Positions 1 through 64,000 of a DNA stretch of 64,000 bases are shown here, one piece after another; position 1 is the stretch's first letter, and each line of letters starts with the position of its first letter. The notes beneath the pieces were generated by a model. The model worked only from the letters and a program-made list of their open reading frames with translations. It did no database searches and was not told the origin of the DNA. Both the position numbers and the translations under genes were made by a program. The DNA lies in the IMG/VR virus record IMGVR_UViG_3300024999_000080, positions 1 to 64,000 of that record. One strand, given 5' to 3'. Source of the stretch: a virus.

Positions 1-1
1 T

Positions 2-1132
2 GAAAATTTAACATGTAGTCCACTGATAGAAAATTATAAACTAAAAGATTTAATTATGTGTTCTTTAATGATAGATTTGACCGAACAATTTGTTTTATTA
101 GATGCAAAAGAGAAAGATAAGATATATGGATATGATGAAGAGAAAATAAATAATTTAAGACTTCTATTATATTATTGTTACTTGAAATGCAGAATGTATA
201 AACGTCCGAAAGGAGATGAATTAGTTAAATCAGGAGGTAGGGCTGAAGTAGCATATCCAACATTTAAATTAATAAATGAAGATTTAGGTTTGACAGATGA
301 TACAATTGACAAATATAATAAAATTCTAGTCGATTTAGATATGATAAGATATAAGTCAGCAGGAACTTGGTATTATAAAACAGATATTAATAAAATAGTA
401 AGAGAAAGTGTTAATTTTTATACTTTATTTACGGATGAAGAAAATGCACAACACAATTTAAAAGAAGGTATAAAGTTCTTTAAGAATATGGAAAGAAATT
501 CTGACAAAGTGTTTACAGGAAGTAAGAATTATAAAAATAATAATAAAGTATTAAATGGTGAACTTGGATCTATTATAAAGAAAGAGAAGAGAAGTACTGC
601 TACAGCAGAGGATATTATTAGAAAGAATCAGATTATATTTTCTATTACTGCTAATGAAGAACAACATGGTATTCAAGCTTTGTTAGATTCTAATCCTGAT
701 ACATTACTTTCTGATATTTATAGTAGTTTTAGTAGTGATGAAAAAGCAGATAAATATTATGAATTAGAGAAGTCATTAGGATTACTTGATACTGGTAAGG
801 AATTTGGTGTTGATTTTAAATATTATAAATGGATAATGATGAACTACGACAAAGAAGAACATGATAAATTTGTACATTGCGTTAATAATAAAAAGAAAGC
901 TCAATTAACGAATGATGATATAATATACTTTGCTGATCTAAAACCACAAAAACATAAGGGATTTGGGCCACAGAATAAGAAAAAGGTTATAGAGGAAGAT
1001 ATAATTGTAGATGAAGAACATGAAATAAGTGATATTGATTTCATTAAAGAAATGGGATGGGAACCTAAAGAAGACACAGGAGAAGAAGATTTCTTTGATT
1101 GGTCTGAGGAAGATGAAGAGTTATTTAGTTAA
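2..1132 (+). CDS. Winged-helix, replication-initiator-like protein (5' truncated)
   Basis: The reading frame is open from base 2, and no Shine-Dalgarno precedes the first ATG (56), so the gene very probably begins upstream of the window; at least 376 residues are present. About 70 residues after the ATG at 56 there is a helix-turn-helix-like stretch (YPTFKLINEDLGLTDDTIDK, then KYNKILVDLDMIRY) of the kind found in phage and plasmid replication initiators and DnaD-like proteins. The C-terminus is very acidic. The DNA-binding role is inferred from the motif; a replication role is only a guess from similarity of this segment to such proteins. Confidence 0.6.
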   Translation, partial: ENLTCSPLIENYKLKDLIMCSLMIDLTEQFVLLDAKEKDKIYGYDEEKINNLRLLLYYCYLKCRMYKRPKGDELVKSGGRAEVAYPTFKLINEDLGLTDDTIDKYNKILVDLDMIRYKSAGTWYYKTDINKIVRESVNFYTLFTDEENAQHNLKEGIKFFKNMERNSDKVFTGSKNYKNNNKVLNGELGSIIKKEKRSTATAEDIIRKNQIIFSITANEEQHGIQALLDSNPDTLLSDIYSSFSSDEKADKYYELEKSLGLLDTGKEFGVDFKYYKWIMMNYDKEEHDKFVHCVNNKKKAQLTNDDIIYFADLKPQKHKGFGPQNKKKVIEEDIIVDEEHEISDIDFIKEMGWEPKEDTGEEDFFDWSEEDEELFS

Positions 1133-1191
1133 GTAATCTGATAATAAGGGGACTGTTCAATCCGTCCTAATTATAAAGGAGACAAACAAAA

Positions 1192-1911
1192 ATGTTAAAA
1201 TTCATAGGCACAGGTTCAGCATTTAATACAAAACTAGGGAATACAAGTGCATATATTAAAGAAAACAACACATTATTACTTCTTGATTGTGGCGAATTAA
1301 CTTTTGATAGGATCTTAAAATTAAATCTATTATCAGATGTTAATGAAGTACATATTGCAATTACTCATTGTCATCCAGATCATATTGGAAGTCTAGGGAG
1401 TTTAATATTCTATTGTCATTTTGTTAAGAAAATTAAACCAACATTCCATTCTGCCGATACTGATTTTGTTGAATTGCTTAAGATTATGGGAGTCACAGAT
1501 GAACATTGTAAATTTAATAATTGTGCGTTTGATCAATTTGCAGAGATTAAAAAATTAAATCTTCAGTTACTATTTGTTATAAATAAGCACGTTAAAGAGT
1601 TGACTACATTTGGAATATTATTTGCCAATCTAAGCACAGGGAAAAATGCTTATTATAGTGGGGATAGTTATGAAATACCAAAACCTATTTTATATGGTTT
1701 AGAAAATGGAGAACTTCATTATTTGTATCAAGATACCTGTAAGGCAGATTATGATAGTAATGTTCATTTATCATTGAGAAAACTTACAGAGTTGATTCCT
1801 GAAGAGCTAAGGGGAAATGTTTTCTGTATGCATTTAGACAGTGGATTCGATAAAAATGAGGCAGAAGGGTTAGGATTTAATGTTGCAGAGATTGAGAAAG
1901 GAGATGAATAA
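1192..1911 (+). CDS. MBL-fold metallo-hydrolase
   Basis: 239-residue metallo-beta-lactamase-fold hydrolase. The metal-binding signature HCHPDH lies near residues 58-63, a later metal-ligand Asp is in YYSGDS and a terminal His in CMHLD. The N-terminus (FIGTGSAFNTKLGNTSAYI) is typical of the RNase Z / phosphodiesterase-like branch of the fold, so a phosphodiester substrate is plausible but not shown. It starts at ATG 1192 behind AAAGGAG and ends 3 bases before the next gene, whose Shine-Dalgarno lies in its last codons. Confidence 0.8.
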   Translation: MLKFIGTGSAFNTKLGNTSAYIKENNTLLLLDCGELTFDRILKLNLLSDVNEVHIAITHCHPDHIGSLGSLIFYCHFVKKIKPTFHSADTDFVELLKIMGVTDEHCKFNNCAFDQFAEIKKLNLQLLFVINKHVKELTTFGILFANLSTGKNAYYSGDSYEIPKPILYGLENGELHYLYQDTCKADYDSNVHLSLRKLTELIPEELRGNVFCMHLDSGFDKNEAEGLGFNVAEIEKGDE

Positions 1912-1914
1912 TTA

Positions 1915-2178
1915 ATGTCAAATAGAAAAGATTGTTGTGAAACATATCATATATGTTTTAATCATGATAGTTGGTATTGTGATGAGTGTAAACGAAATAA
2001 AAATATGGTTGATTATTTAGACATAAGATCAGATCCTAGTTATGAAGGTGAATTTGATGAATTTATTAAAGACCTTTCTAAAAAAGAAATGCAGGAATCT
2101 CAAAAAAGATTATTATATGATGATGATAAATATTTACAAAAAGTATATCAAGAAATATTAAAAAGAAAAATAAAATAA
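1915..2178 (+). CDS. Small Cys-rich protein
   Basis: 87 residues. The N-terminal half holds CC, C and a CDEC pair (YCDECKRN), suggesting a metal-binding knuckle; the C-terminal half is charged and helical. The AAAGGAG ribosome site is inside the end of the hydrolase gene, so the two are translationally close. No family recognised. Confidence 0.6.
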   Translation: MSNRKDCCETYHICFNHDSWYCDECKRNKNMVDYLDIRSDPSYEGEFDEFIKDLSKKEMQESQKRLLYDDDKYLQKVYQEILKRKIK

Positions 2179-2228
2179 TTATACTTCGAAAGGTATGTTT
2201 CGAATCATATTGAGGAGGTGGAAAATAA

Positions 2229-2531
2229 ATGAAACAAACATTAGGTTATTTAGTAGATAATATAACTAAAATACTTTATGAACATAATTCAGATATAATG
2301 TTACTTAGCCAAAATATTTCAGAAGATGAATATGATGTAGAAGCTTTAAATATTGTATTAAAGATTTTTGCATGTGATAATATTACAAACGTTAAAAATA
2401 TTATTACTGATACATTTGTTGAATATTTTGGTGAATGTGCTGTAACAAGAGATCAAGATTATATTAATATTGCTAAAGAAGTTTGGGTATTGTGGGAAGA
2501 TTATGTTAAATATAATATGAGTATGGCATGA
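2229..2531 (+). CDS. Small acidic protein, unknown
   Basis: 100 residues, acidic, predicted largely helical, no Cys pairs or membrane segment. Preceded by GAGGAGG with good spacing. No family recognised. Confidence 0.6.
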   Translation: MKQTLGYLVDNITKILYEHNSDIMLLSQNISEDEYDVEALNIVLKIFACDNITNVKNIITDTFVEYFGECAVTRDQDYINIAKEVWVLWEDYVKYNMSMA

Positions 2532-2571
2532 AAGTAAAGTTATAAGTTATATAAGAAGGTGATATTAAATT

Positions 2572-2721
2572 ATGAAAAAAGGTGTTAGGTGGAGAGATGT
2601 TAAAGCAGAATTACTAAAAGATGAAGAGTTTAAAAATGAAGTAGAAGTTTCACAATCTGGATACGAAATTGCTTGTAAAGTTATTGAAGAATTTATTAAG
2701 GAATTTGGTGAAAAGGAGTAA
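2572..2721 (+). CDS. Small protein, possible HTH fragment
   Basis: 49 residues starting at ATG 2572 behind GAAGGTGA. The sequence (WRDVKAELLKDEEFKNEVE) resembles the N-terminal helix of antitoxin-like XRE regulators, but it is too short to hold a full HTH. Its end carries the Shine-Dalgarno (AAAGGAG) of the next gene. Confidence 0.5.
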   Translation: MKKGVRWRDVKAELLKDEEFKNEVEVSQSGYEIACKVIEEFIKEFGEKE

Positions 2722-2726
2722 TTGCT

Positions 2727-2891
2727 ATGTTATCTGATATTAAATATGCCATAGAGATGAGTGTAATTGACTACTGTGAAGACATGTGTCCTTATAGATT
2801 GTGCAATGCATCTTATGATGACGGATATGAATTACCTTGTACGGTAGATAGGTGTTTTGTTAAAGAATATGCTGAGTATTTATTAAGGTAA
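2727..2891 (+). CDS. Small Cys-rich protein
   Basis: 54 residues starting 5 bases after the previous stop. Five Cys residues (CEDMCPYRLC, then two more) suggest metal or disulphide binding. One of many such small Cys-rich products in this window. Unknown function. Confidence 0.5.
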   Translation: MLSDIKYAIEMSVIDYCEDMCPYRLCNASYDDGYELPCTVDRCFVKEYAEYLLR

Positions 2892-2917
2892 ATAAAAATA
2901 AAAAGGAGAGATGATTA

Positions 2918-3223
2918 ATGAAAAATTATATATTGAAAACCATTGATACATATGGTTTATTTGGCGATAAGAAAGATTTTACTGATAAGCAAAAAGAAAG
3001 TCTGAAAAATCTAGGATTTAAATTAACAATTATGGATACTATTTGGGAAAAATATATGGGTAATTTTTTAGATATGATGCTAATACCAAATAAGAAATAC
3101 TTGTATTTTTATAAATCTAGTCATTTTCTGCCTTGTGAGTTGAGTGAAAATGTTAAGGAAGAAGACACTTTAAAAGAAGTTAATAAGATTATAAAAGAAC
3201 TGAAATTGATTGGTGTAATTTAA
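2918..3223 (+). CDS. Hypothetical protein
   Basis: 101 residues, behind AAAAGGAGAG. Mixed alpha/beta composition with an aromatic middle (KKYLYFYKSSHFLPCEL). Not recognised. Confidence 0.55.
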   Translation: MKNYILKTIDTYGLFGDKKDFTDKQKESLKNLGFKLTIMDTIWEKYMGNFLDMMLIPNKKYLYFYKSSHFLPCELSENVKEEDTLKEVNKIIKELKLIGVI

Positions 3224-3276
3224 ATTCCTGAAAACCTTAATCTATAAGAATTAAAAATAAAGGAGATGGATAAATA

Positions 3277-3657
3277 ATGAGAGAAATAATTTTCCGTGGC
3301 AAATGCATAGATGATGGTGACTGGGCGTATGGAGATTATTATTCCACTAACGAAATGCCAATTAGAGGTGAAGTAGGACATTATATTAAATGTGGATTAA
3401 ATGAAGAATATAGAGTTATTCCTGAAACAGTCGGTCAATTTACTGACTTAAAAGATAAAAATAATGTAGATATATATAATGGTGATCTAGTAAAATTTGC
3501 CGATGAGATACTTCAAATTAAGTGGAGCAGACTACTTGCTAGATTTGTTGGAAAAACAATAGATAATGAACATGATTTGTTTGCTTGTTATCAAGATTTA
3601 TATGAAGTTGTTGGGAATAAGTTTGAGAATATAGAATTGTTAGAAGGAGATAATTAA
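3277..3657 (+). CDS. yopX: YopX family phage protein
   Basis: 126 residues. N-terminal FRGKCIDDGDWAYGDYY, the central GQFTDLKDKNNVDIYNGDLVK and C-terminal YEVVGNKFENIELL are the hallmarks of the YopX family (first named in SPbeta). The biochemical role of YopX is unknown. Starts at ATG 3277 after AAAGGAG and is one base from the next gene. A second YopX-type gene lies at 21.4 kb. Confidence 0.85.
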   Translation: MREIIFRGKCIDDGDWAYGDYYSTNEMPIRGEVGHYIKCGLNEEYRVIPETVGQFTDLKDKNNVDIYNGDLVKFADEILQIKWSRLLARFVGKTIDNEHDLFACYQDLYEVVGNKFENIELLEGDN

Positions 3658-3658
3658 A

Positions 3659-4000
3659 ATGAGTGAAACAGTCTATTACAAAGGGAAATTAATACCTGTT
3701 GATTTCTTAATTAACGAAACATTAGAAGAAAGATGCAAAAGAATAATTGGAGATGTAGAATTAGAAGATTGTTTTGAATCTTACCAAGAGAAATTAATGG
3801 ATGATTATGACTACTATGAAAAATATGTTATTCATAATGATATTTTATATTCTGTTGAAAAGAATAGGCTAGATCCAGAACAAAGTATGTTTGTATCACA
3901 TAGGAATGATGATGGTACAGTTAATTTTGAGGTAAGATACTATGATGGTGGTACTAGTTTTGATGAAGCTATTGAATATGCTTTTGAGAATGAGAAGTAA
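3659..4000 (+). CDS. Hypothetical acidic protein
   Basis: 113 residues beginning directly after YopX with the ribosome site (GAAGGAG) inside its end. Contains a basic-to-acidic N-terminal helix followed by a beta-rich end (FEVRYYDGGTSFDEAIEYAF). Not recognised; likely co-translated with YopX. Confidence 0.55.
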   Translation: MSETVYYKGKLIPVDFLINETLEERCKRIIGDVELEDCFESYQEKLMDDYDYYEKYVIHNDILYSVEKNRLDPEQSMFVSHRNDDGTVNFEVRYYDGGTSFDEAIEYAFENEK

Positions 4001-4030
4001 AGTAAAATAATAGAAAAGAGGAAATAAACA

Positions 4031-4606
4031 ATGAATATTTTAGATTATACAAACAAAACTTTTGACGAACTCCAATTCAATGATGAAACATTAATTATTA
4101 TGGCACATCAAAGAAAAATAATCGCTATTAATGATAATAAAGAGATGTGGAAAATTAAATATATTTTAGAAGAAATCGCTGATAAAATGGATGAGCAAGA
4201 AATAGAAGAGAATGAGAATGAGAATGATATAGAAGGATATAGCAGAAGCCATATTGTTAGAATGTTGGTCGATGCAATGGAAGAGGAGTCATATTTTCTT
4301 GAAACAAAAGGAGATAATGGTCGTATTGAACCTAGAAAGTTAAAAGTAATTAATGCAGAGAAATTATATGCTAATTTTGATTCAGAGGTTTCTATTTATT
4401 ATGGATATTTGAATAGCTCTGATGAATTTATAAAGCCAGAATGGTATAAAGTTATTGCTGAAGAACTTATTAATTTTGCTCTTAATAGTGGTAGGTGTAA
4501 TCCAGATACGATTGAATTGTTGACATTGTTTTCTGATGAATTGTTAGAGGAATATGATGCTTATAAAAATGGTGGAGATATGTTTAAAGTTATTGTTAAG
4601 GAATAA
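4031..4606 (+). CDS. Hypothetical acidic protein
   Basis: 191 residues, strongly acidic, with a Glu/Asn low-complexity run (EENENENDIE) near residues 57-68. Predicted helical; no membrane or metal motif. Weak GAGGAA ribosome site. Not recognised. Confidence 0.55.
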   Translation: MNILDYTNKTFDELQFNDETLIIMAHQRKIIAINDNKEMWKIKYILEEIADKMDEQEIEENENENDIEGYSRSHIVRMLVDAMEEESYFLETKGDNGRIEPRKLKVINAEKLYANFDSEVSIYYGYLNSSDEFIKPEWYKVIAEELINFALNSGRCNPDTIELLTLFSDELLEEYDAYKNGGDMFKVIVKE

Positions 4607-4626
4607 ATAAAAGGAGTGATACAATT

Positions 4627-4962
4627 ATGGGTTATGGATTTATTGGCTATAGCAACAGAGAAGAATTTAAAGATGGTGAAAGTATTTTCTATACATCATG
4701 TTCATATGCATATGAACCAATATTTAAAGAAACATTTAGAGAAGAAATTCATAATTTTAGCGGATATGTTTCAAAAGTAAAAATGATTAAATTCATTGAT
4801 GGAGTAAATAAATTAAAAGAAAATAAAGATAAGTATAATGGTATTGTAAAACCAATGCGTGGTTATTTAGACAATTGTTCATTTGAATCTTTATTAAGTG
4901 ATTTGGAAGTGCTTTGTGAGTTATTGCAAAATAAACAAGTAAAGTATTTAAATATAGCATAA
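4627..4962 (+). CDS. Hypothetical protein
   Basis: 111 residues, behind AAAGGAGTGA. Aromatic N-terminus (GYGFIGYSNREEF) then a helical half. Not recognised. Confidence 0.55.
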   Translation: MGYGFIGYSNREEFKDGESIFYTSCSYAYEPIFKETFREEIHNFSGYVSKVKMIKFIDGVNKLKENKDKYNGIVKPMRGYLDNCSFESLLSDLEVLCELLQNKQVKYLNIA

Positions 4963-5010
4963 ATTCCATACTTTATTTGATAAATATATATGAAATATTA
5001 GGAGGTTATT

Positions 5011-5349
5011 ATGAAAGGCAAATGTATTAAACAAGAAACTATTGCTATCATAGAAAACAATGGACAATATTGGATTGGATCAAATTGGTGTCATAATACT
5101 CAAGACGAATGCCCTAGAGTTGGTATGATAAGTGGAGAAGGGTATGAATTATGTAAATCAATTTGTGGACAATTAAATCATGCAGAAGTTGATGCCTGTA
5201 TGAATGCAGGAATATATGCCAAAGGTGGGACGTTATATTTATTAGGTCATACATATTGTTGTGACAATTGCAAAAGTGTTATGAGTGAATTTGGAATCAA
5301 AGAGGTTATTATAGGTAGAATTCCAGAAAGTTTAAGTTGTAAAATATAG
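5011..5349 (+). CDS. Cys-rich nucleic-acid-deaminase-like fragment or metal protein
   Basis: 112 residues. It has C-H-N-T-Q-D-E-C near residue 30, NHAEVDA (His-Ala-Glu) near residue 57, and CCDNCK near the end. A H-A-E motif followed by C-x-x-C is the zinc signature of the cytidine/deoxycytidylate deaminase superfamily, so this could be a deaminase-like protein; the spacing and surrounding residues (GHTYCCDNC) fit that reading. Substrate unknown. Starts at ATG 5011 behind AGGAGG. Confidence 0.5.
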   Translation: MKGKCIKQETIAIIENNGQYWIGSNWCHNTQDECPRVGMISGEGYELCKSICGQLNHAEVDACMNAGIYAKGGTLYLLGHTYCCDNCKSVMSEFGIKEVIIGRIPESLSCKI

Positions 5350-5404
5350 TTCATTGAACATATCCACCATAAATGATAAAATAGTAAAGTTAAAGGAGTA
5401 AATT

Positions 5405-6136
5405 ATAACATCTAATATTCTACAGCAAGAAATATTCCACAAAGAGCAATATACAGTCAAAGAATGTACATTAGAAGAAGCAAAAGATATATGCAAAAAT
5501 AAGCATTATTTACATAGAGTCCCTAGTATTGTTGCTCATTATGGATTATATAAAGATGAATTATTATTAGGAATAATTACTTTCGGAGTTCCACCAAGTC
5601 CTTATTTAATGAAAATATGCGGAGAAGAGTATAAAGGTGCTGTCCTTGAGTTAAATAGACTGTGGTGTTACGATATATCTCCAAGGAATTCTGAAAGCTT
5701 CTTGATATCACAAGGCATTAAATTACTTAAAAAAGATAAACCACATATTAAAATTTTGGTATCTTTTGCAGATTCTAGAGAAGATCATTTAGGATTTATT
5801 TATCAGGCATCTAATTGGTTTTTCACAGGTTGGTCAATCCCCGGAGGTGGAAGTATAGTAATCAATGGTAAGGAATTTCATCCTAAGAATCTTAACAATA
5901 AATACAATACAAGTGACTTGAATAAGTTAAAAGTTATTTTGAATACAGAGAATATTCACTATAGGCCAAGGAGTAAGAAGTGTAGATATGTCTATTTTAT
6001 TGGTAGTAAAAAAGAGAATAAAGAATTGAAGGCGTTGTGTAAATATCCTATTCAAGATGCATATCCAAAAGTTTTACCATTGGAAGTAGAGTATAAAACA
6101 AAACAACAAAAGTTATTAGATAAAGAAGCTAATTAA
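5405..6136 (+). CDS. Mom-family DNA modification protein, copy A (non-canonical start)
   Basis: Homolog of phage Mu Mom, a GNAT-fold protein that modifies adenine (methylcarbamoylation) and protects DNA from restriction. The conserved signature runs KHYLHR, ITFGVPPSPY, ELNRLW, PRNSESFLI, LVSFAD and GFIYQASNW. The first ATG in this frame (5609) would delete the KHYLHR region. The homologous frame is open back to a stop at 5399 and contains no ATG, GTG or TTG. AAAGGAG at 5392-5398 sits six bases before ATA 5405, so translation probably begins at ATA (or ATT 5402), or an ATG has mutated. About 243 residues. Tandem paralog of the next gene. Confidence 0.7.
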   Translation: MTSNILQQEIFHKEQYTVKECTLEEAKDICKNKHYLHRVPSIVAHYGLYKDELLLGIITFGVPPSPYLMKICGEEYKGAVLELNRLWCYDISPRNSESFLISQGIKLLKKDKPHIKILVSFADSREDHLGFIYQASNWFFTGWSIPGGGSIVINGKEFHPKNLNNKYNTSDLNKLKVILNTENIHYRPRSKKCRYVYFIGSKKENKELKALCKYPIQDAYPKVLPLEVEYKTKQQKLLDKEAN

Positions 6137-6139
6137 GGT

Positions 6140-6778
6140 ATGGGAATTAAAGAAACATACGAAATCAGAAAGATATCATATAAAGAAGCTATGGATTTTG
6201 TTGTAAAAAATCACTACTTACACAGAAAAGCTCCTTGTTCATATGCTTTTGGATTATTTGAAAAAGATAAACCGGATGAATTAATAGGTGTAGTTACATA
6301 TGGCACTCCATCTTCAGCACCATTACGAAAAGGAATATGTGGAGAAAGTGAAATATTAAATGTAATAGAACTCACTAGATTATGGATAAGAGATGGAACT
6401 CCAAGAAATACAGAAAGTTATTTGATTGGAAATACAATACCCTTAATAGATAAAGAAATAATAGTATCTTATGCTGAGATAGATCAAGGACATGTAGGAT
6501 ATGTGTATCAGGCTACTAATTGGATTTACACAGGATTATCTGCAAAGAGAACTAATTGGGTTGTAGAAGGTATAGATAAACATTGTCAAACTATTGCAGA
6601 TAAATATACTTCAAAACAATTAAAAGAGTTATATGGGGACAAATTTACTTTGGTAGATAGACCACGAAAACATAGATACATATATTTTAACTGTAACAAA
6701 AGAAGAAAGAAGGAATTGATGAAGAAGTTGAAGTATGAGATAAAACCTTATCCTAAAATGGTAATTACAAATACATAA
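6140..6778 (+). CDS. Mom-family DNA modification protein, copy B
   Basis: 212 residues, complete, with the same ordered blocks as the preceding gene: NHYLHRKAP, GVVTYGTPSSAPLRKGI, ELTRLWIRDGTPRNTESYLI, VSYAEIDQGHVGYVYQATNW and RPRKHRYIYF. These are Mom-family features (acyltransferase fold acting on DNA adenine). It starts 3 bases after copy A and the two are clearly a diverged tandem duplication. Two copies could differ in target or act as a heterodimer (inference). Confidence 0.8.
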   Translation: MGIKETYEIRKISYKEAMDFVVKNHYLHRKAPCSYAFGLFEKDKPDELIGVVTYGTPSSAPLRKGICGESEILNVIELTRLWIRDGTPRNTESYLIGNTIPLIDKEIIVSYAEIDQGHVGYVYQATNWIYTGLSAKRTNWVVEGIDKHCQTIADKYTSKQLKELYGDKFTLVDRPRKHRYIYFNCNKRRKKELMKKLKYEIKPYPKMVITNT

Positions 6779-6796
6779 ATAATATTTTAAAACCTC

Positions 6797-6825
6797 TTGC
6801 GGATATCTTGTGATTAGTGTATACT
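6797..6825 (+). promoter_or_regulatory. Sigma-A promoter
   Basis: TTGCGG (6797-6802), 17-base spacer, TATACT (6820-6825). It separates the Mom genes from the next operon. The AAAACCTC just upstream of the -35 is complementary to the downstream Shine-Dalgarno at 6847-6854. Confidence 0.65.
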
Positions 6826-6858
6826 TATTACATAAGGTAGACAAAGGAGGTTTTACAT

Positions 6859-7083
6859 ATGAAAAAACTTGTTTTTAGAGACATAGACATTTTACCTAAA
6901 GAAGAAATACCTTTCAGTATTGATATGTGGTATAACCGTTCTGATAAGTCGTGGGTAGTCCAAGTTAAGGATGAGGAGAATAATCAAATTGGAGATTCTG
7001 TTTATGTAGGAACTAAACCTGAAGCAATAAACCAAGTTAATAGATGGAAAGAAGAATACGGAATTCCATTGATTAGGACTTAA
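6859..7083 (+). CDS. Hypothetical protein
   Basis: 74 residues, first gene behind the 6.8 kb promoter with a strong AAAGGAGG. A compact alpha/beta composition (SWVVQVKDEENNQIGDSVYV) but no recognised family. Confidence 0.6.
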   Translation: MKKLVFRDIDILPKEEIPFSIDMWYNRSDKSWVVQVKDEENNQIGDSVYVGTKPEAINQVNRWKEEYGIPLIRT

Positions 7084-7099
7084 AAAGGAGTGTTGAGTG

Positions 7100-7240
7100 A
7101 TGGCGAAATGTTTAGAATGTGGGCAAGTTTATTGTGTTTATGGAGGAAGTGAAGGATCTGAATGTCCTACATGCAAAAGTGAAAATATAGATGTTTCAAT
7201 GGAGGTGCGAAATATATTTAAAACAACTAAAGAGGCATAA
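7100..7240 (+). CDS. Zinc-ribbon mini-protein
   Basis: 46 residues starting at ATG 7100 behind AAAAGGAG. Two CxxC knuckles (CLECG and CPTC) separated by about 16 residues form a standard zinc ribbon, followed by a short helical tail. Function unknown. Confidence 0.6.
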   Translation: MAKCLECGQVYCVYGGSEGSECPTCKSENIDVSMEVRNIFKTTKEA

Positions 7241-7275
7241 TCCTAGGAATTATATAAGGGAAAGGAATGATTTTT

Positions 7276-7476
7276 ATGTTTAAAAATGGAGAAATGGTTT
7301 GGTGTAGACCTAGCTTGATTGATGAACCTATTCTTGGTAAATATGTTCGTAAAATTAGTGATGCAGAACGAAAAGAAGGATATCGCGCAGGTCATATTGT
7401 AGAAATTAATGGTGTAGAACGTTGGGTTAATCTTGGGTTTTGTGGCACAAATAAAGAAGTTATAAAAAGTAAATAA
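7276..7476 (+). CDS. Hypothetical protein
   Basis: 66 residues. ATG 7276 is preferred over ATG 7267 because AAAGGA abuts the latter. Basic, with a beta-rich pattern (GEMVWCRPSL, GKYVRKISDAERKEGYRAGH). Not recognised. Confidence 0.55.
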   Translation: MFKNGEMVWCRPSLIDEPILGKYVRKISDAERKEGYRAGHIVEINGVERWVNLGFCGTNKEVIKSK

Positions 7477-7494
7477 TCAAAGGAGAAATCAAAA

Positions 7495-7764
7495 ATGGAT
7501 AAGAAATATATTGTAAAAGTAAAGGATACTAGTGATGAAACTATTCTAACATTACTTGATTTTGGATCAGTAGATTATTTATCACAAATCACTAATATCG
7601 GGAGTATCGTTATGGATTCAAAAAATGTTAGCAAACTTAGGGAATGTGAATGTGTTTTATCTGTAAACGAAAGTAGATTAGGTAAGTGGTTGGATGGAAT
7701 TAAAAAAGAAGGAGAGTGTGCATATGTCTATAAATTTAGTTCAGAATTTTATTGTAGAAGTTGA
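7495..7764 (+). CDS. Hypothetical protein (ferredoxin-like pattern)
   Basis: 89 residues; the N-terminal KYIVKVKDTS and the alternating strand/helix pattern resemble the small inhibitor-I9/ferredoxin-like folds seen in phage proteins, a weak resemblance. Its last 41 bases overlap the next gene, whose Shine-Dalgarno is inside it. Confidence 0.5.
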   Translation: MDKKYIVKVKDTSDETILTLLDFGSVDYLSQITNIGSIVMDSKNVSKLRECECVLSVNESRLGKWLDGIKKEGECAYVYKFSSEFYCRS

Positions 7765-8227
7765 TTCTGTAAAACTATTAAAGCAATATTTAGAATTGGC
7801 ACTGGGTACTGTGCTTAATTCTACTGAGGAAATTGCAGTAAAGGTTATCGACCATGATGATGAATGTAAGAATTTATATTATCCTTCTGTAATCTATGGT
7901 AAGAAAAACATTTTGCCAGTTCTAATGATTGAAGGTTGGTATGGCTCAGAAGACAATGCAGGAGACTCCTTCTTCAATGGTTATAAACCGTGGAAGTTAT
8001 TTGATAATAAAAACACAATAAACAAGTCTATTGAATACGTTATGAGTGTTTTGAGTGAAAATCAATCTAATCTAATAGAAAGATTTTCAAGAGATTGTGG
8101 AGATGGTTATGATTATGGGTTTAATCATTTTGATGGTTCTATACGTATTGGATACCAACTTATCAGTAACAAGAAGTTTCCAAATTCACTAACATTATCA
8201 CTTGTGCATATTTATTATGGCAAGTAA
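7724..8227 (+). CDS. Hypothetical protein
   Basis: 167 residues from ATG 7724, chosen because GAAGGAGAG lies 9 bases upstream, whereas the in-frame ATG at 7694 has none. Gly/Asp-rich middle (WYGSEDNAGDSFFNGYKPW). Not recognised; overlaps the gene before. Confidence 0.55.
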   Translation: MSINLVQNFIVEVDSVKLLKQYLELALGTVLNSTEEIAVKVIDHDDECKNLYYPSVIYGKKNILPVLMIEGWYGSEDNAGDSFFNGYKPWKLFDNKNTINKSIEYVMSVLSENQSNLIERFSRDCGDGYDYGFNHFDGSIRIGYQLISNKKFPNSLTLSLVHIYYGK

Positions 8228-8264
8228 TCTAAGGAAATTAAACAATAAAGGAGGGATAATTGGA

Positions 8265-8681
8265 ATGACAAAAGTAACCTTAAAACTTTCAAGAACAAAT
8301 GAAAATGGTTTAAAATATACTGGAGATGCGGATAAATATTTAAACCTCCCTATTGTAATTGATGATAAGGTGATAGGAGTAGTAATAGAAATTATAAGTG
8401 ATTCAGGGGATTATATAGAAGTAGAAGGATTTTTGTATCGAGCAGGAGTAAATCTTATGAACATAGAAGAAGAATTAAGATTTTCAAATAATCTAAAGCG
8501 ACACAATAATAATCCTTCAAATGCCTATGATTTATTTTCTGCTAAGAAAGCAATGGAATATCTAAATATTTATGTAGAAGAATTTTTCTTTTTAACTAGA
8601 GATAAGACTGATGGGAATTACTATGAGAGAAAAGAATTAAGAAGATTAATTCATTTGTTAAATGATAAGATTGGAGAGTGA
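8265..8681 (+). CDS. Hypothetical protein
   Basis: 138 residues; ATG 8265 has AAAGGAGGGATAA upstream, so the longer frame from 8202 is not used. N-terminal beta strands (KVTLKLSRTN, LPIVIDDKVIGVVIEIIS) followed by helices. Not recognised. Confidence 0.55.
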   Translation: MTKVTLKLSRTNENGLKYTGDADKYLNLPIVIDDKVIGVVIEIISDSGDYIEVEGFLYRAGVNLMNIEEELRFSNNLKRHNNNPSNAYDLFSAKKAMEYLNIYVEEFFFLTRDKTDGNYYERKELRRLIHLLNDKIGE

Positions 8682-8687
8682 ATCTTA

Positions 8688-8912
8688 ATGGAAAAGATGC
8701 TTAAATGTCCAGATTGCAATTCAAATCTACAATTAAGAGTAGGGTATACAGGAGCCGATTGGAACACTGTAAAAGGCGAAGGGTCAGGATATGGCTGGGA
8801 AGTATCTTTACTCTGTTTAAATGATGATTGTAGACGTTTATTTACTATTGGGAATGTGAAAGATGAGTATCATTTTGTTGAAAGAAAAGATGAATTGAAA
8901 TGCGTCGAGTAA
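8688..8912 (+). CDS. Zinc-ribbon protein
   Basis: 74 residues with CPDC near residue 7 and C-x5-C (CLNDDC) near residue 44, plus a Gly/Trp-rich loop between. Probable single zinc ribbon. Function unknown. Confidence 0.55.
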   Translation: MEKMLKCPDCNSNLQLRVGYTGADWNTVKGEGSGYGWEVSLLCLNDDCRRLFTIGNVKDEYHFVERKDELKCVE

Positions 8913-8925
8913 GGAGGAATATAAA

Positions 8926-9360
8926 ATGAATTTAGAACAAGCAATATCAATAGCATCATTGGCTCATACAGGGCAATTGGATAAAGGTGGAGAACCATAT
9001 ATCTTACATCCTTTAAGAGTTATGATGAAACTCAAAGATGAAAGACAAAGAATTATTGCTGTGTTGCATGATGTAATTGAAGATACTAATATCACTGATA
9101 TTGATTTATTGTATCAAGGGTTAGGTTATGATGCTGTAAATGTTATTTTAACTTTGAGTAGAAGAAAAAGTGAAAGTTATGATGAGTATATTGATCGCAT
9201 AAGTAAAGATGAATTTGCTATAGAAATTAAGTTGGCAGATTTAGAAGATAATATGGATATTTCTAGGATTAAGAATATGACAGGGAAAGATTATGAACGA
9301 GTAGAGAAGTATGGTAGGGCTAGAGAGAAATTGATGAATGTTTTGATTAATATGGGATAG
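8926..9360 (+). CDS. Small HD-domain hydrolase, SpoT/MESH1-like
   Basis: 144 residues forming a stand-alone HD domain of the RelA/SpoT hydrolase type. Metal ligands are His28 (YILHPLRV), His48-Asp49 (VLHDVIEDT) and Asp105 (KLADLEDNM); the ED motif after HD is the one used by (p)ppGpp 3'-pyrophosphohydrolases. No synthetase or TGS domain. It probably degrades (p)ppGpp or a related nucleotide in the cytoplasm, which would relieve a host stringent response during infection (inference). Start at ATG 8926 behind AAGGAGG. Confidence 0.8.
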   Translation: MNLEQAISIASLAHTGQLDKGGEPYILHPLRVMMKLKDERQRIIAVLHDVIEDTNITDIDLLYQGLGYDAVNVILTLSRRKSESYDEYIDRISKDEFAIEIKLADLEDNMDISRIKNMTGKDYERVEKYGRAREKLMNVLINMG

Positions 9361-9402
9361 TTTAAAATAAAAGGTTTAATTGAGATTAAGGAGGAAAGTT
9401 TA

Positions 9403-9627
9403 ATGATGTTTATTAGTAAAAATCCAGTACCTTTTACTGTGAAAGATTTGAAGAAGCGTTTAGAATATATGGATGACAATGTACCAATTAGACTTTGTGG
9501 ACAAGGTGATGGTCAATTCTTGGCTCTGGTTGGTCGTAATAATTATGAAACAATGATGTCATTTCAAAAAGAAAGTTATTTTACTGGATGGGATTTTGAA
9601 AATAATTGTGAGAAGATAATGAAATAA
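9403..9627 (+). CDS. Hypothetical protein
   Basis: 74 residues behind AAGGAGG. The segment FTVKDLKKRLEYMDDNVPIRL is a recurring motif of small phage proteins of unknown role. ATG 9406 is an alternative start. Confidence 0.55.
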   Translation: MMFISKNPVPFTVKDLKKRLEYMDDNVPIRLCGQGDGQFLALVGRNNYETMMSFQKESYFTGWDFENNCEKIMK

Positions 9628-9657
9628 TATTCGATAGTTTAAAAGGGGATTTTATAT

Positions 9658-9792
9658 ATGTTAGAAAAGAAAATATACTATTGTGTCTATTGTGGTAAAA
9701 AGCATGTTTTCGAGTTTAATTTTGAATTAGCTACAGAATTATACATTCCTGAATGTGATTGCGGAGAAGAGCAAAGAATGATTAATCCATAA
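9658..9792 (+). CDS. Zinc-ribbon mini-protein
   Basis: 44 residues with CVYC and CDC pairs separated by about 24 residues. Behind AAAGGGG. Unknown function. Confidence 0.5.
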   Translation: MLEKKIYYCVYCGKKHVFEFNFELATELYIPECDCGEEQRMINP

Positions 9793-9836
9793 ATAGTTGA
9801 AATAGATATTAGGTGGGAATTGAAAGGAGAATGCAT

Positions 9837-9983
9837 ATGAATCCATGTGCAAGGTGTCCTTGGTTGGGAGTAGATGCCGTTTGCAGAGAATGTGAATATC
9901 AAAGTGACTATATGAGATTATCAGAAAAGTTAAGAAGAGAAAAAGAAATTGAGGAGAATAAATATGATCGACCACAAAAATAA
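9837..9983 (+). CDS. Small Cys-rich protein overlapping the phosphoesterase
   Basis: 48 residues from ATG 9837 with two CxxC pairs (CARC, CREC) and a charged helical tail. ATG 9831 is an in-frame alternative but the AAAGGAGA abuts it. Its end overlaps the following gene by 20 bases and supplies that gene's GAGGAG ribosome site. Confidence 0.5.
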   Translation: MNPCARCPWLGVDAVCRECEYQSDYMRLSEKLRREKEIEENKYDRPQK

Positions 9984-10482
9984 AATATTTATGATTTCAG
10001 ATCCACATTTCCATCATGAAAACATAATCAAATATGAAAATAGACCATTTGAAAATGCAGAGCAAATGACTAAAACAATTATTAAAAACTGGAATAAAGT
10101 TGTTCAAAGAGATGATGAAGTTTTTTGTTTAGGTGATGTTTGTTTTAAAATAAAGAAATTACTAGTGAAATTGTTCAACAATTAAATGGAATTAAAACAT
10201 TGATATTAGGAAATCATGACAGATCAAAATCAGTTCACTGGTGGAAAAGTGTAGGATTTCAAGAGGTAAGCAAGTATCCCATTATTGTTGGTGAGTTTTA
10301 TATTCTATCACATGAGCCAATTTATTTGACTGAAGCAATGCCTTACGCTAATATACATGGACATATTCATCATTTAAAATATGAAGGTAAACAGCATTTT
10401 AATGTTAGTGTAGAATACTCCTATGAATTTTGAGGATATTAAGAAGGAAATTGTTATTAGGAATGTGGAAAGCGAGGCGTGA
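9964..10482 (+). pseudogene. Metallophosphoesterase with two compensating frameshifts
   Basis: A calcineurin-like phosphoesterase spread over three frame segments. Segment one (from ATG 9964, after GAGGAG) has the metal motif DPHFHH and GDVCF. The homologous reading then continues one frame over at the A-run 10147-10150 (KEITSEIVQQL, LILGNHDR, HGHIHH). Near 10413 it returns to the first frame (NTPMNFEDIKKEI) and ends at 10480-10482. One lost and one gained base explain the pattern. All catalytic motifs (DxH, GD, GNHD, GHxH) survive, so the lesion is recent or a sequencing error. Confidence 0.75.
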
Positions 10483-10487
10483 TTAAT

Positions 10488-10619
10488 ATGTCATTATTAA
10501 ATATTGAGCAACTATTAAAAGAAATAGAAGAAACAGATTGCAAACTTCCTCCTCATTTTATAGATGGTGAGGAGTATGAAGAGTGGTTAAGAAAAGAATT
10601 AATTAATGACGATGTGTAA
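10488..10619 (+). CDS. Small acidic protein
   Basis: 43 residues, acidic (EEYEEWLRKEL), no clear strong ribosome site. Not recognised. Confidence 0.4.
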   Translation: MSLLNIEQLLKEIEETDCKLPPHFIDGEEYEEWLRKELINDDV

Positions 10620-10672
10620 ATATATAATCTCAATCGAAGCACGCATTTGATAGTTGAAAGGAGAATTTATTA

Positions 10673-10786
10673 TTGAATCAAGAAATAAGTAATTCAACAG
10701 GCTATTTGCTAACAATAGTATTTGGGGTAATTTTTCTTGTAACAATACCAATTAGCACTTATTTGGCTAGGAGAATAAATCGGTGA
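10673..10786 (+). CDS. Small single-span membrane protein
   Basis: 37 residues from TTG 10673, behind AAAGGAG. One hydrophobic helix (LLTIVFGVIFLVTIPIST) followed by a positive tail (RRINR), so N-out/C-in is expected. Unknown role. Confidence 0.45.
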   Translation: MNQEISNSTGYLLTIVFGVIFLVTIPISTYLARRINR

Positions 10787-10807
10787 ATTCGAAGGAGTGA
10801 ATATTAA

Positions 10808-11020
10808 ATGCAAGTAGAAATAATTCACACAAATGAACTTAAAAAATCAGAATATGTATGGGCAGTACAAATTTATCAAACTAATGAGTGTCTAGATGCT
10901 TTTCAAACTTATCAAGAAGCAGAAAAATATTGTGAAGAAAATGATTATATTATTAAGAGTTATGGAAAGCGAACTGTTCCTAATGTTTATAATGTTTATA
11001 ATGTGAATTGTAAATTGTAA
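10808..11020 (+). CDS. Hypothetical protein
   Basis: 70 residues behind GAAGGAG. Contains the pattern VWAVQIYQTNECLDAFQTYQ typical of small phage proteins. The last codons repeat a YN-V-YN-V unit. Not recognised. Confidence 0.5.
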   Translation: MQVEIIHTNELKKSEYVWAVQIYQTNECLDAFQTYQEAEKYCEENDYIIKSYGKRTVPNVYNVYNVNCKL

Positions 11021-11039
11021 AATAAATATTTATAAACTA

Positions 11040-11069
11040 TTGACGTATTGGTTGAGGATATGGTATGAT
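11040..11069 (+). promoter_or_regulatory. Sigma-A promoter
   Basis: TTGACG (11040-11045), 18-base spacer, TATGAT (11064-11069), upstream of the gene at 11103. Confidence 0.6.
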
Positions 11070-11102
11070 ATGGGTAAGAAGAAATTGAAAGGTGGAAGAT
11101 AA

Positions 11103-11300
11103 ATGTCAGAGAATCTTAAACCTGAATGTCAACTCACTGGTATTAATGGTAATGTATTTAATATTATTGGAACTGTATCAAAAGCATTAAGAAATGCAGG
11201 ATTAAGAGATAAAGCAGTTGAATTTTCTGATTTAGCTGTACAGCAGGAAAGTTATGACGATGTTTTGAGATTGTGTTTTGAGTATGTAGATGTTTGTTAG
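11103..11300 (+). CDS. Hypothetical protein
   Basis: 65 residues, first gene after the 11.04 kb promoter, AAAGGTGG ribosome site. The pattern FNIIGTVSKALRNAGLRDKAVEF is found in many small phage proteins; function unknown. Confidence 0.55.
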   Translation: MSENLKPECQLTGINGNVFNIIGTVSKALRNAGLRDKAVEFSDLAVQQESYDDVLRLCFEYVDVC

Positions 11301-11326
11301 TAAATTGTGAAAGGTGGAATCATCCA

Positions 11327-11554
11327 ATGGACTTAAATACAATCAGTAACCTGACAGACGAAGAATTAAAAATTTGTTTTGATGAAATAGTTGATTATAA
11401 GCAAAATGGAGTTATGTCAGTAGACACTTTGACTAGAAAAGTCAGAAGCAACATTGCGGAGGAAATTAAAGTAAAGTCTTGGGATTTAGGTTGTGATTCC
11501 ACTAGTAATTACATCATGTTTGAAATTGCTAAAAGGCATTACGGAGTATCTTAA
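11327..11554 (+). CDS. Hypothetical protein
   Basis: 75 residues from ATG 11327, chosen because AAAGGTGG precedes it. Helical, no motif. The 3' end of the gene forms the 5' arm of a terminator hairpin. Confidence 0.5.
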   Translation: MDLNTISNLTDEELKICFDEIVDYKQNGVMSVDTLTRKVRSNIAEEIKVKSWDLGCDSTSNYIMFEIAKRHYGVS

Positions 11555-11576
11555 ATTAGATACTCCTCTCCTTCCT
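11543..11576 (+). terminator. Hairpin terminator overlapping a stop codon
   Basis: Perfect 8-bp inverted repeat GGAGTATC (11543-11550) / GATACTCC (11559-11566) with an 8-base loop, followed by a pyrimidine-rich tail. The stop codon of the preceding gene lies in the loop. Weak as an intrinsic terminator because the tail is mixed C/T. Confidence 0.5.
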
Positions 11577-11645
11577 AAGAAAACGAACTTAGAGACATTA
11601 TGGTGCTAAGATAGAATAAATGACGTAATTTATGGGTGAGAAAGG

Positions 11646-11870
11646 ATGAAAAATATACTTAGAAAAGGCGACAATGTAATATTCAATAGACCTTATTGGA
11701 TTCTTACTAAAGGTAATACTAAGGTAGAAGTGTCTATTAAAGAGGGGTTAAAAGCTAAAATAGTGAGATTAAGTGATTGTTTTGGAGAAATGGTATATGA
11801 CTTAGAATTGTTTGATCACCCAACTAAAAATATGTTAATGGTATTTTTAGACCAGTATTATCACGAATAA
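11646..11870 (+). CDS. Hypothetical protein
   Basis: 74 residues, beta-rich (GDNVIFNRPYWIL, EGLKAKIVRLSD), possibly a small SH3-like barrel. Behind GAAAGG. Not recognised. Confidence 0.5.
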   Translation: MKNILRKGDNVIFNRPYWILTKGNTKVEVSIKEGLKAKIVRLSDCFGEMVYDLELFDHPTKNMLMVFLDQYYHE

Positions 11871-11927
11871 AAGCATAAGAATTGAAACGTGAATTTCATG
11901 GGAAAGAAATTTAAGGAGATTTTATAA

Positions 11928-12158
11928 ATGAAAATTAGATTATGTCAAAACGAATGTGATAATGGTGAAGTAACTTGTATAGGCTGTGTGCATTATGAAT
12001 CCGGAGATGATAGTGTAGGTCTTAGTGAAGGATGTACACATCCTATTCTTTATGACGAAGATGGAAATATTATTGATGATATTGAAGTATTAATTCTAGA
12101 TTGTTTAAGTAATCCAAAGCATTGTATCCTTATGGAAAGGGATAAAATTAATTTTTAA
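11928..12158 (+). CDS. Small Cys-rich acidic protein
   Basis: 76 residues with Cys at C-x3-C and C-x2-C spacing near the N-terminus (CQNEC, CIGC) and two later Cys. Possible metal site. Behind AAGGAG. Confidence 0.5.
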   Translation: MKIRLCQNECDNGEVTCIGCVHYESGDDSVGLSEGCTHPILYDEDGNIIDDIEVLILDCLSNPKHCILMERDKINF

Positions 12159-12176
12159 CCGAAAAGGGGTAGTAAA

Positions 12177-12422
12177 TTGGAAGAAGTAGATATTAGAAAA
12201 AGCAAAGCAAAGTGTCCAAAATGTAAATCTATAGATATTATAATTTATGAAAAATGCCTTCATATTCAATCATGGGAACAAAAAGATGGATTCATAGACC
12301 GTAACGAGGGATATATGAATCCAGAAGGGGTAGTCGGTACTTATGGTGAATGTGATTGTGGACATAAATGGAAATTTAGATGTTTACAGATTACTAATTT
12401 ATTTATTGAGGATAAGTTATGA
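12177..12422 (+). CDS. Zinc-ribbon protein
   Basis: 81 residues from TTG 12177 behind AAAAGGGG. CPKC near residue 13 and CDC near residue 62 form a spread zinc ribbon ending in HKWKFRC. Not recognised beyond that. Confidence 0.5.
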   Translation: MEEVDIRKSKAKCPKCKSIDIIIYEKCLHIQSWEQKDGFIDRNEGYMNPEGVVGTYGECDCGHKWKFRCLQITNLFIEDKL

Positions 12423-12528
12423 GTAAAAAATTATTAGATGAAATATGAGTAACATACTTATGTCGGATATTTCAGTACAATCCGAGAAAAATTAAGTTTT
12501 ATGGGAATTAGAAAGAAGGTTTGGAAAA

Positions 12529-13344
12529 ATGGCAAAAGTGACAAAACCTAAAACTCCAAAACAAACTGCCGAAGAACAAGAAGAACAAAACAGACAATAT
12601 CGGTTTAAAGAACTTGTAGATAGACTTCCTTTAATACCAGAACCTACATATAAATTCAATGTAGGGGATAGGGTAGAAATAGGTGCTCTTAAAGATGTTT
12701 ATGTGTTTAATGTTTTCAATGATGGTAAAATATATGAAATTGATTATACCTCCATTGAAAACAATTATGGAAATCCAATAACTCGGACACATCAAAAAAC
12801 GTATACTCCTTGGTTTAATATTAGAAAATTTCAAGAGTATCAAGGTGAACTACTTGTTAAAAACACAGATATTAAATTAAATTATTTTCAAAGCAATATG
12901 AGCGATTTATTTAGTAAAACATATCATTTTGGAATTAATTTTGAACCTGAATATCAACGTGAATTTGTTTGGGAATTGGACGATAAAGTTTCTCTAATTG
13001 ATTCTATTTTTAATAACGTTGACATTGGTAAATTTACATTCTTACATTATGATGATCAGAAATGGACAGAAACAGGTTTTGGATACGAAGTCATTGACGG
13101 AAAACAAAGGTTAAGAGCAATTCTTGATTTCTTTGAAGATAGGTTTACTTATAAAGGAAAGTTGTTTAGTGAATTATCTCATAGAGATAGAAACCATTTT
13201 AAAAACTTTCCTGTCATGGAGGCCGAACTTCACAATTTAACTAGAGAACAAATTTTAAGATATTTTATCATGTTGAATACTGGTGGACGCATTATGGCAA
13301 AAGAACAAATTGAAAAAGTTAAGGAAATGTTAGAAAATATGTAA
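12529..13344 (+). CDS. DUF262 (GmrS-like) domain protein
   Basis: 271 residues. The C-terminal two-thirds carry DUF262 hallmarks: EYQREFVWELDDKVSLIDSI near residue 140, then YEVIDGKQRLRAILDFF near residue 185, and FIMLNTGG near residue 246. This ParB/Srx-related domain is the N-terminal half of type IV restriction enzymes (GmrSD) and occurs alone in phages; the DGKQR motif binds nucleotide in relatives. An N-terminal region (about residues 45-115) looks like a separate beta domain. There is no DUF1524 nuclease domain, so it is not a complete GmrSD enzyme. Confidence 0.7.
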   Translation: MAKVTKPKTPKQTAEEQEEQNRQYRFKELVDRLPLIPEPTYKFNVGDRVEIGALKDVYVFNVFNDGKIYEIDYTSIENNYGNPITRTHQKTYTPWFNIRKFQEYQGELLVKNTDIKLNYFQSNMSDLFSKTYHFGINFEPEYQREFVWELDDKVSLIDSIFNNVDIGKFTFLHYDDQKWTETGFGYEVIDGKQRLRAILDFFEDRFTYKGKLFSELSHRDRNHFKNFPVMEAELHNLTREQILRYFIMLNTGGRIMAKEQIEKVKEMLENM

Positions 13345-13361
13345 AGAAGGAATGATATTTT

Positions 13362-13550
13362 ATGGACTTACTACGGAGAATAGCAATGTATTTAATTTTT
13401 GTGATGTGTGCCGTACTAATACAATTTTGTTATTATCCTGCTTATAATCTTAATAACCTTTTCGCCAGTTTATTTTTAGCAATTTTCGTTGCAACTGTTA
13501 TTGTATTTGCAAGACCAGATATATTCAAATCAAAGAAAAAATTAGGATAA
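13362..13550 (+). CDS. Small two-span membrane protein
   Basis: 62 residues with two hydrophobic segments (YLIFVMCAVLIQFCYYPA and LFASLFLAIFVATVIVFA) and a basic C-terminus. Behind GAAGGA. Unknown role. Confidence 0.5.
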   Translation: MDLLRRIAMYLIFVMCAVLIQFCYYPAYNLNNLFASLFLAIFVATVIVFARPDIFKSKKKLG

Positions 13551-13588
13551 ACTTATTCTTTGGATGGATTTTAAGGAGGTAGAACATT

Positions 13589-13762
13589 ATGCAAATTATT
13601 AATTACATTTTTATACTTGCACTAATTCTAAGTGGAGTTATATCAATGTTCCCTAAGTATCATAAATTAGGTTTAAAACTACTTAAGTACGTTTTGTTTA
13701 CATTCATCCTTTTAAAATTTACTCCAGTTATTTATTCATATATTGACGGATTTGTGAAATAA
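13589..13762 (+). CDS. Small two-span membrane protein
   Basis: 57 residues from ATG 13589 behind AAGGAGG. Two hydrophobic helices (IFILALILSGVISM and YVLFTFILLKF) with a basic linker. Follows another small membrane protein; the pair may act together (inference). Confidence 0.5.
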   Translation: MQIINYIFILALILSGVISMFPKYHKLGLKLLKYVLFTFILLKFTPVIYSYIDGFVK

Positions 13763-13765
13763 ACA

Positions 13766-13794
13766 TTGATATTGGTATGATGAGGTGTTATATT
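13766..13794 (+). promoter_or_regulatory. Putative sigma-A promoter of uvsE
   Basis: TTGATA (13766-13771), 17-base spacer, TATATT (13789-13794), 27 bases upstream of the UV endonuclease start. Confidence 0.5.
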
Positions 13795-13820
13795 TAACTT
13801 ATATATAGGAGGTGTTTAAC

Positions 13821-14702
13821 ATGATCAGAAACATAGGATTCGCTTGCATGAGTAAAAAATGCAATACCAAGCACCAAACATTCAGATTGGCATCATTTAG
13901 TGAATACAGATTAAAGCAAGCAATTACTCATAATCTCAAAGAAACTGAGCGAACAATCCAACATTGTATTTCTGAAGGAATTAAATTATTTAGACTAAGT
14001 TCTGATTTAATTCCATTTGCTACGCATGATATTATGAAAGATATTGATTATATGTCTTGGATACAATCTGATCTAAAAAGGATTGGTGGTATAGTAAAAA
14101 ATAATAATATGCTATTATCAATGCATCCTTCTCAAATGTGCTGTATAAACAGCAATAAAGAAGATGTTGTAAATAATTCTATCAAAGATTTGATGTATCA
14201 TTATGATATTCTTAATTCTATGGGGTTGGATAGTTTTAATATTATTATTCATGTTGGTGGTGTTTATGGCAATAAACCGGAAGCAATGAAGAGATTTATT
14301 AATGTATTTAATAGTTTACCTGTAGATTTGAGAAATCATATCTTGCTAGAGAATGATGATAAGAGTTATAATATTAGTGATGTGATGGCAATACACAAGG
14401 AAACTGGAGTTAGAGTTGTGTTTGATTATCATCATCATGTTTGCAATAATGATGGTATAGAATTAGATTTAGAAGCGATATTTGCCACTTGTGGGATTGG
14501 TAATGTGCCTAAGATACATCTTAGTTCACCTAAGAGTATTAAAGAGTTTAGAAGTCATTCTGACATGATTGATTATAAATATTGTAGAGAGTTCTTTGAT
14601 AAGTATAATGGTTTGGAATTTGATGTAATGATTGAGGCGAAGGATAAAGATTTGGCTGTTGATAAGTTTATTGAGGATTATAGGAGGGAGATGAAGAAAT
14701 GA
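13821..14702 (+). CDS. uvsE: UV-damage endonuclease UvsE/UvdE
   Basis: 293 residues, the usual length for the family. TIM-barrel endonuclease that nicks DNA 5' of UV photoproducts. Family features: N-terminal GFACMSKKCNTKHQTFRLA, EGIKLFRLSSDLIP, LSMHPSQMC, IIIHVGG, LLENDDKSYN and VFDYHHHVCN, which supply the His/Asp/Glu metal ligands. ATG 13821 is chosen since AGGAGG (13808-13813) overlaps the upstream GTG. It overlaps the next gene by four bases. A phage copy would repair virion or prophage DNA independently of host UvrABC. Confidence 0.92.
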   Translation: MIRNIGFACMSKKCNTKHQTFRLASFSEYRLKQAITHNLKETERTIQHCISEGIKLFRLSSDLIPFATHDIMKDIDYMSWIQSDLKRIGGIVKNNNMLLSMHPSQMCCINSNKEDVVNNSIKDLMYHYDILNSMGLDSFNIIIHVGGVYGNKPEAMKRFINVFNSLPVDLRNHILLENDDKSYNISDVMAIHKETGVRVVFDYHHHVCNNDGIELDLEAIFATCGIGNVPKIHLSSPKSIKEFRSHSDMIDYKYCREFFDKYNGLEFDVMIEAKDKDLAVDKFIEDYRREMKK

Positions 14703-14884
14703 AAATCATATGTAATGAAAGTGAAAAGAAATGGTTAATAAAAGTATTAGAAAAAAGTGAATATGGATGCCCTAGATTACATTCATTGTCTAGATGTTTA
14801 ATACAGGCAACAGCAACAGAAGGATGTTTGCCATCAACTTTTGAAAATTGTATAGTTAATCAAATAGAATTCGTAATAACTTAA
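14699..14884 (+). CDS. Hypothetical protein
   Basis: 61 residues starting in the ATGA overlap with uvsE. Four Cys, basic N-terminal helix. Not recognised. Confidence 0.5.
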   Translation: MKIICNESEKKWLIKVLEKSEYGCPRLHSLSRCLIQATATEGCLPSTFENCIVNQIEFVIT

Positions 14885-14923
14885 AGTGTGGTTTGATTTG
14901 GTAGAGAAAAGGAGTTGGGTATT

Positions 14924-15277
14924 ATGAAATTTATTGCTAATGTTTTAGTAAAAATTGAAGTGGAAGCAGATTCAGAAGATTTTGCAAAGGAATTGTTAGA
15001 AGAAAGAATAGATGGATTATTTTTGGATATAAAGGGCTGTAATATTGAAAAAGGATGCTATTCATTGAAGTCAATTGGACAAAGAGTAATGAATATTCAA
15101 AAGGATAATTTACGATTCGTGTTGAAACTAAAGGATTCAGAATTATATTTAAATTCAAGTGAAAATGGAGTTAATTCTTACACAAATGATATTAATTTAG
15201 CTTTTGTATGGAAGTGTAATACCAACATTAGTGAATTGAAAATTGATGAAGATATGTATGAAATAGTTAAGATTTAG
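14924..15277 (+). CDS. Hypothetical protein
   Basis: 117 residues from ATG 14924, behind AAAAGGAG. The N-terminus (KFIANVLVKIEVEADSEDFA) suggests a ferredoxin-like strand-helix repeat. Not recognised. Confidence 0.5.
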   Translation: MKFIANVLVKIEVEADSEDFAKELLEERIDGLFLDIKGCNIEKGCYSLKSIGQRVMNIQKDNLRFVLKLKDSELYLNSSENGVNSYTNDINLAFVWKCNTNISELKIDEDMYEIVKI

Positions 15278-15299
15278 TACATGAAGGAGTTGAAATAAC

Positions 15300-15569
15300 T
15301 TGGCAAAAAATAGTATCGACCTTAGAATCATCACAGAAAATCTAATGTTCGGAGGAATTAAAAATCATCAAGAATTTGAAGAATTGATTAAAGGCCACTG
15401 GGAATATAGAAAAGGCAAGACTGTGGACGATGTCACTGAAGCAATAGAAAAAGGTTTAAAGATGGGTCATGGTAAGGCTGAGAGGGAAGTTGAATGTGCT
15501 ACTATGTATTTGGAAACTGTTTTTAAGAAGGTTAAGGTTGTTAAAGTAATTTTGAAGGAGGACGATTAA
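15300..15569 (+). CDS. Hypothetical protein
   Basis: 89 residues from TTG 15300, behind GAAGGAG. Helical with a Lys-rich end (VFKKVKVVKVILKEDD). Not recognised. Confidence 0.5.
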   Translation: MAKNSIDLRIITENLMFGGIKNHQEFEELIKGHWEYRKGKTVDDVTEAIEKGLKMGHGKAEREVECATMYLETVFKKVKVVKVILKEDD

Positions 15570-15570
15570 A

Positions 15571-15738
15571 ATGAAAATTGATCTAAATTTGCAAAGTGAT
15601 AGTTATAATTCACATTGTGAAGAGTTAACTATAAGTTTTGAAGTTATTGAAGATAAAGACTATGTATGGATTCAGCTTGGAGATAGGGAAGTTGGAGTTA
15701 GCAGAGAAGAATTTAGGAAATTGTTGGCTATTGTTTAA
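15571..15738 (+). CDS. Small hypothetical protein
   Basis: 55 residues starting 1 base after the previous stop, with GAAGGAGG inside that gene's end. Beta-strand pattern (YVWIQLGDREVGVSREEF). Not recognised. Confidence 0.5.
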   Translation: MKIDLNLQSDSYNSHCEELTISFEVIEDKDYVWIQLGDREVGVSREEFRKLLAIV

Positions 15739-15782
15739 TTTCAGAAATGTCTAGATTTAATCTAATTGTAAAGGAGAATATT

Positions 15783-16064
15783 ATGAGTACAAGATGGATA
15801 GGAAGAATGACAAGACTAGCAGGTGATCAATCTACAGAGTATTTATTATGTGGTGAAAAATATATTGATTATTTAGCTATAATTGACGAAGATGAAAAAG
15901 GATATTTTTATCCACGGCTTCATAAAGTTTTATTAGACAAAACTTTAGGGAAAGATGAATTAATGACCGCATGGGCAACAAATTTAGCAAGTGCAAAGAA
16001 AATGATTTGTATGGACAATGGTTGGAAAAGTAAAGATTTTATATGGGAGAAAGAAGAAATTTAA
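15783..16064 (+). CDS. Hypothetical protein
   Basis: 93 residues from ATG 15783, which follows AAAGGAG. Contains STRWIGRMTRLAGDQSTEYL; no family recognised. Confidence 0.5.
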   Translation: MSTRWIGRMTRLAGDQSTEYLLCGEKYIDYLAIIDEDEKGYFYPRLHKVLLDKTLGKDELMTAWATNLASAKKMICMDNGWKSKDFIWEKEEI

Positions 16065-16078
16065 GGATGTGAAAACAT

Positions 16079-16321
16079 ATGTTCAATGTAAAAGAATTTA
16101 ATGATTCAAGACTAATTGAACTCTGTAATGATATATATGATTGGGATACAGGAAATGGTGATATACCTGAAAATTCTAAATTAAAAAGTTTAATTTCTGC
16201 TCATTTTTCTGGTTATCCCAACGCTTATTATATTAGGGATTTAATTATAAGTGAAGCGTATGAAAGATTTAATAAAGTAGCTAAATTATTAGTAAGAGAT
16301 AAAACATGGTTTATAAAGTAA
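16079..16321 (+). CDS. Hypothetical protein
   Basis: 80 residues, helical, weak AAGGATG ribosome site. The stretch RLIELCNDIYDWDTGNGDIP followed by a tyrosine/isoleucine-rich half is seen in small phage proteins; function unknown. Confidence 0.5.
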   Translation: MFNVKEFNDSRLIELCNDIYDWDTGNGDIPENSKLKSLISAHFSGYPNAYYIRDLIISEAYERFNKVAKLLVRDKTWFIK

Positions 16322-16354
16322 TTAAAACGAGGATTTTGAAAGAGGTTGTTTAAA

Positions 16355-16534
16355 ATGTTAGGAAATTGTAAGATTATAGTTGGAAGTGGATCATCAAAAG
16401 ACGGACGAAAAGGTTTAGCTTTATGGAATAATAATGATGATTATTATGTACAAATATTTGAAACAAAAGAAGAAGTTAATGATTTTATTAAAGAAATAGA
16501 ACAAAAAAAAGATGAGTTATTTACGAACAAATAA
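16355..16534 (+). CDS. Small hypothetical protein
   Basis: 59 residues from ATG 16355, behind AAAGAGG. Gly/Ser-rich N-terminus (GSGSSKDGRKG) then an acidic helix. Not recognised. Confidence 0.45.
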   Translation: MLGNCKIIVGSGSSKDGRKGLALWNNNDDYYVQIFETKEEVNDFIKEIEQKKDELFTNK

Positions 16535-16573
16535 AACTAAGATTTGAACGTTTTTGAAAGGAGAATATTTAAA

Positions 16574-16813
16574 ATGAATAAATTTGAAGAAGTATTTTCT
16601 GGAGTAGATATCGATAAACTTATTATGTATGAAATATACATTAATTTCTCTACTCATAATTTTGATGAATTAAAATTTGTATATGATAAAGCGGTAGAAT
16701 ATCACAAAACAATATTAAGTATAAGACATTGCGTTAAAAAGGCGATAAATGATGTTATTTTACAACATAAGAAAGTAGATGATTTTGTTAGGGAATTAAT
16801 AAAGAGTCTTTAA
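16574..16813 (+). CDS. Small hypothetical protein
   Basis: 79 residues from ATG 16574, with GAAAGGAG upstream. All-helical by composition. Not recognised. Confidence 0.5.
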   Translation: MNKFEEVFSGVDIDKLIMYEIYINFSTHNFDELKFVYDKAVEYHKTILSIRHCVKKAINDVILQHKKVDDFVRELIKSL

Positions 16814-16851
16814 ACCTTTGATTTTCTGGGAGCGAAAGGAGGTAACAAGAA

Positions 16852-17052
16852 GTGAATAAATTAACATTAGCTGAATTCGAGGCAATAGACAGAGTAAAAA
16901 TTAATGCTTTAATATCTTTGCTTGTTAATGAGGATGTTATTAATAGAAAAGAATTTTCGATAATGATAAAAAAGAATATTAATAATCTTGTTGATTGCAG
17001 TAGCAAAGAAAAGATAAAAGCAGAAATTAATATGTTTTTGATGAATCTTTAA
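16852..17052 (+). CDS. Small helical protein
   Basis: 66 residues from GTG 16852 behind AAAGGAGG. All-helical, no Cys. Not recognised. The next 113 bases hold only an orphan AGGAGG with a 4-codon frame. Confidence 0.5.
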   Translation: MNKLTLAEFEAIDRVKINALISLLVNEDVINRKEFSIMIKKNINNLVDCSSKEKIKAEINMFLMNL

Positions 17053-17165
17053 TATAGGAGGAATTATTAAATGAAATTACTATGATTATTCACATTAAAT
17101 CTTAATAATTACATTAAATTTAACTCTATTTTATTAATAAATAAATATTTAAAGGAGATTGTAAT

Positions 17166-17492
17166 ATGTATATGCCGATTTATTGTAGACAATGTGGCGA
17201 ACAATTAATCATAAGTAATATGGGATATGTAAGAGATGTAAACAACAAACCAGTGAGTATCTGTAATAATTGTTCTGAATTGGTTTTAGAGAAATTAAAA
17301 GCAGATAGACTAGTAGAAATTTATAAAGGTAATGCAATATATAAAAAAGATAATGTTTATTTCCCATATTGGGGATGTGCTTATTTTTATAATACCATTG
17401 AAGGCGTAAGAGATAGAATTGATCATCATGATATATCTATTGTTCCGACTGATTTGTTAAGAAAAGCAATAATGGGTGAAGATTTATTATAA
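17166..17492 (+). CDS. Zinc-ribbon protein
   Basis: 108 residues; CRQCG near residue 8 and CNNC near residue 36 make a zinc ribbon followed by an alpha/beta half with GCAYFYNTIEGVRDRIDHHD. Behind AAAGGAG. Function unknown. Confidence 0.55.
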   Translation: MYMPIYCRQCGEQLIISNMGYVRDVNNKPVSICNNCSELVLEKLKADRLVEIYKGNAIYKKDNVYFPYWGCAYFYNTIEGVRDRIDHHDISIVPTDLLRKAIMGEDLL

Positions 17493-17509
17493 ATTATGAA
17501 TATTTATAT

Positions 17510-17539
17510 TTGACTTTCCAACTCATTACATGCTATAAT
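17510..17539 (+). promoter_or_regulatory. Sigma-A promoter
   Basis: TTGACT (17510-17515), 18-base spacer, TATAAT (17534-17539), upstream of the gene at 17576. Confidence 0.7.
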
Positions 17540-17575
17540 GAATATAGAAATAAATATATAAGGAGTGATGAATAA

Positions 17576-17851
17576 ATGGCATCAGGCGAAGGAATTCGAA
17601 GTTTTATACATAAGCATTCATTATCAACAAGTTATAAGATAGTTCCTGAAGGAGATAGGAAAATTAATTATATCCCTGATGAAAAATATGATTGCCCAGT
17701 TTGTGGCAAGCACAATATTGGTACAGTGATAGGTGGGAACAAATTTTGCCAAGATTGTTTCATTGAATATAATCATATAGGAATATTCTCTATTCAATGG
17801 AATGGTGAATTAGTTCCTTATCATATTAATGAGTTTATAGATTGTGGATAA
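17576..17851 (+). CDS. Zinc-ribbon protein
   Basis: 91 residues with CPVCG near residue 42 and CQDC near residue 59, a zinc ribbon in the middle of the chain. First gene behind the 17.5 kb promoter. Unknown function. Confidence 0.55.
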   Translation: MASGEGIRSFIHKHSLSTSYKIVPEGDRKINYIPDEKYDCPVCGKHNIGTVIGGNKFCQDCFIEYNHIGIFSIQWNGELVPYHINEFIDCG

Positions 17852-17865
17852 AGGAGATTACATAA

Positions 17866-18078
17866 ATGAAAAAAGAAAAAGAAGGAACTTTTCTATGGGT
17901 TTTGCAAGAAGTAGCAAAATATGAGGGTGCATTAGCCAGTTGTGCAATTGAAGGGAATGAATTTGGAATAAAGCATTTAGATGCAATTGAGGATATGGAA
18001 TTGGTTGGAAAGTATTTGTATTTGAAGAAAGTGTTTGATTATTTGGAAGAGATGTATAATCCTAAAGAAAAGGAGTAA
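17866..18078 (+). CDS. Small acidic helical protein
   Basis: 70 residues, behind AAAGGAG, Glu/Lys-rich helices. Ends with the ribosome site (AAAGGAG) of the next gene. Not recognised. Confidence 0.5.
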   Translation: MKKEKEGTFLWVLQEVAKYEGALASCAIEGNEFGIKHLDAIEDMELVGKYLYLKKVFDYLEEMYNPKEKE

Positions 18079-18083
18079 ATTTA

Positions 18084-18374
18084 ATGTATTTTATTACAGG
18101 AATTGAGAAGTTAGATAAAGATTATGGTGTAAAAGGTACTAGATGCTTCGGATATAAGAAAACATGGTTAGAAGCAGATCATTCTGTAAGGGGTAATTCA
18201 TGTGATATTAATGAGACTATTTATGATTATGCTGTAATTGAATTTATTGAATCTGGATTGCATTTTATTTGTGATAAGAGATGGTTTTATAAATTTGATT
18301 ATGATAAGAGAATGTATGAAGCAATAAGTGAACCTGAAGAAGTTAAGGGATTGTGTAATTTTAGTATTGGGTAA
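18084..18374 (+). CDS. Hypothetical protein
   Basis: 96 residues starting 5 bases after the gene before. The pattern YFITGIEKLDKDYGVKGTRC followed by a beta-rich body recurs in small Bacillota phage proteins of unknown function. Confidence 0.5.
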   Translation: MYFITGIEKLDKDYGVKGTRCFGYKKTWLEADHSVRGNSCDINETIYDYAVIEFIESGLHFICDKRWFYKFDYDKRMYEAISEPEEVKGLCNFSIG

Positions 18375-18403
18375 GGAGATTCTGTTTTATTATAAAATAA
18401 AGC

Positions 18404-18432
18404 TTGACACAAATTGATAAATAAAGTATACT
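18404..18432 (+). promoter_or_regulatory. Sigma-A promoter with conserved leader (copy 1)
   Basis: TTGACA (18404-18409), 17-base spacer, TATACT (18427-18432). This and the promoter at 22991 share sequence through the leader: the AAAGGATGTGAA box (18474-18485), a 7-codon frame and ACATAACTAA. It drives the DUF2135-like gene through a roughly 150-base untranslated leader. Confidence 0.75.
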
Positions 18433-18491
18433 GAACACAAGGAAAACCAAAGACATTATATGAGTTAAGCATTAAAGGATGTGAAACTAAA

Positions 18492-18515
18492 ATGGGAGTA
18501 AAGATTCATACATAA
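18492..18515 (+). CDS. Leader peptide MGVKIHT (copy 1)
   Basis: A 7-codon frame 12 bases after GGA of AAAGGATGTGAA. The counterpart at 23079 encodes MIKEVYT at the same leader position, and both end ACA-TAA-CTAA. Conserved length, ribosome site and stop context favour translation. It could control the downstream gene by attenuation or ribosome stalling (inference). Confidence 0.45.
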   Translation: MGVKIHT

Positions 18516-18592
18516 CTAAACAAATTTATCTCAATCATGAATCATTTTAAATTAAAACAAATTATAATATAAATATTAGGAGGATGAAAGTA

Positions 18593-20641
18593 ATGAATTT
18601 TAATCAATTTAAAGGTTTAATGCAGGAAAATTTCAAACAAATGGTTAAGGATGCTACTCATTTATTTGAGGTTGATTTAGACAAGGAATTATTGTGGAAT
18701 TTGTATCTCGATAGCTTCCCAGAAGGTACTAATCCAATGTTTAGAAATAGACGAGAATTTGATTGTAGTTGTTGCAGACAATTTATCAAAAACATTGGCA
18801 ATGCAGTTATCATTAAAGATAATAAAATTACAACCATTTGGGACTTTGAAACAAATGATTCTACATTTCAACCAGTAATTAATGCTTTATCTAAATATGT
18901 AAAATCAAAAGTTGTCTCAGATATTTATGTTGCTAAAGAGAAAAAGATTGGAACAGATAAGAACTTTGAAAAGGGTGTAAATGGCAGTATTACTGAATGG
19001 CAACATTTTTATCTTGATCTTCCTGACAAATTTGTAGATCGAAGTGGAAAATCAGAAGGGGATATTAAAGGTGGTTTTAGAGACACACGAAATGTATTCA
19101 AAAGATCATTAGATGAAATTACAGAAGAAAGTTTGCTTACTATACTAGAGCTTATATCTCAGAACAGCCTATACAAAGGCGAAGAATGGAAAGCTGTATT
19201 GACTGAATTCCTTAAATATAAAAAGACATATGATAAACTCAAATCTAATAAAGAAAAAGAAAATTATACTTGGGAACAGTCAGTAAAAGTTGGTGGTTCT
19301 ATTGGTAAGATTAAAAACCATTCAATAGGAACATTGCTTATAAATATAAGTGAAGGAATGGATTTAGATTTAGCAGTTAAGAAATATGAAGCGATAGTGG
19401 CTCCTGAATCATATAAACGCAGTAAACCAATTTACACAAAAAAACAACTAGAAGATGCCAAGAAAACAATTATTGAATTAGGATATATGGATTCAATAAA
19501 TGGTCGTAGATTCGCAAATCCAGATGATATTTCTATAAATAATATCTTATTTTCTAATAAAGATTCTGCTAAGAGAATTAGTGGAATGGATATATTCGAT
19601 GAAATGTCAAGTAATATACCGATTAATCCTAAAAAGTTCTCAAAAGTTGAAGAAGTTTCTATTGATAATTTTATTAAAGATATTTTACCAACAGCCAAAG
19701 AACTTGAAGTATTTTTAGAGAATAAGCATTCTAGCAATATGGCATCATTGATTGCTCCTGAAAGTCGAGACCATAAAACAATGTTTAAATGGAGCAATAA
19801 TTTTTCATGGTCGTACTCAGGAAATATAACAGATAGTTCTATGAAAGAAAATGTTAAATCTGCTGGTGGTAACGTTGAGGGTATTTTAAGATTCTCTATT
19901 CAATGGAATGACAATGAATTTGATGGAAATGATTTAGATGCTCATTGTGTCGAACCAAATGGAAATCTAATTTATTATGGGGATAAAATTAATAGTCGTA
20001 CTACTGGTCAACTAGATATTGATATTCAAAGTCCTAAGAAAAATGTTCCGGCAGTAGAAAATATTACATGGACTAATAAAAATAAAATGCAAGAAGGTAT
20101 TTATAAGTTCTTAGTTCATAACTTTGCTCATCGCGGTGGAAGAGGTGGTTTTAAAGCAGAAATTGAATTTGATGGTCAAATATTCTCTTTTGATTATTCC
20201 AAAGAGTTAAGAAATGGTGAAAAGGTTCAAGTTGCAGAAGTTACTTTTAGTATAGACAAAGGATTTAGTATTGTAGAAAAATTACCATCCAATGTTTCTT
20301 CAAGAGAAGTATGGGGATTAAAAACAAATCAATTTGTACCAATATCAGTTGTATGCTTATCACCTAATTACTGGGATAGTCAACATGGACAAGGTAATTT
20401 ACATTATATGTTCATGCTCAAGGACTGTATTAACCCAGAACAGCCCAATGCCTTTTACGTAGAATTTTTGAAACAGGAATTAGTACCACATAGAAAATTC
20501 TTTGAAGCATTGGGAGCAAAAATGGCAGTAAAAGATGTTTCAGATCAGTTGTCAGGGGTTGGATTTTCATCTACTAAAAGAAATGAATTGTTAGTTAAGG
20601 TTAAAGGTAATATGGAGAGAATGGTTAAAATTAAATTCTAA
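18593..20641 (+). CDS. Large protein with DUF2135/YfaP-like domain
   Basis: 682 residues from ATG 18593; AGGAGG (18578-18583) abuts the upstream ATG 18584, so the later start is used. Residues about 432-555 ([46 protein letters not shown]) match the beta-sandwich DUF2135/YfaP type, often found with vWA proteins. An N-terminal CSCC-x-QF motif near residue 54 may bind metal. Function unknown. It is the first gene of the block leading to the vWA/PP2C/kinase genes and has its own conserved leader, so it may be a structural or substrate partner of that signalling set (inference). Confidence 0.65.
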
Positions 20642-20679
20642 AAATAAAATGATAAAATTTGAAGGAGTGTGTATTTATT

Positions 20680-21078
20680 ATGACAAATGCAAATACTGTA
20701 AACATTTTTGAGGTAGCTACTAGAAACATGTATAGGTTCCCATTTAAGGGCATGAGCAATGTTGAAGATATGTGGCAAATTAGTGTTAAAGAATTGGATT
20801 CTGTTTTCAAGGTTTTAAATTCTCAACTAAAGGAAGTACAAGAGGAAAGTTTGCTTGATGTAAGAACTCAGCAAGATCAAGAATTAGATATCAAAATTCA
20901 AATTATCAAATATATTGTTAAAGTTAAGCAAGAAGAAGCAGAAAAGCAATTGCAAGCAAAAAGTCTAAAAGAACAAAAGCAAAAACTTATGGAAATTTAT
21001 GCATCCAAAAAAGATGAAGATTTGCTGAAAAAGTCACCAGAAGAAATTAAAGCGATGATCGATGCGTTAGATAGTTAA
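20680..21078 (+). CDS. Phage coiled-coil protein
   Basis: 132 residues. N-terminal NIFEVATRNMYRFPFKG and VEDMWQISVKELDSVFKVLN followed by a long coiled coil with many Lys/Glu/Gln matches a widespread family of phage proteins of unknown function. A terminator follows. ATG 20680 sits 12 bases from GAAGGAG. Confidence 0.65.
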   Translation: MTNANTVNIFEVATRNMYRFPFKGMSNVEDMWQISVKELDSVFKVLNSQLKEVQEESLLDVRTQQDQELDIKIQIIKYIVKVKQEEAEKQLQAKSLKEQKQKLMEIYASKKDEDLLKKSPEEIKAMIDALDS

Positions 21079-21101
21079 GGTTTGATTGATTAGATTGATT
21101 G

Positions 21102-21142
21102 AATAAGTAGGGAGGGATAAATTCTCTCCTTGCTTATTTATT
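21102..21142 (+). terminator. Rho-independent terminator
   Basis: Inverted repeat AATAAGTAGGGAG (21102-21114) and CTCTCCTTGCTTATTT (21124-21139) with a short A/T loop and a T-rich end. Ends the 18.4 kb transcription unit. Confidence 0.75.
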
Positions 21143-21183
21143 AAAATGATACACATTACATAAAATATTAAGGAGATATATAA

Positions 21184-21384
21184 TTGAAAACACAACAAGA
21201 TATTTGCAACAAATTAGTTGAGTTGCAAAAAGAAAGAGATAAAGTAAATAAAGATATTAGGTTTTGTATTGATCAACATAATCATAGTTCTGGTATAAAT
21301 TTACACTATAAAAATCTATTAGAATTATTAAATTTTTATAATGGTAAAATATCTTCTTTGAATTGGGTTTTGGAATCAATATAA
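21184..21384 (+). CDS. Small coiled-coil protein
   Basis: 66 residues from TTG 21184 behind AAGGAG. Heptad-like N-terminus (LVELQKERDKVNKDI). Not recognised. Confidence 0.5.
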   Translation: MKTQQDICNKLVELQKERDKVNKDIRFCIDQHNHSSGINLHYKNLLELLNFYNGKISSLNWVLESI

Positions 21385-21399
21385 AAGGAGAAATGTAAA

Positions 21400-21879
21400 T
21401 TGCTAAGAGATGGAGAACCATGTAGTCATAGAGGTTGTTTAAATCATATCTCACATCCTTGTGAGGGTTGTGGAAGGATCAGAGGAAAGAATATAAAGAT
21501 GAAGGAATATAAGTTTAGAGCATGGGAACCGCTAAACAAGGAAATGATTTATTTTGACGGTTTTATTCCATTTAAAATAAGTGATAAATTTATTGAAGGA
21601 GCTTTGAGTTCACAGAATCAAGAGAAAAGATATTTAACAGTTATGAATTATGATGCTATTGAATTGATGCAATTCGCAGGAGTTGATGACTCAAGAGGGT
21701 TGGAAGTTTATGAAGATGATATTCTAGAAATTTGGATTGATGGTATCAAGCAAGATAATTATTATATTGTTGAAGATTCAAGAGAATTATATCTTGAAAT
21801 GAATAGGGATGATTCTTATTATCGTATATCAAAGATTAAAGTTGTAGGTAATAAGTGGGAAAATCCTGAGTTGGCATAA
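21400..21879 (+). CDS. yopX: YopX family protein with N-terminal Cys-rich extension
   Basis: 159 residues from TTG 21400, behind AAGGAG. Residues 7-25 hold CSHRGCLNHISHPCEGCG, a likely zinc site. From residue 34 (MKEYKFRAWEPLNKEMIYF) through GVDDSRGLEVYEDDILEIW and VVGNKWENPELA the chain is a typical YopX. ATG 21499 is the YopX start seen in relatives and could be an internal start; AGAGGAAAG lies upstream of it. The fusion, if real, is unusual. Confidence 0.75.
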   Translation: MLRDGEPCSHRGCLNHISHPCEGCGRIRGKNIKMKEYKFRAWEPLNKEMIYFDGFIPFKISDKFIEGALSSQNQEKRYLTVMNYDAIELMQFAGVDDSRGLEVYEDDILEIWIDGIKQDNYYIVEDSRELYLEMNRDDSYYRISKIKVVGNKWENPELA

Positions 21880-21916
21880 AACAAATATTTTAAGCTATAT
21901 TTTAGGAGGAAAAATA

Positions 21917-22219
21917 ATGCTATGTCTAAGAAATGAAACTTGTCATAAAGATACGTTATTCTGTTGTTATTCGTGTGAAGTGGTATGCTCAACAAAAAAT
22001 GATTGCAATGATGAAGAATGTATAAACAATCCAAATAGTATTATAAATAAAAAAGAGCAAGATATTAAACAAAAAGACGATATTGAATGGTTACTAAAAG
22101 AATTATTAGAAGCAGGTAAATATGCAGAAGTAGACTTTGAGAAAATTACTGAGGTAGCAAGGCGTAACGGATATGAAATTGATGAGGAATTGGATTTAGT
22201 TGAAATTGATACAGAATAA
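21917..22219 (+). CDS. Small Cys-rich protein
   Basis: 100 residues. N-terminal half has seven Cys (CLRNETC, CCYSC, CSTKNDC), C-terminal half is acidic and helical. Behind AGGAGG. Probably metal-binding; not recognised. Confidence 0.5.
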   Translation: MLCLRNETCHKDTLFCCYSCEVVCSTKNDCNDEECINNPNSIINKKEQDIKQKDDIEWLLKELLEAGKYAEVDFEKITEVARRNGYEIDEELDLVEIDTE

Positions 22220-22238
22220 TAAAAGGAGGAAATGAATA

Positions 22239-22304
22239 ATGAGTTATGGACGCAACCCATATTATATTTACAGCAGTGGCAGTGGTACTCTAGCAACAGT
22301 TTGA
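22239..22304 (+). CDS. Putative 21-residue peptide
   Basis: MSYGRNPYYIYSSGSGTLAT-V, behind AAAGGAGG at 9-base spacing. Tyr/Ser/Gly-rich. An overlapping frame from ATG 22232 gives a 34-residue product but has a poor ribosome-site spacing. Low certainty. Confidence 0.35.
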   Translation: MSYGRNPYYIYSSGSGTLATV

Positions 22305-22355
22305 AAACTATATATTCCCATAAAAAACCAATTTGATAGGAAATAGAAATTAAAC

Positions 22356-22385
22356 TTGACTTATTATATCAATTTATGTTATTAT
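22356..22385 (+). promoter_or_regulatory. Sigma-A promoter of the NMNAT gene
   Basis: TTGACT (22356-22361), 18-base spacer, TATTAT (22380-22385), followed by an A/T-rich leader and AGGAGG. Confidence 0.65.
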
Positions 22386-22421
22386 AAATATAGAAATAAA
22401 TATTTTAGGAGGAGAAAATAT

Positions 22422-22973
22422 ATGAAAAAGTATGACGTAGGCTTATTAGTAGGTCGTTTTAATGTATTTCATATAGGACATAAATCACTTGCAGATTTAG
22501 CATTAACCATGTGTGACAGACTATTAATTCTTGTAGGATCTTCACAAGAAAGCGGAACATTGCGTAATCCATTTTATGTATATACGAGAATGGAAATGAT
22601 TAGAGCAATATATCCAGAATCTAATGTGATAATTAAACCATTGCCAGATTTAACAAATGAAAATGATATTACTCCAATTTGGGGTAAATATGTTTTACAG
22701 AAAACTTATGAGATACTTCAAAAATATCCAGATGCTATGATTTACGGGAATGATGAATGTAGGTCTGGGTGGTTTGATCCAGAAGATATCAAAGATATGA
22801 CTGAAATTGTTGTATCTCGTTCTAATATTCTTATTTCTGCCACAGAATTAAGACAACTCATGGTAGATAATAATTGGCAAGAGTGGCGTAAATACCATAG
22901 TCCAGAATTACATCCATATTATTATCCTTTACGATGGGAATTAATGAATTGTGTTGATTATAAAGCTAAATAA
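22422..22973 (+). CDS. NMN/NaMN adenylyltransferase-like nucleotidyltransferase
   Basis: 183 residues. Joins a mononucleotide to AMP from ATP to make NAD or NaAD. Residues 11-20 are GRFNVFHIGH (the family's GRFxPxHxGH), Gly-Ser-Ser-Gln around 39-42 and ISATELR at 138-144 form the nucleotide-binding signature of the NadM/NadR type. ATG 22422 follows AGGAGG. It is followed by a nicotinamidase-like gene, and the window also encodes NAD-dependent ligase, so an NAD supply role is plausible. Substrate preference (NMN or NaMN) cannot be told from sequence. Confidence 0.85.
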   Translation: MKKYDVGLLVGRFNVFHIGHKSLADLALTMCDRLLILVGSSQESGTLRNPFYVYTRMEMIRAIYPESNVIIKPLPDLTNENDITPIWGKYVLQKTYEILQKYPDAMIYGNDECRSGWFDPEDIKDMTEIVVSRSNILISATELRQLMVDNNWQEWRKYHSPELHPYYYPLRWELMNCVDYKAK

Positions 22974-22990
22974 AATTATTCAAAATGCAC

Positions 22991-23020
22991 TTGACAAACA
23001 ATCAATAAATAATGTATACT
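22991..23020 (+). promoter_or_regulatory. Sigma-A promoter with conserved leader (copy 2)
   Basis: TTGACA (22991-22996), 18-base spacer, TATACT (23015-23020). The -10 is within a small inverted repeat (ATGTAT / ATACAT). Leader shares AAAGGATGTGAA (23060-23071) and ACATAACTAA with copy 1. Confidence 0.75.
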
Positions 23021-23078
23021 TAATACATGGTTAAGTTAAAACATTACATAAATTATTGAAAAGGATGTGAATCAAGAC

Positions 23079-23102
23079 ATGATCAAAGAGGTATATACAT
23101 AA
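23079..23102 (+). CDS. Leader peptide MIKEVYT (copy 2)
   Basis: 7-codon frame at the same leader position as MGVKIHT at 18492, behind the same AAAGGATGTGAA box and ending in the same ACA-TAA-CTAA. It precedes the nicotinamidase-like gene by 70 bases. Confidence 0.45.
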   Translation: MIKEVYT

Positions 23103-23172
23103 CTAATTTACATTGTTCTCTAATCCTTATTAAATACAAAAATAAAATTATAATGAAAGAAGGAAATTAAAA

Positions 23173-24081
23173 ATGAATACACGTTATGAAGAAATCGTAG
23201 ATGTACAAGCAATTGGAGTAGCACAAAACACTCGAAGTCTTAATGAAATTCTTGCAAAAGCAAATCAAGAAAAACTTCAACCTGCATCTAAAAATGTTGA
23301 GCAAGTATTGGTAATCGGAATAGACATCCAGAACGATTTTTTAGAGCAGGGAGCTTTAGCAGTACAAGGCAGTCATGGAGATACAGAAAGATTTACAAAA
23401 TTCATTTACGACAATATGGATAAAATTGCTCAAATTGCTGTATCAATTGACACTCATAACCCATTCCAAATTTTTCATCCTTGTTGGTGGGTAGATGCAG
23501 ATGGTAACAATCCTCCTCCATTCACACCAATTACTTTAAAAGATTTAGATGATGGAAAATGGTTTCCTGTAGTAGATCCAATGAAAAGTCGTAAATATGT
23601 TGAAGGATTAGAAGCAAAGGGTAAAAAGAATTTGTTAATTTGGACATATCATTGTCTTCAAGGTACTCATGGTGCAGCATTAGAAAATCAATTTGCAAAT
23701 ATGGTTTATTTTCACTCAGTTGCTAAGAAAACAATGGTTAATCGAATTGTTAAAGGAACAGATTATTTTAGCGAGATGTATGGAATATTTGCTCCAGAGT
23801 TTGATGAAAAAGGATTTATTAACCTTGATGTTTTGAATAAGATGGCTAAGTTTGATAAAATTGTAATCGGAGGTCAGGCTAGTGATTTCTGTTGTTATGA
23901 GAGTATTAAACAGTTACTAGAGTTTCACAAGAGTAATTCTGAACTTTTGAAAAAGGTATTCATTCTAGAAGATTGCATGTCTGCTGTGATGGATACTCCT
24001 GAACAAAGTAAAACTCGATATGATGAATTGAAGAAAGTATATAAAGTTAATATTGTAAAATCAACAGACTTAGTTCTTTAA
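23173..24081 (+). CDS. Nicotinamidase/isochorismatase-like cysteine hydrolase
   Basis: 302 residues, about 100 longer than typical nicotinamidases. Catalytic triad candidates: Asp51 (IDIQNDF), Lys184 (RIVKGTD) and Cys230/Cys231 (GGQASDFCCYES). Metal ligands resemble nicotinamidase: Asp93-x-His95 (SIDTHN) and His102 (FHPCWW). Nicotinamidase would turn nicotinamide into nicotinic acid for NAD resynthesis, in line with the NMNAT upstream. The extra length lies mainly between residues 108 and 180 and at the N-terminus. Isochorismatase-type chemistry on another substrate is possible. Confidence 0.75.
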   Translation: MNTRYEEIVDVQAIGVAQNTRSLNEILAKANQEKLQPASKNVEQVLVIGIDIQNDFLEQGALAVQGSHGDTERFTKFIYDNMDKIAQIAVSIDTHNPFQIFHPCWWVDADGNNPPPFTPITLKDLDDGKWFPVVDPMKSRKYVEGLEAKGKKNLLIWTYHCLQGTHGAALENQFANMVYFHSVAKKTMVNRIVKGTDYFSEMYGIFAPEFDEKGFINLDVLNKMAKFDKIVIGGQASDFCCYESIKQLLEFHKSNSELLKKVFILEDCMSAVMDTPEQSKTRYDELKKVYKVNIVKSTDLVL

Positions 24082-24134
24082 TAGTTTGATAAGATATAAA
24101 AATAAAATAAATTTAAGAAATGAGGAATATTAAA

Positions 24135-24806
24135 ATGGCAGACGTAATGGATATTTTAGGTATGGATGAAATGGAACAAGAAAATACTTCTATGGACGAT
24201 CTAAATAGTGAAAACATTAATTTAATCTTTATTGCAATTGATGAATCAGGTTCAATGGGTGGTTACATTAATGATATGAAGAAAAATCTTTCAGAGTTTA
24301 AAAGTGCATTAACTGATAGTAAAGAATCGGATGAAATGTTAGTGGCTAGAGCTAATTTCCATGATAGCAACATTGATATTGGAGGATATAAAAAGATTGA
24401 AGAATTTGATACAGCTTATAATGTGTACGGTATGACTCCATTATATGATGTAGTTGTTGAAGGTTCGGAGAAATTAGTCAATTATATGACTTACTTAAAA
24501 AATCAAGGAATGCGTGTTAAAGCTGTATTTGCAGTATTCTCAGATGGAGAAGACACAAGTTCTAAAAACAGCATTAGTCAGGCCAAAAATGTTATCACAG
24601 ATCTGAATAGTAAAGAGGTAACGACTGCATTCATTAGTTTTGGTTCAAGTGCTATGAGAGAAGCAAAGAATATGCAATTTAAAAATATTCTTCAGGTTGG
24701 ATCTTCTGCTAGTGAATTGCGTAAAGCATTTGATTGTCTATCTAAATCAGTTATTGAAAGTTCAAAATCAGTAGTTGCTCAAGCAGATGATTTCTTTACA
24801 ATGTAA
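24135..24806 (+). CDS. von Willebrand A domain protein, TerY-like
   Basis: 223 residues. Complete MIDAS: DESGSMG (Asp36, Ser38, Ser40), the Thr in YGMTPLYD and the Asp in FSDGEDTSS. It has the cytoplasmic vWA form with no signal peptide. Together with the next two genes (PP2C, protein kinase) it matches the vWA-phosphatase-kinase arrangement called the TerY-P triad. ATG 24135 is used (GAGGA upstream) rather than 24120. Confidence 0.8.
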   Translation: MADVMDILGMDEMEQENTSMDDLNSENINLIFIAIDESGSMGGYINDMKKNLSEFKSALTDSKESDEMLVARANFHDSNIDIGGYKKIEEFDTAYNVYGMTPLYDVVVEGSEKLVNYMTYLKNQGMRVKAVFAVFSDGEDTSSKNSISQAKNVITDLNSKEVTTAFISFGSSAMREAKNMQFKNILQVGSSASELRKAFDCLSKSVIESSKSVVAQADDFFTM

Positions 24807-24823
24807 TATGTAATAATTTAATT

Positions 24824-24857
24824 GACTAGTCCTGTTTGAAATATAGCAGGACTAGTC
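24824..24857. promoter_or_regulatory. 11-bp inverted repeat (terminator or operator)
   Basis: GACTAGTCCTG (24824-24834) and CAGGACTAGTC (24847-24857), perfect, 12-base loop. No T-run follows. Each arm contains the palindrome GACTAGTC, so a dimeric protein could also bind. It separates the vWA and PP2C genes. Confidence 0.55.
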
Positions 24858-24874
24858 ACAAATAGGAGGAAATA

Positions 24875-25498
24875 ATGTTTATTAATAAAATTGGATATCT
24901 TCATTTAGAAAAAGGATTGAATTGTCAAGATTTTGGTTTTGAGAGTGACAAGCATAAATGTATAATGGACGGTTGTTCAGAAGGAAAACATAGCGAAGTT
25001 GGTGCTAAATTATTTGCACATATGTTTTCAAAAGGATTAGATCCAATTGAATGTTTTGAAAAGTTGTCTGGTATATTTCCTGATTACGAGGATATAAGAG
25101 ACCATATGTTATTTACTGTATTATTCGTTTCCCAAACTGATGAAGAATACATAGTTGATATTTGTGGTGATGGATACATAATTAAGCAAAAACTTGATGA
25201 TTCGATTGAGTATGAAAAAATAGGAGAAGGTAATGCTCCAGAATATTATGCTTATAATTTTGTTTCTTCAGATCGTTTGAATAAGTATAAAGATGGTGTT
25301 GAATTCAAACATCACCTACTATCTAAAAGCGAATATAAGGCCGTAGGAGTGGCATCTGATGGCTTAGATTACATTCTTAATAGTCCTTTTAAGGATGAGT
25401 TTGAAAAGCATTTAATAGGAAGAAAAGAATTTGCAATCCGAAGACTAATCAATCGAGAACATAAATATTTTAAGGATGATATTTCAATTGTAATTTGA
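24875..25498 (+). CDS. PP2C-family serine/threonine phosphatase
   Basis: 207 residues, a short PP2C. Metal-binding acids in order: CQDF, MDGCSEG (motif DG), CGDGYI, ASDGLDY and terminal DDISIVI. Such proteins remove phosphate from Ser/Thr. Its stop (25496-25498) lies just before the kinase gene's ribosome site, so phosphatase and kinase are co-translated. Middle partner of the TerY-P-like triad. Confidence 0.82.
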   Translation: MFINKIGYLHLEKGLNCQDFGFESDKHKCIMDGCSEGKHSEVGAKLFAHMFSKGLDPIECFEKLSGIFPDYEDIRDHMLFTVLFVSQTDEEYIVDICGDGYIIKQKLDDSIEYEKIGEGNAPEYYAYNFVSSDRLNKYKDGVEFKHHLLSKSEYKAVGVASDGLDYILNSPFKDEFEKHLIGRKEFAIRRLINREHKYFKDDISIVI

Positions 25499-25512
25499 TT
25501 GAGGTGAAAGTG

Positions 25513-27216
25513 ATGAATATAAGTGCTAAAATTCTAAAACAAACTCCATTAGCTGAAGGTGGAGAAGGTATTATATATGATTTAGGGGATAATGTTCTTA
25601 AGGTCTATAAAGATTCGGTTGATAAGCAAGAAAAATTAAAAAAGGTTAAATTGTTGATATCTAAATCTTTACCTTCAAATATTATCAAACCTATTGATAT
25701 TGCTTATGATTCACAGAAAAAGTTTATTGGTTATATTATGCCGAAAGCAGAAGGTGAAGACGTTAAGAAATTAGGCAATAAGAAATATGTTAAAGTAAAT
25801 AATATTAAAATCCAAGACATTAGTAAATTAGCATTAAAAATAAAAGAAACTCTCACAATTTTACATAATCAAAACATTCTTATCAGCGACTTAAATGATG
25901 GCAATATATTATTCACCAAGGATTTTGAACCATATTTTATTGATGTTGATAGTTGGTCTATTGATAATATTAATTGTACAGTTTGTATGGAAACATTTAA
26001 AGATCCTAAATTAGTTTCCAGTAATTTCACTAAAGATACTGATTCATTTTCATTTGCTGTGTTATTATTTAAGATGCTGACAAGACTTCATCCCTTCGGA
26101 GGAACAATGAATCCAGATATGGATATTATTCAAAGGATGAGTAAGGGCATATCAGTAATCGAAAATTCAAAAGTTATTGTTCCAAAGAATATTAATAAGT
26201 GGGAATTTATGTCTCCAAAATTACTTACGGATATGAGAAGTATTTTTGAAAAAGGAAAAAGGTTTTTAATAGATCAAAATTTGTTGGATTTTGCTTCAAA
26301 TTTGAAGTATTGTGATAAACATGAAGATTATTATTATAGCAAGTACAAAACGTGTCCTATTTGTGATGTAAGTGCTGTAATAATTCAAGCTCCTATACAA
26401 GTTGTTGGGAATGGATCTATTCCTTATATTGTTCTAATTGCTTCAAATGGTGTGAAAATGATATTAAATCTTGATACATTTATTGATGATAATGATTTTG
26501 TAATTCATAGCAGATCAAAGAAAAAAGTAGAATTAGTTAATGGTAATAGATATTATTTTTCTAATGATGGAGATATTGCTTTCACAGTTTCAAATATGGA
26601 TATTGGCGTTAGTAATCAAAAAGGAACATTTATATTTGAGAAAATTAATAAGAGTAATGTTGTCGTGAAGAATGATATTATTTACTATATTAATTCAAGT
26701 TGTAATCTTGTGGAATTGACTGTAGGTGATATTGGCAACTCATTAAGGGTAATTACTAAAACTTCTTTTAATTCATTTTTTGAAGTGTATGATAAAGACA
26801 ATTATCTAGTTTGTAATATTTATGATGGTTTTAAAATTGTCAACATTAGTGGATATAATTATCAGATTAATGACAATGATAAAATTGTTAATTATGGTAT
26901 ACACTTCGACACTATAAAGAATTTATGGTTATTTATTACTGAGGATGATAAAGGTAACTTTAAGACATTGATTTTTGATAAGAATAAAGTAGTTTACAGT
27001 AGCGATAGTATAAAGTATCAAACTGATCTAGGGAATTTATGTTTTAGTGGTGGGGTAATATTTAGCCCTAGTGATAAGGTTATTAGAGGATTTGGTTACG
27101 AGAAGAATGTTTATAAGGATTTTCCTTGTGATGTGGTTAATGATGGATCTAAGTTAATTAGAGATGGTAGCAAGTTTATTGTGATTAATGATAAAGAAGT
27201 TTATAGGTTGGGTTAA
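25513..27216 (+). CDS. Protein kinase with zinc ribbon and C-terminal beta-rich domain
   Basis: 567 residues from ATG 25513 (GAGGTGA upstream). Gly loop AEGGEGIIYDL, VAIK-like Lys in VLKVYKD, catalytic loop SDLNDGNIL (about residue 125), metal-binding DVDSW in place of DFG, then DTDSFSFAVLLFKMLTRLHP. Residues 266-285 hold a zinc ribbon (C-x2-H, CPIC). The rest is repetitive, beta-rich and may form a propeller. This kinase-plus-zinc-ribbon form is the kinase of TerY-P triads. It probably phosphorylates a partner such as the vWA protein, with the PP2C reversing it. Confidence 0.85.
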   Translation: MNISAKILKQTPLAEGGEGIIYDLGDNVLKVYKDSVDKQEKLKKVKLLISKSLPSNIIKPIDIAYDSQKKFIGYIMPKAEGEDVKKLGNKKYVKVNNIKIQDISKLALKIKETLTILHNQNILISDLNDGNILFTKDFEPYFIDVDSWSIDNINCTVCMETFKDPKLVSSNFTKDTDSFSFAVLLFKMLTRLHPFGGTMNPDMDIIQRMSKGISVIENSKVIVPKNINKWEFMSPKLLTDMRSIFEKGKRFLIDQNLLDFASNLKYCDKHEDYYYSKYKTCPICDVSAVIIQAPIQVVGNGSIPYIVLIASNGVKMILNLDTFIDDNDFVIHSRSKKKVELVNGNRYYFSNDGDIAFTVSNMDIGVSNQKGTFIFEKINKSNVVVKNDIIYYINSSCNLVELTVGDIGNSLRVITKTSFNSFFEVYDKDNYLVCNIYDGFKIVNISGYNYQINDNDKIVNYGIHFDTIKNLWLFITEDDKGNFKTLIFDKNKVVYSSDSIKYQTDLGNLCFSGGVIFSPSDKVIRGFGYEKNVYKDFPCDVVNDGSKLIRDGSKFIVINDKEVYRLG

Positions 27217-27235
27217 AAAAGGAGAATAAATACAA

Positions 27236-27430
27236 ATGATCACTGACATTCCATGTCCTTACTGTAAAGGTACAGATATAAACATTGAAGAAGTAGTTTG
27301 GGTATCTTTTAATCAAGAAAATGAAGGATTAGTTGAAATTTTAAATTATTGTCAGACTTGTAAGAGTCAATATCCAGTATTGACAGAGTTTAAATATGAA
27401 GTTATTAAGAGTGAGTATAGGGAGGTTTAG
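27236..27430 (+). CDS. Zinc-ribbon protein
   Basis: 64 residues; CPYCKG near residue 6 and CQTCKS near residue 41. Behind AAAGGAG. Function unknown. Confidence 0.5.
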   Translation: MITDIPCPYCKGTDINIEEVVWVSFNQENEGLVEILNYCQTCKSQYPVLTEFKYEVIKSEYREV

Positions 27431-27436
27431 ATTTTT

Positions 27437-27598
27437 ATGGATAAGGCATTTGAAATCCATGCCCATTGGGAAGAAAATGGAGAATATTTTATTGATACTG
27501 ATTATAGGCAATTGAGTACAATAAAGAAAACCCAATATGATAAAGCAGTAAAAGATGGTTTTGTTATTATTAAAATAGATGATGGAGATGTAATATAA
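27437..27598 (+). CDS. Small hypothetical protein
   Basis: 53 residues starting 6 bases after the previous stop, with GGAGG in that gene's last codons. Acidic C-terminus (VIIKIDDGDVI). Not recognised. Confidence 0.45.
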   Translation: MDKAFEIHAHWEENGEYFIDTDYRQLSTIKKTQYDKAVKDGFVIIKIDDGDVI

Positions 27599-27600
27599 AA

Positions 27601-27798
27601 ATGAATATCGTTATTAATAATTGTATTGATTGTTCTTCACATAAGGTATTGCTAGATCCAGACCCTAATGATTGGTTTTGTGACGATGATGTTAAAGTTG
27701 TATGCTCTATAGATAATAGAGAAATTACATGTGCTTGTAGACCATATAATATTAGAAAAGAATGTGATATTCCTAAATGGTGTTGGAAATTAAAATAA
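27601..27798 (+). CDS. Small Cys-rich protein
   Basis: 65 residues with eight Cys (CIDC, C-x-C pairs, terminal C). Resembles the conserved pattern of small phage Cys proteins. Not recognised. Confidence 0.5.
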   Translation: MNIVINNCIDCSSHKVLLDPDPNDWFCDDDVKVVCSIDNREITCACRPYNIRKECDIPKWCWKLK

Positions 27799-27808
27799 AG
27801 GAGTATTT

Positions 27809-27901
27809 TTGGAAATTAGTAAAATTAAAATCGTTGCAGGAGTAGGCTTTCAGGGTTCGGCACATGGCATAAAACATGTCTTTCGAGGGATATTAAGGTG
27901 A
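27809..27901 (+). CDS. Putative 30-residue peptide (TTG start)
   Basis: Starts at TTG 27809 behind AAAGGAG. Sequence has a Gly/Ala core (KIVAGVGFQGSAHG) and a basic end. The region also contains two CTTTC..GAGGG-like repeats and a 5-bp hairpin (ACATG/CATGT), so an RNA element is an alternative reading. Confidence 0.3.
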   Translation: MEISKIKIVAGVGFQGSAHGIKHVFRGILR

Positions 27902-27926
27902 TTATATATTAAGGAGATGAAAATAA

Positions 27927-28196
27927 ATGAGTTGTTATGCTTTTACATGTCAATGTTTTTATTGTTCAAGAGTTCAATATGGTTGTAAAAGAGATACACC
28001 TAATAAATGTTCTGAATACAATTGTGGGAATGATGCAGTTTGTTTGCAAGTTTTACCGGAAGATTATTATATTAATCAATGTAAAAAGTTTGGTAAAGTT
28101 GAAAGTGATGTTGGATCTTGTATTGATTGTAGCGTAGAAAATAAGGATTTGTTTTATGCTTGTAGAGATGTTGGATATTTGAAAGGTAAAAGTTAA
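27927..28196 (+). CDS. Small Cys-rich protein
   Basis: 89 residues with about 14 Cys, spaced as several CxxC-like pairs. Behind AAGGAG. Likely binds metal. A second reading frame at 27937 in the same DNA has no such pattern and is disregarded. Confidence 0.55.
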   Translation: MSCYAFTCQCFYCSRVQYGCKRDTPNKCSEYNCGNDAVCLQVLPEDYYINQCKKFGKVESDVGSCIDCSVENKDLFYACRDVGYLKGKS

Positions 28197-28206
28197 GGAG
28201 GGTTAA

Positions 28207-28392
28207 ATGCATAAAATAAAAGGGTATTGGAGTAAATTTGTTTTAATTCAAATGATAGTGATAATACTTTTATCTATAATTGGATTACCTAAAAGTAATT
28301 TAAGTTTGTTCTTGTGGATGGGAATTATATTATTTGATTCAATAATTACTCATCCTATATGGTACGAAGAGGAGGAAAATAAATGTATTTAG
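28207..28392 (+). CDS. Small two-span membrane protein
   Basis: 61 residues with hydrophobic stretches LIQMIVIILLSIIG and LFLWMGIILFDSI, behind AAGGAGG. Its end overlaps the next start by 10 bases and carries that gene's GAGGAGG. Confidence 0.5.
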   Translation: MHKIKGYWSKFVLIQMIVIILLSIIGLPKSNLSLFLWMGIILFDSIITHPIWYEEEENKCI

Positions 28393-28598
28393 CAGATGTA
28401 ATTAAAAATTGCAAAGAAGGAGAAGTATATAAAGCTACTTTTGCAATTGATGAGCATTGGTATATTGCTAAAATAGCAGGGTTTATTTGGTATTGTGATG
28501 AGAATGGAAAAGCATTTGAAGATATGTCAGCAGTACCTTTGACTTATAGTAATTTAAGGGCAGAATATGAGTTAGTTCAGAAAGGAGCGTTTATATGA
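28383..28598 (+). CDS. Hypothetical protein
   Basis: 71 residues, mixed alpha/beta (YKATFAIDEHWYIAKIAGFI). Ends in an AAAGGAG that serves a possible downstream 16-residue frame. Not recognised. Confidence 0.5.
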   Translation: MYLADVIKNCKEGEVYKATFAIDEHWYIAKIAGFIWYCDENGKAFEDMSAVPLTYSNLRAEYELVQKGAFI

Positions 28599-28645
28599 AA
28601 GAAAAATTAACTGGTATATTTCACAATGAATTTAAAAAGCATTGA
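28595..28645 (+). CDS. Putative 16-residue peptide
   Basis: ATG 28595 overlaps the previous stop codon and has AAAGGAG 8 bases upstream. Product MKEKLTGIFHNEFKKH. Very short; could be a decayed gene start. Confidence 0.25.
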   Translation: MKEKLTGIFHNEFKKH

Positions 28646-28678
28646 GTAACTAAATTTATTAGAAATGGATATGTATTA

Positions 28679-29233
28679 ATGAAATACAAATATCCAAAGG
28701 TTAAAATTCCTTTTACTTCTCCAATGGTGCGATGGGAAAATCTAAATCATTGCGGTGGATGGAGTATGTGCGATGAGAATGGGGTAGAATTATCAACACA
28801 AATAAATCTTATTCAAGATGTTGTTAATGGATTTAAACCTATGGGATTTTGCTATTCCCTTCATAAAGAACAAAAAAATGAATTTATGAAGATTATTATT
28901 GAGTCTGGATTGCCTTATACTACAGATGAACTAGATTGGAAAAATCCAGATTTTCCAATAAGATATGGTTTCAATATTTGCCAGCATGGAAAAATAGGTG
29001 ATTTACTTGATATTGATGCTGTCATAGAATCATATAATTTATTAGATTTATCCCATGATAAATGGATTTATAATACGATAAGAGTTAATCTTTTGAAAAT
29101 CAAGGACAATAAATTGTCAAATTATCTTACAGATTGGGATTATGGAAATCCTAAAACAGTTATTGAAGCAGTAACAGTAGGACTTTTATTAGGATATCCA
29201 ATTGAATCTACATTTGCATTAACGACTTCTTAG
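28679..29233 (+). CDS. Hypothetical protein
   Basis: 184 residues, no recognised family. The C-terminal GNPKTVIEAVTVGLLLGYPIES and several Cys/His (NHCGGWSMCDE, NICQHGK) are notable. No strong ribosome site upstream of ATG 28679, so the start is uncertain. Confidence 0.5.
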   Translation: MKYKYPKVKIPFTSPMVRWENLNHCGGWSMCDENGVELSTQINLIQDVVNGFKPMGFCYSLHKEQKNEFMKIIIESGLPYTTDELDWKNPDFPIRYGFNICQHGKIGDLLDIDAVIESYNLLDLSHDKWIYNTIRVNLLKIKDNKLSNYLTDWDYGNPKTVIEAVTVGLLLGYPIESTFALTTS

Positions 29234-29295
29234 AGTTGGAAGAGAATTGGAGGGGTGGGGTTATAATTATAAAAATAAATTTTATAATTATGAAT

Positions 29296-29325
29296 AGGAC
29301 AAAATGAAATTGTCTATAATATAAT
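29296..29325 (+). promoter_or_regulatory. mazF promoter with short operator-like repeat
   Basis: -10 TATAAT (29320-29325, with an overlapping one at 29315) and a weak -35 AGGACA (29296-29301, 18-base spacing). GACAA (29298-29302) and TTGTC (29310-29314) form an inverted repeat in the spacer, fitting repressor binding. Confidence 0.5.
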
Positions 29326-29357
29326 CACAAGGAAATAAAAAGGAGTGTGATTATATT

Positions 29358-29774
29358 ATGCAAAATGTAAGTGTAAGTGTAAGTGTAAGTGTAAATAAAG
29401 TTTCACAAGAGATAAAAAGAGGAGATATTTGGTTAGCAGAATTAGAAGGAAGTAAAGGTTCAGAAATGAAAATGGTACGCCCCGTTGTAATCATTCAAAA
29501 TAATTTAGGGAATAAATATAGCCCATGTTGCACTATAATTCCATTGACTAGTAAGGTTGGGAAACGATGGATGCCCACTCACACAACCCTACATAAGACG
29601 GTTTGCTTATCAACTTTGAGTATTGCTCTCGCAGAACAGGTTGCAACGATTTCAAAGGAACGATTGACAAAATTTATTGGAGTGGTCGAAAAGTCAGAAA
29701 TAGTTGCTATTGAAGATGCTATTATGATTCAGTTGGGAATCAAACCAAGAAATAATATTGCGTATGCAAATTAA
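29358..29774 (+). CDS. mazF: MazF/PemK-family endoribonuclease toxin
   Basis: 138 residues. MazF fold with RGDIWLAEL, VRPVVIIQN (catalytic Arg), IPLTSK (catalytic Thr), a basic His-rich loop and ALAEQVATIS. MazF toxins cut mRNA. The N-terminal QNVSVSVSVSV is encoded by tandem AGTGTA units (29367-29395), absent from ordinary MazF. No MazE-like antitoxin is visible on either side, so control is unclear. Behind AAAGGAG. Confidence 0.85.
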   Translation: MQNVSVSVSVSVNKVSQEIKRGDIWLAELEGSKGSEMKMVRPVVIIQNNLGNKYSPCCTIIPLTSKVGKRWMPTHTTLHKTVCLSTLSIALAEQVATISKERLTKFIGVVEKSEIVAIEDAIMIQLGIKPRNNIAYAN

Positions 29775-29841
29775 TAAGAGGGAGAGATAAAATTTAATTG
29801 AGTGAATATAATATTTTAACTTGGCAAAGGAGAATTGCCGA

Positions 29842-31374
29842 GTGCTGTTAACAAAGACGCTAACAATGAAATGGAGTGCAAATAATAAGGTATGGTTTGA
29901 AAGTAAGGGATATACTTTTACTAAATGGAAAGATGAATTTGAGATTAAGGTGGAAGATTTATCTGATGGTTCTGGGGCATTAGTTGATGTCCAATGTGAC
30001 GGATGTGGAGAAATATTAACTAATATGAAATGGCAATCATATATAAGAAGTTCTAAGAAAGATGGTAAATATTATTGTAAAAAATGTTCTTGTAAATTAT
30101 TTGATGGTGAAAATCAGAGAAAAACTAAGTTAAAAAGTAGCAAATCCTTTTACGATTGGTGCTATGAAAATTTACCAAGAGCAATAGCAAATTATATATT
30201 ATCAAAATGGGATTATGCTTTAAATATCAATAAGAACGGCAATATAATAAGTCCTAAAGATGTTAGTTTTAGTTCTACAGGTTTTGACGGTAAAGGATAT
30301 TGGTTTAAATGCCTTAAATATCCTGAACATGGATCTGAACAGAAACGTATTAGTAATTTTGTTAGCGGAATGGGTTTAGGTAACGTTATTACTTGCATTC
30401 AATGTAACATTATTTCTATTACCCATCCACATTTAATAAAATATCTGGTAAATAAAGAAGATGCGAATAAATATTCTTTTGGTTCAAATGAAAAAATACC
30501 CATGAATTGTGTTAATTGTGGATATGAAAAAAAATTAAGTTTTAATAAATTAGTAAGTAGAGGTTTCCCTTGTCCAAGGTGTTCAGATGGTATAAGCTAT
30601 CCTGAAAAATTTCTATTTTCATTCTTAGAACAATTAAATTTATATTTTAACTTTCAATTAACAAAAACAACTTTCAAATGGTGTGGCAAATATAAATATG
30701 ACTTTTACATAGAAATAATTAATGGAATAGTTGAGGCAGGAGGTTTGCAACACTATGACGATACTAAAGGTAGAAATTGGGGAGCATCATTAGAAGAAAT
30801 ACAAGAAAATGATTTCGACAAGGAATGGATTGCTAGAATAAATAAAATTAAGAATTACATAATTTTAGATTGTAGATATTCTGATATGAAATGGATTAAG
30901 CAATCTATAATGAAGTCTAGGTTGCTTATATTAGGATTTAAAGAGGAAGATATCGATTGGCTAAAGTGTCATGAGGCGGGTTGTAATAGTTTGGTTAAAA
31001 TTTCCTGTGATCTATGGAATAATGGAATGAAAAATACATCACAGATAGCAGATATAATAAAGGTGCATAGGGCTACTATTGTAAACTACTTAAAACAAGG
31101 AGTTAAACTTGAATGGTGTGACTATGATCCTAAAATAGCGATGACTGGTAACTATAGTAGAAGTGTTATATGTATAACTACTAGGGAGATATTTAATTCA
31201 ATTGCTGAAGCAGGAAACGTTTATAAAACAGATTGTAGTAGTATATCAAAATGTAGTAAAAATAAAAAGAAATACTCAGGATTACATTCAGAAACGGGAG
31301 ATAAATTAAAATGGATGTATTTAGTAGATTATGAGAATATGGTTAAATATCAAAATAATAATAAACCTTCATAA
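29842..31374 (+). CDS. Free-standing homing endonuclease (EDxHD/Vsr-like with NUMOD)
   Basis: About 510 residues from GTG 29842 (AAAGGAG at 29826); TTG 29821 lies before that site. N-terminal zinc ribbon (CDGCGE, CKKCSC), a second ribbon pair (CVNCG, CPRC) just before the nuclease, then YPEKFL (Glu about 253), KYDFYIE (Asp about 287) and GGLQHYDD (His/Asp about 303), the order of the EDxHD/Vsr-like homing nucleases such as I-Bth0305I. The C-terminus (IADIIKVHRATIVNYL, VICITTREIFNSIAEAG) carries HTH/NUMOD1 modules. It sits beside mazF with no intron visible. Confidence 0.78.
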   Translation: MLLTKTLTMKWSANNKVWFESKGYTFTKWKDEFEIKVEDLSDGSGALVDVQCDGCGEILTNMKWQSYIRSSKKDGKYYCKKCSCKLFDGENQRKTKLKSSKSFYDWCYENLPRAIANYILSKWDYALNINKNGNIISPKDVSFSSTGFDGKGYWFKCLKYPEHGSEQKRISNFVSGMGLGNVITCIQCNIISITHPHLIKYLVNKEDANKYSFGSNEKIPMNCVNCGYEKKLSFNKLVSRGFPCPRCSDGISYPEKFLFSFLEQLNLYFNFQLTKTTFKWCGKYKYDFYIEIINGIVEAGGLQHYDDTKGRNWGASLEEIQENDFDKEWIARINKIKNYIILDCRYSDMKWIKQSIMKSRLLILGFKEEDIDWLKCHEAGCNSLVKISCDLWNNGMKNTSQIADIIKVHRATIVNYLKQGVKLEWCDYDPKIAMTGNYSRSVICITTREIFNSIAEAGNVYKTDCSSISKCSKNKKKYSGLHSETGDKLKWMYLVDYENMVKYQNNNKPS

Positions 31375-31422
31375 AATATATAAGTAAATATAACTAAGAT
31401 AAAGGAGAGATAATATAAATAG

Positions 31423-32043
31423 ATGGTTGAAACATTAATATTCAGTATTTTGTGCCTAAAAACAAAATTATATTTAAAGCTAGGCAAATTCCAAATACAT
31501 AAAGAATCATATCTAGTTAAACCAATACTAAAACAATGGAGTATTTATCCGGTAATACTTATGTCATTAATATATTGTATTTTTCAATATATGATTTTAA
31601 ACCATGATTATAGTTTTATACCATATCAAAAGATATTTAAAGATGCCTTGATCATGTCATACATAATATTAGGAGTCGATATTTTATTTAGGAATAAAAT
31701 ATATAAACCATTTATATTTGCTTGTTATAGTTTATTAAGTGGTTGTGGACTGAACGCTATTGTAATGCATTTTAACAATAAAAAGATGCCAATTTTCCCG
31801 ACATTTACTTATTCGACTGGCTATACACAGTATGATATGATTATAAATTCTTCTAAATATGGAGATTTTCATGTTCTTGGAGATCATACAACAAAATTGA
31901 TATTTTTAGCTGATGTATTCGATGTCTGTGGGTTTTCAATATGGTCAATCGGGGATATTTTGGTCAGGGTATTTGCTTTTATGATGGTATATTATTCAGT
32001 TAAAGAGGTTAATAAAATACATAAGAATAAAATTGTAAATTAA
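31423..32043 (+). CDS. DUF5317 integral membrane protein
   Basis: 206 residues, five or more hydrophobic segments. The motif NNKKMPIFPTFTYSTG followed by GDHTTKLIFLADVFDVC and WSIGDILVRVF is typical of DUF5317. The family is known near Agr-type loci in Bacillota, and here it precedes one. Function unknown. AAAGGAG is 15 bases upstream of ATG 31423, a long spacing. Confidence 0.65.
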   Translation: MVETLIFSILCLKTKLYLKLGKFQIHKESYLVKPILKQWSIYPVILMSLIYCIFQYMILNHDYSFIPYQKIFKDALIMSYIILGVDILFRNKIYKPFIFACYSLLSGCGLNAIVMHFNNKKMPIFPTFTYSTGYTQYDMIINSSKYGDFHVLGDHTTKLIFLADVFDVCGFSIWSIGDILVRVFAFMMVYYSVKEVNKIHKNKIVN

Positions 32044-32056
32044 TAAATAAATATAC

Positions 32057-32085
32057 TTGCATTACATTCTTGCATATGGTATACT
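32057..32085 (+). promoter_or_regulatory. Sigma-A promoter of the agr-like sensor/agrD operon
   Basis: TTGCAT (32057-32062), 17-base spacer, TATACT (32080-32085). Confidence 0.65.
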
Positions 32086-32125
32086 TGTTTTAGGTTAAGA
32101 AATGAATAAGAAAGAGGTAATACAT

Positions 32126-32941
32126 ATGCAAGGTGTAACAAATGCTTTATTGAATACTATTTTGGTAAGCATCCCAGAGGAATCATTTATTGTAATTATG
32201 ACATTGGTTTTTTTAAGAAGATTTGATATGTTGGACATCAGAATGTGGAAACACAGTTTGAAATGGATCATGGTTCCAACCTTGCCCGTAGCAATAATGA
32301 TAAACGTGTTTAGATATATAGTAATAATACCAAAACCATTAATGTCTTTAGCTTCATTTATATTAATGACAATTTTAATAATATTTATGATAATAAAAAA
32401 TAGTGTTGTTTTTGATAAAAAGTTATTATTTAAGACAATAATGTTTACAATATTAAGTTTTGTTGTGGTTGGATTAATAGAATTATTATATTATCCTATT
32501 TCACTCTCCTTGTTACATAAACAGATGTCTTATTTTAATAATAATATCCTATACAATCTTTTATTAGCAATTCCTACAAGAGTATTACAAATATGTATTG
32601 TGGCATTTATCATAATGAGGAAAAACAATGATATTGAGATAAATTTATTCAACACAATTGTGAGAAACAAGTTTTTTACAAAAAGTTTTATAATGATGAT
32701 AACTATTATGTTATTTGTAATAATTTATATGGGGAAGTTGCTAATGTTTGATAATATATTAGTGGAATTACAAGTCATTGATCAATTGTTCATAGTTTTA
32801 ATTGTTATAGTAACACCAATAATTTTAATTACTTGGTTCCTAATGTTTGTTAATTATTTATTAACAAAGGAAAAACAAATACAGCAGACTTACGAAAATC
32901 TTGTTATGCAAGATGACGTAATGCTTGATGTAGAAGATTAA
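32126..32941 (+). CDS. AgrC-like membrane sensor lacking a kinase domain
   Basis: 271 residues; ATG 32126 follows AAAGAGGT. Seven hydrophobic segments span nearly the whole chain, the layout of AgrC/ComD-type peptide-sensor N-termini. The chain ends in a short coiled tail (LTKEKQIQQTYENLVMQDDV) exactly where the phosphoacceptor helix would begin; no H-box, N-box or G-box is present. Being immediately followed by an AgrD-like gene supports a peptide-sensing role (inference). How it would signal without a kinase is unknown; a separate kinase or direct partner binding is possible. Confidence 0.6.
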   Translation: MQGVTNALLNTILVSIPEESFIVIMTLVFLRRFDMLDIRMWKHSLKWIMVPTLPVAIMINVFRYIVIIPKPLMSLASFILMTILIIFMIIKNSVVFDKKLLFKTIMFTILSFVVVGLIELLYYPISLSLLHKQMSYFNNNILYNLLLAIPTRVLQICIVAFIIMRKNNDIEINLFNTIVRNKFFTKSFIMMITIMLFVIIYMGKLLMFDNILVELQVIDQLFIVLIVIVTPIILITWFLMFVNYLLTKEKQIQQTYENLVMQDDVMLDVED

Positions 32942-32961
32942 AGTGAAAGGAGGTGAAATTA

Positions 32962-33078
32962 ATGAAAAAATACGCTATCGTCGCTGGAATGGTTGCCCTG
33001 GCCGCTACAATGTTTACTAATGTTTTTGCTTCTTGGTTGGGTGCACATCAACCAAAGTCCCCTAATTGCATGAAATAA
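32962..33078 (+). CDS. agrD: AgrD-like cyclic lactone autoinducer precursor
   Basis: 38 residues behind a near-perfect GAAAGGAGGTGA. N-terminal amphipathic leader (MKKYAIVAGMVALAATMF), then FASWLGAHQPKSPNCMK. Aligning on QP-x-x-P with Clostridium-type AgrD peptides (ring Cys seven positions before... Pro of QP), Ser24 takes the place of the ring Cys. The predicted ring is Ser-Trp-Leu-Gly-Ala, closed as a lactone, with or without a short tail. AgrB at 34.06 kb is the likely processing enzyme. A terminator follows directly. Confidence 0.7.
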   Translation: MKKYAIVAGMVALAATMFTNVFASWLGAHQPKSPNCMK

Positions 33079-33090
33079 TATTATCCTACA

Positions 33091-33120
33091 TATAGGGAGG
33101 GACTTCGGTTCTTCCCTATA
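33091..33120 (+). terminator. Terminator hairpin after agrD
   Basis: TATAGGGA (33091-33098) pairs with TCCCTATA (33113-33120); the inner stem GGAC/GTTC closes a TTCG tetraloop. The T-tract after it is poor, so readthrough to the next genes is possible. Confidence 0.65.
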
Positions 33121-33158
33121 ACCATAAAATAATTGTATAGTTAATATTTACATATTTG

Positions 33159-33188
33159 TTGACATTTTGCATATCTTTATAGTAAGAT
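33159..33188 (+). promoter_or_regulatory. Sigma-A promoter of the XRE-MazF/agrB unit
   Basis: TTGACA (33159-33164), 18-base spacer, TAAGAT (33183-33188). Confidence 0.65.
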
Positions 33189-33252
33189 ATTAATAAGGAA
33201 ATAATAAAAAATTATAAATATCTTATTAGAGATGAAGAGGAGATGTGTTATT

Positions 33253-34035
33253 ATGTTAAACAAATTCTTTACTAAAAACACCAATACCGAGGAAAATACC
33301 AAAAAAGATTTCAAAAAATTAGCTAACTATGTAATTCATGCCAAAGGTCATAGGACGATCAATGGATTTGCAGCAGATATGAAAACCGACTCTGAATATC
33401 TAACTCTTGTTGTTAATGCAAGAATAAACTCTTATCCAGATATAAAATTTCTTAAAACCATCGCTGACAATTCTGATGGTAGAGTATCTTTAAAGGATTT
33501 AACATTGGCGTGTGGGTATTCAAATTACACAAATAATGATATGGAACAGATAAAAAATATTGAAGTCAGAAGAGGAACTTTTTGCTATGTTAGTTTGGGT
33601 GATGTCATAGATTCAGAGTATGGGGGAAATCGATTATGTTTAGTTATACAAAATGATGTAGGGAATCACTTCTCAAGCACTTCAATTATTTTACCTCTCA
33701 CTAGTAGAAAACGTAGTAAGCTTCCCACCCACGTTGAAGTTGGGCCTAAAAATTGCGGATTGCCCCAAGAATCAATTATTAGTTGTGAGCAAATTCGTTG
33801 TGTATCAAAAAGGAGACTTAGCCAAAACGGGATAGTTCAGAAGGTTTCAGAATGCCCTTCAGAAATTATGTTATTGGTTGAGGTTGCCATGCTGAAGGCA
33901 CAAGGGGTTATTCATCTTAAAATGAATGAACAAGAAGCAGTTCAATATCTAATGAATATGAACAAGCAAAAAACATATCAGTATCAAAATAATTATAATC
34001 GTAGTGCAAGTCAGCAGGTTGCCTTTGCACGATAA
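33253..34035 (+). CDS. XRE-like HTH fused to MazF/PemK toxin domain
   Basis: 260 residues from ATG 33253, with AGAGGAG upstream. Residues about 15-95 (LANYVIHAKGHRTINGFAAD, then LTLVVNARINSYPDIKFL, LTLACGY) have an XRE-type HTH pattern. Residues about 105-225 are MazF/PemK: RRGTFCYVSLGD, GNRLCLVIQND, ILPLTSRKRS, GLPQESIISCEQIRCVSKRR. A Gln/Asn-rich tail follows. One chain carries both DNA-binding (antitoxin-type) and ribonuclease parts. Placed between agrD and agrB, it may be the output or guard of the peptide system (inference). Confidence 0.75.
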   Translation: MLNKFFTKNTNTEENTKKDFKKLANYVIHAKGHRTINGFAADMKTDSEYLTLVVNARINSYPDIKFLKTIADNSDGRVSLKDLTLACGYSNYTNNDMEQIKNIEVRRGTFCYVSLGDVIDSEYGGNRLCLVIQNDVGNHFSSTSIILPLTSRKRSKLPTHVEVGPKNCGLPQESIISCEQIRCVSKRRLSQNGIVQKVSECPSEIMLLVEVAMLKAQGVIHLKMNEQEAVQYLMNMNKQKTYQYQNNYNRSASQQVAFAR

Positions 34036-34059
34036 AAGAAAGGAAGATTAAATAATTAA

Positions 34060-34683
34060 ATGAGTTTTATTGAAAATGTTTCAAATTATTCTGCTAGGTG
34101 GTTGGCATCAAAAGTACCTAATGATAAATATCCTACAGTAGAAGATCAAATTGAGGTTTTTACCTATGGTTTTATGGTTATATGGGGATTTATATTTAAG
34201 ATCATATTGATGGTATCATTAGCATATATCTTTAATATTATAATCCCTATTATAATATTAACATTGACTTTCAGTAGTTTAAGAATTATCGCAGGAGGAT
34301 ACCATTTAAAGACCTATAATCGCTGTATGATTATTAGTGCTTTGCAATTCATTGTATCAGCATTAATAATCAAACACACATATCAATATTGGCCTATCCA
34401 AAACATCTATTCTCTGCTATTCTTTTGTGTATTAACGACACTATATATAATCTTCAGATATATTCCAAGAGACACACCCAACAAACCCATTATAGACCCT
34501 TTACAGATTAAAAAGTTTAAACGATGGTCATTATACTACCTTATCGCATGGACAGTTGTAATGACCATCTTCCTACTGTTTAATGTACATATAATTGTAA
34601 TTGCAAGTTGTTTTGGGTTATTGTTGGAGCTTTTTAGTGTGGGTAGAATAGGGCAATCGATATACTCTAAGCTAGATTCATAA
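34060..34683 (+). CDS. agrB: AgrB-family peptide-processing membrane protease
   Basis: 207 residues with about six hydrophobic segments. The catalytic signature RIIAGGYHLKTYNRC contains His82 and Cys89 at the H-x6-C spacing of AgrB, which cleaves AgrD and forms its ring at the membrane. ATG 34060. Transcribed from the 33.16 kb promoter with the XRE-MazF gene. In most loci agrD follows agrB; here a Shine-Dalgarno and ATG follow but the frame closes at once. Confidence 0.88.
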   Translation: MSFIENVSNYSARWLASKVPNDKYPTVEDQIEVFTYGFMVIWGFIFKIILMVSLAYIFNIIIPIIILTLTFSSLRIIAGGYHLKTYNRCMIISALQFIVSALIIKHTYQYWPIQNIYSLLFFCVLTTLYIIFRYIPRDTPNKPIIDPLQIKKFKRWSLYYLIAWTVVMTIFLLFNVHIIVIASCFGLLLELFSVGRIGQSIYSKLDS

Positions 34684-34703
34684 TTAAGTTTACTTATATC
34701 ATT

Positions 34704-34727
34704 AAAAGGAGGTGATGTTTTATGTGA
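34704..34727 (+). other. Vestigial agrD start downstream of agrB
   Basis: AAAAGGAGGTGA (34704-34714) then ATG-TGA (34722-34727): a strong ribosome site whose start codon is immediately followed by a stop. It matches the AAAGGAGGTGA ribosome site of the intact agrD at 32962 and occupies the usual agrD position, so it looks like an agrD remnant, lost when the following endonuclease gene arrived (inference). Confidence 0.45.
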
Positions 34728-34783
34728 ATTTAATAATATCAATAAAAAAATAATATTTAAATAGAAAGGACATTTATTGCAAA

Positions 34784-35512
34784 TTGGAAACATATAAAGA
34801 TTTAACTGGATTAGTATTTAATAATTGGACTGTTCTAGAATTATCGAACAGAACAAATAAGAAAGATGATAGATATTGGAAATGCCGTTGTAATTGCGAA
34901 TATAAAACAATTAAACATGTAGCAGAAAGGGCATTGTCTTTTGGCACATCAAGAAGTTGTGGTTGTTTACTAGGAAAAATACCATCTAAAAAAATTGCAA
35001 AGGTTAAACCTGATAAAATATTAAAACCTCCAAAAGACAAAATAGTTAAACCTAAAATCGTAAAACCTTTAAAAATTCTAAAGAAAAGAATTTATAAAGT
35101 AAAAATATCTGATAGTAAAGAAATTAAAATATCATACAACAAAAGAATAATGAGCATTTATAGCGGAATGAAACAAAGATGCTATAACCCTAAAGCTAAA
35201 GGTTTTAAATATTATGGGGGCAAAGGAGTTGTTATTTGTGATGAGTGGTTAAATGATAGAAAGTTATTTTATAATTGGGCAATAAACAATGGATATTCTG
35301 ATGAATTAACTATTGACAGAATAGAAAATGATGGGAATTATGAACCAGACAATTGCAGGTGGACTACTTGGGAAGAGCAAGCCAATAATAAATCTAATAC
35401 TGTATATTATAGATATGAAGGAGAAATTAAATCTTCATTGGATTGGTGCAAAGAAACTTGGTTAACTTTTGAAACTTTAAAGAACATATTTGATATACAT
35501 ATCCTGCATTAA
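34784..35512 (+). CDS. HNH-type endonuclease with N-terminal zinc-finger domain
   Basis: 242 residues from TTG 34784. N-terminal DLTGLVFNNWTVLE, WKCRCNCEYKT and SCGCLLG form the Cys-rich domain of many mobile nucleases; a Lys/Pro-rich linker follows; the C-terminal half (MKQRCYNPKAKGFKYYGGKG, VICDEWL, LTIDRIENDGNYEPDNCRW) is the phage-type HNH-like homing endonuclease core. A related core occurs at 56.7 kb. A free-standing selfish gene inserted after agrB. Confidence 0.75.
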   Translation: METYKDLTGLVFNNWTVLELSNRTNKKDDRYWKCRCNCEYKTIKHVAERALSFGTSRSCGCLLGKIPSKKIAKVKPDKILKPPKDKIVKPKIVKPLKILKKRIYKVKISDSKEIKISYNKRIMSIYSGMKQRCYNPKAKGFKYYGGKGVVICDEWLNDRKLFYNWAINNGYSDELTIDRIENDGNYEPDNCRWTTWEEQANNKSNTVYYRYEGEIKSSLDWCKETWLTFETLKNIFDIHILH

Positions 35513-35574
35513 GAATAGGCGAACAATTTAGCACAAAATGTCGAACATATGTACTATTTTTGTTATGATGTTTC

Positions 35575-35603
35575 TTGTATAGTAATTTTCCCTATGATAT
35601 AAT
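35575..35603 (+). promoter_or_regulatory. Sigma-A promoter
   Basis: TTGTAT (35575-35580), 17-base spacer, TATAAT (35598-35603). The 80-base leader carries an extra AAGGAGG before the real gene's AAAGGAG. Confidence 0.65.
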
Positions 35604-35685
35604 ATTATTAAGGAGGTATTAAGAGAGTCGAGGTGTTATTTGTAGAAATTACCATAAATTAAAATTAAAGGAGAAGTGAATTATA

Positions 35686-36042
35686 TTGAATTATTGTAAT
35701 ACTTCTAATGAACAATCCATATGGGTAATTAAAGACCAAGACGGTAACTTCGCTCACAGGAATAGCATTGGCAAGTCTGGAAAGAATACTTACCTATACA
35801 TATCTTTTAAAACATTTTCTCCTGAATGTAAGGGATATATAGATAAAGAAAGTGCTGAATCCGCTTTACTTGAGTTAAATAAAAGAAAGCATATCATGGG
35901 ATTGCACAATTCTTTTAATTTAGAATATAATATCTTAAGCGAAATGACTAAACTGCACAGGGAATTTCAAGGTGAGAACATGGTTTTATACGAGATGGCA
36001 AAATCTGATTGTTCAGATTTCCCAATATCAAAAGCGATGTAA
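35686..36042 (+). CDS. Hypothetical protein
   Basis: 118 residues from TTG 35686, behind AAAGGAG. N-terminal beta (SIWVIKDQDGNFAHRN) then helices. Has its own promoter and a hairpin after it, between the agr-like cassette and the lysogeny genes. Not recognised. Confidence 0.55.
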   Translation: MNYCNTSNEQSIWVIKDQDGNFAHRNSIGKSGKNTYLYISFKTFSPECKGYIDKESAESALLELNKRKHIMGLHNSFNLEYNILSEMTKLHREFQGENMVLYEMAKSDCSDFPISKAM

Positions 36043-36061
36043 TTATGCACATATAATTATA

Positions 36062-36098
36062 ATGAACTGCACTGGTCGCGTCGATAGGTGTGGTTCAT
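36062..36098 (+). terminator. Hairpin terminator or operator
   Basis: ATGAACTGCAC (36062-36072) pairs with GTGTGGTTCAT (36088-36098), 15-base loop, 11 base pairs with wobble. Followed by ATAAAAATAAG, without a T-run. Confidence 0.5.
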
Positions 36099-36118
36099 AT
36101 AAAAATAAGTATAATTTC

Positions 36119-36147
36119 TTGACATTAGAGTAATAATTGTATATAAT
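36119..36147 (+). promoter_or_regulatory. Strong sigma-A promoter of the YopQ-like operon
   Basis: TTGACA (36119-36124), 17-base spacer, TATAAT (36142-36147): perfect consensus hexamers. Drives the lysogeny-type genes at 36186-39449. Confidence 0.75.
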
Positions 36148-36185
36148 GATGTTAATATTATTTTAATGTGAAGGGGTGATATTTA

Positions 36186-37544
36186 ATGCTTAAAGAAAAA
36201 TCAGTTGAATTGATCCAAGAATTAAATCCATTAATCGTTAAATATTCTAGCAATGACAAAGTAAGGAAAATAATTTTAGATGAGTTCTCTAAGAGGAATA
36301 TGAGTGGTCGTTTAGCACTTTCTATCCTTAATGAGAAAAGGGCATTATCAACATTAGACATTGATGAAGGTAAAGATTTAGTATTATTATTTGTTTTTAC
36401 AAATGCAATGTATGATGCATTAAATTTTAAAACAGATGATGATTCTCCAATTTTAGGAGATATCGATGAAGTATTAAGTATTGTTCCAAGCAATTTCTTT
36501 AATGAAATAGAAATGCAGAATATGGAAAATTATAAAGAGGAGAAAAGAGTAGAGACGAAAAAGCAATATGTGTTTCATAATATGCTTCGTGCGGCTGATG
36601 GGCATTATAAAGGTTTAGATCATGCTAAACATCTTGCAGAAATATATGCAGAAAATGAAATTATTTATAATTTTAAGAATCAACGTGATCCGCATATTGA
36701 TATTTATGGAGAAAAGAGAATTCAACTTGATAAAAACAAAGTAGAACGAATAATGAATAGACTGCTTGAAGGAATTCAATTTTCAGATGATATCAAATTA
36801 AATATACTTCATGATGGTGAAGATGAATTATATTTTAATGAAAAAACTGGAGATTTAACCTATATTTCTGGAAGTATTAATATATTTGATGGTTATCATA
36901 GACTCATAGCTAATTCTTTAGCTATCGCAAAAAATGCAGAATTAGAGTTTAACTGGGGGTTAGTAATTACTAATTTCAGTGAGAATAAAACATTAGAATT
37001 TATGACCCAAGTTAATGAGCAAAAACCCATGAAAAAAGAGCATATAAAGAACCTAGATTCTTCAAGATTGGGAAATGTTGTAGTAGATGCAATTAGAGAC
37101 ATTGGTACTAGTGAATTTGGTCAGAATATTAAAGAATCAGATGCAGAATTGAAGTTTTCTGGTATGACAAAAAAGTCTACTTTAGCTATTAGTATAGAAG
37201 AATGTTATAAGGAAAAACTAACCAATAGACTTCAAGCAAAGCCCATAGCAAAGCATATTGCTAACGTTATGGACTATATCATTGGATTGAATGTTGAAGA
37301 GTTTATAGAGCGTCCTGACGCTTCTCAGACATATATCAACCACAAGAATATGTTCTCTGGATATGTTGCTTTATCAGAAAGATTATATGATGTAAAGAAT
37401 TGGGAAGACTTATTAGAAGAAATTCTTAATCAAATTGATTTCAGTGTTAAAAATCCTTTCTGGAAAGATATTGGAATATCAGATTCCGATATGAAAAAAT
37501 CTACCAGAAATAACCTATATAAATTCTTTCAGAAATTAGTTTGA
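36186..37544 (+). CDS. YopQ-like protein with DGQHR-type motif
   Basis: 452 residues, close to the 460 residues of SPbeta YopQ. The central motif IFDGYHRLIANSLAIAKN with TQVNEQKPMKKEHIKNL resembles the DGQHR/DndB-like ParB-related fold. It is followed by a recombinase-fold protein, as in SPbeta where YopQ precedes YopR. Function unknown; the order supports a lysogeny-control role (inference). Behind AAGGGG TGAT. Confidence 0.65.
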   Translation: MLKEKSVELIQELNPLIVKYSSNDKVRKIILDEFSKRNMSGRLALSILNEKRALSTLDIDEGKDLVLLFVFTNAMYDALNFKTDDDSPILGDIDEVLSIVPSNFFNEIEMQNMENYKEEKRVETKKQYVFHNMLRAADGHYKGLDHAKHLAEIYAENEIIYNFKNQRDPHIDIYGEKRIQLDKNKVERIMNRLLEGIQFSDDIKLNILHDGEDELYFNEKTGDLTYISGSINIFDGYHRLIANSLAIAKNAELEFNWGLVITNFSENKTLEFMTQVNEQKPMKKEHIKNLDSSRLGNVVVDAIRDIGTSEFGQNIKESDAELKFSGMTKKSTLAISIEECYKEKLTNRLQAKPIAKHIANVMDYIIGLNVEEFIERPDASQTYINHKNMFSGYVALSERLYDVKNWEDLLEEILNQIDFSVKNPFWKDIGISDSDMKKSTRNNLYKFFQKLV

Positions 37545-37572
37545 TTAATATATTTAATAAGGGGTGTTTAAT

Positions 37573-38619
37573 ATGTCCATCAATGAAGTTAACGAAGAAT
37601 TGCAAGATGAAGAGGTAGTATTTGAGGTTGATTCAGAAGTTAAAAAGGAGTTTCTAGAAAATCAATTAAAATCTACTAGAAGTTTCTACACTTATGTCCT
37701 CAAAAGAGCAGATGAATTTGAAACACAGGTTGGCAAGAAAATTTATGACTTCAATATTGAAGATCGTGATGAAATGCTAACTGTTCAATTCAAGAATAAG
37801 AACAAATGGACGTTTCAATCTGCTTTATCTCCTTTAAAAACTTATGTTGACTTCTGTATATCTAAAAGTTTAGTTAGACATAATGAGAACAGATTTATGA
37901 CCATTCTTCCTGCTGATTATAAGGATTATATTAATGACCAAGCACAATGTAATTCTTATATTCCTTTATCTAAATCTAGAGAACTTCAAAAAAGGTTGAA
38001 AAATGATCAAGATAAATTGATTATAGAGTTATCTAGTTTGTCTGTCAGAGGAAGAACTGAAAAGGGGAATACTCTTGAAGAACTCGTAAATTTAAAGGTT
38101 AAAGATATTAAATGGAAGACTAAAGAATTATATCTTACTAAAAACAATGGTGAACAAAGATATATTGAAACTGATGATTACACATTAGGTTTACTCAAAC
38201 GAGTTATAAATCAAACTTTCTATGTCTCTAATAATGGGTTAAAATCTAAGAAAAATGAGGATGGTATTTATGAAGAGACTAATAGAGGTAGGGCTATAAG
38301 TCCGACTGAATATGTATTTAGAGTTCCCGGAAAGAACAGATTAGGTAAAGTAGATTATCAATTTTTCACTAGCAGAATTCAAAGGATGCAAGGTTGGTTA
38401 GAAGCTCCTTATTTGACTAGTTCGAATTTATACTTCTCAGCGATTTTAGACTATGCAAAAGAGAAGATGGATGAAAAAAAGGCAAAAGGAGAAAAATGTG
38501 AATTAACCAGAGAAGACTATATTCAAATTAATGAGCGATTTGAGTTTGGTGAAAATGGAGAAAAATATGTATTCAAAACCAGAGATTTAGTTAAAATGTA
38601 TTTTGGTAATGGAGAGTAA
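37573..38619 (+). CDS. YopR/MrpR-like tyrosine-recombinase-fold protein, catalytically degenerate
   Basis: 348 residues from ATG 37573. N-terminal SAM-like core-binding region (residues 30-105), then a catalytic-domain-like region: SVRGRTEKGNTLEELVNLKVKDIKW (residues 167-191) matches box I, including Arg169. At the box II position the sequence is LTSSNLYFSAILDYA (about 281-295), with Thr/Asn replacing the HxxR pair. An end segment KTRDLVKMYFGN has Tyr near the expected place. Loss of HxxR argues against integrase activity and fits the SPbeta master repressor MrpR (YopR), a recombinase-fold DNA binder. Confidence 0.65.
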   Translation: MSINEVNEELQDEEVVFEVDSEVKKEFLENQLKSTRSFYTYVLKRADEFETQVGKKIYDFNIEDRDEMLTVQFKNKNKWTFQSALSPLKTYVDFCISKSLVRHNENRFMTILPADYKDYINDQAQCNSYIPLSKSRELQKRLKNDQDKLIIELSSLSVRGRTEKGNTLEELVNLKVKDIKWKTKELYLTKNNGEQRYIETDDYTLGLLKRVINQTFYVSNNGLKSKKNEDGIYEETNRGRAISPTEYVFRVPGKNRLGKVDYQFFTSRIQRMQGWLEAPYLTSSNLYFSAILDYAKEKMDEKKAKGEKCELTREDYIQINERFEFGENGEKYVFKTRDLVKMYFGNGE

Positions 38620-38624
38620 ATATT

Positions 38625-39029
38625 ATGAAAAATACACTTTTAGAAATGTGGAAAAAATACAATTTACTTCTCTCTTTTAAAAATGAGATGAATAAACGCG
38701 GATATCCATCAAAGAGTCTGTATAGTATTGAAACACAAATGAGTGTTTTGATGCTATTGATTGAAATCGAAAGTATAAATGTTTTAGAAACCTTACTAAA
38801 AGGCAAAACTTATTTCAGATTATTAAAGAAAATTAACAGGGGATTTGAGTATTTATATGAAATTGTAGAATCTCCAGAGGACTGGGTATTAAACAAAATT
38901 GAAAATGATGTTGATGCATGGATTGATTCAAATGTATTAATTTTTACATGCAAAAGTTCTACTGCTGTATTTAGTAAGATATCACGCAAAAGTGATGGAG
39001 CAAAATATATTGATGGAAAATTTCAATAG
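38625..39029 (+). CDS. Hypothetical helical protein
   Basis: 134 residues starting 5 bases after the recombinase-like gene. All-helical by composition, no motif. Its position in the lysogeny block suggests a regulatory partner (inference). Confidence 0.55.
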   Translation: MKNTLLEMWKKYNLLLSFKNEMNKRGYPSKSLYSIETQMSVLMLLIEIESINVLETLLKGKTYFRLLKKINRGFEYLYEIVESPEDWVLNKIENDVDAWIDSNVLIFTCKSSTAVFSKISRKSDGAKYIDGKFQ

Positions 39030-39041
39030 GAGGTGTGCTTT

Positions 39042-39449
39042 ATGAATGTAGGGGAAAAAATTAGTCTATACAAAGAAAGATTAAATTTTAGAGATTATCA
39101 AGAATTTGGCAGGGCAGTTGGTATCAGTGGCAATTGGATAAATGAAACATCTAAGAAATCAGAAATTAAACAAATCAACGATTTGGGTTATTTAGTTAAA
39201 TTATGTGGATTTTTAGGCATCACGATAGATGAATTTTTAAGAGATGACATAATTGAAACAGATGAATCAATTGAACTTAATATTATTGATGCAAATACGG
39301 AAGATATTGGCATTTTGCTCAATAATATGATATTATTACTAGGGAAGCAGGGTATAAAAATAGATGGAGCGTTAATGAATGATAAAAGCAAAGAGATTTG
39401 TATAGATAGTCTTGCGGTAGTAAAAACACTAGTTAAACAGCATTTATAA
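39042..39449 (+). CDS. XRE-family regulator
   Basis: 135 residues from ATG 39042 (AGGAGGTG upstream). N-terminal HTH: KISLYKERLNFRDYQEFGRA then VGISGNWINETSKKSEIKQI, LGYLVKLCGFLGITIDEFL; the last block is typical of Cro/C1-type regulators. C-terminal 60 residues helical. SPbeta encodes an XRE protein (YopO) in the same neighbourhood. Confidence 0.75.
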   Translation: MNVGEKISLYKERLNFRDYQEFGRAVGISGNWINETSKKSEIKQINDLGYLVKLCGFLGITIDEFLRDDIIETDESIELNIIDANTEDIGILLNNMILLLGKQGIKIDGALMNDKSKEICIDSLAVVKTLVKQHL

Positions 39450-39465
39450 ATGGAGGTTAATAATT

Positions 39466-40326
39466 ATGGTTCGAAAGAATTATAGGTCTGTAGACACCTA
39501 TGAGATGGATGATATAGAAGTTTACTCACTAGTCAAAAATGGCAGTCTAAGAGCATTCCCTTCGGGGTTTTGGGAGGGAGTTGCAGGTCTTCAAACTGCT
39601 AAGAAAATTCTAAAATATGTTTTCGAAAATCTTTTAAATTGGTCTATTGAAGATATCAAGGCTAAAACCACTAGAGAGTTGTTTGAAGAATATAAATTAG
39701 TTGGAATGGTTAGCACTACATTCGATGGTAGCATGTATATCGCCATTGGCGAAACTTATCCTGAACTTAAAGAATGGGCAGATGAATTATATCAAACAAA
39801 TGAACATGCTGATTTTGTTCATAGGAGATATTCAGATGATGAATTAATTGGGATTATTCAAGAAAAAGCAGAAGATTTAAAGAGAATTCCAAAAGGTGTT
39901 GACATGAAAGCACCTAGTAGTGGAATTTATAATCGGAGATTTGGTTCATGGGAGAAATCTTTGATCAAGGCAGGTTTAATCAAAGATATCTATAAAAACG
40001 TTGATTTTGAAAAACATTCGAAGGAATCAGTAATTTCTAATTTAAAAGAATTATTTGCAAGTAAAGAAAGAGTATTAGACAAGAAAGAAATACTTTCTAT
40101 TTATCCAGAAGGATTAATCAAAGAATATTTTGGAACTTATAATAACCTTGAGAAAGTTATTGTAAGTGAGTATACTAAAAAGGATCTTATCAAAATATTA
40201 AAAAAGAAGAAAGAAAAATTAGGTAGAATTCCAAACAACAAAGATATGAAGTTTCCAATGGCTATTGTGTTTATAGATAAGTTTGGATCTTGGCAGGAGG
40301 CGATAGATAAATTGGAGAAAACTTAA
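39466..40326 (+). CDS. Protein with homing-endonuclease-associated (HNH) repeats
   Basis: 286 residues. Two copies of the repeat: about 120-170 (DDELIGIIQEKAEDLKRIPK, RRFGSWEKSLIKAGL) and about 240-285 (KKDLIKILKKKKEKLGRIPN, DKFGSWQEAIDKLE), a DNA-binding helical module. The N-terminal third (YRSVDTYEMDDIEVYSLVKN, RAFPSGFWEG) is conserved in Bacillota proteins of unknown role. No nuclease motif visible. Behind GGAGG. Confidence 0.6.
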   Translation: MVRKNYRSVDTYEMDDIEVYSLVKNGSLRAFPSGFWEGVAGLQTAKKILKYVFENLLNWSIEDIKAKTTRELFEEYKLVGMVSTTFDGSMYIAIGETYPELKEWADELYQTNEHADFVHRRYSDDELIGIIQEKAEDLKRIPKGVDMKAPSSGIYNRRFGSWEKSLIKAGLIKDIYKNVDFEKHSKESVISNLKELFASKERVLDKKEILSIYPEGLIKEYFGTYNNLEKVIVSEYTKKDLIKILKKKKEKLGRIPNNKDMKFPMAIVFIDKFGSWQEAIDKLEKT

Positions 40327-40340
40327 ACTATTTATTAAAT

Positions 40341-40368
40341 TATTGAGGTATAATTTTATATCTCAATA
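40341..40368 (+). terminator. Hairpin at the end of the lysogeny block
   Basis: TATTGAGGTATAA (40341-40353) / TTATATCTCAATA (40356-40368), 13 bp with one G-T wobble and only a 2-base centre. No T-run. Could equally be an operator. Confidence 0.45.
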
Positions 40369-40421
40369 GTACATAAAATTATATGATTAATCAAAATATA
40401 ATAAGAAAGTGAGTTAAGTGA

Positions 40422-41030
40422 ATGAGGAGAAATCCACTAAAGCATACTAAATTATTCGTCACCTTGATTAGTGTGTTTATTCTCGCAAGCAGTGTAAACG
40501 GAAATAATATTATAAAAGAAGATATAATTAATATCAAATCTATTAATGCTAATTTAGGAAGTGATGTAAATGCAAATATATTAGAACAACTTAGAAAGCA
40601 ATACATAATAGTTAAGACTGAGCCAATTATACCAAAGTCAATTATCCCAATTCAAATTAAACCGAAAGAAAACCCAATCTTCGTTATAACCGCATACGAT
40701 TTATCTATTAATTCTTGTAGTAAATCTAGAGGTGATGTTGGATTCGGCATTACTAAAAATGGAACAAGCTTAAAGAATAAAACATGGCCTAGCACTAAAG
40801 TAATATCTGTCGATCCAAGAATAATTCCTTTAAATGTAAAAGTTAAATTGACATTTATAGATGCAAAACATAAAAAATACTCGGGGAATTATAAAACCGT
40901 GGACACGGGTTCAGGAATAATCGGCAATAGGGTAGATATATTCTTGGGAGATTTTCATAGCAATAGAGCAAGTAAAGAAGCAATTAATTTTGGAATTGGG
41001 TATGCAACTGTAACAATCTTAGAGGATTAA
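40422..41030 (+). CDS. Secreted 3D-domain cell-wall protein (YorM-like)
   Basis: 202 residues. N-terminal signal anchor (KLFVTLISVFILASSVNG), a linker, then a 3D domain (about residues 85-200) with ITAYDLS, KVISVDPRIIPLNVKVKL, YKTVDTGSGIIGNRVDIFLGD, the double-psi beta-barrel with the three Asp that give the name. Related domains act on peptidoglycan in lytic transglycosylases; SPbeta YorM carries one. It may help lysis or wall remodelling. Confidence 0.8.
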   Translation: MRRNPLKHTKLFVTLISVFILASSVNGNNIIKEDIINIKSINANLGSDVNANILEQLRKQYIIVKTEPIIPKSIIPIQIKPKENPIFVITAYDLSINSCSKSRGDVGFGITKNGTSLKNKTWPSTKVISVDPRIIPLNVKVKLTFIDAKHKKYSGNYKTVDTGSGIIGNRVDIFLGDFHSNRASKEAINFGIGYATVTILED

Positions 41031-41088
41031 TCATATTGTGAACAAATTAGTAAATATAAATATAAATTAAAGAGGAGATGTGTTATTT

Positions 41089-41286
41089 ATGATTAGAAGA
41101 CCTGCAAAAGAAACCTTTATTAACGATATCTGGTGTGCGATTCCTTACAAAAATAATAAGGATAAAATTAGGATTACTAAAGAACTAGAAGCAAATAGAC
41201 ATCGGAGAGGCATTAAATTTATTGAAGATGATGAACGTGGAAATATAATTTATTCTCATAAAATGGAGCAAGGTGCATTTCATTGA
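41089..41286 (+). CDS. Small basic protein
   Basis: 65 residues from ATG 41089, behind AGAGGAG. Arg/Lys-rich (RRPAKETF, RHRRGIKF). Not recognised. The 119 bases after it show only A/T-rich sequence. Confidence 0.45.
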   Translation: MIRRPAKETFINDIWCAIPYKNNKDKIRITKELEANRHRRGIKFIEDDERGNIIYSHKMEQGAFH

Positions 41287-41405
41287 TACATAAATCTAAA
41301 AATATTTTTAAATAAATCTTACCAAGACCCCCATAATTTACAATTCCCATTCGTATAATCTTATAAGGATTAAATAAAATTATAAAGAAAAGAGTGAAGA
41401 GTAAT

Positions 41406-41900
41406 ATGAGAATTACCAAAAGTGTAGAAGTTACAAAAAATGAACAATTTCTAGTAGGTTCTCTTTGTAATAAATGTGGTGAAGTGTTTGAACCGCATGA
41501 TGATAAAATACAATCATTTAATTTACAACTTGGGTATCACAATTGGCAATATGAACTCTGTGACGATTGTATTGTAGATATGGTTAGAAGTTTTCTTATA
41601 GTCCCATCTGGCTTTATGAGCGATCCTAATTTTACTTCTTCATTCGATATTGACCATGAATTACACCAAAATTTGTTTGACGAGTGGAAACTATCAGGCA
41701 AATGGAATTGTGATGAAAATCCTTGGAGAGACTTCTATAGTGAAGATAATTCAGATCAAGAATTTGAATCTTATGAGGAATATTATGAAGAAATTTCTAA
41801 TGCAATAGAAGTACGCAAACCATTACGTATCAACGTTGTAAGGTTGGCAACTATTCATAAAATTGGACTTGTAAAGGAAAGGGGCAATAAAATTAAATGA
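41406..41900 (+). CDS. Zinc-binding protein
   Basis: 164 residues from ATG 41406. CNKCG near residue 25 and CDDC near residue 56 with a Trp-rich segment between; acidic C-terminal half. Overlaps the next gene by four bases (ATGA). Confidence 0.55.
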   Translation: MRITKSVEVTKNEQFLVGSLCNKCGEVFEPHDDKIQSFNLQLGYHNWQYELCDDCIVDMVRSFLIVPSGFMSDPNFTSSFDIDHELHQNLFDEWKLSGKWNCDENPWRDFYSEDNSDQEFESYEEYYEEISNAIEVRKPLRINVVRLATIHKIGLVKERGNKIK

Positions 41901-42271
41901 AAAAGCAAAATGAAGATAAATACTTACCATATACAAAGAAAGATTTTAGAAAATATTGGTGTGATCCTGAATCTAGTTTTCTAAAGATGCAAACCTTCGA
42001 AATTATTAGACCCCTTACTGAAAAGGAGAAATCTGATTGGACAAAAGGTGAAGGCTATGATTACAATGAGGAAATGTATTTAATTAGAAATAATAATGGC
42101 GAGGAGCGTGAAGTCTTTGATGTCGAAATTCTTATTGAATATGAAATAGACTCTGAGACATGGAGATGTTGTATAAGTAATTTGCTAGAAAGTATGGAAT
42201 ACGATGATGAGGTTATTATGGAATTTATAAAAGAATGTAAAATAGAACAGTATATTAAAAAACATTGTTAG
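41897..42271 (+). CDS. Hypothetical acidic protein
   Basis: 124 residues beginning in the ATGA overlap. Acidic and aromatic; no motif. Not recognised. Confidence 0.5.
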   Translation: MKKQNEDKYLPYTKKDFRKYWCDPESSFLKMQTFEIIRPLTEKEKSDWTKGEGYDYNEEMYLIRNNNGEEREVFDVEILIEYEIDSETWRCCISNLLESMEYDDEVIMEFIKECKIEQYIKKHC

Positions 42272-42292
42272 AAAGGAGTTGATGGGTTAAAT

Positions 42293-42646
42293 ATGATTTT
42301 GAGCAATGAAGAATTAATCAAACTTAAAGTATTGATATTGGCAGATTTAGATGAAGAAGATAATTATAATTGTATGAAATGTACTCCTGAAAATCCTTGT
42401 TGTAATTTAATTAGCATATGTAATAAATATGGAACATTCAATTTTATTGATGGTGCAAAGGATATGGTTAGAGATTTACTTGATACCATTGAAAGTTTGA
42501 AAGATGATTTATTTAATGCAAGCATAATTGACAATTGTATAAATTGTGAAAGAAGTAATAGAACATTAGAGAGATGTATTTTAGAAGGGGATGAGGAATT
42601 GGAATGCCTTTCAGATAATTATAATTGGCATATTAGAAGGAAATAA
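42293..42646 (+). CDS. Small Cys-rich protein
   Basis: 117 residues with two Cys clusters: CMKCTPENPCC near residue 25 and CINCERSNRTLERC near residue 83. Behind AAAGGAG. Possible zinc or iron-sulphur binder; unknown. Confidence 0.5.
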   Translation: MILSNEELIKLKVLILADLDEEDNYNCMKCTPENPCCNLISICNKYGTFNFIDGAKDMVRDLLDTIESLKDDLFNASIIDNCINCERSNRTLERCILEGDEELECLSDNYNWHIRRK

Positions 42647-42681
42647 GCAAAGTAATTACTATATGAAAGGATGAGAAAATA

Positions 42682-43026
42682 TTGTATAAAAAATTATTAG
42701 ACAAAGGATTTAAACCTTACTATTATACCAATGATGATTTCCTAACCTCTACATCGTGCAAAAGTAGATTATTTTATAGTCTAAAAGTTAATAACGAAGA
42801 TTTACAAAACTCTATATTAAATGTGCTAAACAAATATAATGATTATTTCTCTATTTTATTAGAGCAAGATTTAGTATCTTGGATTGAAACTGATGAATAT
42901 TTAGAATCATTTTGGTGGTATTTTTATAATACAGATAAAGATAATATTGAAATATCTTCAGAAGAAATGAAGAAAATACTAGAAGTTTTACCTAACAAAT
43001 TTATTTTCGAACATAAAGATTGGTAA
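42682..43026 (+). CDS. Hypothetical protein
   Basis: 114 residues from TTG 42682, behind AAAGGATGAG. Aromatic/acidic with a WIETDEYLESFWWYFY segment. Not recognised. Confidence 0.5.
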   Translation: MYKKLLDKGFKPYYYTNDDFLTSTSCKSRLFYSLKVNNEDLQNSILNVLNKYNDYFSILLEQDLVSWIETDEYLESFWWYFYNTDKDNIEISSEEMKKILEVLPNKFIFEHKDW

Positions 43027-43070
43027 ATAAAATCTATGTTTGATTCTAAGTTAGAAGAAAGGAGAAAATT

Positions 43071-43235
43071 ATGATTTGGTTCCCTTGGGGAATGGTATGT
43101 GGAATATTATTGTCTGTAGTATCATTTAGTAGGTATTTATACAAATACAAATTAGATTTATTATTAAAGGCTTCTAATGGAGATTTAGAAGAAATATTAA
43201 ATCATGTAGTAAGATTAAGATTGGAGGATCAATAA
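43071..43235 (+). CDS. Small membrane-anchored protein
   Basis: 54 residues from ATG 43071 behind AAAGGAG. One N-terminal hydrophobic segment (MVCGILLSVVSF) then a basic/acidic helix. It ends 2 bases before the next start. Confidence 0.5.
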   Translation: MIWFPWGMVCGILLSVVSFSRYLYKYKLDLLLKASNGDLEEILNHVVRLRLEDQ

Positions 43236-43237
43236 AA

Positions 43238-43501
43238 TTGGAACTAAAAAATTACTCTGAAGAATGTTTAAAATGCAAATGTAGAACTTGTAAATCAACA
43301 TATGATAGATCAGATATGTATGCCACTTGCTTTACATGGTGTGAAGAACATTGTAAAGGAGAAGATCCTATTGATTTTAGAGAAGATATAAATAAGGAAT
43401 GTCATACTCCAATCATTGATGATAAAAATATAATGATAACCGTAGAAGAATATAAAACTCTAAAAGAAAAGGCAAGTATGTATGATGATTTGTGTAAGTA
43501 G
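43238..43501 (+). CDS. Small Cys-rich protein
   Basis: 87 residues from TTG 43238, GGAGG in the gene before. Cys at CKC, CRTC, then C-x3-C and HC. C-terminal coiled segment. Unknown. Confidence 0.5.
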   Translation: MELKNYSEECLKCKCRTCKSTYDRSDMYATCFTWCEEHCKGEDPIDFREDINKECHTPIIDDKNIMITVEEYKTLKEKASMYDDLCK

Positions 43502-43514
43502 GAAGGAGTAGCTT

Positions 43515-43886
43515 ATGAAAATGAATTTTTCCATAAACATTGACAATAGTGATATAGACTATGTTGAATCTGAGATAATTAAAGAGTCAGCAAGACAGGT
43601 GATTAATGAAGTTTTATCAAATAGATATGAACATCATGGAAGAACCTTTAAAGATAAATTGAAAGAAGAAATTAAAACTATGTTGACCGACATAATGGAT
43701 ACTGATTTTAAAAATGAAGTTAAGAACGCTTTAGTATTAGATTTAGAGAAAAAATATATAAGAACAAAACAATACAAAGAAGTTAAAGAGCAGTTTGAAA
43801 TATTATCTGAAACTGAAACAAAAGCAGGTTTGAAAGATTTTATAAGTGACATTGTTAAAACTGAAATTAGAACTAAGTTTAAATAA
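43515..43886 (+). CDS. Hypothetical helical protein
   Basis: 123 residues, behind GAAGGAG, all-helical with charged heptads; no motif recognised. Confidence 0.5.
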   Translation: MKMNFSINIDNSDIDYVESEIIKESARQVINEVLSNRYEHHGRTFKDKLKEEIKTMLTDIMDTDFKNEVKNALVLDLEKKYIRTKQYKEVKEQFEILSETETKAGLKDFISDIVKTEIRTKFK

Positions 43887-43934
43887 AATACAGATTTCGA
43901 GTTAAGTAAAATAAAATTTAGGAGGAAAACAAAT

Positions 43935-44300
43935 ATGAATAATAAAGAATTTGACATTAATTACATGATAGGTGATAATCTTATTAATTTTCAAATCGGT
44001 ACAGAAGTATACTATATTGAAAGTAAATACTCTGAAAAATATGAGTATTGTAAAGAATGTAAAACTGGTCATTCAACTGGAAAACAAATTTTATATTATA
44101 TTAGACCATGTACTATTTGTGGTTTTGAGATAGAAGGGAATCATTCTTTTTCATATAATATAAAAAATAGTTTTACATTGCGTATTAGGGTAATTGATGA
44201 GAATGATTCATCAAAAGTCTTTAATGTGAATGAAGTTTATTTTACTGAAGAAGACGCACAAGAGATGGTGGATAAGATGAGTAATAATCTAAGCAAATAG
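43935..44300 (+). CDS. Zinc-ribbon protein
   Basis: 121 residues; CKEC near residue 36 and CTIC near residue 58, then a beta strand and helix. Behind AGGAGG. Resembles small phage Zn proteins; function unknown. Confidence 0.55.
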   Translation: MNNKEFDINYMIGDNLINFQIGTEVYYIESKYSEKYEYCKECKTGHSTGKQILYYIRPCTICGFEIEGNHSFSYNIKNSFTLRIRVIDENDSSKVFNVNEVYFTEEDAQEMVDKMSNNLSK

Positions 44301-44339
44301 AATAGTTGATTGATTTGAATAATGAAAGGAGGAAAAATC

Positions 44340-44540
44340 ATGAGTATATATTTAGACACTGTAAATTGCATCGTCTGTGGAAAAGAAGCATTTATTTATA
44401 CTGGACATGTAAAAGATAATAATGAAGATATTATTGCAGGATTTTGTTCAAATGATTGTTATGAATCTATAAAATCAAATAATATTGGTTGCTATGGAGA
44501 ATACAAAGAAGAGATGGGAAAACAAAGTAGAATGTGGTAG
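44340..44540 (+). CDS. Zinc-finger protein
   Basis: 66 residues from ATG 44340, behind AAAGGAGG. CIVCG near residue 10 and CSNDC near residue 38 suggest a treble-clef or ribbon zinc site. Confidence 0.5.
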   Translation: MSIYLDTVNCIVCGKEAFIYTGHVKDNNEDIIAGFCSNDCYESIKSNNIGCYGEYKEEMGKQSRMW

Positions 44541-44560
44541 AAAGGAGAACAAAAAAGCAA

Positions 44561-44806
44561 ATGAGAAATAAACTAAAATTAATAATAGAAAAAGAAAAAA
44601 CTTATACTGACTGGCTTAAACATGAACATAATTCTCTTACATACAATATCCAGCAATTGACAAATGAAAAATGTGATATTGAAAACAAACTAATAAACAA
44701 TCTCATCTGCCCAAAATGTTATTTTCCATTAACACAAAATAAATTCACAACTTATGGCGAAACTTATTACGAATGTACTAGTTGTGATTTTTCTATTCAG
44801 CAGTAA
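44561..44806 (+). CDS. Coiled-coil/zinc-ribbon protein
   Basis: 81 residues from ATG 44561; an upstream GTG frame is less likely because AAAGGAG lies between. N-terminal coiled coil (KLKLIIEKEKTYTDWLKH), C-terminal ribbon CPKC and CTSC. Unknown. The next 117 bases hold a short hairpin (TGCT-CGAA-AGCA) and no confident promoter. Confidence 0.5.
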   Translation: MRNKLKLIIEKEKTYTDWLKHEHNSLTYNIQQLTNEKCDIENKLINNLICPKCYFPLTQNKFTTYGETYYECTSCDFSIQQ

Positions 44807-44923
44807 AAAGACCCTGCTCGAAAGCAAGGCCAAGTGCAATAAGACGAGAACAAAATTAGTTGACGAATGGTAGTATATCCATATCAGGGATAATTATACA
44901 AGATGAAAGAAGGAAATTAACAA

Positions 44924-45151
44924 ATGAAATCAAGAGATATTGTAATCTTATTAGGATTAACAGAAATTGCATCACAATGTATTGATAATGAAACAATGTC
45001 AGAGGATGAATTCAAAAGTTTCTTTGATGGTTGTGATCTTGATAAAATTGAAGAGCAGAATCAAATAGAAGAAAATGTTGCACTAGAAGAATTAAAAATT
45101 ATGCTAAAAGAATATGGAAATATAATAAGAGAGGAACAAAATGAAAAATGA
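44924..45151 (+). CDS. Small acidic helical protein
   Basis: 75 residues behind GAAGGAA. Acidic (MSEDEFKSFFDGCDLDKIEE). Overlaps the next gene by 11 bases. Not recognised. Confidence 0.45.
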   Translation: MKSRDIVILLGLTEIASQCIDNETMSEDEFKSFFDGCDLDKIEEQNQIEENVALEELKIMLKEYGNIIREEQNEK

Positions 45152-45314
45152 AAATATTAAATGTAATTTAGAAGTTGAATGTCGAGATGGAACGATTCAG
45201 TGTAAAACCATTTGTCCTGTTCATTTTATGGAAGATAGATGCTGTAAATTTTGTTTGGAAATTAATGTTTGTGATAAGATTTGTGGTTTTATTAAAATCA
45301 ATTTTAAGGAGTGA
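45141..45314 (+). CDS. Small Cys-rich protein
   Basis: 57 residues from ATG 45141 with GAGGAA before it. Nine Cys in CxxC/CC arrangements. The overlapping frame from 45175 is only the upstream extension of the next gene. Confidence 0.5.
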   Translation: MKNENIKCNLEVECRDGTIQCKTICPVHFMEDRCCKFCLEINVCDKICGFIKINFKE

Positions 45315-45321
45315 ATACATA

Positions 45322-45537
45322 ATGAAATGTATAAAGGAGAATTGTAATCTATCATTCATGTCAGGTAATTGTGGATATTGTAATGTTTTGGAAGCATTTG
45401 TTTTTGGAATGGAGAATAATGAATTAAAATGCTCTTTACCAGATAAAATTGTAGTAATGGAAAAGGAATTAAATCATTATAAATGTGCTTTGGATAAGGT
45501 GATAATGTATCATGATGATAACGGAGGAATAGATTAA
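45322..45537 (+). CDS. Small Cys-rich protein, tandem pair member 1
   Basis: 71 residues from ATG 45322 behind AAGGAG. Begins MKCIKENCNLSFMSGNCGYC and ends in a helix. The next gene begins MKCIGEKCSSF and has the same layout, so the two are tandem paralogs. Confidence 0.5.
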   Translation: MKCIKENCNLSFMSGNCGYCNVLEAFVFGMENNELKCSLPDKIVVMEKELNHYKCALDKVIMYHDDNGGID

Positions 45538-45540
45538 TTT

Positions 45541-45759
45541 ATGAAATGTATTGGTGAGAAATGTTCTAGTTTCAAAACAGATTATTTTTATCCATTATGT
45601 TTAGAAAAAAATTGTAGGATATTTGAAGGTAGTGAATGTAAATTACTTGATAAAATTAAGGAAACTAGAGATGATTTAGTTAGAATGTGTGATTTGTTTG
45701 AGAATTTATTGGAGATTAATGATTATAGTTTAGATGAAATTGTTGATGGAATCAATTAA
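45541..45759 (+). CDS. Small Cys-rich protein, tandem pair member 2
   Basis: 72 residues, 3 bases after its paralog. MKCIGEKCSSF, three further Cys, and an acidic helical tail. Function unknown. Confidence 0.5.
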   Translation: MKCIGEKCSSFKTDYFYPLCLEKNCRIFEGSECKLLDKIKETRDDLVRMCDLFENLLEINDYSLDEIVDGIN

Positions 45760-45798
45760 AAAATGTATTCGTTTGAATTAAAAGAAAGGAGAAATTTT

Positions 45799-45990
45799 AT
45801 GTTTCTTACTGGCGAGAATGTAACAATTCGTGATTCTGATTTTGAATTTTATTTAAAAGGCAAACCTACTGGAGAATATGCAAAAGGTAGGATTATTAGC
45901 AAAAATGGTTCTTTATATGTTGTTAAATTATATTGTAACGGAGAAGTTTATGAGATTAAGGAGTCATATCTTTATATATCATGGTCGTGA
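45799..45990 (+). CDS. Small beta-rich protein
   Basis: 63 residues from ATG 45799 (AAAGGAG). GENVTIRDSDF, GRIISKNGSLYVVKLY suggest a KOW/SH3-like barrel. Not recognised. Confidence 0.45.
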   Translation: MFLTGENVTIRDSDFEFYLKGKPTGEYAKGRIISKNGSLYVVKLYCNGEVYEIKESYLYISWS

Positions 45991-46026
45991 ATCGTATTTG
46001 AACTGAGTGAAAGGAGAGTGATAATT

Positions 46027-46146
46027 ATGTGGAATTTCATTGCAGGAATATTTTTAGGATATATGCTCAGACCATTAATAGAAACAATCATAGGAATAGC
46101 GGTTAAGATATTTAAAAATGCTTATTCAGAATATAAAAATCAATAG
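46027..46146 (+). CDS. Small membrane protein
   Basis: 39 residues from ATG 46027, behind AAAGGAG. Hydrophobic N-terminal two-thirds (FIAGIFLGYML, ETIIGIAVKIF), polar end. Unknown role. Confidence 0.45.
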   Translation: MWNFIAGIFLGYMLRPLIETIIGIAVKIFKNAYSEYKNQ

Positions 46147-46162
46147 AGAGGATGATAAATAA

Positions 46163-46453
46163 ATGGAAGATGCGTGTTATAACTGTGTTGCTAATTGTCC
46201 AGGAGATATTCATTGCAAGCCATTTAAATGTAAATATTATAAACGCTATGATAATGATGTGCTAGATCATGAAATGCAAACAAACAAAGATAAAAGAATT
46301 ATGATAACTATTGGATATCTTGAACATTTTAGTCAAAATAGTATGGAGAAATATGTATTCTATTCTTACAAAGAATTCTTTCAGTTTTGGAGTCATCATA
46401 GTAATCAAGGGATAATTAAATTATTTGGCTGTAGTGAGATGGAGGATGATTAA
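46163..46453 (+). CDS. Small Cys-rich protein
   Basis: 96 residues with N-terminal CYNCVANC and CKPFKC. Shares one base with the next start. Function unknown. Confidence 0.5.
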   Translation: MEDACYNCVANCPGDIHCKPFKCKYYKRYDNDVLDHEMQTNKDKRIMITIGYLEHFSQNSMEKYVFYSYKEFFQFWSHHSNQGIIKLFGCSEMEDD

Positions 46454-46755
46454 TGTCTGGATTAACACCTGAAAAGAAAGCAATTCTTAAAGGTCTTATG
46501 GGTAGTTGCAAATGTCCAATTAGTCTAAGTTTGTTGTGTATGGAGGAGAGATATAAAATGAGAAAACCATTAATTGAACTTATAGTACCTAAGTCTGGAG
46601 ATTGGGAAGTATTAAGAATGAATTTAGGTGAAGATTTTAAACACGAAGGACATTCAATTCCTAATGGAGCATGGATTAAGTTATTAGAAATGTTAGGTTA
46701 TGAGGTTGAAGTAAAATGTATTTCAGATGAAGATATGGATAATGAGAGATATTAG
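46453..46755 (+). CDS. Hypothetical protein
   Basis: 100 residues starting inside the previous stop codon. CKCPISLSLLC near the N-terminus, then a beta/alpha end. Not recognised. The 115 bases after it contain no feature I can name. Confidence 0.5.
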   Translation: MSGLTPEKKAILKGLMGSCKCPISLSLLCMEERYKMRKPLIELIVPKSGDWEVLRMNLGEDFKHEGHSIPNGAWIKLLEMLGYEVEVKCISDEDMDNERY

Positions 46756-46870
46756 AATTTCACAGGCATACAAAGCAGTCATACCAAGGGTTTCAAAATT
46801 ATAAAATCCTAGCAAATTGTGATTTTATGGGAGTTAAAAATAAATTAAAATAAAAAGGAGAAATGATAAA

Positions 46871-47629
46871 ATGAACGATGTACAAATTTATGAAAATACT
46901 GAATTAGGTTTCAAAGTTAGAACAAAATTAAATGAAGATAAGAGCATTAGTATGAATGCGGAAGATACTGCAATAGGTTTTGGATGGTCAAGAGAGAAAA
47001 ATGGTAAACTTTATGTAACATGGGACAGAATGAATGGATATATTAGTGATTTTGGTTTTCCACAGAAGTGTGGAAAGGATGATTACATACCAGAAAGCTT
47101 ATTTTACCTTCTTGGGATGAAAGCAAGTAGTGATTCTGCTGTAAATTATCAGAAGTGGTTAGCTATTGATGTGATTCCATCTATTCGTAAACACGGAGCA
47201 TTTATTGCAGATGGTGAAAATGTAGATGTTAATTTTATTTTAAATGAATTAAGATTCAGTATGAAAAGAACCATCAAAACTTTTACTAATGCAAATATAC
47301 AAGATGTTAAAAAGTTATATGAAGAATTTAGAGAGTATATAGACGTTGAATATAAATATAAAACTGATGAGAGGGTTGCTCGTTATAAAAGTGTCGAGAA
47401 GGGGTTAGATGGTTTACATGACAGATTAATTGCGGAGGATACCAGTAATGTTGGCGATTGCTATAATGTTAGAAAACTTAAAGAGAAGGTTATTATTGAT
47501 AGAACCACCTTAGAGAAAAGAATTAGTGGAGGCGAGAAAGCAGGAATGACCAGAGAAATAAGTAGGTTGAATGATGAAATTGAAAACATAAACTCCTCAA
47601 GTCAATACAGTGATTTAGAAAACGATTAA
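46871..47629 (+). CDS. BRO-N/KilA-type phage antirepressor
   Basis: 252 residues. N-terminal BRO-N-like region: AEDTAIGFGWSREKNGK, ESLFYLLGMKASSDSAVNYQ then KWLAIDVIPSIRKHGAF (about residues 90-112), the most telling motif. Basic/acidic helical C-terminus with a coiled coil. Such proteins bind DNA or repressors during prophage induction. Behind AAAGGAG. Confidence 0.78.
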   Translation: MNDVQIYENTELGFKVRTKLNEDKSISMNAEDTAIGFGWSREKNGKLYVTWDRMNGYISDFGFPQKCGKDDYIPESLFYLLGMKASSDSAVNYQKWLAIDVIPSIRKHGAFIADGENVDVNFILNELRFSMKRTIKTFTNANIQDVKKLYEEFREYIDVEYKYKTDERVARYKSVEKGLDGLHDRLIAEDTSNVGDCYNVRKLKEKVIIDRTTLEKRISGGEKAGMTREISRLNDEIENINSSSQYSDLEND

Positions 47630-47631
47630 TT

Positions 47632-48066
47632 ATGAATGAATTTGAGAAGCTAAAATACGACAACGATTATCGCACTTATGGATATTACAAAACTCATAAA
47701 CTTAAAAATAGTCAGACAATAGGAATATATTTTTGGAAACATGAACAAAGTAAATCAAATGATTATGTAATACTATTAGCAATAGCAAATAAGAAGAAAC
47801 ATCTTAGACAATTAATATTGGGAGAAAAAGATATATTGACCGATCATGAAACTGGAAAATGTGGATTAGAAGGTTTGTTGTGGGCAAAGAATCGGATTAT
47901 TGAGTTTGAGAAGTCTGATTGTTGTAAAGATGGAGATTTTATTAGTGTATATTGGACTGACAATAGGCGTAGAGATGTTTATGAGTATGGATTGAGAAAG
48001 TTGGGATTTGTGATTGGATATAGGGATGGTAGAAAATGTTTGAGTAAGAGGATTGTTAAGGATTAA
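47632..48066 (+). CDS. Hypothetical protein
   Basis: 144 residues, starting 2 bases after the antirepressor. Alpha/beta with LLWAKNRIIEFEKSDCC and YEYGLRKLGFVIGYRDGRKC, a pattern that faintly recalls GNAT acyltransferases. Not assigned. Confidence 0.5.
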   Translation: MNEFEKLKYDNDYRTYGYYKTHKLKNSQTIGIYFWKHEQSKSNDYVILLAIANKKKHLRQLILGEKDILTDHETGKCGLEGLLWAKNRIIEFEKSDCCKDGDFISVYWTDNRRRDVYEYGLRKLGFVIGYRDGRKCLSKRIVKD

Positions 48067-48091
48067 ATAAGAAAGGAAGTGTAAATAAAAA

Positions 48092-48325
48092 TTGTCTATA
48101 GAAATATTGGGTCAACCAAAAGGAGAAATAGAAGTAAAAAGATTTTATCTCTCAGGTTTACAGATGAATGTAATATGTCCAGAGTGTGGATTTGAATATC
48201 TGTGGGGAGATTATTTGAGTTATCCCGATGTAAATACATCAATAGATTTGGGTTTAGCATGTTCAGAATGTGATCATAATTGGACTGAGCAAATAATATT
48301 AAAATTGAATGTAGAATTGGCTTAA
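48092..48325 (+). CDS. Zinc-ribbon protein
   Basis: 77 residues from TTG 48092. CPECG near residue 30 and CSEC near residue 58 with GDYLSYPDVNTS between: a clear zinc ribbon. Unknown function. Confidence 0.5.
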   Translation: MSIEILGQPKGEIEVKRFYLSGLQMNVICPECGFEYLWGDYLSYPDVNTSIDLGLACSECDHNWTEQIILKLNVELA

Positions 48326-48355
48326 GTGTTAAGATATAAATTAATAAATAAATAT

Positions 48356-48414
48356 TTGACAATATGGATTCACTTGTAGTATAATTATGGTAGAGGTGCA
48401 AATGAATCCATATT
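48356..48414 (+). promoter_or_regulatory. Sigma-A promoter of ligA within a 12-bp inverted repeat
   Basis: TTGACA (48356-48361), 18-base spacer, TATAAT (48380-48385). AATATGGATTCA (48361-48372) is in the spacer and its exact reverse complement TGAATCCATATT (48403-48414) lies downstream of the start point, so the -10 region is bracketed by the repeat. It could be an operator with DNA looping. Confidence 0.65.
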
Positions 48415-48438
48415 AATTTGAGAAAGAAGGAATAAGAA

Positions 48439-50442
48439 ATGGATGAAAATATTCAAATGCAAGAATTGGTCAAGAAGTTAAACAAACACTCTTACGAATA
48501 TTATACTCTCAGTAACCCAAGTATATCAGACTCAGAGTTCGACCTTTTATATCGAAAGCTAGAAGCCTTAGAGGCGAAATTAAATTACATATTGCCTGAC
48601 AGTCCGACACAAAGAATTGGTGATATTGTCTTAGATAAATTTGAAAAGCATGAGCATAAGTTTAGACTCTATTCAATGGATAAAGCACAGAACATGGATG
48701 AACTTGATACATGGCATAATAAAAATAAATCATTTGTAAAACAAAATAATTTACCTGAGATTCAATATGTTGTAGAGAAAAAGTTTGACGGGTTATCAAT
48801 TAATAATACTTACAAAGGCGTGTTGTTATCTTCTGCAACTAGGGGAACCGGTGGAATCAAAGGTGAATTAGTCACAGCACAAGTAAAAACAATCAAATCA
48901 ATTCCATTAAGTATTGATAGTAATATTTTATTAGAAGTTCATGGTGAAGCTTATATGAGAAAAAGTGTATTCAATAAATATAATGAAACTGCTAAAATTC
49001 CTTTAAAAAATGTAAGAAATGGAGCATCAGGAGCAATCAAGAATTTAGACGTAAAGGAAACTGCTAATAAAAATTTAGATGCTTTCTTTTATGATATTGG
49101 ATACAGCGAAGGATTAAAATTCAATACTTACATGGAAATGATGGAATTTATCACAAAAATGGGATTACCAGTTGATCAAGATTATTATCTTTGTAATACC
49201 ATTGAAGAAGTTAAAGAAAAAATTGCTTTAATTGAAGAACTAAGACCAAACCTAGATTATGAAATTGATGGAGCAATAGTAAGTATTAATGATATCAAAA
49301 CAAGAGAAGCAATGGGATTCGCTACAAAGTTTCCTAGATGGGCAATTTCATTTAAATATGAATCAGAAGAAACAACAACAGAATTATTAGATATTGAATT
49401 TAGAACAGGTCGTACAGGAAAAGTAACCCCTAGAGGAACTTTAGAGCCTGTAGACTTAATGGGTTCGACTGTTTCTTATGCAACTCTAAACAGCATGGAT
49501 GATATTAAGAAGAAAGGGGTAAAAATCAATGCAACAATATTTATTCGAAAGTCTAATGACGTGATCCCTGAGATATTAGGAGTTGTAGAAGATAGTGTTA
49601 CGGATGATATGCCTGATATTAAAATGCCAACACATTGTCAATCATGTGGAAGTGAATTAGTACAAGATGGAGTTCATTATTTTTGTAGAAACTCATTGAA
49701 TTGTAAAGCACAAATTGTAAAATCAATAGCTCATTTTGGTACTTTGCAAGCAATGAATATTGATGGATTTAGTGAGCAAACTGCGTTACTTTTTGTTGAG
49801 AATGGAATTATTAGTAATGTTTTAGATTTGTTTAGTTTGGAAAGCAAAAAGGATAAGATTATTAAACTACCCAAATTTGGAGTTAAGAAATATAACAATC
49901 TGATTCAAGCAATTGAAAATTGTAAGAAGGTTAAATTAGAATCCTTTGTTTACGGATTAGGTATTGAAGGTGTTGGACTTGGGGGATCAAAGAATCTATG
50001 TAAGCATTTTAATAATGATATTGCTCTGATTATGACTGCAAATTTAAGCGAGTTATTAGCAGTAGATGATTTTGGCCCAATTACGGCAGAAAATGTTTAT
50101 AATTATTTTATGGATGATAATAATTATTTGCAAACAATTGAATTATTAGGTCATATTGAAATTAAAAAAGAAGAAAAGAAGGAAGTGGTTAATGTGAGTG
50201 ATAGTTTTTTTAAAGGCAAAACTACGTACTGTACTGGAACTTTTGAATCATATAAAAAGGAACAGTTAAAAGCAATATTAGAAGATTTAGGAGCAACGTT
50301 TGCAAATGGATTTACAAAATCTCTTGATTTCTTAATTGTAGGTAAAATGAAAGGTTCTTCGAAAGTCGAAAAAGCTATTAAAGCAAATATTCCTGTTTTG
50401 AGTGAAGATGAGTTTTTAGCAATTATTGGAGGGGTAAAATAA
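48439..50442 (+). CDS. ligA: NAD-dependent DNA ligase LigA
   Basis: 667 residues, full length. Domain Ia (1-70), adenylation with Lys115 in KFDGLS, RGTGGIKGE, LDYEIDGAIV and KFPRWAISFKYESEE; OB fold with RTGRTGKVTPRG; zinc finger C-x2-C...C-x5-C (about 399-421); helix-hairpin-helix repeats with VYGLGIEGVG; and a C-terminal BRCT domain (about 588-665). It seals nicks using NAD and releases NMN. Most phages carry ATP-dependent ligases, so this is a notable choice, coherent with the NAD genes at 22-24 kb. Stop overlaps the next start. Confidence 0.95.
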   Translation: MDENIQMQELVKKLNKHSYEYYTLSNPSISDSEFDLLYRKLEALEAKLNYILPDSPTQRIGDIVLDKFEKHEHKFRLYSMDKAQNMDELDTWHNKNKSFVKQNNLPEIQYVVEKKFDGLSINNTYKGVLLSSATRGTGGIKGELVTAQVKTIKSIPLSIDSNILLEVHGEAYMRKSVFNKYNETAKIPLKNVRNGASGAIKNLDVKETANKNLDAFFYDIGYSEGLKFNTYMEMMEFITKMGLPVDQDYYLCNTIEEVKEKIALIEELRPNLDYEIDGAIVSINDIKTREAMGFATKFPRWAISFKYESEETTTELLDIEFRTGRTGKVTPRGTLEPVDLMGSTVSYATLNSMDDIKKKGVKINATIFIRKSNDVIPEILGVVEDSVTDDMPDIKMPTHCQSCGSELVQDGVHYFCRNSLNCKAQIVKSIAHFGTLQAMNIDGFSEQTALLFVENGIISNVLDLFSLESKKDKIIKLPKFGVKKYNNLIQAIENCKKVKLESFVYGLGIEGVGLGGSKNLCKHFNNDIALIMTANLSELLAVDDFGPITAENVYNYFMDDNNYLQTIELLGHIEIKKEEKKEVVNVSDSFFKGKTTYCTGTFESYKKEQLKAILEDLGATFANGFTKSLDFLIVGKMKGSSKVEKAIKANIPVLSEDEFLAIIGGVK

Positions 50443-50891
50443 TGATTAAAATGGTTGATGATAATATTTTACAAGCAACAGAAGATATAATTGCCCACCA
50501 AGTAAATAGTATGGGAGTTATGGGAAGTGGTATAGCGAAACAAATTAAAGAGAAATATCCTGAAGTTTTTGATCAATATAGAAAATTCTTTATCAATAAT
50601 AAGTTTACCGCATTGGGTAAATGTCAAATTGTAAAAACAGAAGATAATAAATATATAGCAAATCTATTTGGTCAGTATAATTATGGAAGAGATAAACAAT
50701 ATACTGATTATAAAGCATTAGAAGAGGCGTTATTTTCATTAAAAGTAAGCGCAAAAGACCATAAGAAGTCTGTTGCAATCCCATTTAATATTGGATGTGG
50801 TTTAGCAGGAGGTTCATGGGAAGTAGTCTACAAAATCATTGAAGAAGTTTTTCAAGATTATGATGTAACTTTATATAGGTTGAATATGTAA
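50442..50891 (+). CDS. Macrodomain ADP-ribose-processing protein
   Basis: 149 residues, a single macrodomain. AHQVNSMGVMGSGIAKQIK (Asn/Gly loops) and IPFNIGCGLAGGSW are the ADP-ribose-binding motifs, closest in style to the DarG/Poa1p/TARG1 class. It may remove ADP-ribose or act on ADP-ribose-1''-phosphate. Its ATG shares a base with the ligA stop, so it is translationally coupled to an NAD-using enzyme. It could oppose ADP-ribosylating host defences (inference). Confidence 0.85.
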   Translation: MIKMVDDNILQATEDIIAHQVNSMGVMGSGIAKQIKEKYPEVFDQYRKFFINNKFTALGKCQIVKTEDNKYIANLFGQYNYGRDKQYTDYKALEEALFSLKVSAKDHKKSVAIPFNIGCGLAGGSWEVVYKIIEEVFQDYDVTLYRLNM

Positions 50892-50904
50892 AATATCTAA
50901 AAAG

Positions 50905-50957
50905 CAAACACTATATGTAGTGTCTAGTATTACAAAACACACTACATATAGTGTTTG
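50905..50957. terminator. Perfect 19-bp inverted repeat after the macrodomain gene
   Basis: CAAACACTATATGTAGTGT (50905-50923) and its exact complement (50939-50957), 15-base loop. It lies between two genes, without a T-run. Each arm contains a near-palindrome (CACTATATGTAGTG). Likely bidirectional terminator or protein-binding site. Confidence 0.6.
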
Positions 50958-51004
50958 AAATCCCATAAGTTATCGATTTCGAGGGATAAGGAGTCAAAAC
51001 GACA

Positions 51005-51244
51005 ATGAAAAATGATATTCCACAACGTATTAAAGACAATCCAAGCATTTATATACCCGATGGCCTATATTGTCACGGAAGAGCATCAAAAATAAGAGTG
51101 TGTCCTTTTTGGGATTTAGACAAAGAGAAACCAGAACAGCAAAATGGTTATTGCCATTATTTAAAACAAGGTGATTGGGATTTTGATTATACAGGATTAC
51201 TTTGGGACATGTGTAAAGAGTGCGACATAAATTTATCTTCATAA
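51005..51244 (+). CDS. Small Cys-rich protein
   Basis: 79 residues, behind AAGGAG. Cys/His spread: YCHGRASKIRVCPFWDLD, YCHYLKQGDW, CKEC. This form (C...CPFWD...G-x-C) recurs in phage proteins that bind metal. Unknown. Confidence 0.5.
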   Translation: MKNDIPQRIKDNPSIYIPDGLYCHGRASKIRVCPFWDLDKEKPEQQNGYCHYLKQGDWDFDYTGLLWDMCKECDINLSS

Positions 51245-51281
51245 TTTAAAATACCAAACTTATTTGATAAAGAAAGGAATG

Positions 51282-51548
51282 ATGAAAATTAATATAAGAA
51301 AAGATTTATTTAAAATTTTTCAAGAGAACAAAGATGAATATGATTTGTATGAAAAAGTAGTGAATTATATTGAGTCAAAAATAGAAACCACAAAAGGCGA
51401 GGAGAATGCAGAATTTTATTATCAAATAATGCAACTAGAAAATAGTATTAATAATGCAGGATGGGAAGATCGTCATTCTCAACAAATCCAAAAATTATGG
51501 GATATTCAAAATAATATTACAGGTAGATATGAAAAATATTTATCATAG
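51282..51548 (+). CDS. Small helical protein
   Basis: 88 residues from ATG 51282 (AAAGGA upstream). Glu/Lys/Gln helices. Not recognised. Confidence 0.45.
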   Translation: MKINIRKDLFKIFQENKDEYDLYEKVVNYIESKIETTKGEENAEFYYQIMQLENSINNAGWEDRHSQQIQKLWDIQNNITGRYEKYLS

Positions 51549-51590
51549 AATCAAAGGATTATTTCATGCCAAGTAAGAAAGGAGTAAACT

Positions 51591-51827
51591 ATGCGTAAAT
51601 ACATAGTAGATAATTTAGAAAATACATCAACCAATGAACATAATTTCGACCAAGAATATCACAATAAATATATTTCTAAAACAGGAGAAGTAATTAAACA
51701 TGATTATAAATCAGGAGTATTTAAATCATTTATATGTTTAGGCTTTGATAAGGATGAAAAAGGATTCTTTACAGATGTTGATTGGTTTCATGTTTGTGAT
51801 TTGAGGAATCCACAGTTTGGTGGTTAA
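51591..51827 (+). CDS. Hypothetical protein
   Basis: 78 residues behind AAAGGAG. Contains KSGVFKSFICLGFDKDEKGFF. Not recognised. Confidence 0.5.
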   Translation: MRKYIVDNLENTSTNEHNFDQEYHNKYISKTGEVIKHDYKSGVFKSFICLGFDKDEKGFFTDVDWFHVCDLRNPQFGG

Positions 51828-51854
51828 ATTGGAAAGGTGTAAGGAGTATGAACA

Positions 51855-52037
51855 ATGAAAATTAGAATTATCAAAGATATGTCAGCAGAAAATAATAGTA
51901 CAGTTTTAATTACTAAATTTATTGGTAAAGTGTTTGATGCAAAACTATTTGGGTTTACCACAGTTAGAGTAGATTTCGGTGAGGATTTAGGTGAGTTACA
52001 TGTTTATAAGGGAGAATACGAGGTTGTAGAATCCTAA
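51855..52037 (+). CDS. Small beta-rich protein
   Basis: 60 residues; strands MKIRIIKDM, TTVRVDFGEDLGELHVYKG. Possibly an SH3-like barrel. Weak ribosome site. Confidence 0.45.
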   Translation: MKIRIIKDMSAENNSTVLITKFIGKVFDAKLFGFTTVRVDFGEDLGELHVYKGEYEVVES

Positions 52038-52087
52038 CACGAAATTTAACATTTATCGTAAAATAGAAAGGAATTGATTTAAACAAG

Positions 52088-52153
52088 ATGGAAGAAAGAT
52101 TTATTGAGTGGACTACTAGGAATATAGAATTTAAAACAAACTCAAACAACTAA
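52088..52153 (+). CDS. Putative 21-residue peptide
   Basis: From ATG 52088; its stop shares a base with the next start. A GAAAGGA box is 15 bases upstream. Product begins MEERFIEWTTRNIEF. Doubtful; may only be a leader that couples translation to the next gene. Confidence 0.3.
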   Translation: MEERFIEWTTRNIEFKTNSNN

Positions 52154-52404
52154 TGTATCAGAGTATCAAAGGAAAAATTAAACATTATGAAATGGATAGT
52201 GGAAAAGAGAATAGAAATAAAGGCATAGTGTGTAAATGTTGTTTTTATCTAAGAAATACGTTTGGATTTTCAGCAATGACATTATCATATTGTGGAATCT
52301 GTAAAGAACCAATTCTCAATGGTAGTTCAGATACAAATAAAGTGTGTGATAAATGTGCAGGGATTAATGATTTATGCATACATTGTGGTGGAAAAATGGA
52401 TTGA
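52153..52404 (+). CDS. Small zinc-finger protein
   Basis: 83 residues with five CxxC-type pairs (CKCC, CGIC, CDKC, CIHCG). Typical of phage Zn mini-proteins. Unknown. Confidence 0.5.
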   Translation: MYQSIKGKIKHYEMDSGKENRNKGIVCKCCFYLRNTFGFSAMTLSYCGICKEPILNGSSDTNKVCDKCAGINDLCIHCGGKMD

Positions 52405-52452
52405 GTTCAATTAAACTTATGGACTTATAGGAAAATAAAAAGGAGGATGGCA

Positions 52453-52893
52453 ATGGACTTTAAAGTAGGAGATAGGGTTAAAGTTGTAAGAATATCTAAT
52501 GAGGATGATGTATTTGATGTTGAACCAATGTACTTAATAGGTAAAACTGGTACAGTTGTGACAATTGAGAGAAGTAAGTATATGCCTTTAGATGACACAG
52601 ACTGTCCCTATCAGATAAAGTTTGATGATGATATTTCTCAAGAATCAGGCAATCTTTATTGGGAAGAAAGAGAGTTAGAACTGATAGAAGCAATTAATGA
52701 AACTAAAATGACAGGAAGAAAAAAATTCAATTTAATATTTGCAAATATGACGAATGAAAGTTTAGCAGATTTGTTTCTTGGAGGAAGTTGCCCTAGTGAA
52801 TTTGGTCTTTTTGACAAAAAAGAAACCGGATGTCCAGATTTTATTTGCACAAGTTGTTGGGAAAAAGCTTTAGATATGGAGTATGAACAATAA
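52453..52893 (+). CDS. KOW-like protein with Cys-rich tail
   Basis: 146 residues from ATG 52453 (AGGAGG upstream). Residues 3-75: KVGDRVKVVRI, LIGKTGTVVTIERS, YQIKFDDD, LYWEERELELIE, the five-strand pattern of a KOW/SH3-like barrel. C-terminal part has CPSEFGLFDKKETGCPDFIC and CW, a metal-site arrangement. The N-terminal barrel is related in pattern to the gene at 56232. Confidence 0.55.
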   Translation: MDFKVGDRVKVVRISNEDDVFDVEPMYLIGKTGTVVTIERSKYMPLDDTDCPYQIKFDDDISQESGNLYWEERELELIEAINETKMTGRKKFNLIFANMTNESLADLFLGGSCPSEFGLFDKKETGCPDFICTSCWEKALDMEYEQ

Positions 52894-52910
52894 ATGGAGG
52901 AAATAATATT

Positions 52911-53237
52911 ATGACAATTTGCAAAGAATGTGAATTTTATTCAGAGGATTATTTAACTGGATTATCTCCACAAGATCAATTAGATCATACTAGTGGTCAC
53001 TGTATGGATTCTAGTAATCCAGATTTTAATGAATGGGCAAGAACATTTGGTAAAGGTATTGCTAGAGAAGATTCATACACAAATCCTAAATGGTGTGCTA
53101 AAATTGATAATCCTGAAACAACAGTTGAAGATTATAGTGAAGAGGAAATTAGTGAATTAGTTGCAGTAGAAAAAAATTATCGTAAATTAATTGCATATAT
53201 AAAACATGCAAGATCAAATGATATGCTTTGGTATTAA
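52911..53237 (+). CDS. Small Cys-rich protein
   Basis: 108 residues; CKEC near residue 4, then HC and C. Acidic tail. Behind GGAGG. Not recognised. Confidence 0.5.
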   Translation: MTICKECEFYSEDYLTGLSPQDQLDHTSGHCMDSSNPDFNEWARTFGKGIAREDSYTNPKWCAKIDNPETTVEDYSEEEISELVAVEKNYRKLIAYIKHARSNDMLWY

Positions 53238-53259
53238 TTAAATAGAAGGAGTTGATTAA

Positions 53260-53436
53260 ATGGATTTAAAAGTTGAACCACAAAAACATTCAATAATGAC
53301 ATTGTATGGAACAGATACTCAAGAAATACTCCGTTTTGAACCTAATGGCGATATCTTTATTCATGGCAAATTATCAGCTAATGATAGGGAAATAACTGAT
53401 GGATTTAGAGAATTTTTAGGACAACAGGGATTTTAA
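53260..53436 (+). CDS. Small hypothetical protein
   Basis: 58 residues from ATG 53260, behind GAAGGAG. Pattern TQEILRFEPNGDIFIHGKLS is a common short phage motif of unknown role. Confidence 0.5.
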   Translation: MDLKVEPQKHSIMTLYGTDTQEILRFEPNGDIFIHGKLSANDREITDGFREFLGQQGF

Positions 53437-53481
53437 AAATCAAATAAACAGAACATTTTATGTTGATTGGAGGTGAAAGTA

Positions 53482-53661
53482 ATGAATGATAAAATCTTGG
53501 TTGAATTAACTAAAGAAGAAATGAACATTGTCAAGAATGGAATGTTGCTAATTTTATCCCTTTCAAAGAGAAGTCAAATTGATTTGAGAAATAATGCTAA
53601 AGATTTATATGAAGGCATTTATAATAAATTTGATTTATTGTATGAAAATAAATGGTATTAA
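53482..53661 (+). CDS. Small helical protein
   Basis: 59 residues from ATG 53482 (GGAGGTGA upstream). VELTKEEMNIVKNGM helix pattern. Not recognised. Confidence 0.45.
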   Translation: MNDKILVELTKEEMNIVKNGMLLILSLSKRSQIDLRNNAKDLYEGIYNKFDLLYENKWY

Positions 53662-53703
53662 GTCAAATATTCCAGAGTAAAAATAAAGGAGGAAATAATT
53701 AAA

Positions 53704-54786
53704 TTGAATAATACGATATTTATACCAAAAACAATTAAAGTTGGCTACCAAACACGCGATGATACATATACAGGCCAACTAGCATACATTATTTATTTTG
53801 ATCAAAAAGGAGTTTTAAGAAAGGAAAGAAGTTGGGAATCATGGAGAGATAAAAAAATTGAATCACAAGAATTTTTAAATGAACCAACTTCAGGATTTGT
53901 TTTAAATAAGAAGGTAGGGGATTACAGCTCTCATTGGAGTCACAGACAAGCATATGTAAGGGTTTACGACCCTCGTAATTTTGAGTTTGAAGTCACAATA
54001 GAAAACCTGCTTTACATTCTTGAAAATGCTAGTTCTATCAAAGGTAAGGGTTTAGAGGGATTTTTCGTGTACGGTTGGGATGGCAAGGATCTTCTCTTAA
54101 TGCCTGTGGAGTCACCAGATTACAAAGAGATTACTGAATATAGTGAAATGATTCTTCGAAACAGTTATGTTAAAGCAAAAGACTTAAAACTAGGTGCAAC
54201 ATATAAAACCAAAACAAATGAAGAATGGATTTATATGGGTAGATTTGACTATCATACTACTAGAAGTGATAAGATAGAGAGACCACAAATTAATTCTTAT
54301 AGTTATTATCGTTCATATGATTATGTTCAAGTCAATGTCAACAAAGGTAAACATCATTTCTTTACTAGAGAAACTAAAGATTATTCATATCTAAGCATAT
54401 TAACCATTAAATCACTTGGGGAAAGATTCATAGACACTGTATCAACTGATTGTGTAGAAAATTATGCTGAATTATTTGAAAAACTTGAATGTAAAACTGA
54501 ATATTCTCCATATGATGAAAGCAAAGATGAATATATTAAATATACATTTGAAGAATTCTGTGAAAAATTAAAAGGTAGTAGAGGATTATACTGTTGGGAT
54601 ACGCTAAATAAAAATATATATGTAACTAATTTTTATAATGACCAAAACAGATATTATTTTGAAGATAGAAATAGTAATACTAGTAAAAAGATAGAAGGTA
54701 CTCTTGAAGAAATTTACAATATCATCCAACCAATGTACAAAAATGAATACCTAGAAAACAATAAATTATATAGAGAGGGGAAATAA
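53704..54786 (+). CDS. Large hypothetical protein
   Basis: 360 residues from TTG 53704, behind AAGGAGG. Aromatic- and charge-rich. Contains YTGQLAYIIYFDQKGVLRKE, a QAYVRVYDPRNFEFEV segment and LKLGATYKTKTNEEWIYMGR. It may have two beta-rich domains. No family recognised. Next gene starts 2 bases after its stop. Confidence 0.55.
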   Translation: MNNTIFIPKTIKVGYQTRDDTYTGQLAYIIYFDQKGVLRKERSWESWRDKKIESQEFLNEPTSGFVLNKKVGDYSSHWSHRQAYVRVYDPRNFEFEVTIENLLYILENASSIKGKGLEGFFVYGWDGKDLLLMPVESPDYKEITEYSEMILRNSYVKAKDLKLGATYKTKTNEEWIYMGRFDYHTTRSDKIERPQINSYSYYRSYDYVQVNVNKGKHHFFTRETKDYSYLSILTIKSLGERFIDTVSTDCVENYAELFEKLECKTEYSPYDESKDEYIKYTFEEFCEKLKGSRGLYCWDTLNKNIYVTNFYNDQNRYYFEDRNSNTSKKIEGTLEEIYNIIQPMYKNEYLENNKLYREGK

Positions 54787-54788
54787 AT

Positions 54789-55193
54789 ATGAAAACTGAA
54801 ACAAATGATTTAAAAATTATGGAACTAAAAAAGCAAATTGAGGATAAGAAAAGTTTAATAAATAAATCTCAAAAATTCTCACCAATTACTAATTGTTCTG
54901 TTGAAATTGATGGAGAGCGTTCTAATCTACAAGTGTTAACAAAAGATAAGTTAATTTCCTTATTAGTTAAACTTAATTCATATGCAATATCTGCTAAAGA
55001 TTTAGAGGTTGATTTTGTTATTTCTGGTTATCATGTTGCGGATTGGATTACAGATATTAAGTCTAAACTTGATTTTGTAAGTAGAAAAGAAGAAGAAAAT
55101 AAACTTAAAGTTATGGAATCCAAATTGCATCAATTACTTTCTAATGAAAAGAAAGTTGAACTTGAAATTGATGAGATTATGAAAAATTTGTAA
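54789..55193 (+). CDS. Coiled-coil protein
   Basis: 134 residues with coiled coils at both ends (IMELKKQIEDKKSLINK; KVMESKLHQLLSNEKKVELE) around a central alpha/beta part. Co-transcribed with the 360-residue gene. Not recognised. Confidence 0.5.
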   Translation: MKTETNDLKIMELKKQIEDKKSLINKSQKFSPITNCSVEIDGERSNLQVLTKDKLISLLVKLNSYAISAKDLEVDFVISGYHVADWITDIKSKLDFVSRKEEENKLKVMESKLHQLLSNEKKVELEIDEIMKNL

Positions 55194-55210
55194 TAAATCT
55201 TAAAAATTCA

Positions 55211-55274
55211 AAAAGTGAAAGTGCCTTGTAGCAAGGGTTACAGGGCATGGTACTTCCATTAAAATCTGACTTTT
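55211..55274. ncRNA. Structured intergenic element A
   Basis: Nested pairings: AAAAGT/ACTTTT (55211-55216, 55269-55274), GAAAGTGCC/GGTACTTC (55217-55225, 55249-55256) and a hairpin CCTTG-TAG-CAAGG (55224-55236). Shares ACTTCCATTAAAA with the element at 62.66 kb. Could be a terminator, riboswitch or other RNA element; role not assigned. Confidence 0.35.
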
Positions 55275-55289
55275 ATCGTAAAATAAACC

Positions 55290-55318
55290 TTGCAATTATT
55301 AACAAATTAATGTATAAT
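55290..55318 (+). promoter_or_regulatory. Sigma-A promoter
   Basis: TTGCAA (55290-55295), 17-base spacer, TATAAT (55313-55318), upstream of the frameshifted gene at 55384. Confidence 0.65.
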
Positions 55319-55383
55319 TCATAGTGAACTAGGAAATAATATTTACTATAATCCTATGTCAATAAAAGGAGGTAGTAAATATT

Positions 55384-55597
55384 ATGAGAAGTATTCTAAA
55401 TGGTTATGTTGAAACATTTTATGTATTAGGAAACAAAGATGGAAAAGCCTAAAAGTTTTATATTAATCACTGATCCTATGAGAGCAAAGAAATTTGACTC
55501 TAGAGAGGAAGCATCTGATTACCATGATAAATGTAGGAATGATTATTTAGAATATTTGTTTGTTCATCAAATTAGGATTACTGTAGAATTGATTTAG
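55384..55597 (+). pseudogene. Small protein split by a likely frameshift
   Basis: ATG 55384, behind AAAGGAGG, gives a 22-residue frame ending at 55452 (ETFYVLGNKDGKA). The next frame continues coherently from about 55450 (KSFILITDPMRAKKFDSREE, ending at 55597). Dropping one T at about 55450 joins them into one 70-residue protein. Alternatively the second frame is a separate gene from ATG 55439 with a weak AGGA. Confidence 0.45.
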
Positions 55598-55618
55598 TTG
55601 TTTGGTTTATTTTGTTTG

Positions 55619-55666
55619 AGGTGTAATATATAATTGTAATATAAATATATTGCACCTTATTTTTTA
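55619..55666 (+). terminator. Rho-independent terminator
   Basis: AGGTGTAATATAT pairs with ATATATTGCACCT, followed by TATTTTTT. A classic hairpin plus T-run closing the 55.3 kb unit. Confidence 0.85.
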
Positions 55667-55689
55667 AAGAAGAAGGAGAGATGAAATAA

Positions 55690-56199
55690 ATGGAAAATTA
55701 TTTTGAAGTAACTAAACAATCGTCTTTACACCAAGAATACATGGATTATATAACTAGTGATAAAATAATGAGGGAAATTTCCCATGAGTTTTTATCCAAA
55801 AATAATATTAACACAAAGGAATATTCTTCAACTAAAGATACTTTTTACATTGTCCCAACTGAAAAAGATATTGAGGACTTTAGCAAAATGCTTAATAAAA
55901 AATTGGAAAATGGTTTAAGAGCATTTAAAGCAAAATCTAAAATAGGCAAAGCATGGATAGATACTCTTAAAGAGAAGGGAGTACAACCATTACATAAACC
56001 AATGTTGATGCTGTATTTTAATGTTTATGGCGAAACACAAAGCAGATTATTTGCCATTGAAGATAAAGTATATTGTTCTTTTAAGAGTGAGCATAATTTT
56101 GAAAATCCAGAAGGTTTTATAGAATTAAAAGCAAGTGAGTTTTATAAAATCGTAGAAGATAAAAATGAAAGAAGGACTCTAGCAAGGGACTTAATCTAA
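55690..56199 (+). CDS. Hypothetical protein
   Basis: 169 residues, behind GAAGGAG. Helical N-terminal half, alpha/beta C-terminal half (PLHKPMLMLYFNVYGETQSR). Not recognised. Confidence 0.55.
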   Translation: MENYFEVTKQSSLHQEYMDYITSDKIMREISHEFLSKNNINTKEYSSTKDTFYIVPTEKDIEDFSKMLNKKLENGLRAFKAKSKIGKAWIDTLKEKGVQPLHKPMLMLYFNVYGETQSRLFAIEDKVYCSFKSEHNFENPEGFIELKASEFYKIVEDKNERRTLARDLI

Positions 56200-56231
56200 T
56201 CTTTTCTAGGAAAATAAAAGGAGGAATTATT

Positions 56232-56651
56232 GTGAAATTTAAAGTAAACGATAGAGTTAAAATTATAGAAATTGGTGCTACAGATCCTTCATATTTGTTA
56301 AATCAAGTTGGAATAATTATCAAAATAAGAAGAAATAGCGATTATGTTTATGAAATAGAATTTGTAGATGAAAATATGAAACATATAGAACAAGTTTTAT
56401 GGCAAGAGCATGAATTAGATTTTGATAAACCAATTATTAATCAATTCACGAAATTAATGAGTAGTGATTGGGAAGCATGGTATATGAATGGTAAATTAAT
56501 TGCGGAAGGGCATATCGTTAGGGTTGAAAGTATTTTAGATGCTTTAACTGATATATTTCCTAATACATATGATTCTATTGAAATATCAGATGAAATTGCA
56601 GAAGAAGGATTTAGTGAAAATTTAGAGGATATGAATATCACAGTAAATTGA
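56232..56651 (+). CDS. KOW-like protein
   Basis: 139 residues from GTG 56232, behind AGGAGG. Residues 1-65 form a barrel pattern (KVNDRVKIIEI, LLNQVGIIIKIRRN, YEIEFVDEN, VLWQEHELDF) related to the gene at 52453. The C-terminal half contains WEAWYMNGKLIAEGHIVRVE, which is shared by several small phage proteins. Confidence 0.55.
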   Translation: MKFKVNDRVKIIEIGATDPSYLLNQVGIIIKIRRNSDYVYEIEFVDENMKHIEQVLWQEHELDFDKPIINQFTKLMSSDWEAWYMNGKLIAEGHIVRVESILDALTDIFPNTYDSIEISDEIAEEGFSENLEDMNITVN

Positions 56652-56696
56652 CCATTCAAAGTATATGTGCATAAATAATAATTAGGAGGTAATGTG

Positions 56697-57541
56697 ATGA
56701 TAATCCCAGATAGATTAAAACAAACTTATTATAATATGAAGCAAAGATGTTATAATCCTAATGCAAAGGATTATAAAAATTATGGATGGCGAGGAATAAT
56801 TGTTTGTAAAGAATGGTTAAATAATAGTAAATCATTTTATGATTGGGCGATAAACAATGGATATACTGATAAATTAACTATAGATAGGGAAAATAATGAT
56901 GGAAATTATGAACCAGATAATTGCAGATGGGTTACAAGAAAAGTTCAAAACAATAATAAAGCAAATAATAAAATTATTGAAATAGATGGTATATCAAAAA
57001 CGATAGCACAGTGGAGTGAAGAAACAGGCGTTCCTCCCAATACTCTTAGTTATAGGATTGGTATTGGACTGAAAACATATAAAGATTTATTTGCTATTCC
57101 TAGCCACGTTGAAATAGAAATAAATAATCAAACTAAAACGTTATTAGAGTGGTCAAAGACATCCGGATTAGATACAGCGACAATTTATAGACGATATACG
57201 GCAGGATGGGATAATAATGATTTATTATCAGAATTAATAGATATTACGAAACATATAGAAATCAATGGAGAAATACATACCGCAACAGAATGGGCAGAAA
57301 TATCTGGTTTAACTAGAGATATAATATTGCATAGAATATCATATGGTTGGAAAAATGAAGATTTATTAAAACCTAAAACAAAAGAGATAAAGAAAAAAAT
57401 ATTGAAATTGATGGCGAATCCCACACTAAAGATGAATGGTGTGAAATTTTAGATATCAGTCCAACGACATTTTATAGAAGAATGAAGAATGGTATTTCTA
57501 ATATTAATTTATTAAGAAAAAAATACAAATTTCAATTATAA
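56697..57541 (+). pseudogene. HNH-type homing endonuclease, frameshifted near its end
   Basis: ATG 56697 after AGGAGG. N-terminal HNH-like core (MKQRCYNPNAKDYKNYGWRG, VCKEWL, LTIDRENNDGNYEPDNCRW) followed by HTH repeats (IEIDGISKTIAQWSEETGVP; EIEINNQTKTLLEWSKTSGL; IEINGEIHTATEWAEISGL). In the first frame it ends at 57452. A fourth repeat (IEIDGESHTKDEWCEILDIS) and end at 57541 lie one frame over, joined at the A-run 57393-57399, consistent with one lost A. Core and first three repeats are intact, so it may still work. Confidence 0.75.
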
Positions 57542-57549
57542 AATAATAC

Positions 57550-57597
57550 TTGTAATCCTACAATAAGTAAGATATAATTATTATTGTAGGATTACAA
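57550..57597 (+). promoter_or_regulatory. Sigma-A promoter embedded in a perfect 17-bp inverted repeat
   Basis: TTGTAA (57550-57555), 17-base spacer, TATAAT (57573-57578). TTGTAATCCTACAATAA (57550-57566) covers the -35 and most of the spacer; its exact reverse complement (57581-57597) covers the start point. It drives the methyltransferase-helicase pair. An operator for a dimeric repressor, or a 5' RNA hairpin when transcription comes from upstream. Confidence 0.7.
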
Positions 57598-57619
57598 AAT
57601 AAGAAAAGAGATGATACAT

Positions 57620-58939
57620 ATGAGTAGTTCATTAATTGGAGACAGCAAACTCAACTTTTTCCCAACGGAAATTTGGGAGACATATCGTTTATTAGGATTG
57701 CTTGGCAGAATTGATATTGATTATATGAAAAAGAATTACCTCAAAGAATATTATACAGAGCAAGGTTTATATCAAGAAATTGCGATGAGATCACTCGACT
57801 CATCTGTTCCTATAGACTATTGTTATTATGATAAATGGCTAAATGATAAAGATTATGATAAAATTAAGCAGTATTGTGAATATACATTGGGTTATGGAGA
57901 TAAATTTCCTATTGTTGTTGCTGATTTATTTGCAGGAAATGGAGACTTCTTAGACGTAATAAAATCTTTTATTCCTAAGAAAAATAATAGCAATGATTTC
58001 TTATTAATTGCTAATGAATTGGAAGAACATAGGTTTAATTGTATCAAGGAAAATAAAAATATTGATGATTGCTATAATTCTTCATTTGAGGAATTAAGAT
58101 TACCTAAAAATTCAATTTCTCTTATGCTTTATAATTGTCCGTATGGAAGCACAAATGGAGTAAGAAATGTTAAGCACTACTTATCCATGATCTTAGATAA
58201 ACAAATCCTCTACAACCCCTCTACATCAAAAGATTACAAATCAGGATACATAGCATTCGTAATCAGAAAAGATGATTTTCTTGATTCGCTAGACATCTTA
58301 TCTAAAAACTTTGACATCCTAAAAAACTCAATCTACAAAACAAATCCAGAAGAATATGCAAAATTCAAACAATATATTTTCATTGCTCATCTTAAACGCC
58401 ATCCTTACGACCTCTCCAATGCCCTACAAGCAATGGATTTCCAAAAACAATACAATGAAGTAAAAGAAATAATCCTCTCTGAACCAGAATTTAACCTCAG
58501 ACAATACAACACTTATCAATCAATGAATTATCCTTACATTGACTATGAAACTGCAAAAGAAAATAATAAATATACTGAAGCACCTGAAACTCATATCAGC
58601 AAAAATGATTCAATTTGGAAATGGGTAAAAGGAATTACTGAATTAAAAGATTTAGGTGAAGAAAAATTAGTTGTTCCTAAACCACTTAAATTAGGTGAAA
58701 TTAGTAATCTCTTAGCATCTGGAATGATAAATGGAGAAATATCTATTGATGGAATAGGTAGACATGTTGCTATTGGTGGAACAAAATCAATTGAGAAAAA
58801 AGAAATAAGTAAATATAAAGATGAAAATGGAGAAAATGTTACTGAAACAAAGATAATTAAAATGAGTTTGCCCTATCTTAATATTTTATGCTCATATAAT
58901 GGCAAATTAATCATAAAAGAACTTGGAGATGGTACATAA
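57620..58939 (+). CDS. DNA methyltransferase-like protein (DUF6094 type)
   Basis: 439 residues from ATG 57620. VVADLFAGNGDFLDVI near residue 100 is a SAM-binding loop, ANELEEHRF is motif II, and MLYNCPYGSTNG near residue 170 takes the place of NPPY. The form fits the DUF6094 family, N6-adenine methyltransferase-like proteins found beside SF2 helicases on mobile elements. With Cys in place of the first Pro, activity is uncertain. The helicase start follows the stop directly. Confidence 0.7.
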   Translation: MSSSLIGDSKLNFFPTEIWETYRLLGLLGRIDIDYMKKNYLKEYYTEQGLYQEIAMRSLDSSVPIDYCYYDKWLNDKDYDKIKQYCEYTLGYGDKFPIVVADLFAGNGDFLDVIKSFIPKKNNSNDFLLIANELEEHRFNCIKENKNIDDCYNSSFEELRLPKNSISLMLYNCPYGSTNGVRNVKHYLSMILDKQILYNPSTSKDYKSGYIAFVIRKDDFLDSLDILSKNFDILKNSIYKTNPEEYAKFKQYIFIAHLKRHPYDLSNALQAMDFQKQYNEVKEIILSEPEFNLRQYNTYQSMNYPYIDYETAKENNKYTEAPETHISKNDSIWKWVKGITELKDLGEEKLVVPKPLKLGEISNLLASGMINGEISIDGIGRHVAIGGTKSIEKKEISKYKDENGENVTETKIIKMSLPYLNILCSYNGKLIIKELGDGT

Positions 58940-61501
58940 TTGATTCCATATCTTAGAATAACAGATAAAAATACTATTAATTGTAATGCTGATTTGGTAA
59001 TTCTAGATAGTTCAGATCCAATATTAATTTCTTTATGTGATTTGCATATCAAGAATAGAAAAATATGTGCAGATATAATCTCTCATTCTTATCATATTTC
59101 ATTAAGAGACAGAGAAGATATATTCTTTGAACAGTCACTTTATGGCAGAGAAAATTATTATCGTTACAAATCAGACAGAATGGATAATGATTTGACACAT
59201 ACAATAATCTATAATACAAAAATAAATGATTATTGTATTAATTGGAATAATGAAGATAAGAATGAGATTCTAACAAAGTATTTGAGGAATATTCATTATT
59301 TACCTGTGACTAGTGAAATTGTTGGCATGATTTTAGGTAAAGATGAAATAGAACAAGCGAAATATAAATATAGTAGTTATGGTTGTATAAGCGAGTGTAC
59401 AGTTTATACTAATAATCCTTTGTATTTAGATTTAAAAGTTTATAAAATTAATATTATTTGGTTTAAACAGAGTTTAAATGCTTTAACTTTAGTTGGATAT
59501 AAGGAAGATTTTGATTGGAATGATATTGACGATATTGAGTCATACATCTTCAAATTTTTAGATCAAATTAAAGAGAGATTGAAGCAAAATGTTAGAGTTT
59601 TGTTTGATCCTAATAATATTAATCAGAAAATGTTTGAAGGGGTAATTATTCCATCAAGTGGTCAGATACCTGTAATTCAAGGTGCATTAGAATTACTAAA
59701 AATAGATAGGGTTGTATATTTTGCTTCAGAAGCAGGTTTTGGCAAAACTTCCATATCATCTAAAACCAATCATTGTCATTTATATCCTAACAAACAAAAT
59801 TATGTAACATTAATTGTTGCACCTGCAATTACATTAACTCAATGGAAAGAAGAAATTGAATTAAGCATAAATGACAAAGTAGATATTCATATTATCAAGA
59901 AGACATCTGAATTTATTAATCTTTATAATAAAAATCAGTTAAATTTTGATAAGCCCACATATTTTTTAGTTGGCAAAGAAACTTTTAAATTAGATGCTAA
60001 AAGAGTCTCTGGTGTAAATATTAAGACAATGGAAATAAAGCATAAAAAAGAAGTGATTAGTGGTTACTACGGATACAAGGACATCAAACAAGTCACTGAA
60101 AAAATTACAATCGCATGTTGCCCTGACTGTGGTAAACCACTTCAGAATGAATTGAGAAAAAAGGAAGATGTATTCTTTACAGAGAAAGATTTTGAAGGCA
60201 ATCCTAAAAAATCAACTTATAAATGTTCAAATTGTAATGCTGTTTTATGGCAATCAGTTTACGACAAAACAAAGAAAACTAGTTTAATTAGATTTATTAA
60301 GACTAAGAATATTCATTTTGATAGCATAATCTGTGATGAAATCCACGAGCAAAATAATGGAGAATCAATTATTGGCAACGCAACTAGAACATTATTTAAT
60401 TATGCAAAAAAGATAATTTTGCTCTCCGGCACAAGTAATAATGGATATGCTTCGTCAATGCATAATCTATTATTAGGAATAATGCCAAACAAACTCAAGG
60501 CCAATGATGTTATGGATATGCAAGCATTTATAAAGACTTATGGAACATTAATGGCTGTTAGTAAAAGAAAAGATGGAGAATACCATCGTTCAGGAAGAAG
60601 CGAGATTAAAGATAGCGAGTTTAAAGAAATCGAGGGAATCAATCCAATTATTTTTAGTAAATATTTAGTTCAAAATTATATCTTTTCTACTTTGTCAGAT
60701 TTGGGTAAAGCTTTGCCTGATTTAAATGAAATATATGTGCCTATTAATCAAAGTGAAGAAATGGAAAGAAATGAACATCACTTATGGCATGAAATTAAGT
60801 CAGCAAATGCTTTTAATTCAAAAATGTATGAAAGTTCCATTATAAAACATTATATAAACAACCCTTTTAAATGGGATAGCATTGAGATCAACAAGGGTGA
60901 AGAATATAGTGCTGTACAACCAAGATGTATTAAGGATTGTATTCTACCCAAAGAACAGAAATTATTAGATATAGTGTTACAAGAAGTTTCTGAGGGCAGA
61001 AAATGTTGTATCTATATTGATTTTAATAATGGCGGTAAATACATGCAAGATGATACTATTTCTAAGAGAATTGAGTCATTGCTGAAGCAAAATAATGTCA
61101 AGTGTTTTATGCTAAAGTCTTCCGTCACCACTCACACTAGAAAGGATATATTAGATAAAAAGAAAAATGATTTTCAAGTATTGATTACTAATTCTATGCT
61201 TGTAAAAGTCGGTTTGAATTTGGTGTATATTCCTACATATATAAATTACATGCCTAGTTATATGGTAAATGATGTTAGTCAGAGCAATAGGCGTGGATAT
61301 AGGGCCAATAGTGTATTGGAAAATAGAATATATCATCTTTATTATGAAAATAGCTGTGAGAATGGTATTATTAAGAGGTATCAACGGAAGAATGCAGAAG
61401 CTAAAGCTATTGAGGGAAAGTTTAATGTGTGTTTAGAGAATGATGATACTATTCGGACTGCTAGTAAATTAGGTAAAAAGATCAGTGAAGGAGTTGTGTA
61501 A
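58940..61501 (+). CDS. Superfamily 2 helicase with inserted zinc ribbon
   Basis: 853 residues from TTG 58940, immediately after the methyltransferase stop. Walker A SEAGFGKTS (near residue 265), DEIH box (near 466), SGTSNN motif III, and QSNRRGYRAN motif VI near the end. A zinc ribbon (CCPDCG...CSNC, about 392-435) is inserted between motif Ia and the DEIH box. N-terminal 230 residues are not recognised. It should translocate on DNA in partnership with its neighbour, for example in replication or modification (inference). Confidence 0.88.
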   Translation: MIPYLRITDKNTINCNADLVILDSSDPILISLCDLHIKNRKICADIISHSYHISLRDREDIFFEQSLYGRENYYRYKSDRMDNDLTHTIIYNTKINDYCINWNNEDKNEILTKYLRNIHYLPVTSEIVGMILGKDEIEQAKYKYSSYGCISECTVYTNNPLYLDLKVYKINIIWFKQSLNALTLVGYKEDFDWNDIDDIESYIFKFLDQIKERLKQNVRVLFDPNNINQKMFEGVIIPSSGQIPVIQGALELLKIDRVVYFASEAGFGKTSISSKTNHCHLYPNKQNYVTLIVAPAITLTQWKEEIELSINDKVDIHIIKKTSEFINLYNKNQLNFDKPTYFLVGKETFKLDAKRVSGVNIKTMEIKHKKEVISGYYGYKDIKQVTEKITIACCPDCGKPLQNELRKKEDVFFTEKDFEGNPKKSTYKCSNCNAVLWQSVYDKTKKTSLIRFIKTKNIHFDSIICDEIHEQNNGESIIGNATRTLFNYAKKIILLSGTSNNGYASSMHNLLLGIMPNKLKANDVMDMQAFIKTYGTLMAVSKRKDGEYHRSGRSEIKDSEFKEIEGINPIIFSKYLVQNYIFSTLSDLGKALPDLNEIYVPINQSEEMERNEHHLWHEIKSANAFNSKMYESSIIKHYINNPFKWDSIEINKGEEYSAVQPRCIKDCILPKEQKLLDIVLQEVSEGRKCCIYIDFNNGGKYMQDDTISKRIESLLKQNNVKCFMLKSSVTTHTRKDILDKKKNDFQVLITNSMLVKVGLNLVYIPTYINYMPSYMVNDVSQSNRRGYRANSVLENRIYHLYYENSCENGIIKRYQRKNAEAKAIEGKFNVCLENDDTIRTASKLGKKISEGVV

Positions 61502-61517
61502 ATTGTAAAATAAATAT

Positions 61518-61547
61518 TTGACAGTGATATTATGCGTATGTTATAAT
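61518..61547 (+). promoter_or_regulatory. Sigma-A promoter
   Basis: TTGACA (61518-61523), 18-base spacer, TATAAT (61542-61547). The 15 bases AATAAATATTTGACA ending in the -35 are identical to those of the ligA promoter. Confidence 0.75.
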
Positions 61548-61578
61548 GAATATATACTAAAGAAAGAGGAGGTAAGAA

Positions 61579-61842
61579 ATGAAAGGTTTATATCAAAAAT
61601 ATCTTATATTCAAATCGGACGGTTCACCAGTTGACCCAAATGCAGAATACATAGTTTTAAGAATAGATGCTGATCAATGTGCAAGAAGAGCAGTAAGATA
61701 TTATGCTAATCAGTTACTTCGCGAAGGAAGTTTAACTCAATTAGCTGATGACCTAAGAAAAAGATGTGATTATTACTGGATGAAAGAGCAAGGATTTACG
61801 GATGAAGAAATAGAACGATCTTTAAAAGAAATACATAAATAA
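61579..61842 (+). CDS. Small hypothetical protein
   Basis: 87 residues, behind AGGAGG. KYLIFKSDGSPVDPNAEYIV and LRIDADQCARRAVRYYANQL match a conserved small phage protein of unknown function. First gene after the 61.5 kb promoter. Confidence 0.6.
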   Translation: MKGLYQKYLIFKSDGSPVDPNAEYIVLRIDADQCARRAVRYYANQLLREGSLTQLADDLRKRCDYYWMKEQGFTDEEIERSLKEIHK

Positions 61843-61888
61843 TCCAATAAGTTATTTCATTCGAAGGAGATTAGAAAGGAGGTTACTT

Positions 61889-62038
61889 ATGAATAGATAT
61901 CCAAGTGAAACTGAAAACTGTGGTAACTGCAAATACAGTCATGGTGATTGTTATGATCGTTGGTATGAAATTAATGAAGTAGATAATAGTAATTATCTTG
62001 GCAAGGGTGAAATAATTAACTGTTGGGAACATGAATAG
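61889..62038 (+). CDS. Small Cys-rich protein
   Basis: 49 residues from ATG 61889, behind AAAGGAGG. CGNCKYSHGDCYD near the N-terminus and a terminal C: a typical phage Cys mini-protein. Confidence 0.5.
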   Translation: MNRYPSETENCGNCKYSHGDCYDRWYEINEVDNSNYLGKGEIINCWEHE

Positions 62039-62059
62039 TTAAGGAGAGTGTTTAATTTA

Positions 62060-62341
62060 ATGAAGAAAACGGTAGAATTAAAGTACCTAACACCTTTGGA
62101 ATTTGTGGCAATGTATGCCAGAGAGGAATTAAAAGAAGAGTGTTTTAAACTTGAAAAATATGCTCAAAAGACTATATTGGGAATTATTGAATTGATTAGC
62201 AAAAATGATACAGATAAATTAATTAATGAAGTTTTTGATAAATTTGCTCCAGAAGTTGGATATCTATATTGTGAAGATCATAATATATTTCACGAATATG
62301 AAAAATGTCCATTCTGTCAATTAGGGATACGAGTTGGTTAA
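62060..62341 (+). CDS. Small zinc-binding protein
   Basis: 93 residues from ATG 62060. N-terminal helix (LTPLEFVAMYAREELKEE), C-terminal Cys/His set CEDH...CPFC, a probable zinc knuckle. Behind AAGGAG. Confidence 0.5.
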   Translation: MKKTVELKYLTPLEFVAMYAREELKEECFKLEKYAQKTILGIIELISKNDTDKLINEVFDKFAPEVGYLYCEDHNIFHEYEKCPFCQLGIRVG

Positions 62342-62376
62342 ATAATTATAAAATAAATATTAGGAGGAATACATAA

Positions 62377-62644
62377 ATGGAAGAGTTAAAATTATACAAA
62401 TTTAATGATGGTGATTATGAGCATTGGATTTTTAGCAAATAACCTTGTCCAAGCAATTGATTACTTTGTTCATGATTATTGCGGAGAAGATGAGTCACAG
62501 TTTGAATATGGTTTTACCATCAATCTAATTGATAATGGAACATTAGATATCGAATTTGAAGATGAAGGCGAAATGATATCTTGGAGAAAAATTATGAATG
62601 AGTGTAAAGTAATTCCAATTTGTATTGGGACGAATGTAGATTAA
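62377..62644 (+). pseudogene. Small protein with frameshift in a T-run
   Basis: ATG 62377 after AGGAGG opens MEELKLYKFNDGDYEHWIF and stops at 62442. The frame one base over continues the product (LANNLVQAIDYFVHDYCGED, ending at 62644). Removing one T from the run 62429-62433 joins both. The joined product fits the common pattern K-x-F-x-x-GDYE-x-W in small phage proteins. Confidence 0.6.
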
Positions 62645-62658
62645 TTCTCATATTTTCA

Positions 62659-62714
62659 GGAAGTTACGATTCTAAGAATCAAGCTATAAGCCACTTTCAA
62701 GGTTCGTAACTTCC
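62659..62714. ncRNA. Structured intergenic element B
   Basis: Outer stem GGAAGTTACGA (62659-62669) / TCGTAACTTCC (62704-62714), perfect 11 bp. Inner hairpins GATTC-TAA-GAATC and GCT-ATA-AGC, so a multi-branched RNA is likely. Followed by ATTAAAA as in element A. It may be a terminator, riboswitch or protein site. Confidence 0.4.
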
Positions 62715-62747
62715 ATTAAAAAGTCGATTTAAATGGAGGTGAAATTA

Positions 62748-63002
62748 TTGAAAAAATATCCTTGGAATAAATCAGAATTAGAATCAATACATAATGAAAT
62801 ATTACAAACTACATCTGAACAAAAATATTATATCTTAGGGGTAGCTCAAGGATTTTATCATATTTATCAAGTGTTAAATAAACATAAGGATAAAACTTTT
62901 ACTGGTTTAGAATTGATGGAAATTATCAAATATGCAGGTAGTAATGAGCAAAAAATAAAAGAATATTTTGATAGATTGTTATTAGATTTAGAAAGTGAAT
63001 AA
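62748..63002 (+). CDS. Small helical protein
   Basis: 84 residues from TTG 62748, chosen since GGAGGTGA precedes it; ATG 62733 lies on the ribosome site. Helical. Not recognised. Confidence 0.5.
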   Translation: MKKYPWNKSELESIHNEILQTTSEQKYYILGVAQGFYHIYQVLNKHKDKTFTGLELMEIIKYAGSNEQKIKEYFDRLLLDLESE

Positions 63003-63021
63003 AAGAAAGAAGGAATTAACA

Positions 63022-63300
63022 ATGACAAAAACTACAGGATTAACTATCCATCTTTATACAACTAAAGAAGAATTGGACAATGCTAAAAATGGAATCAGCA
63101 CAATTGTAGGATGGACTAAAGAACAGAAACAAACTGGTGCAATTTATCATATCAGTGCGTCTGCGGATATTTGTGATGTTCTAGAAAAGGAAGTAAGAAT
63201 TAATGTTTCTAAAGTAAAAGAACAGATGGATGCGGCTGGATTAATGGTAGGTGAAGCAATTGGTAAAGAATTAGAAAAGGTATTTAAGGCATTTGCTTAA
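63022..63300 (+). CDS. Hypothetical protein
   Basis: 92 residues from ATG 63022, behind GAAGGAA. Alpha/beta, with GAIYHISASADICDVLEKEV. Not recognised. Confidence 0.5.
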   Translation: MTKTTGLTIHLYTTKEELDNAKNGISTIVGWTKEQKQTGAIYHISASADICDVLEKEVRINVSKVKEQMDAAGLMVGEAIGKELEKVFKAFA

Positions 63301-63324
63301 TAATTTGAAAGGAGAGAAAAACAA

Positions 63325-64000
63325 ATGGATTACGATGACTATGAAAATCAGTATGAACCAAGTGAGGTAGATCAATTAGTTGAAGAATTTAAAGATAAAT
63401 GCAGAGAACATTTATTACCTAATATTCGTGAAGAAATTGAACGTCTTAACAAAGAAAATATTGAACTCAAACACAAAAATGACGAATATAGAAAACGAGA
63501 ATCTGAAATCAATAACAAAGAAAGGGATTTAAAATATAAAGAAGATAATCTCAAAAGAGAAGTGGAAAAGGAATTCTACGCAAGTAATATAGGTGATACT
63601 TTAAAAGATTACATAGAGAAAGCTGAAGTATGGTTTGCTGATAGAAAAGGATTCTCTCAAGAGAAATGCTCTTTATGCAATGATAAACGTAAATTGGTTG
63701 CTAAGTTCCCTGGTGGTAAAACAACAGAAATGAATTGTGATTGTAGTAATTTAGTACATAGATTTATTCCAGAAACATCGGAGTTATCTCTAATTAAATT
63801 TAATAAAAAAGATAGTCGGTATCAATCAAGTAGAAGTTTTTATATATCCAAAAGTTATATTCCATCAAAAAATTCTAGTTACAGAGATGAATACAGTTAT
63901 AATGAATTTAGGCTTTGCCAGATAGTAGATATATTTAATGAAGGTATTAAGGAATTACATGAATCTAAAGAGTATAATACAAAGGTTGGATTTAAAACTA
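63325..64000 (+). CDS. Coiled-coil and zinc-ribbon protein (3' truncated)
   Basis: At least 225 residues; ATG 63325 follows AAAGGAG and the frame runs off the window. Residues 18-95 form a long charged coiled coil (EEIERLNKENIELKHKNDEY). A zinc site CSLC...CDC follows at about residues 114-138. The C-terminal part is Ser/Tyr-rich and unassigned. Family not recognised. Confidence 0.6.
   Translation, partial: MDYDDYENQYEPSEVDQLVEEFKDKCREHLLPNIREEIERLNKENIELKHKNDEYRKRESEINNKERDLKYKEDNLKREVEKEFYASNIGDTLKDYIEKAEVWFADRKGFSQEKCSLCNDKRKLVAKFPGGKTTEMNCDCSNLVHRFIPETSELSLIKFNKKDSRYQSSRSFYISKSYIPSKNSSYRDEYSYNEFRLCQIVDIFNEGIKELHESKEYNTKVGFKT

What the first reader, a model, noticed from the sequence alone, without database searches (positions are those of the whole stretch)
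18404..18515. First of two near-identical promoter leaders with a 7-codon frame
Promoter, AAAGGATGTGAA box, a 7-codon ATG frame and ACATAACTAA recur at 22991-23102 (MGVKIHT versus MIKEVYT). The surrounding bases differ more than the signals do, implying selection on the leader rather than recent copying. It precedes the DUF2135-like gene and the nicotinamidase-like gene.
Basis: seen in the sequence. Interest (0 to 1): 0.65.

Follow-up and report, generated by a model that had tools for sequence, protein, structure and literature searches.

The report
Twin 7-codon leader cassettes in phage
A family of related phages places the same promoter-plus-tiny-reading-frame leader in front of two operons, and the frame's ribosome-binding site, start, exact seven-codon length and stop signal are conserved while most of the encoded amino acids are not, so the leader probably works by holding a ribosome near the start of the message rather than by making a useful peptide.

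Summary
Both leaders are where stated: sigma-A-type promoter, AAAGGATGTGAA, ATG, seven codons, ACATAACTAA. Eight more copies occur in seven related phage contigs, ten in all, always before the same two genes. In every copy the 12-nt box is invariant, the ATG lies 5-8 nt after it, and the frame is exactly seven codons ending [C/T]AT-ACA-TAA. Codons 2-5 drift like non-coding DNA (46% identity within the first type). The box is an extended Shine-Dalgarno sequence, which ordinary genes of these phages also use. The stop context TAA-C (9 of 10) is absent from 57 TAA-ending window ORFs. There is no conserved RNA structure, no Rfam match and no copy found outside this clade. The window's second leader is a mosaic: its promoter half matches the first type and its frame half the second, so copying or recombination did occur. 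The gene after leader 1 shows no DUF2135 match; its weak model resembles TerD. The operon after leader 2 starts with a nicotinamidase-like gene. Best reading: a translated leader minicistron that keeps a ribosome near the 5' end and so raises or stabilises two co-regulated operons. Translation is well supported; the mechanism is inferred.

The parts
18404..18432 (+). Leader 1 promoter, TTGACA-17-TATACT; start of transcription expected near 18440
   Evidence: aligned in ten copies
18474..18485 (+). Leader 1 box AAAGGATGTGAA, extended Shine-Dalgarno sequence of the seven-codon frame
   Evidence: 12 of 12 columns invariant in ten copies; used before ordinary genes
18492..18515 (+). Leader 1 seven-codon frame MGVKIHT*
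18508..18519 (+). Leader 1 tail ATACATAACTAA: last bases of the frame, stop codon and +4 C
18593..20641 (+). Gene after leader 1 (phrog_1735, 682 aa, possible TerD-like domain); Shine-Dalgarno AGGAGG at 18578-18583
22991..23020 (+). Leader 2 promoter, TTGACA-18-TATACT; start of transcription expected near 23028
23060..23071 (+). Leader 2 box AAAGGATGTGAA
23079..23102 (+). Leader 2 seven-codon frame MIKEVYT*
23095..23106 (+). Leader 2 tail ATACATAACTAA
23173..24081 (+). Gene after leader 2, nicotinamidase-like, followed by vWA-like (24120), PP2C (24875) and kinase (25513) genes

Best explanation
The two leaders are copies of one cis-acting leader minicistron. A sigma-A promoter makes a message with an unusually long, unstructured 5' UTR of about 150 nt. 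A ribosome binds the extended Shine-Dalgarno box about 35 nt from the 5' end, starts at the ATG, reads seven codons and stops at UAA in a weak context (UAA-C). Repeated loading and slow release keep a ribosome on the 5' part of the message, shielding it from 5'-end decay and keeping it open, so that the real gene, which starts some 50-80 nt after the stop with its own Shine-Dalgarno site, is expressed strongly. The peptide itself does not matter. The same leader on two operons would make a possible TerD-like gene and a nicotinamidase/vWA-like/PP2C/kinase operon respond together. Shown by sequence: conserved parts, fixed frame length, drifting peptide, use of the box as a Shine-Dalgarno site elsewhere. 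Inferred: translation, slow termination, message stabilisation, co-regulation.
For: Ten copies, all seven codons, while the box-to-ATG spacer takes four lengths (5-8) and the stop-to-gene distance varies. Box 12/12, ATG 3/3 and codon 6 to stop 8/9 columns invariant; codons 2-5 only 1/12. The 12-column invariant run has permutation p about 0.0006 among six representative lineages, at 52-66% identity of four-fold sites of the first gene. The box pairs with the 16S tail and precedes ordinary genes at 4-5 nt in the window (16079) and in relatives. +4 C in 9/10 frames against 0/57 TAA-ending ORFs of the window and 3/58 in relatives; +4 C is a documented inefficient termination context (PMC5289835). 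No terminator between frame and gene and no conserved fold. Other strong promoters of this phage that directly precede genes have leaders of about 25-46 nt. A relative (L011) has a strong 5' stem-loop (z -3.4) before the same gene instead, another classic stabiliser design. Bound ribosomes stabilise Bacillus ermC, gsiB, aprE and phage SP82 messages (PMC7509114).
Against: No expression, ribosome-profiling or decay data. Copies share ancestry, so ten are not ten independent tests; about six lineages. The central T of the box is always a mismatch to the 16S tail (a G there would pair far better), so the box may serve more than ribosome binding or be tuned to moderate strength. Nucleotide-level conservation of ATACATAACTAA could be a binding site for something other than the ribosome. 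Weak termination at +4 C is documented for other organisms and mostly for UGA, not for this host, which is unknown.
Confidence: 0.42

Rival explanations
1. A conditional sensor: ribosomes pause at the conserved end (His/Tyr, ACA, UAA-C) when a tRNA, release factor or metabolite is limiting, and the pause raises or lowers expression of the downstream operon.
For: Nucleotide-level conservation of the last two codons, stop and following bases while codons 2-5 drift; unusual +4 C; both operons look stress- or NAD-related; short regulatory uORFs with extended Shine-Dalgarno sites are known in Staphylococcus aureus, including near-identical prophage ones (PMC13009471).
Against: No run of repeated codons, no terminator and no alternative conserved RNA structures; the downstream Shine-Dalgarno site lies tens of nt beyond the stop, too far for a paused ribosome to cover it directly.
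Confidence: 0.25
2. A duplicated promoter module whose box and tail are DNA or RNA binding sites for a phage regulator; the open frame is incidental.
For: Promoter and UTR are copied with the frame; box and tail contain short mutually complementary pieces (AUGUG/UACAU, seen in the sequence); nucleotide-level tail conservation beyond the stop.
Against: Box-to-tail distance varies by 1-3 nt while ATG-to-stop never does; the box alone precedes ordinary gene starts as a Shine-Dalgarno site.
Confidence: 0.2
3. A bar-type minigene: efficient translation of a very short frame drops peptidyl-tRNA-Thr, draining one host tRNA and slowing host translation.
For: Very short frame, good ribosome-binding site, invariant last codon ACA, rare as last codon of ORFs (2 of 76); lambda bar minigenes are described as acting by peptidyl-tRNA accumulation and tRNA starvation (cited in PMC8012679).
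Against: Seven codons is long for drop-off (general knowledge); the frames sit in leaders of specific operons rather than as free transcripts; ACA is a common Thr codon in this phage (152 of 364).
Confidence: 0.07
4. The peptide acts in trans (signal, toxin or modified heptapeptide like microcin C).
For: Seven residues, start always ATG.
Against: Codons 2-5 differ freely between copies (46% within the first type, 35% between types); no export signal is possible in seven residues.
Confidence: 0.03

Closest known systems
5' ribosome-binding stabilisers of Bacillus messages (STAB-SD, aprE, gsiB, ermC, phage SP82)
   Same: A Shine-Dalgarno site in the 5' leader whose occupation by ribosomes stabilises the message; one example is from a phage (PMC7509114)
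   Different: Those need ribosome binding but not always a start codon or frame; here ATG, seven codons and stop are all conserved
Regulatory uORFs and leader peptides of Firmicutes (rbfL; near-identical uORFs of Staphylococcus prophages phi11 and phi12; PMC13009471)
   Same: Very short frame with extended Shine-Dalgarno site upstream of a gene; a near-identical pair in phages
   Different: rbfL overlaps the gene's own ribosome site and senses arginine; the prophage uORFs are followed by terminators; neither is so here
Phage lambda bar minigenes (cited in PMC8012679)
   Same: Phage-borne, very short, efficiently initiated frame
   Different: bar frames are much shorter and are not leaders of particular operons (from general knowledge)
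Amino-acid attenuators
   Same: Leader frame between promoter and operon
   Different: No terminator hairpin, no repeated codons, no conserved RNA structure here

Membership tests
Translated leader uORF (minicistron) | Ribosome-binding site, start codon and in-frame stop conserved as a unit among relatives | tested here: met
   Ten of ten copies
Translated leader uORF (minicistron) | Actual translation | not testable with these tools
   No profiling data; supported indirectly by frame conservation and use of the box as Shine-Dalgarno elsewhere
Transcription attenuator / leader-peptide attenuator | Terminator or alternative hairpins after the frame | tested here: not met
   No terminator-like site in either leader; fold z-scores around zero, near-zero consensus fold
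Riboswitch or other Rfam element | Match to a curated covariance model | tested here: not met
   No match at gathering score; only weak sub-threshold matches
Conserved bioactive peptide | Amino-acid sequence conserved | tested here: not met
   Codons 2-5: 1 of 12 columns invariant
5' ribosome-binding mRNA stabiliser | Loss of the ribosome site shortens message half-life | not testable with these tools
   Anatomy fits; no decay data
Phage bar-type minigene | Expression drains a tRNA through peptidyl-tRNA drop-off | not testable with these tools
   Only the short frame and invariant last codon were seen
DUF2135 (gene after leader 1) | Match to PF09906 | tested here: not met
   No match at E 1 in the whole record or in Pfam at E 10
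TerD (gene after leader 1) | TerD fold | tested here: inconclusive
   Four TerD or TerD-like chains among the six best Foldseek hits, E 0.001-0.0066; model mean pLDDT 67
Nicotinamidase (gene after leader 2) | Sequence match to solved or curated nicotinamidases | tested here: inconclusive
   PDB nicotinamidase E 1.1e-8 with profile; NF008623 E 2.5e-9 but below its cut-off

The most novel reading that the evidence does not exclude
A phage regulon of two stress/NAD operons controlled by a leader frame whose peptide is free to vary: only length, start and a weak stop signal are selected, so that the dwell time of a terminating ribosome, not the peptide or an RNA fold, sets expression.
Probability: 0.2. 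Interest if true: 0.6.

Novelty: new variant of a known kind. Interest (0 to 1): 0.36.

Why it matters
It is a natural experiment in which the peptide of a leader frame drifts while its length, start and stop context stay fixed, in paired copies controlling two operons of one phage. That separates 'translation as such' from 'peptide' as the working part, and gives a simple testable system for ribosome-mediated control of phage messages.

Tried and rejected
Rfam: nothing convincing. Conserved RNA fold, including box-tail pairing: not predicted by MFE or consensus fold. Wider distribution: looser viral scans gave only copies already known plus chance matches, mostly inside coding sequence; a scan of the genome-contig collection gave none, with the caveat that it required the exact box and tail pattern; the three genome contigs carrying the first gene showed no such leader by eye. 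One viral scan was wasted on a wrong frame length. The sequence model found no convincing third copy in the 230 kb relative or elsewhere; its first look scores only 150 candidates per record. More distant relatives of the two genes have other upstream regions. Three literature calls failed on characters the tool does not take and were not repeated in that form. Microcin-C-like and trans-acting peptide readings were dropped because codons 2-5 are not conserved; no search for a modifying enzyme was made.

Full report
Observation. The two leaders are present exactly as described. Leader 1: TTGACA-17-TATACT at 18404-18432, box AAAGGATGTGAA 18474-18485, frame 18492-18515 MGVKIHT*, tail to 18519. 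Leader 2: TTGACA-18-TATACT at 22991-23020, box 23060-23071, frame 23079-23102 MIKEVYT*, tail to 23106. Box and ACATAACTAA each occur exactly only at these two places in the window. The genes begin at 18593 and 23173.

Relatives. The window lies in a 76,877-base virus record. Searches with the two proteins and with the leader pattern gave eight further copies in seven IMG/VR contigs of samples 3300024999 and 3300025309. The 230 kb relative carries two, before the same two genes. No other copy turned up in viral contigs with looser patterns, including one that allowed frames of other lengths, nor in the genome-contig collection. More distant relatives of the genes have different upstream regions.

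What is conserved. In all ten copies the box is identical, the ATG is 5-8 nt away, the frame has seven codons and ends [C/T]AT ACA TAA. Codons 2-5 have one invariant column in twelve and 46% identity within the first type. Anchored at the stop, ATACATAA is in all ten and the next four bases CTAA each in nine of ten; conservation then falls away. Four-fold sites of the first gene are 52-66% identical between the compared phages, so this is not mere closeness. A 12-column invariant run among six representative lineages has a permutation p of about 0.0006. Because copies are related, all counts overstate independence.

Box. AAAGGATGTGAA pairs with the 3' end of 16S rRNA apart from a central T; replacing it by G would strengthen the computed pairing from -11.3 to -17.9 kcal/mol. 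The same or nearly the same box stands 4-5 nt before ordinary ORFs in the window (16079) and in relatives. It is therefore most likely a Shine-Dalgarno sequence type of this phage group.

Stop. C follows the stop in nine of ten frames but in none of 57 TAA-ending ORFs of at least 80 codons on the + strand of the window and 3 of 58 in relatives. +4 C is a documented inefficient context, best known for UGA (PMC5289835).

Structure. Leaders fold no better than shuffles (z from -1.5 to +1.6) and have no consensus fold; no terminator lies between frame and gene. A relative, L011, has a strong stem-loop (z -3.4) upstream of the same gene instead.

Origin. The window's second leader is a mosaic: before the box it resembles first-type leaders (mean identity difference +0.195, 95% 0.07 to 0.32), after the box second-type leaders (-0.223, -0.36 to -0.08). 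L004 and L033 share leaders that are 94-96% identical although four-fold sites of their genes are 66% identical.

Genes. The first gene is phrog_1735, of unknown function. DUF2135 is not found. A low-confidence model (mean pLDDT 67) gives TerD or TerD-like chains as four of its six best Foldseek hits: a lead, not a finding. The second is nicotinamidase-like and is followed by vWA-like, PP2C and kinase genes (the vWA label rests on reading the sequence, since Pfam gave no vWA match). An NMN-adenylyltransferase-like gene precedes leader 2.

Mechanism. The simplest account is a translated minicistron whose ribosomes protect or open the 5' part of the message, as known for several Bacillus messages and phage SP82 (PMC7509114). 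A pausing sensor and a regulator-binding site are the main rivals. A bar-type minigene and a trans-acting peptide are less likely. Translation, slow termination and any effect on expression are inferences; the host is unknown.

Noticed in passing
window 34060-34683 and 34705-34725: An AgrB-family gene (PF04647, E 3.4e-35) followed by a near-perfect Shine-Dalgarno sequence and ATG-TGA, a start directly followed by a stop, where an AgrD precursor would be expected.
   Followed up: partly
window 48361-48414: A 16-nt inverted repeat (94% complementary, 22 nt between the arms) overlaps the promoter of a DNA-ligase-like gene at 48439; it could be an operator.
   Followed up: partly
L011 5855-5995: A related phage has a strong two-tier stem-loop leader (z -3.4) before the same gene in place of the seven-codon cassette.
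   Followed up: partly
window 18593-27216: A possible TerD-like protein plus vWA-like, PP2C and kinase genes and two NAD-salvage-like genes: a possible phage-borne Ter-type stress module.
   Followed up: partly
L163, L176, L194; L144 with L174: Records with a 13-codon truncated copy of a gene start (MLNIYITNLGKYN/D*) a few hundred nt from a longer copy (MLNIYITNLGKYNEGELIGE...).
   Followed up: no
window 13812-14702: UvdE-type UV endonuclease gene (PF03851, E 3.3e-64).
   Followed up: no

What the first reader, a model, noticed from the sequence alone, without database searches (positions are those of the whole stretch)
31423..34727. Agr-type peptide signalling cassette beside an SPbeta-like lysogeny module
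DUF5317 membrane protein, a kinase-less AgrC-like sensor, an AgrD-like precursor, an XRE-MazF fusion and AgrB lie immediately upstream of a YopQ-like gene, a YopR/MrpR-like repressor and an XRE gene. In SPbeta the same neighbourhood (yopK-yopR) holds the arbitrium peptide system that decides lysis or lysogeny. Agr genes are known in some phages (e.g. a C. difficile phage), but an Agr-type module in the arbitrium position would be a distinct communication design. The AgrB and AgrD motifs are seen; the lysogeny role is inference.
Basis: partly seen in the sequence, partly recalled or inferred. Interest (0 to 1): 0.9.

Follow-up and report, generated by a model that had tools for sequence, protein, structure and literature searches.

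The report
Phage Agr signalling in lysogeny module
A family of large uncultivated phages carries a complete Agr-type ring-peptide signalling cassette, with a receptor that lacks the usual kinase, in the place beside the lysogeny repressor where SPbeta-group phages keep their arbitrium peptide system, so it may be a second, independently evolved way for viruses to vote on lysis or dormancy.

Summary
Window 31423-34683 encodes DUF5317, a 7-helix AgrC-type sensor without a kinase, AgrD (predicted ring SWLGA, a Ser lactone), an HTH-MazF fusion and a catalytically intact AgrB. A YopQ-MrpR pair homologous to the SPbeta/phi3T lysogeny module follows. The cassette recurs in 19 distinct phages of this SPbeta-like group. 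A YopQ-centred survey of viral contigs gave 57 loci: 29 with aimR, 18 with the agr cassette, 10 with neither and none with both. All 19 AgrD rings differ, and each has Ser or Cys exactly five residues before [HYFN]Q. Sensor sequence tracks the ring, while the flanking yopQ does not. No AimR, AgrC-type kinase or LytTR domain passes the cut-off in any of 20 records. Kinase-less AgrC relatives also occur in Clostridia chromosomes, several beside an XRE gene. Most likely this is a phage-phage communication device that replaces arbitrium, with HTH-MazF as output; phi3T arbitrium also acts through MazF. Peptide production and sensing are well supported by anatomy and co-variation. The lysogeny role and the sensor-to-HTH-MazF step remain inference, and no experiment exists. 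The hosts are unknown.

The parts
29358..29774 (+). small single-domain MazF/PemK-like gene (sMazF), usual upstream neighbour of the cassette
   Evidence: PHROG MazF-like E 1.9e-26; detected upstream of the cassette in most relatives
29842..31374 (+). homing/HNH-type endonuclease, mobile passenger rather than cassette core
   Evidence: phrog_559 HNH and phrog_9084 homing endonuclease; changes position between relatives
31423..32043 (+). DUF5317 membrane protein, cassette core, role unknown
   Evidence: Pfam DUF5317 E 5.5e-19; found in nearly all relatives
32126..32941 (+). AgrC-type receptor with 7 helices, a short conserved C-terminal tail and no kinase
   Evidence: AF2 pLDDT 83; hhalign to the sensor part of AgrC-type kinases, prob 94% local, controls about 0; no HATPase_c_5 in 20 records
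32962..33078 (+). AgrD precursor peptide (GTG at 32953 is an alternative start)
   Evidence: NCBIfam TIGR04223 19.9 bits over cut-off 19
33031..33045 (+). predicted 5-residue lactone ring SWLGA, followed by HQPKSP (PxxP recognition tail)
   Evidence: Ser/Cys at this exact position in all 19 distinct phages
33091..33120 (+). conserved RNA hairpin after agrD, without a U tract
   Evidence: 6 of 11 pairs show compensatory double changes; no terminator-like site found
33159..33188 (+). promoter-like TTGACA-18-TAAGAT ahead of HTH-MazF
   Evidence: TTGACAT present in 9 of 10 aligned relatives
33253..34035 (+). HTH-MazF fusion, proposed effector
   Evidence: Foldseek to B. anthracis MoxT/MazF E 5.6e-12, 38% identity; catalytic Arg 16/17 and Thr/Ser 17/17; N-terminal HTH weakly supported
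34060..34683 (+). AgrB membrane peptidase with R75, G80, H82, C89
   Evidence: Pfam E 3.4e-35; these residues invariant in 15 phages; spacing equals S. aureus R70/G75/H77/C84
34784..35512 (+). HNH endonuclease, passenger
   Evidence: phrog_374 E 2.7e-58
35686..36042 (+). small conserved protein upstream of yopQ in one subclade
36119..36147 (+). perfect sigma-70-type promoter of yopQ-mrpR
   Evidence: 12 of 12 consensus matches
36186..37544 (+). YopQ-like protein
   Evidence: phrog_5732 E 2.7e-60; family profile hits phi3T YopQ E 1e-41
37573..38619 (+). MrpR/YopR-like recombinase-fold repressor
   Evidence: Pfam MrpR_N_CB 1.5e-12; PDB 8a0a SPbeta MrpR E 1.1e-22
38625..39029 (+). small protein co-conserved with mrpR in the window's subclade
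39042..39449 (+). XRE-like regulator downstream of mrpR
   Evidence: phrog_8 E 0.0013; conserved in the subclade

Best explanation
A phage-encoded Agr-type communication system takes the place of arbitrium. AgrB cuts and cyclises AgrD into a 5-residue (thio)lactone. The exported peptide is sensed by the kinase-less AgrC-type receptor. Instead of a phosphorelay, the receptor's short cytosolic helix acts directly on the neighbouring HTH-MazF protein. At low peptide HTH-MazF is held inactive and infection runs lytic; at high peptide it is freed or activated and, as MazF does in phi3T, favours lysogeny kept by YopQ-MrpR. Shown here: gene content and order, catalytic residues, Ser/Cys ring position, ring diversity, ring-sensor co-variation, absence of kinase, LytTR and AimR above cut-off, and slot exclusivity with aimR. 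Inferred: that the peptide is made, that the receptor contacts HTH-MazF, the sign of the output, and the lysogeny role. Estimates: peptide made and sensed 0.85; acts in lysis-lysogeny 0.65; HTH-MazF is the output 0.5.
For: Cassette in 19 distinct phages, always upstream of yopQ-mrpR where the contig reaches it. YopQ survey: 29 aimR, 18 agr, 10 neither, 0 both. phi3T order aimR-aimP-aimX-(three small genes)-yopP-yopQ-yopR, and our profiles hit phi3T YopQ and MrpR at E 1e-41 and 1e-37. AgrB R/G/H/C invariant with S. aureus spacing. All 19 rings distinct, 16 Ser and 3 Cys. Sensor identity tracks the ring (Mantel r 0.74; partial r 0.33, p 0.005, given DUF5317, HTH-MazF and AgrB) while yopQ does not (r -0.07). 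Examples: L015/L017 share 91% HTH-MazF but 43% sensor; L021/L028 share a near-identical ring and 91% sensor although flanks are 58-80%. Receptor tail tracks HTH-MazF (partial r 0.40, p 0.002, given sensor). Chromosomal kinase-less AgrC genes lie beside XRE genes in L057, L058 and L062. Three loci with neither aimR nor agr carry MazF close upstream of yopQ. phi3T arbitrium acts through MazF, which promotes lysogeny (PMC10769878).
Against: No experiment. The HTH assignment of the fusion is weak and no receptor-MazF complex could be modelled. The tail-HTH-MazF correlation is partly driven by two cassette subtypes (p 0.02 with all controls). yopQ-mrpR has its own promoter, so a route from the cassette to the repressor is not evident. 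No MrpR-type operator repeats were found in the window. No MazE partner was seen. DUF5317 is unexplained. All records are metagenomic fragments, and the A1 and A2 scans were seeded from cassette-bearing loci.
Confidence: 0.55

Rival explanations
1. Phage-to-host signalling: the peptide and receptor tune host Agr circuits or a host kinase (as proposed for phiCDHM1), not the phage's own decision.
For: Likely hosts are Clostridia: nearest AgrB and kinase-less AgrC relatives are chromosomal there, beside ordinary AgrC kinases. A second receptor paralog in 7 phages evolves independently of the ring (L017/L024 second copies 88%, first copies 27%).
Against: Every phage has its own ring with a co-varying cognate receptor, which fits private phage-phage signalling; the cassette is fixed beside yopQ-mrpR and replaces aimR.
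Confidence: 0.15
2. Peptide-gated abortive infection or superinfection exclusion: HTH-MazF is a density-sensed defence toxin of the prophage and does not set its own lysis-lysogeny choice.
For: MazF fold and catalytic residues kept; a second small MazF lies upstream.
Against: Location in the lysogeny module and exclusivity with arbitrium. In phi3T the MazF branch is itself the lysogeny output, so this overlaps with the main reading.
Confidence: 0.15
3. The receptor signals by pairing with a host histidine kinase or acts as a peptide sink or decoy; HTH-MazF is an independent neighbour.
For: No kinase or LytTR in the phage records; host genomes hold many AgrC-type kinases.
Against: HTH-MazF directly follows agrD in every cassette; the receptor tail is conserved while the sensor diverges and tracks HTH-MazF; chromosomal kinase-less AgrC genes also sit next to HTH genes.
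Confidence: 0.1
4. Captured host genes with no role (passenger morons).
For: Agr genes in phages have been read as host captures (PMC3901668); passenger endonucleases lie around the cassette.
Against: Order, intact reading frames, active-site residues and a hairpin with compensatory changes are kept across highly diverged phages.
Confidence: 0.04

Closest known systems
Arbitrium system of phi3T/SPbeta (AimR-AimP-AimX)
   Same: Peptide communication genes directly upstream of yopQ-mrpR; diverse peptides with co-varying receptors; MazF involvement (PMC10769878)
   Different: No AimR over cut-off in the agr-bearing records. Cyclic Agr-type peptide read by a membrane receptor, instead of a linear hexapeptide imported to a cytosolic RRNPP receptor. 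MazF is phage-encoded and HTH-fused, not the host's.
agr3 locus of C. difficile phage phiCDHM1 (PMC3901668)
   Same: AgrB, AgrD and an AgrC-named protein in a phage; no AgrA
   Different: phiCDHM1 AgrC has a HATPase kinase domain and no identified receptor domain, the reverse of this one. One phage with host-like genes, flanked by the endolysin gene downstream of agrD, against a conserved, diversified cassette in a lysogeny module.
Classical staphylococcal agr (AgrBDCA)
   Same: AgrB catalytic residues and spacing; AgrD layout; AgrC-type sensor
   Different: No histidine kinase, no AgrA/LytTR; mostly Ser (lactone) rings; added DUF5317 and HTH-MazF
Kinase-less AgrC-agrD-agrB loci of Clostridia chromosomes (found here)
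   Same: AgrB, kinase-less AgrC (about 315 aa), AgrD, often an adjacent XRE gene
   Different: Longer cytosolic tail; separate XRE gene instead of HTH-MazF; not next to a phage repressor. No description found in the held literature.

Membership tests
Agr quorum sensing | AgrB membrane peptidase with catalytic His/Cys | tested here: met
   Pfam E 3.4e-35; R75/G80/H82/C89 invariant, S. aureus spacing R70/G75/H77/C84
Agr quorum sensing | AgrD with amphipathic leader, ring nucleophile and PxxP tail | tested here: met
   TIGR04223 over cut-off, narrowly; Ser/Cys at fixed position in 19 of 19 phages; tail PKSP in the window
Agr quorum sensing | AgrC receptor histidine kinase | tested here: not met
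   Sensor part present but no HATPase_c_5 in 20 records
Agr quorum sensing | AgrA LytTR response regulator | tested here: not met
   No LytTR match over cut-off in 20 records
Agr quorum sensing | Secreted cyclic peptide that activates the receptor | not testable with these tools
   needs mass spectrometry and a reporter assay
Arbitrium | AimR receptor and AimP peptide | tested here: not met
   No NF038310 match over cut-off in 20 records; no locus with both aimR and agr among 57
Arbitrium | Location upstream of yopQ-mrpR | tested here: met
Arbitrium | Peptide controls lysis-lysogeny | not testable with these tools
   needs lysogens and synthetic peptide
SPbeta-like lysogeny module | YopQ and MrpR homologs adjacent | tested here: met
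   phi3T YonF homolog at 36-37% in three of the larger relatives
MazF endoribonuclease | MazF fold with catalytic Arg and Thr/Ser | tested here: met
   Foldseek E 5.6e-12; Arg 16/17, Thr/Ser 17/17. RNase activity not tested.

The most novel reading that the evidence does not exclude
A second class of virus-virus communication, evolved separately from arbitrium. [quoted passage not shown] Two unrelated peptide systems would then have converged on the same genomic slot and the same MazF output.
Probability: 0.5. Interest if true: 0.95.

Novelty: new variant of a known kind. Interest (0 to 1): 0.9.

Why it matters
Arbitrium is, to my knowledge, the only phage peptide communication system with a worked-out role in lysis-lysogeny. 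An Agr-type system in the same slot of related phages would show that lineages swap communication languages while keeping the repressor module. Its receptor would also be a rare case of cyclic-peptide sensing without a histidine kinase, with chromosomal relatives in Clostridia that could be studied at once. The shared MazF theme makes a directly testable prediction about how peptide counting is turned into lysogeny.

Tried and rejected
Near-identity searches of phage and plasmid records: no match. tblastn of AgrB and the AgrC-like protein in known phages: none. HTH-MazF hits in phages and plasmids cover essentially the MazF half only. Genome-contig scan with HTH-MazF: none. Foldseek with the receptor model: no match in PDB or viral structures. 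Search for MrpR operator repeats in intergenic DNA: only ribosome-binding sites. hhalign of the HTH domain against XRE sets: not significant. Reading the agrD hairpin as an intrinsic terminator: rejected for lack of a U tract. Considered and rejected: arbitrium membership (no AimR), classical agr (no kinase, no LytTR), decayed host genes (active sites kept).
Full report
What is there. The window is bases 1-64000 of a 76.9 kb virus record. AgrB has R75, G80, H82 and C89, invariant in 15 phages, with the spacing of S. aureus R70, G75, H77 and C84 (PMC10196373). AgrD passes its NCBIfam cut-off narrowly.

It is a conserved module. Scans with HTH-MazF and MrpR profiles brought back loci that, wherever the contig reaches far enough, carry both the cassette and yopQ-mrpR. 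To avoid seeding on the cassette alone, I ran a YopQ alignment that also held Geobacillus E3 and phi3T sequences. Of 57 loci, 29 have aimR, 18 the agr cassette, 10 neither and none both. Cassette-bearing sequences were part of that alignment too, several loci are duplicate assemblies, and the Bacillus loci are close relatives of each other, so these counts are not independent events. In phi3T the slot holds aimR-aimP-aimX ahead of yopP-yopQ-yopR, and the window family's profiles find phi3T YopQ and MrpR. Three of the larger agr-bearing records also encode a phi3T YonF homolog at 36-37% identity.

The peptide. Nineteen distinct phages give nineteen different 5-residue rings: SWLGA in the window, then SWAFS, SWLFS, SWLFT, SMVVW, CRFWF, SAFLW, SMFFS, SWFFA, SYFIS, SWFWL, SAMWT, SAFWT, CFAAW, SWVIW, SAMWS, CLAAW, SAWTF and SLMWL. 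The first residue is always Ser (16) or Cys (3), placed five residues before [HYFN]Q. That is what a lactone or thiolactone ring requires.

The receptor. The 7TM protein has no Pfam match, but its wider family (with the chromosomal kinase-less set) aligns with the sensor part of genuine AgrC-type kinases (hhalign local probability 94% for the chromosomal set; DUF5317 and AgrB controls about zero; phage set to chromosomal set 99.9%). The AF2 model (pLDDT 83) shows seven long helices, the last running about 26 residues past the membrane and ending there. No AgrC-type kinase, LytTR or AimR passes the cut-off in 20 records. Sensor identity tracks the ring (Mantel r 0.74; partial r 0.33, p 0.005), and yopQ does not (r -0.07). 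Single cases are striking: L011 and L012 share 82-83% in DUF5317 and HTH-MazF but 39% in the sensor. This is the pattern of ligand and receptor changing together.

The output. HTH-MazF keeps the MazF fold and catalytic residues. The receptor's tail stays conserved while the sensor diverges, and it tracks HTH-MazF (partial r 0.40; 0.25 with all controls). In Clostridia chromosomes, kinase-less AgrC relatives with the same sensor occur in 5 of 391 genomes sampled, with the search scoring only a few candidates per genome. Some sit with agrB and agrD and several lie beside an XRE gene. That makes an HTH protein a plausible direct partner. In phi3T, arbitrium works by controlling MazF, whose activity promotes lysogeny (PMC10769878), and three loci with neither aimR nor agr carry a MazF gene close upstream of yopQ. 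The proposal that peptide-bound receptor frees HTH-MazF to favour lysogeny is inference.

DNA features. A hairpin directly after agrD is kept by compensatory changes at 6 of 11 pairs. It lacks a U tract, so it is not a canonical terminator. A promoter-like TTGACA motif follows it ahead of HTH-MazF. yopQ-mrpR has its own consensus promoter.

Novelty and limits. The known phage agr case, phiCDHM1, is the reverse: a kinase domain without an identified receptor domain (PMC3901668). No description of this arrangement was found in the held open-access library, which is not the whole literature. A 2025 review mentions agr homologs in SPbeta-like phages, but the references it cites are a Borrelia phage paper and a Listeria AgrA paper, not evidence for it. 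Hosts are unknown, all agr-bearing relatives found are metagenomic contigs, and nothing has been tested at the bench.

Noticed in passing
L057, L058, L061, L062 (Clostridia chromosomes): Kinase-less AgrC genes of about 305-320 aa occur in Clostridia, some with agrB and agrD and several beside an XRE gene; these may be a kinase-free bacterial Agr circuit.
   Followed up: partly
L017, L011, L024, L027, L012, L015, L040 (second agrC-like gene, between the agr cassette and yopQ): A second receptor paralog forms its own clade and is exchanged independently of the first (L017/L024 second copies 88%, first copies 27%); possibly an eavesdropping receptor.
   Followed up: partly
L153, L156, L173 upstream of yopQ: MazF genes close upstream of yopQ-mrpR in phages with neither agr nor aimR detected, suggesting MazF is an older part of the module.
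   Followed up: partly
window 24120-27216: Three consecutive genes that read like a vWA-domain protein, a PP2C-like phosphatase and a Ser/Thr-kinase-like protein; only the last was checked (weak PHROG kinase hit).
   Followed up: no
window 22356-24081: Adjacent genes that look like a nicotinamide-nucleotide adenylyltransferase and a nicotinamidase, suggesting phage NAD metabolism; judged by eye, not tested.
   Followed up: no
window 46871-47629: Anti-repressor Ant-like gene (phrog_2011 E 4e-18), a possible inducer of the lytic switch.
   Followed up: no
window 18584-20641: 685-aa protein matching phrog_1735 over its full length (E 2.7e-267), function unknown.
   Followed up: no
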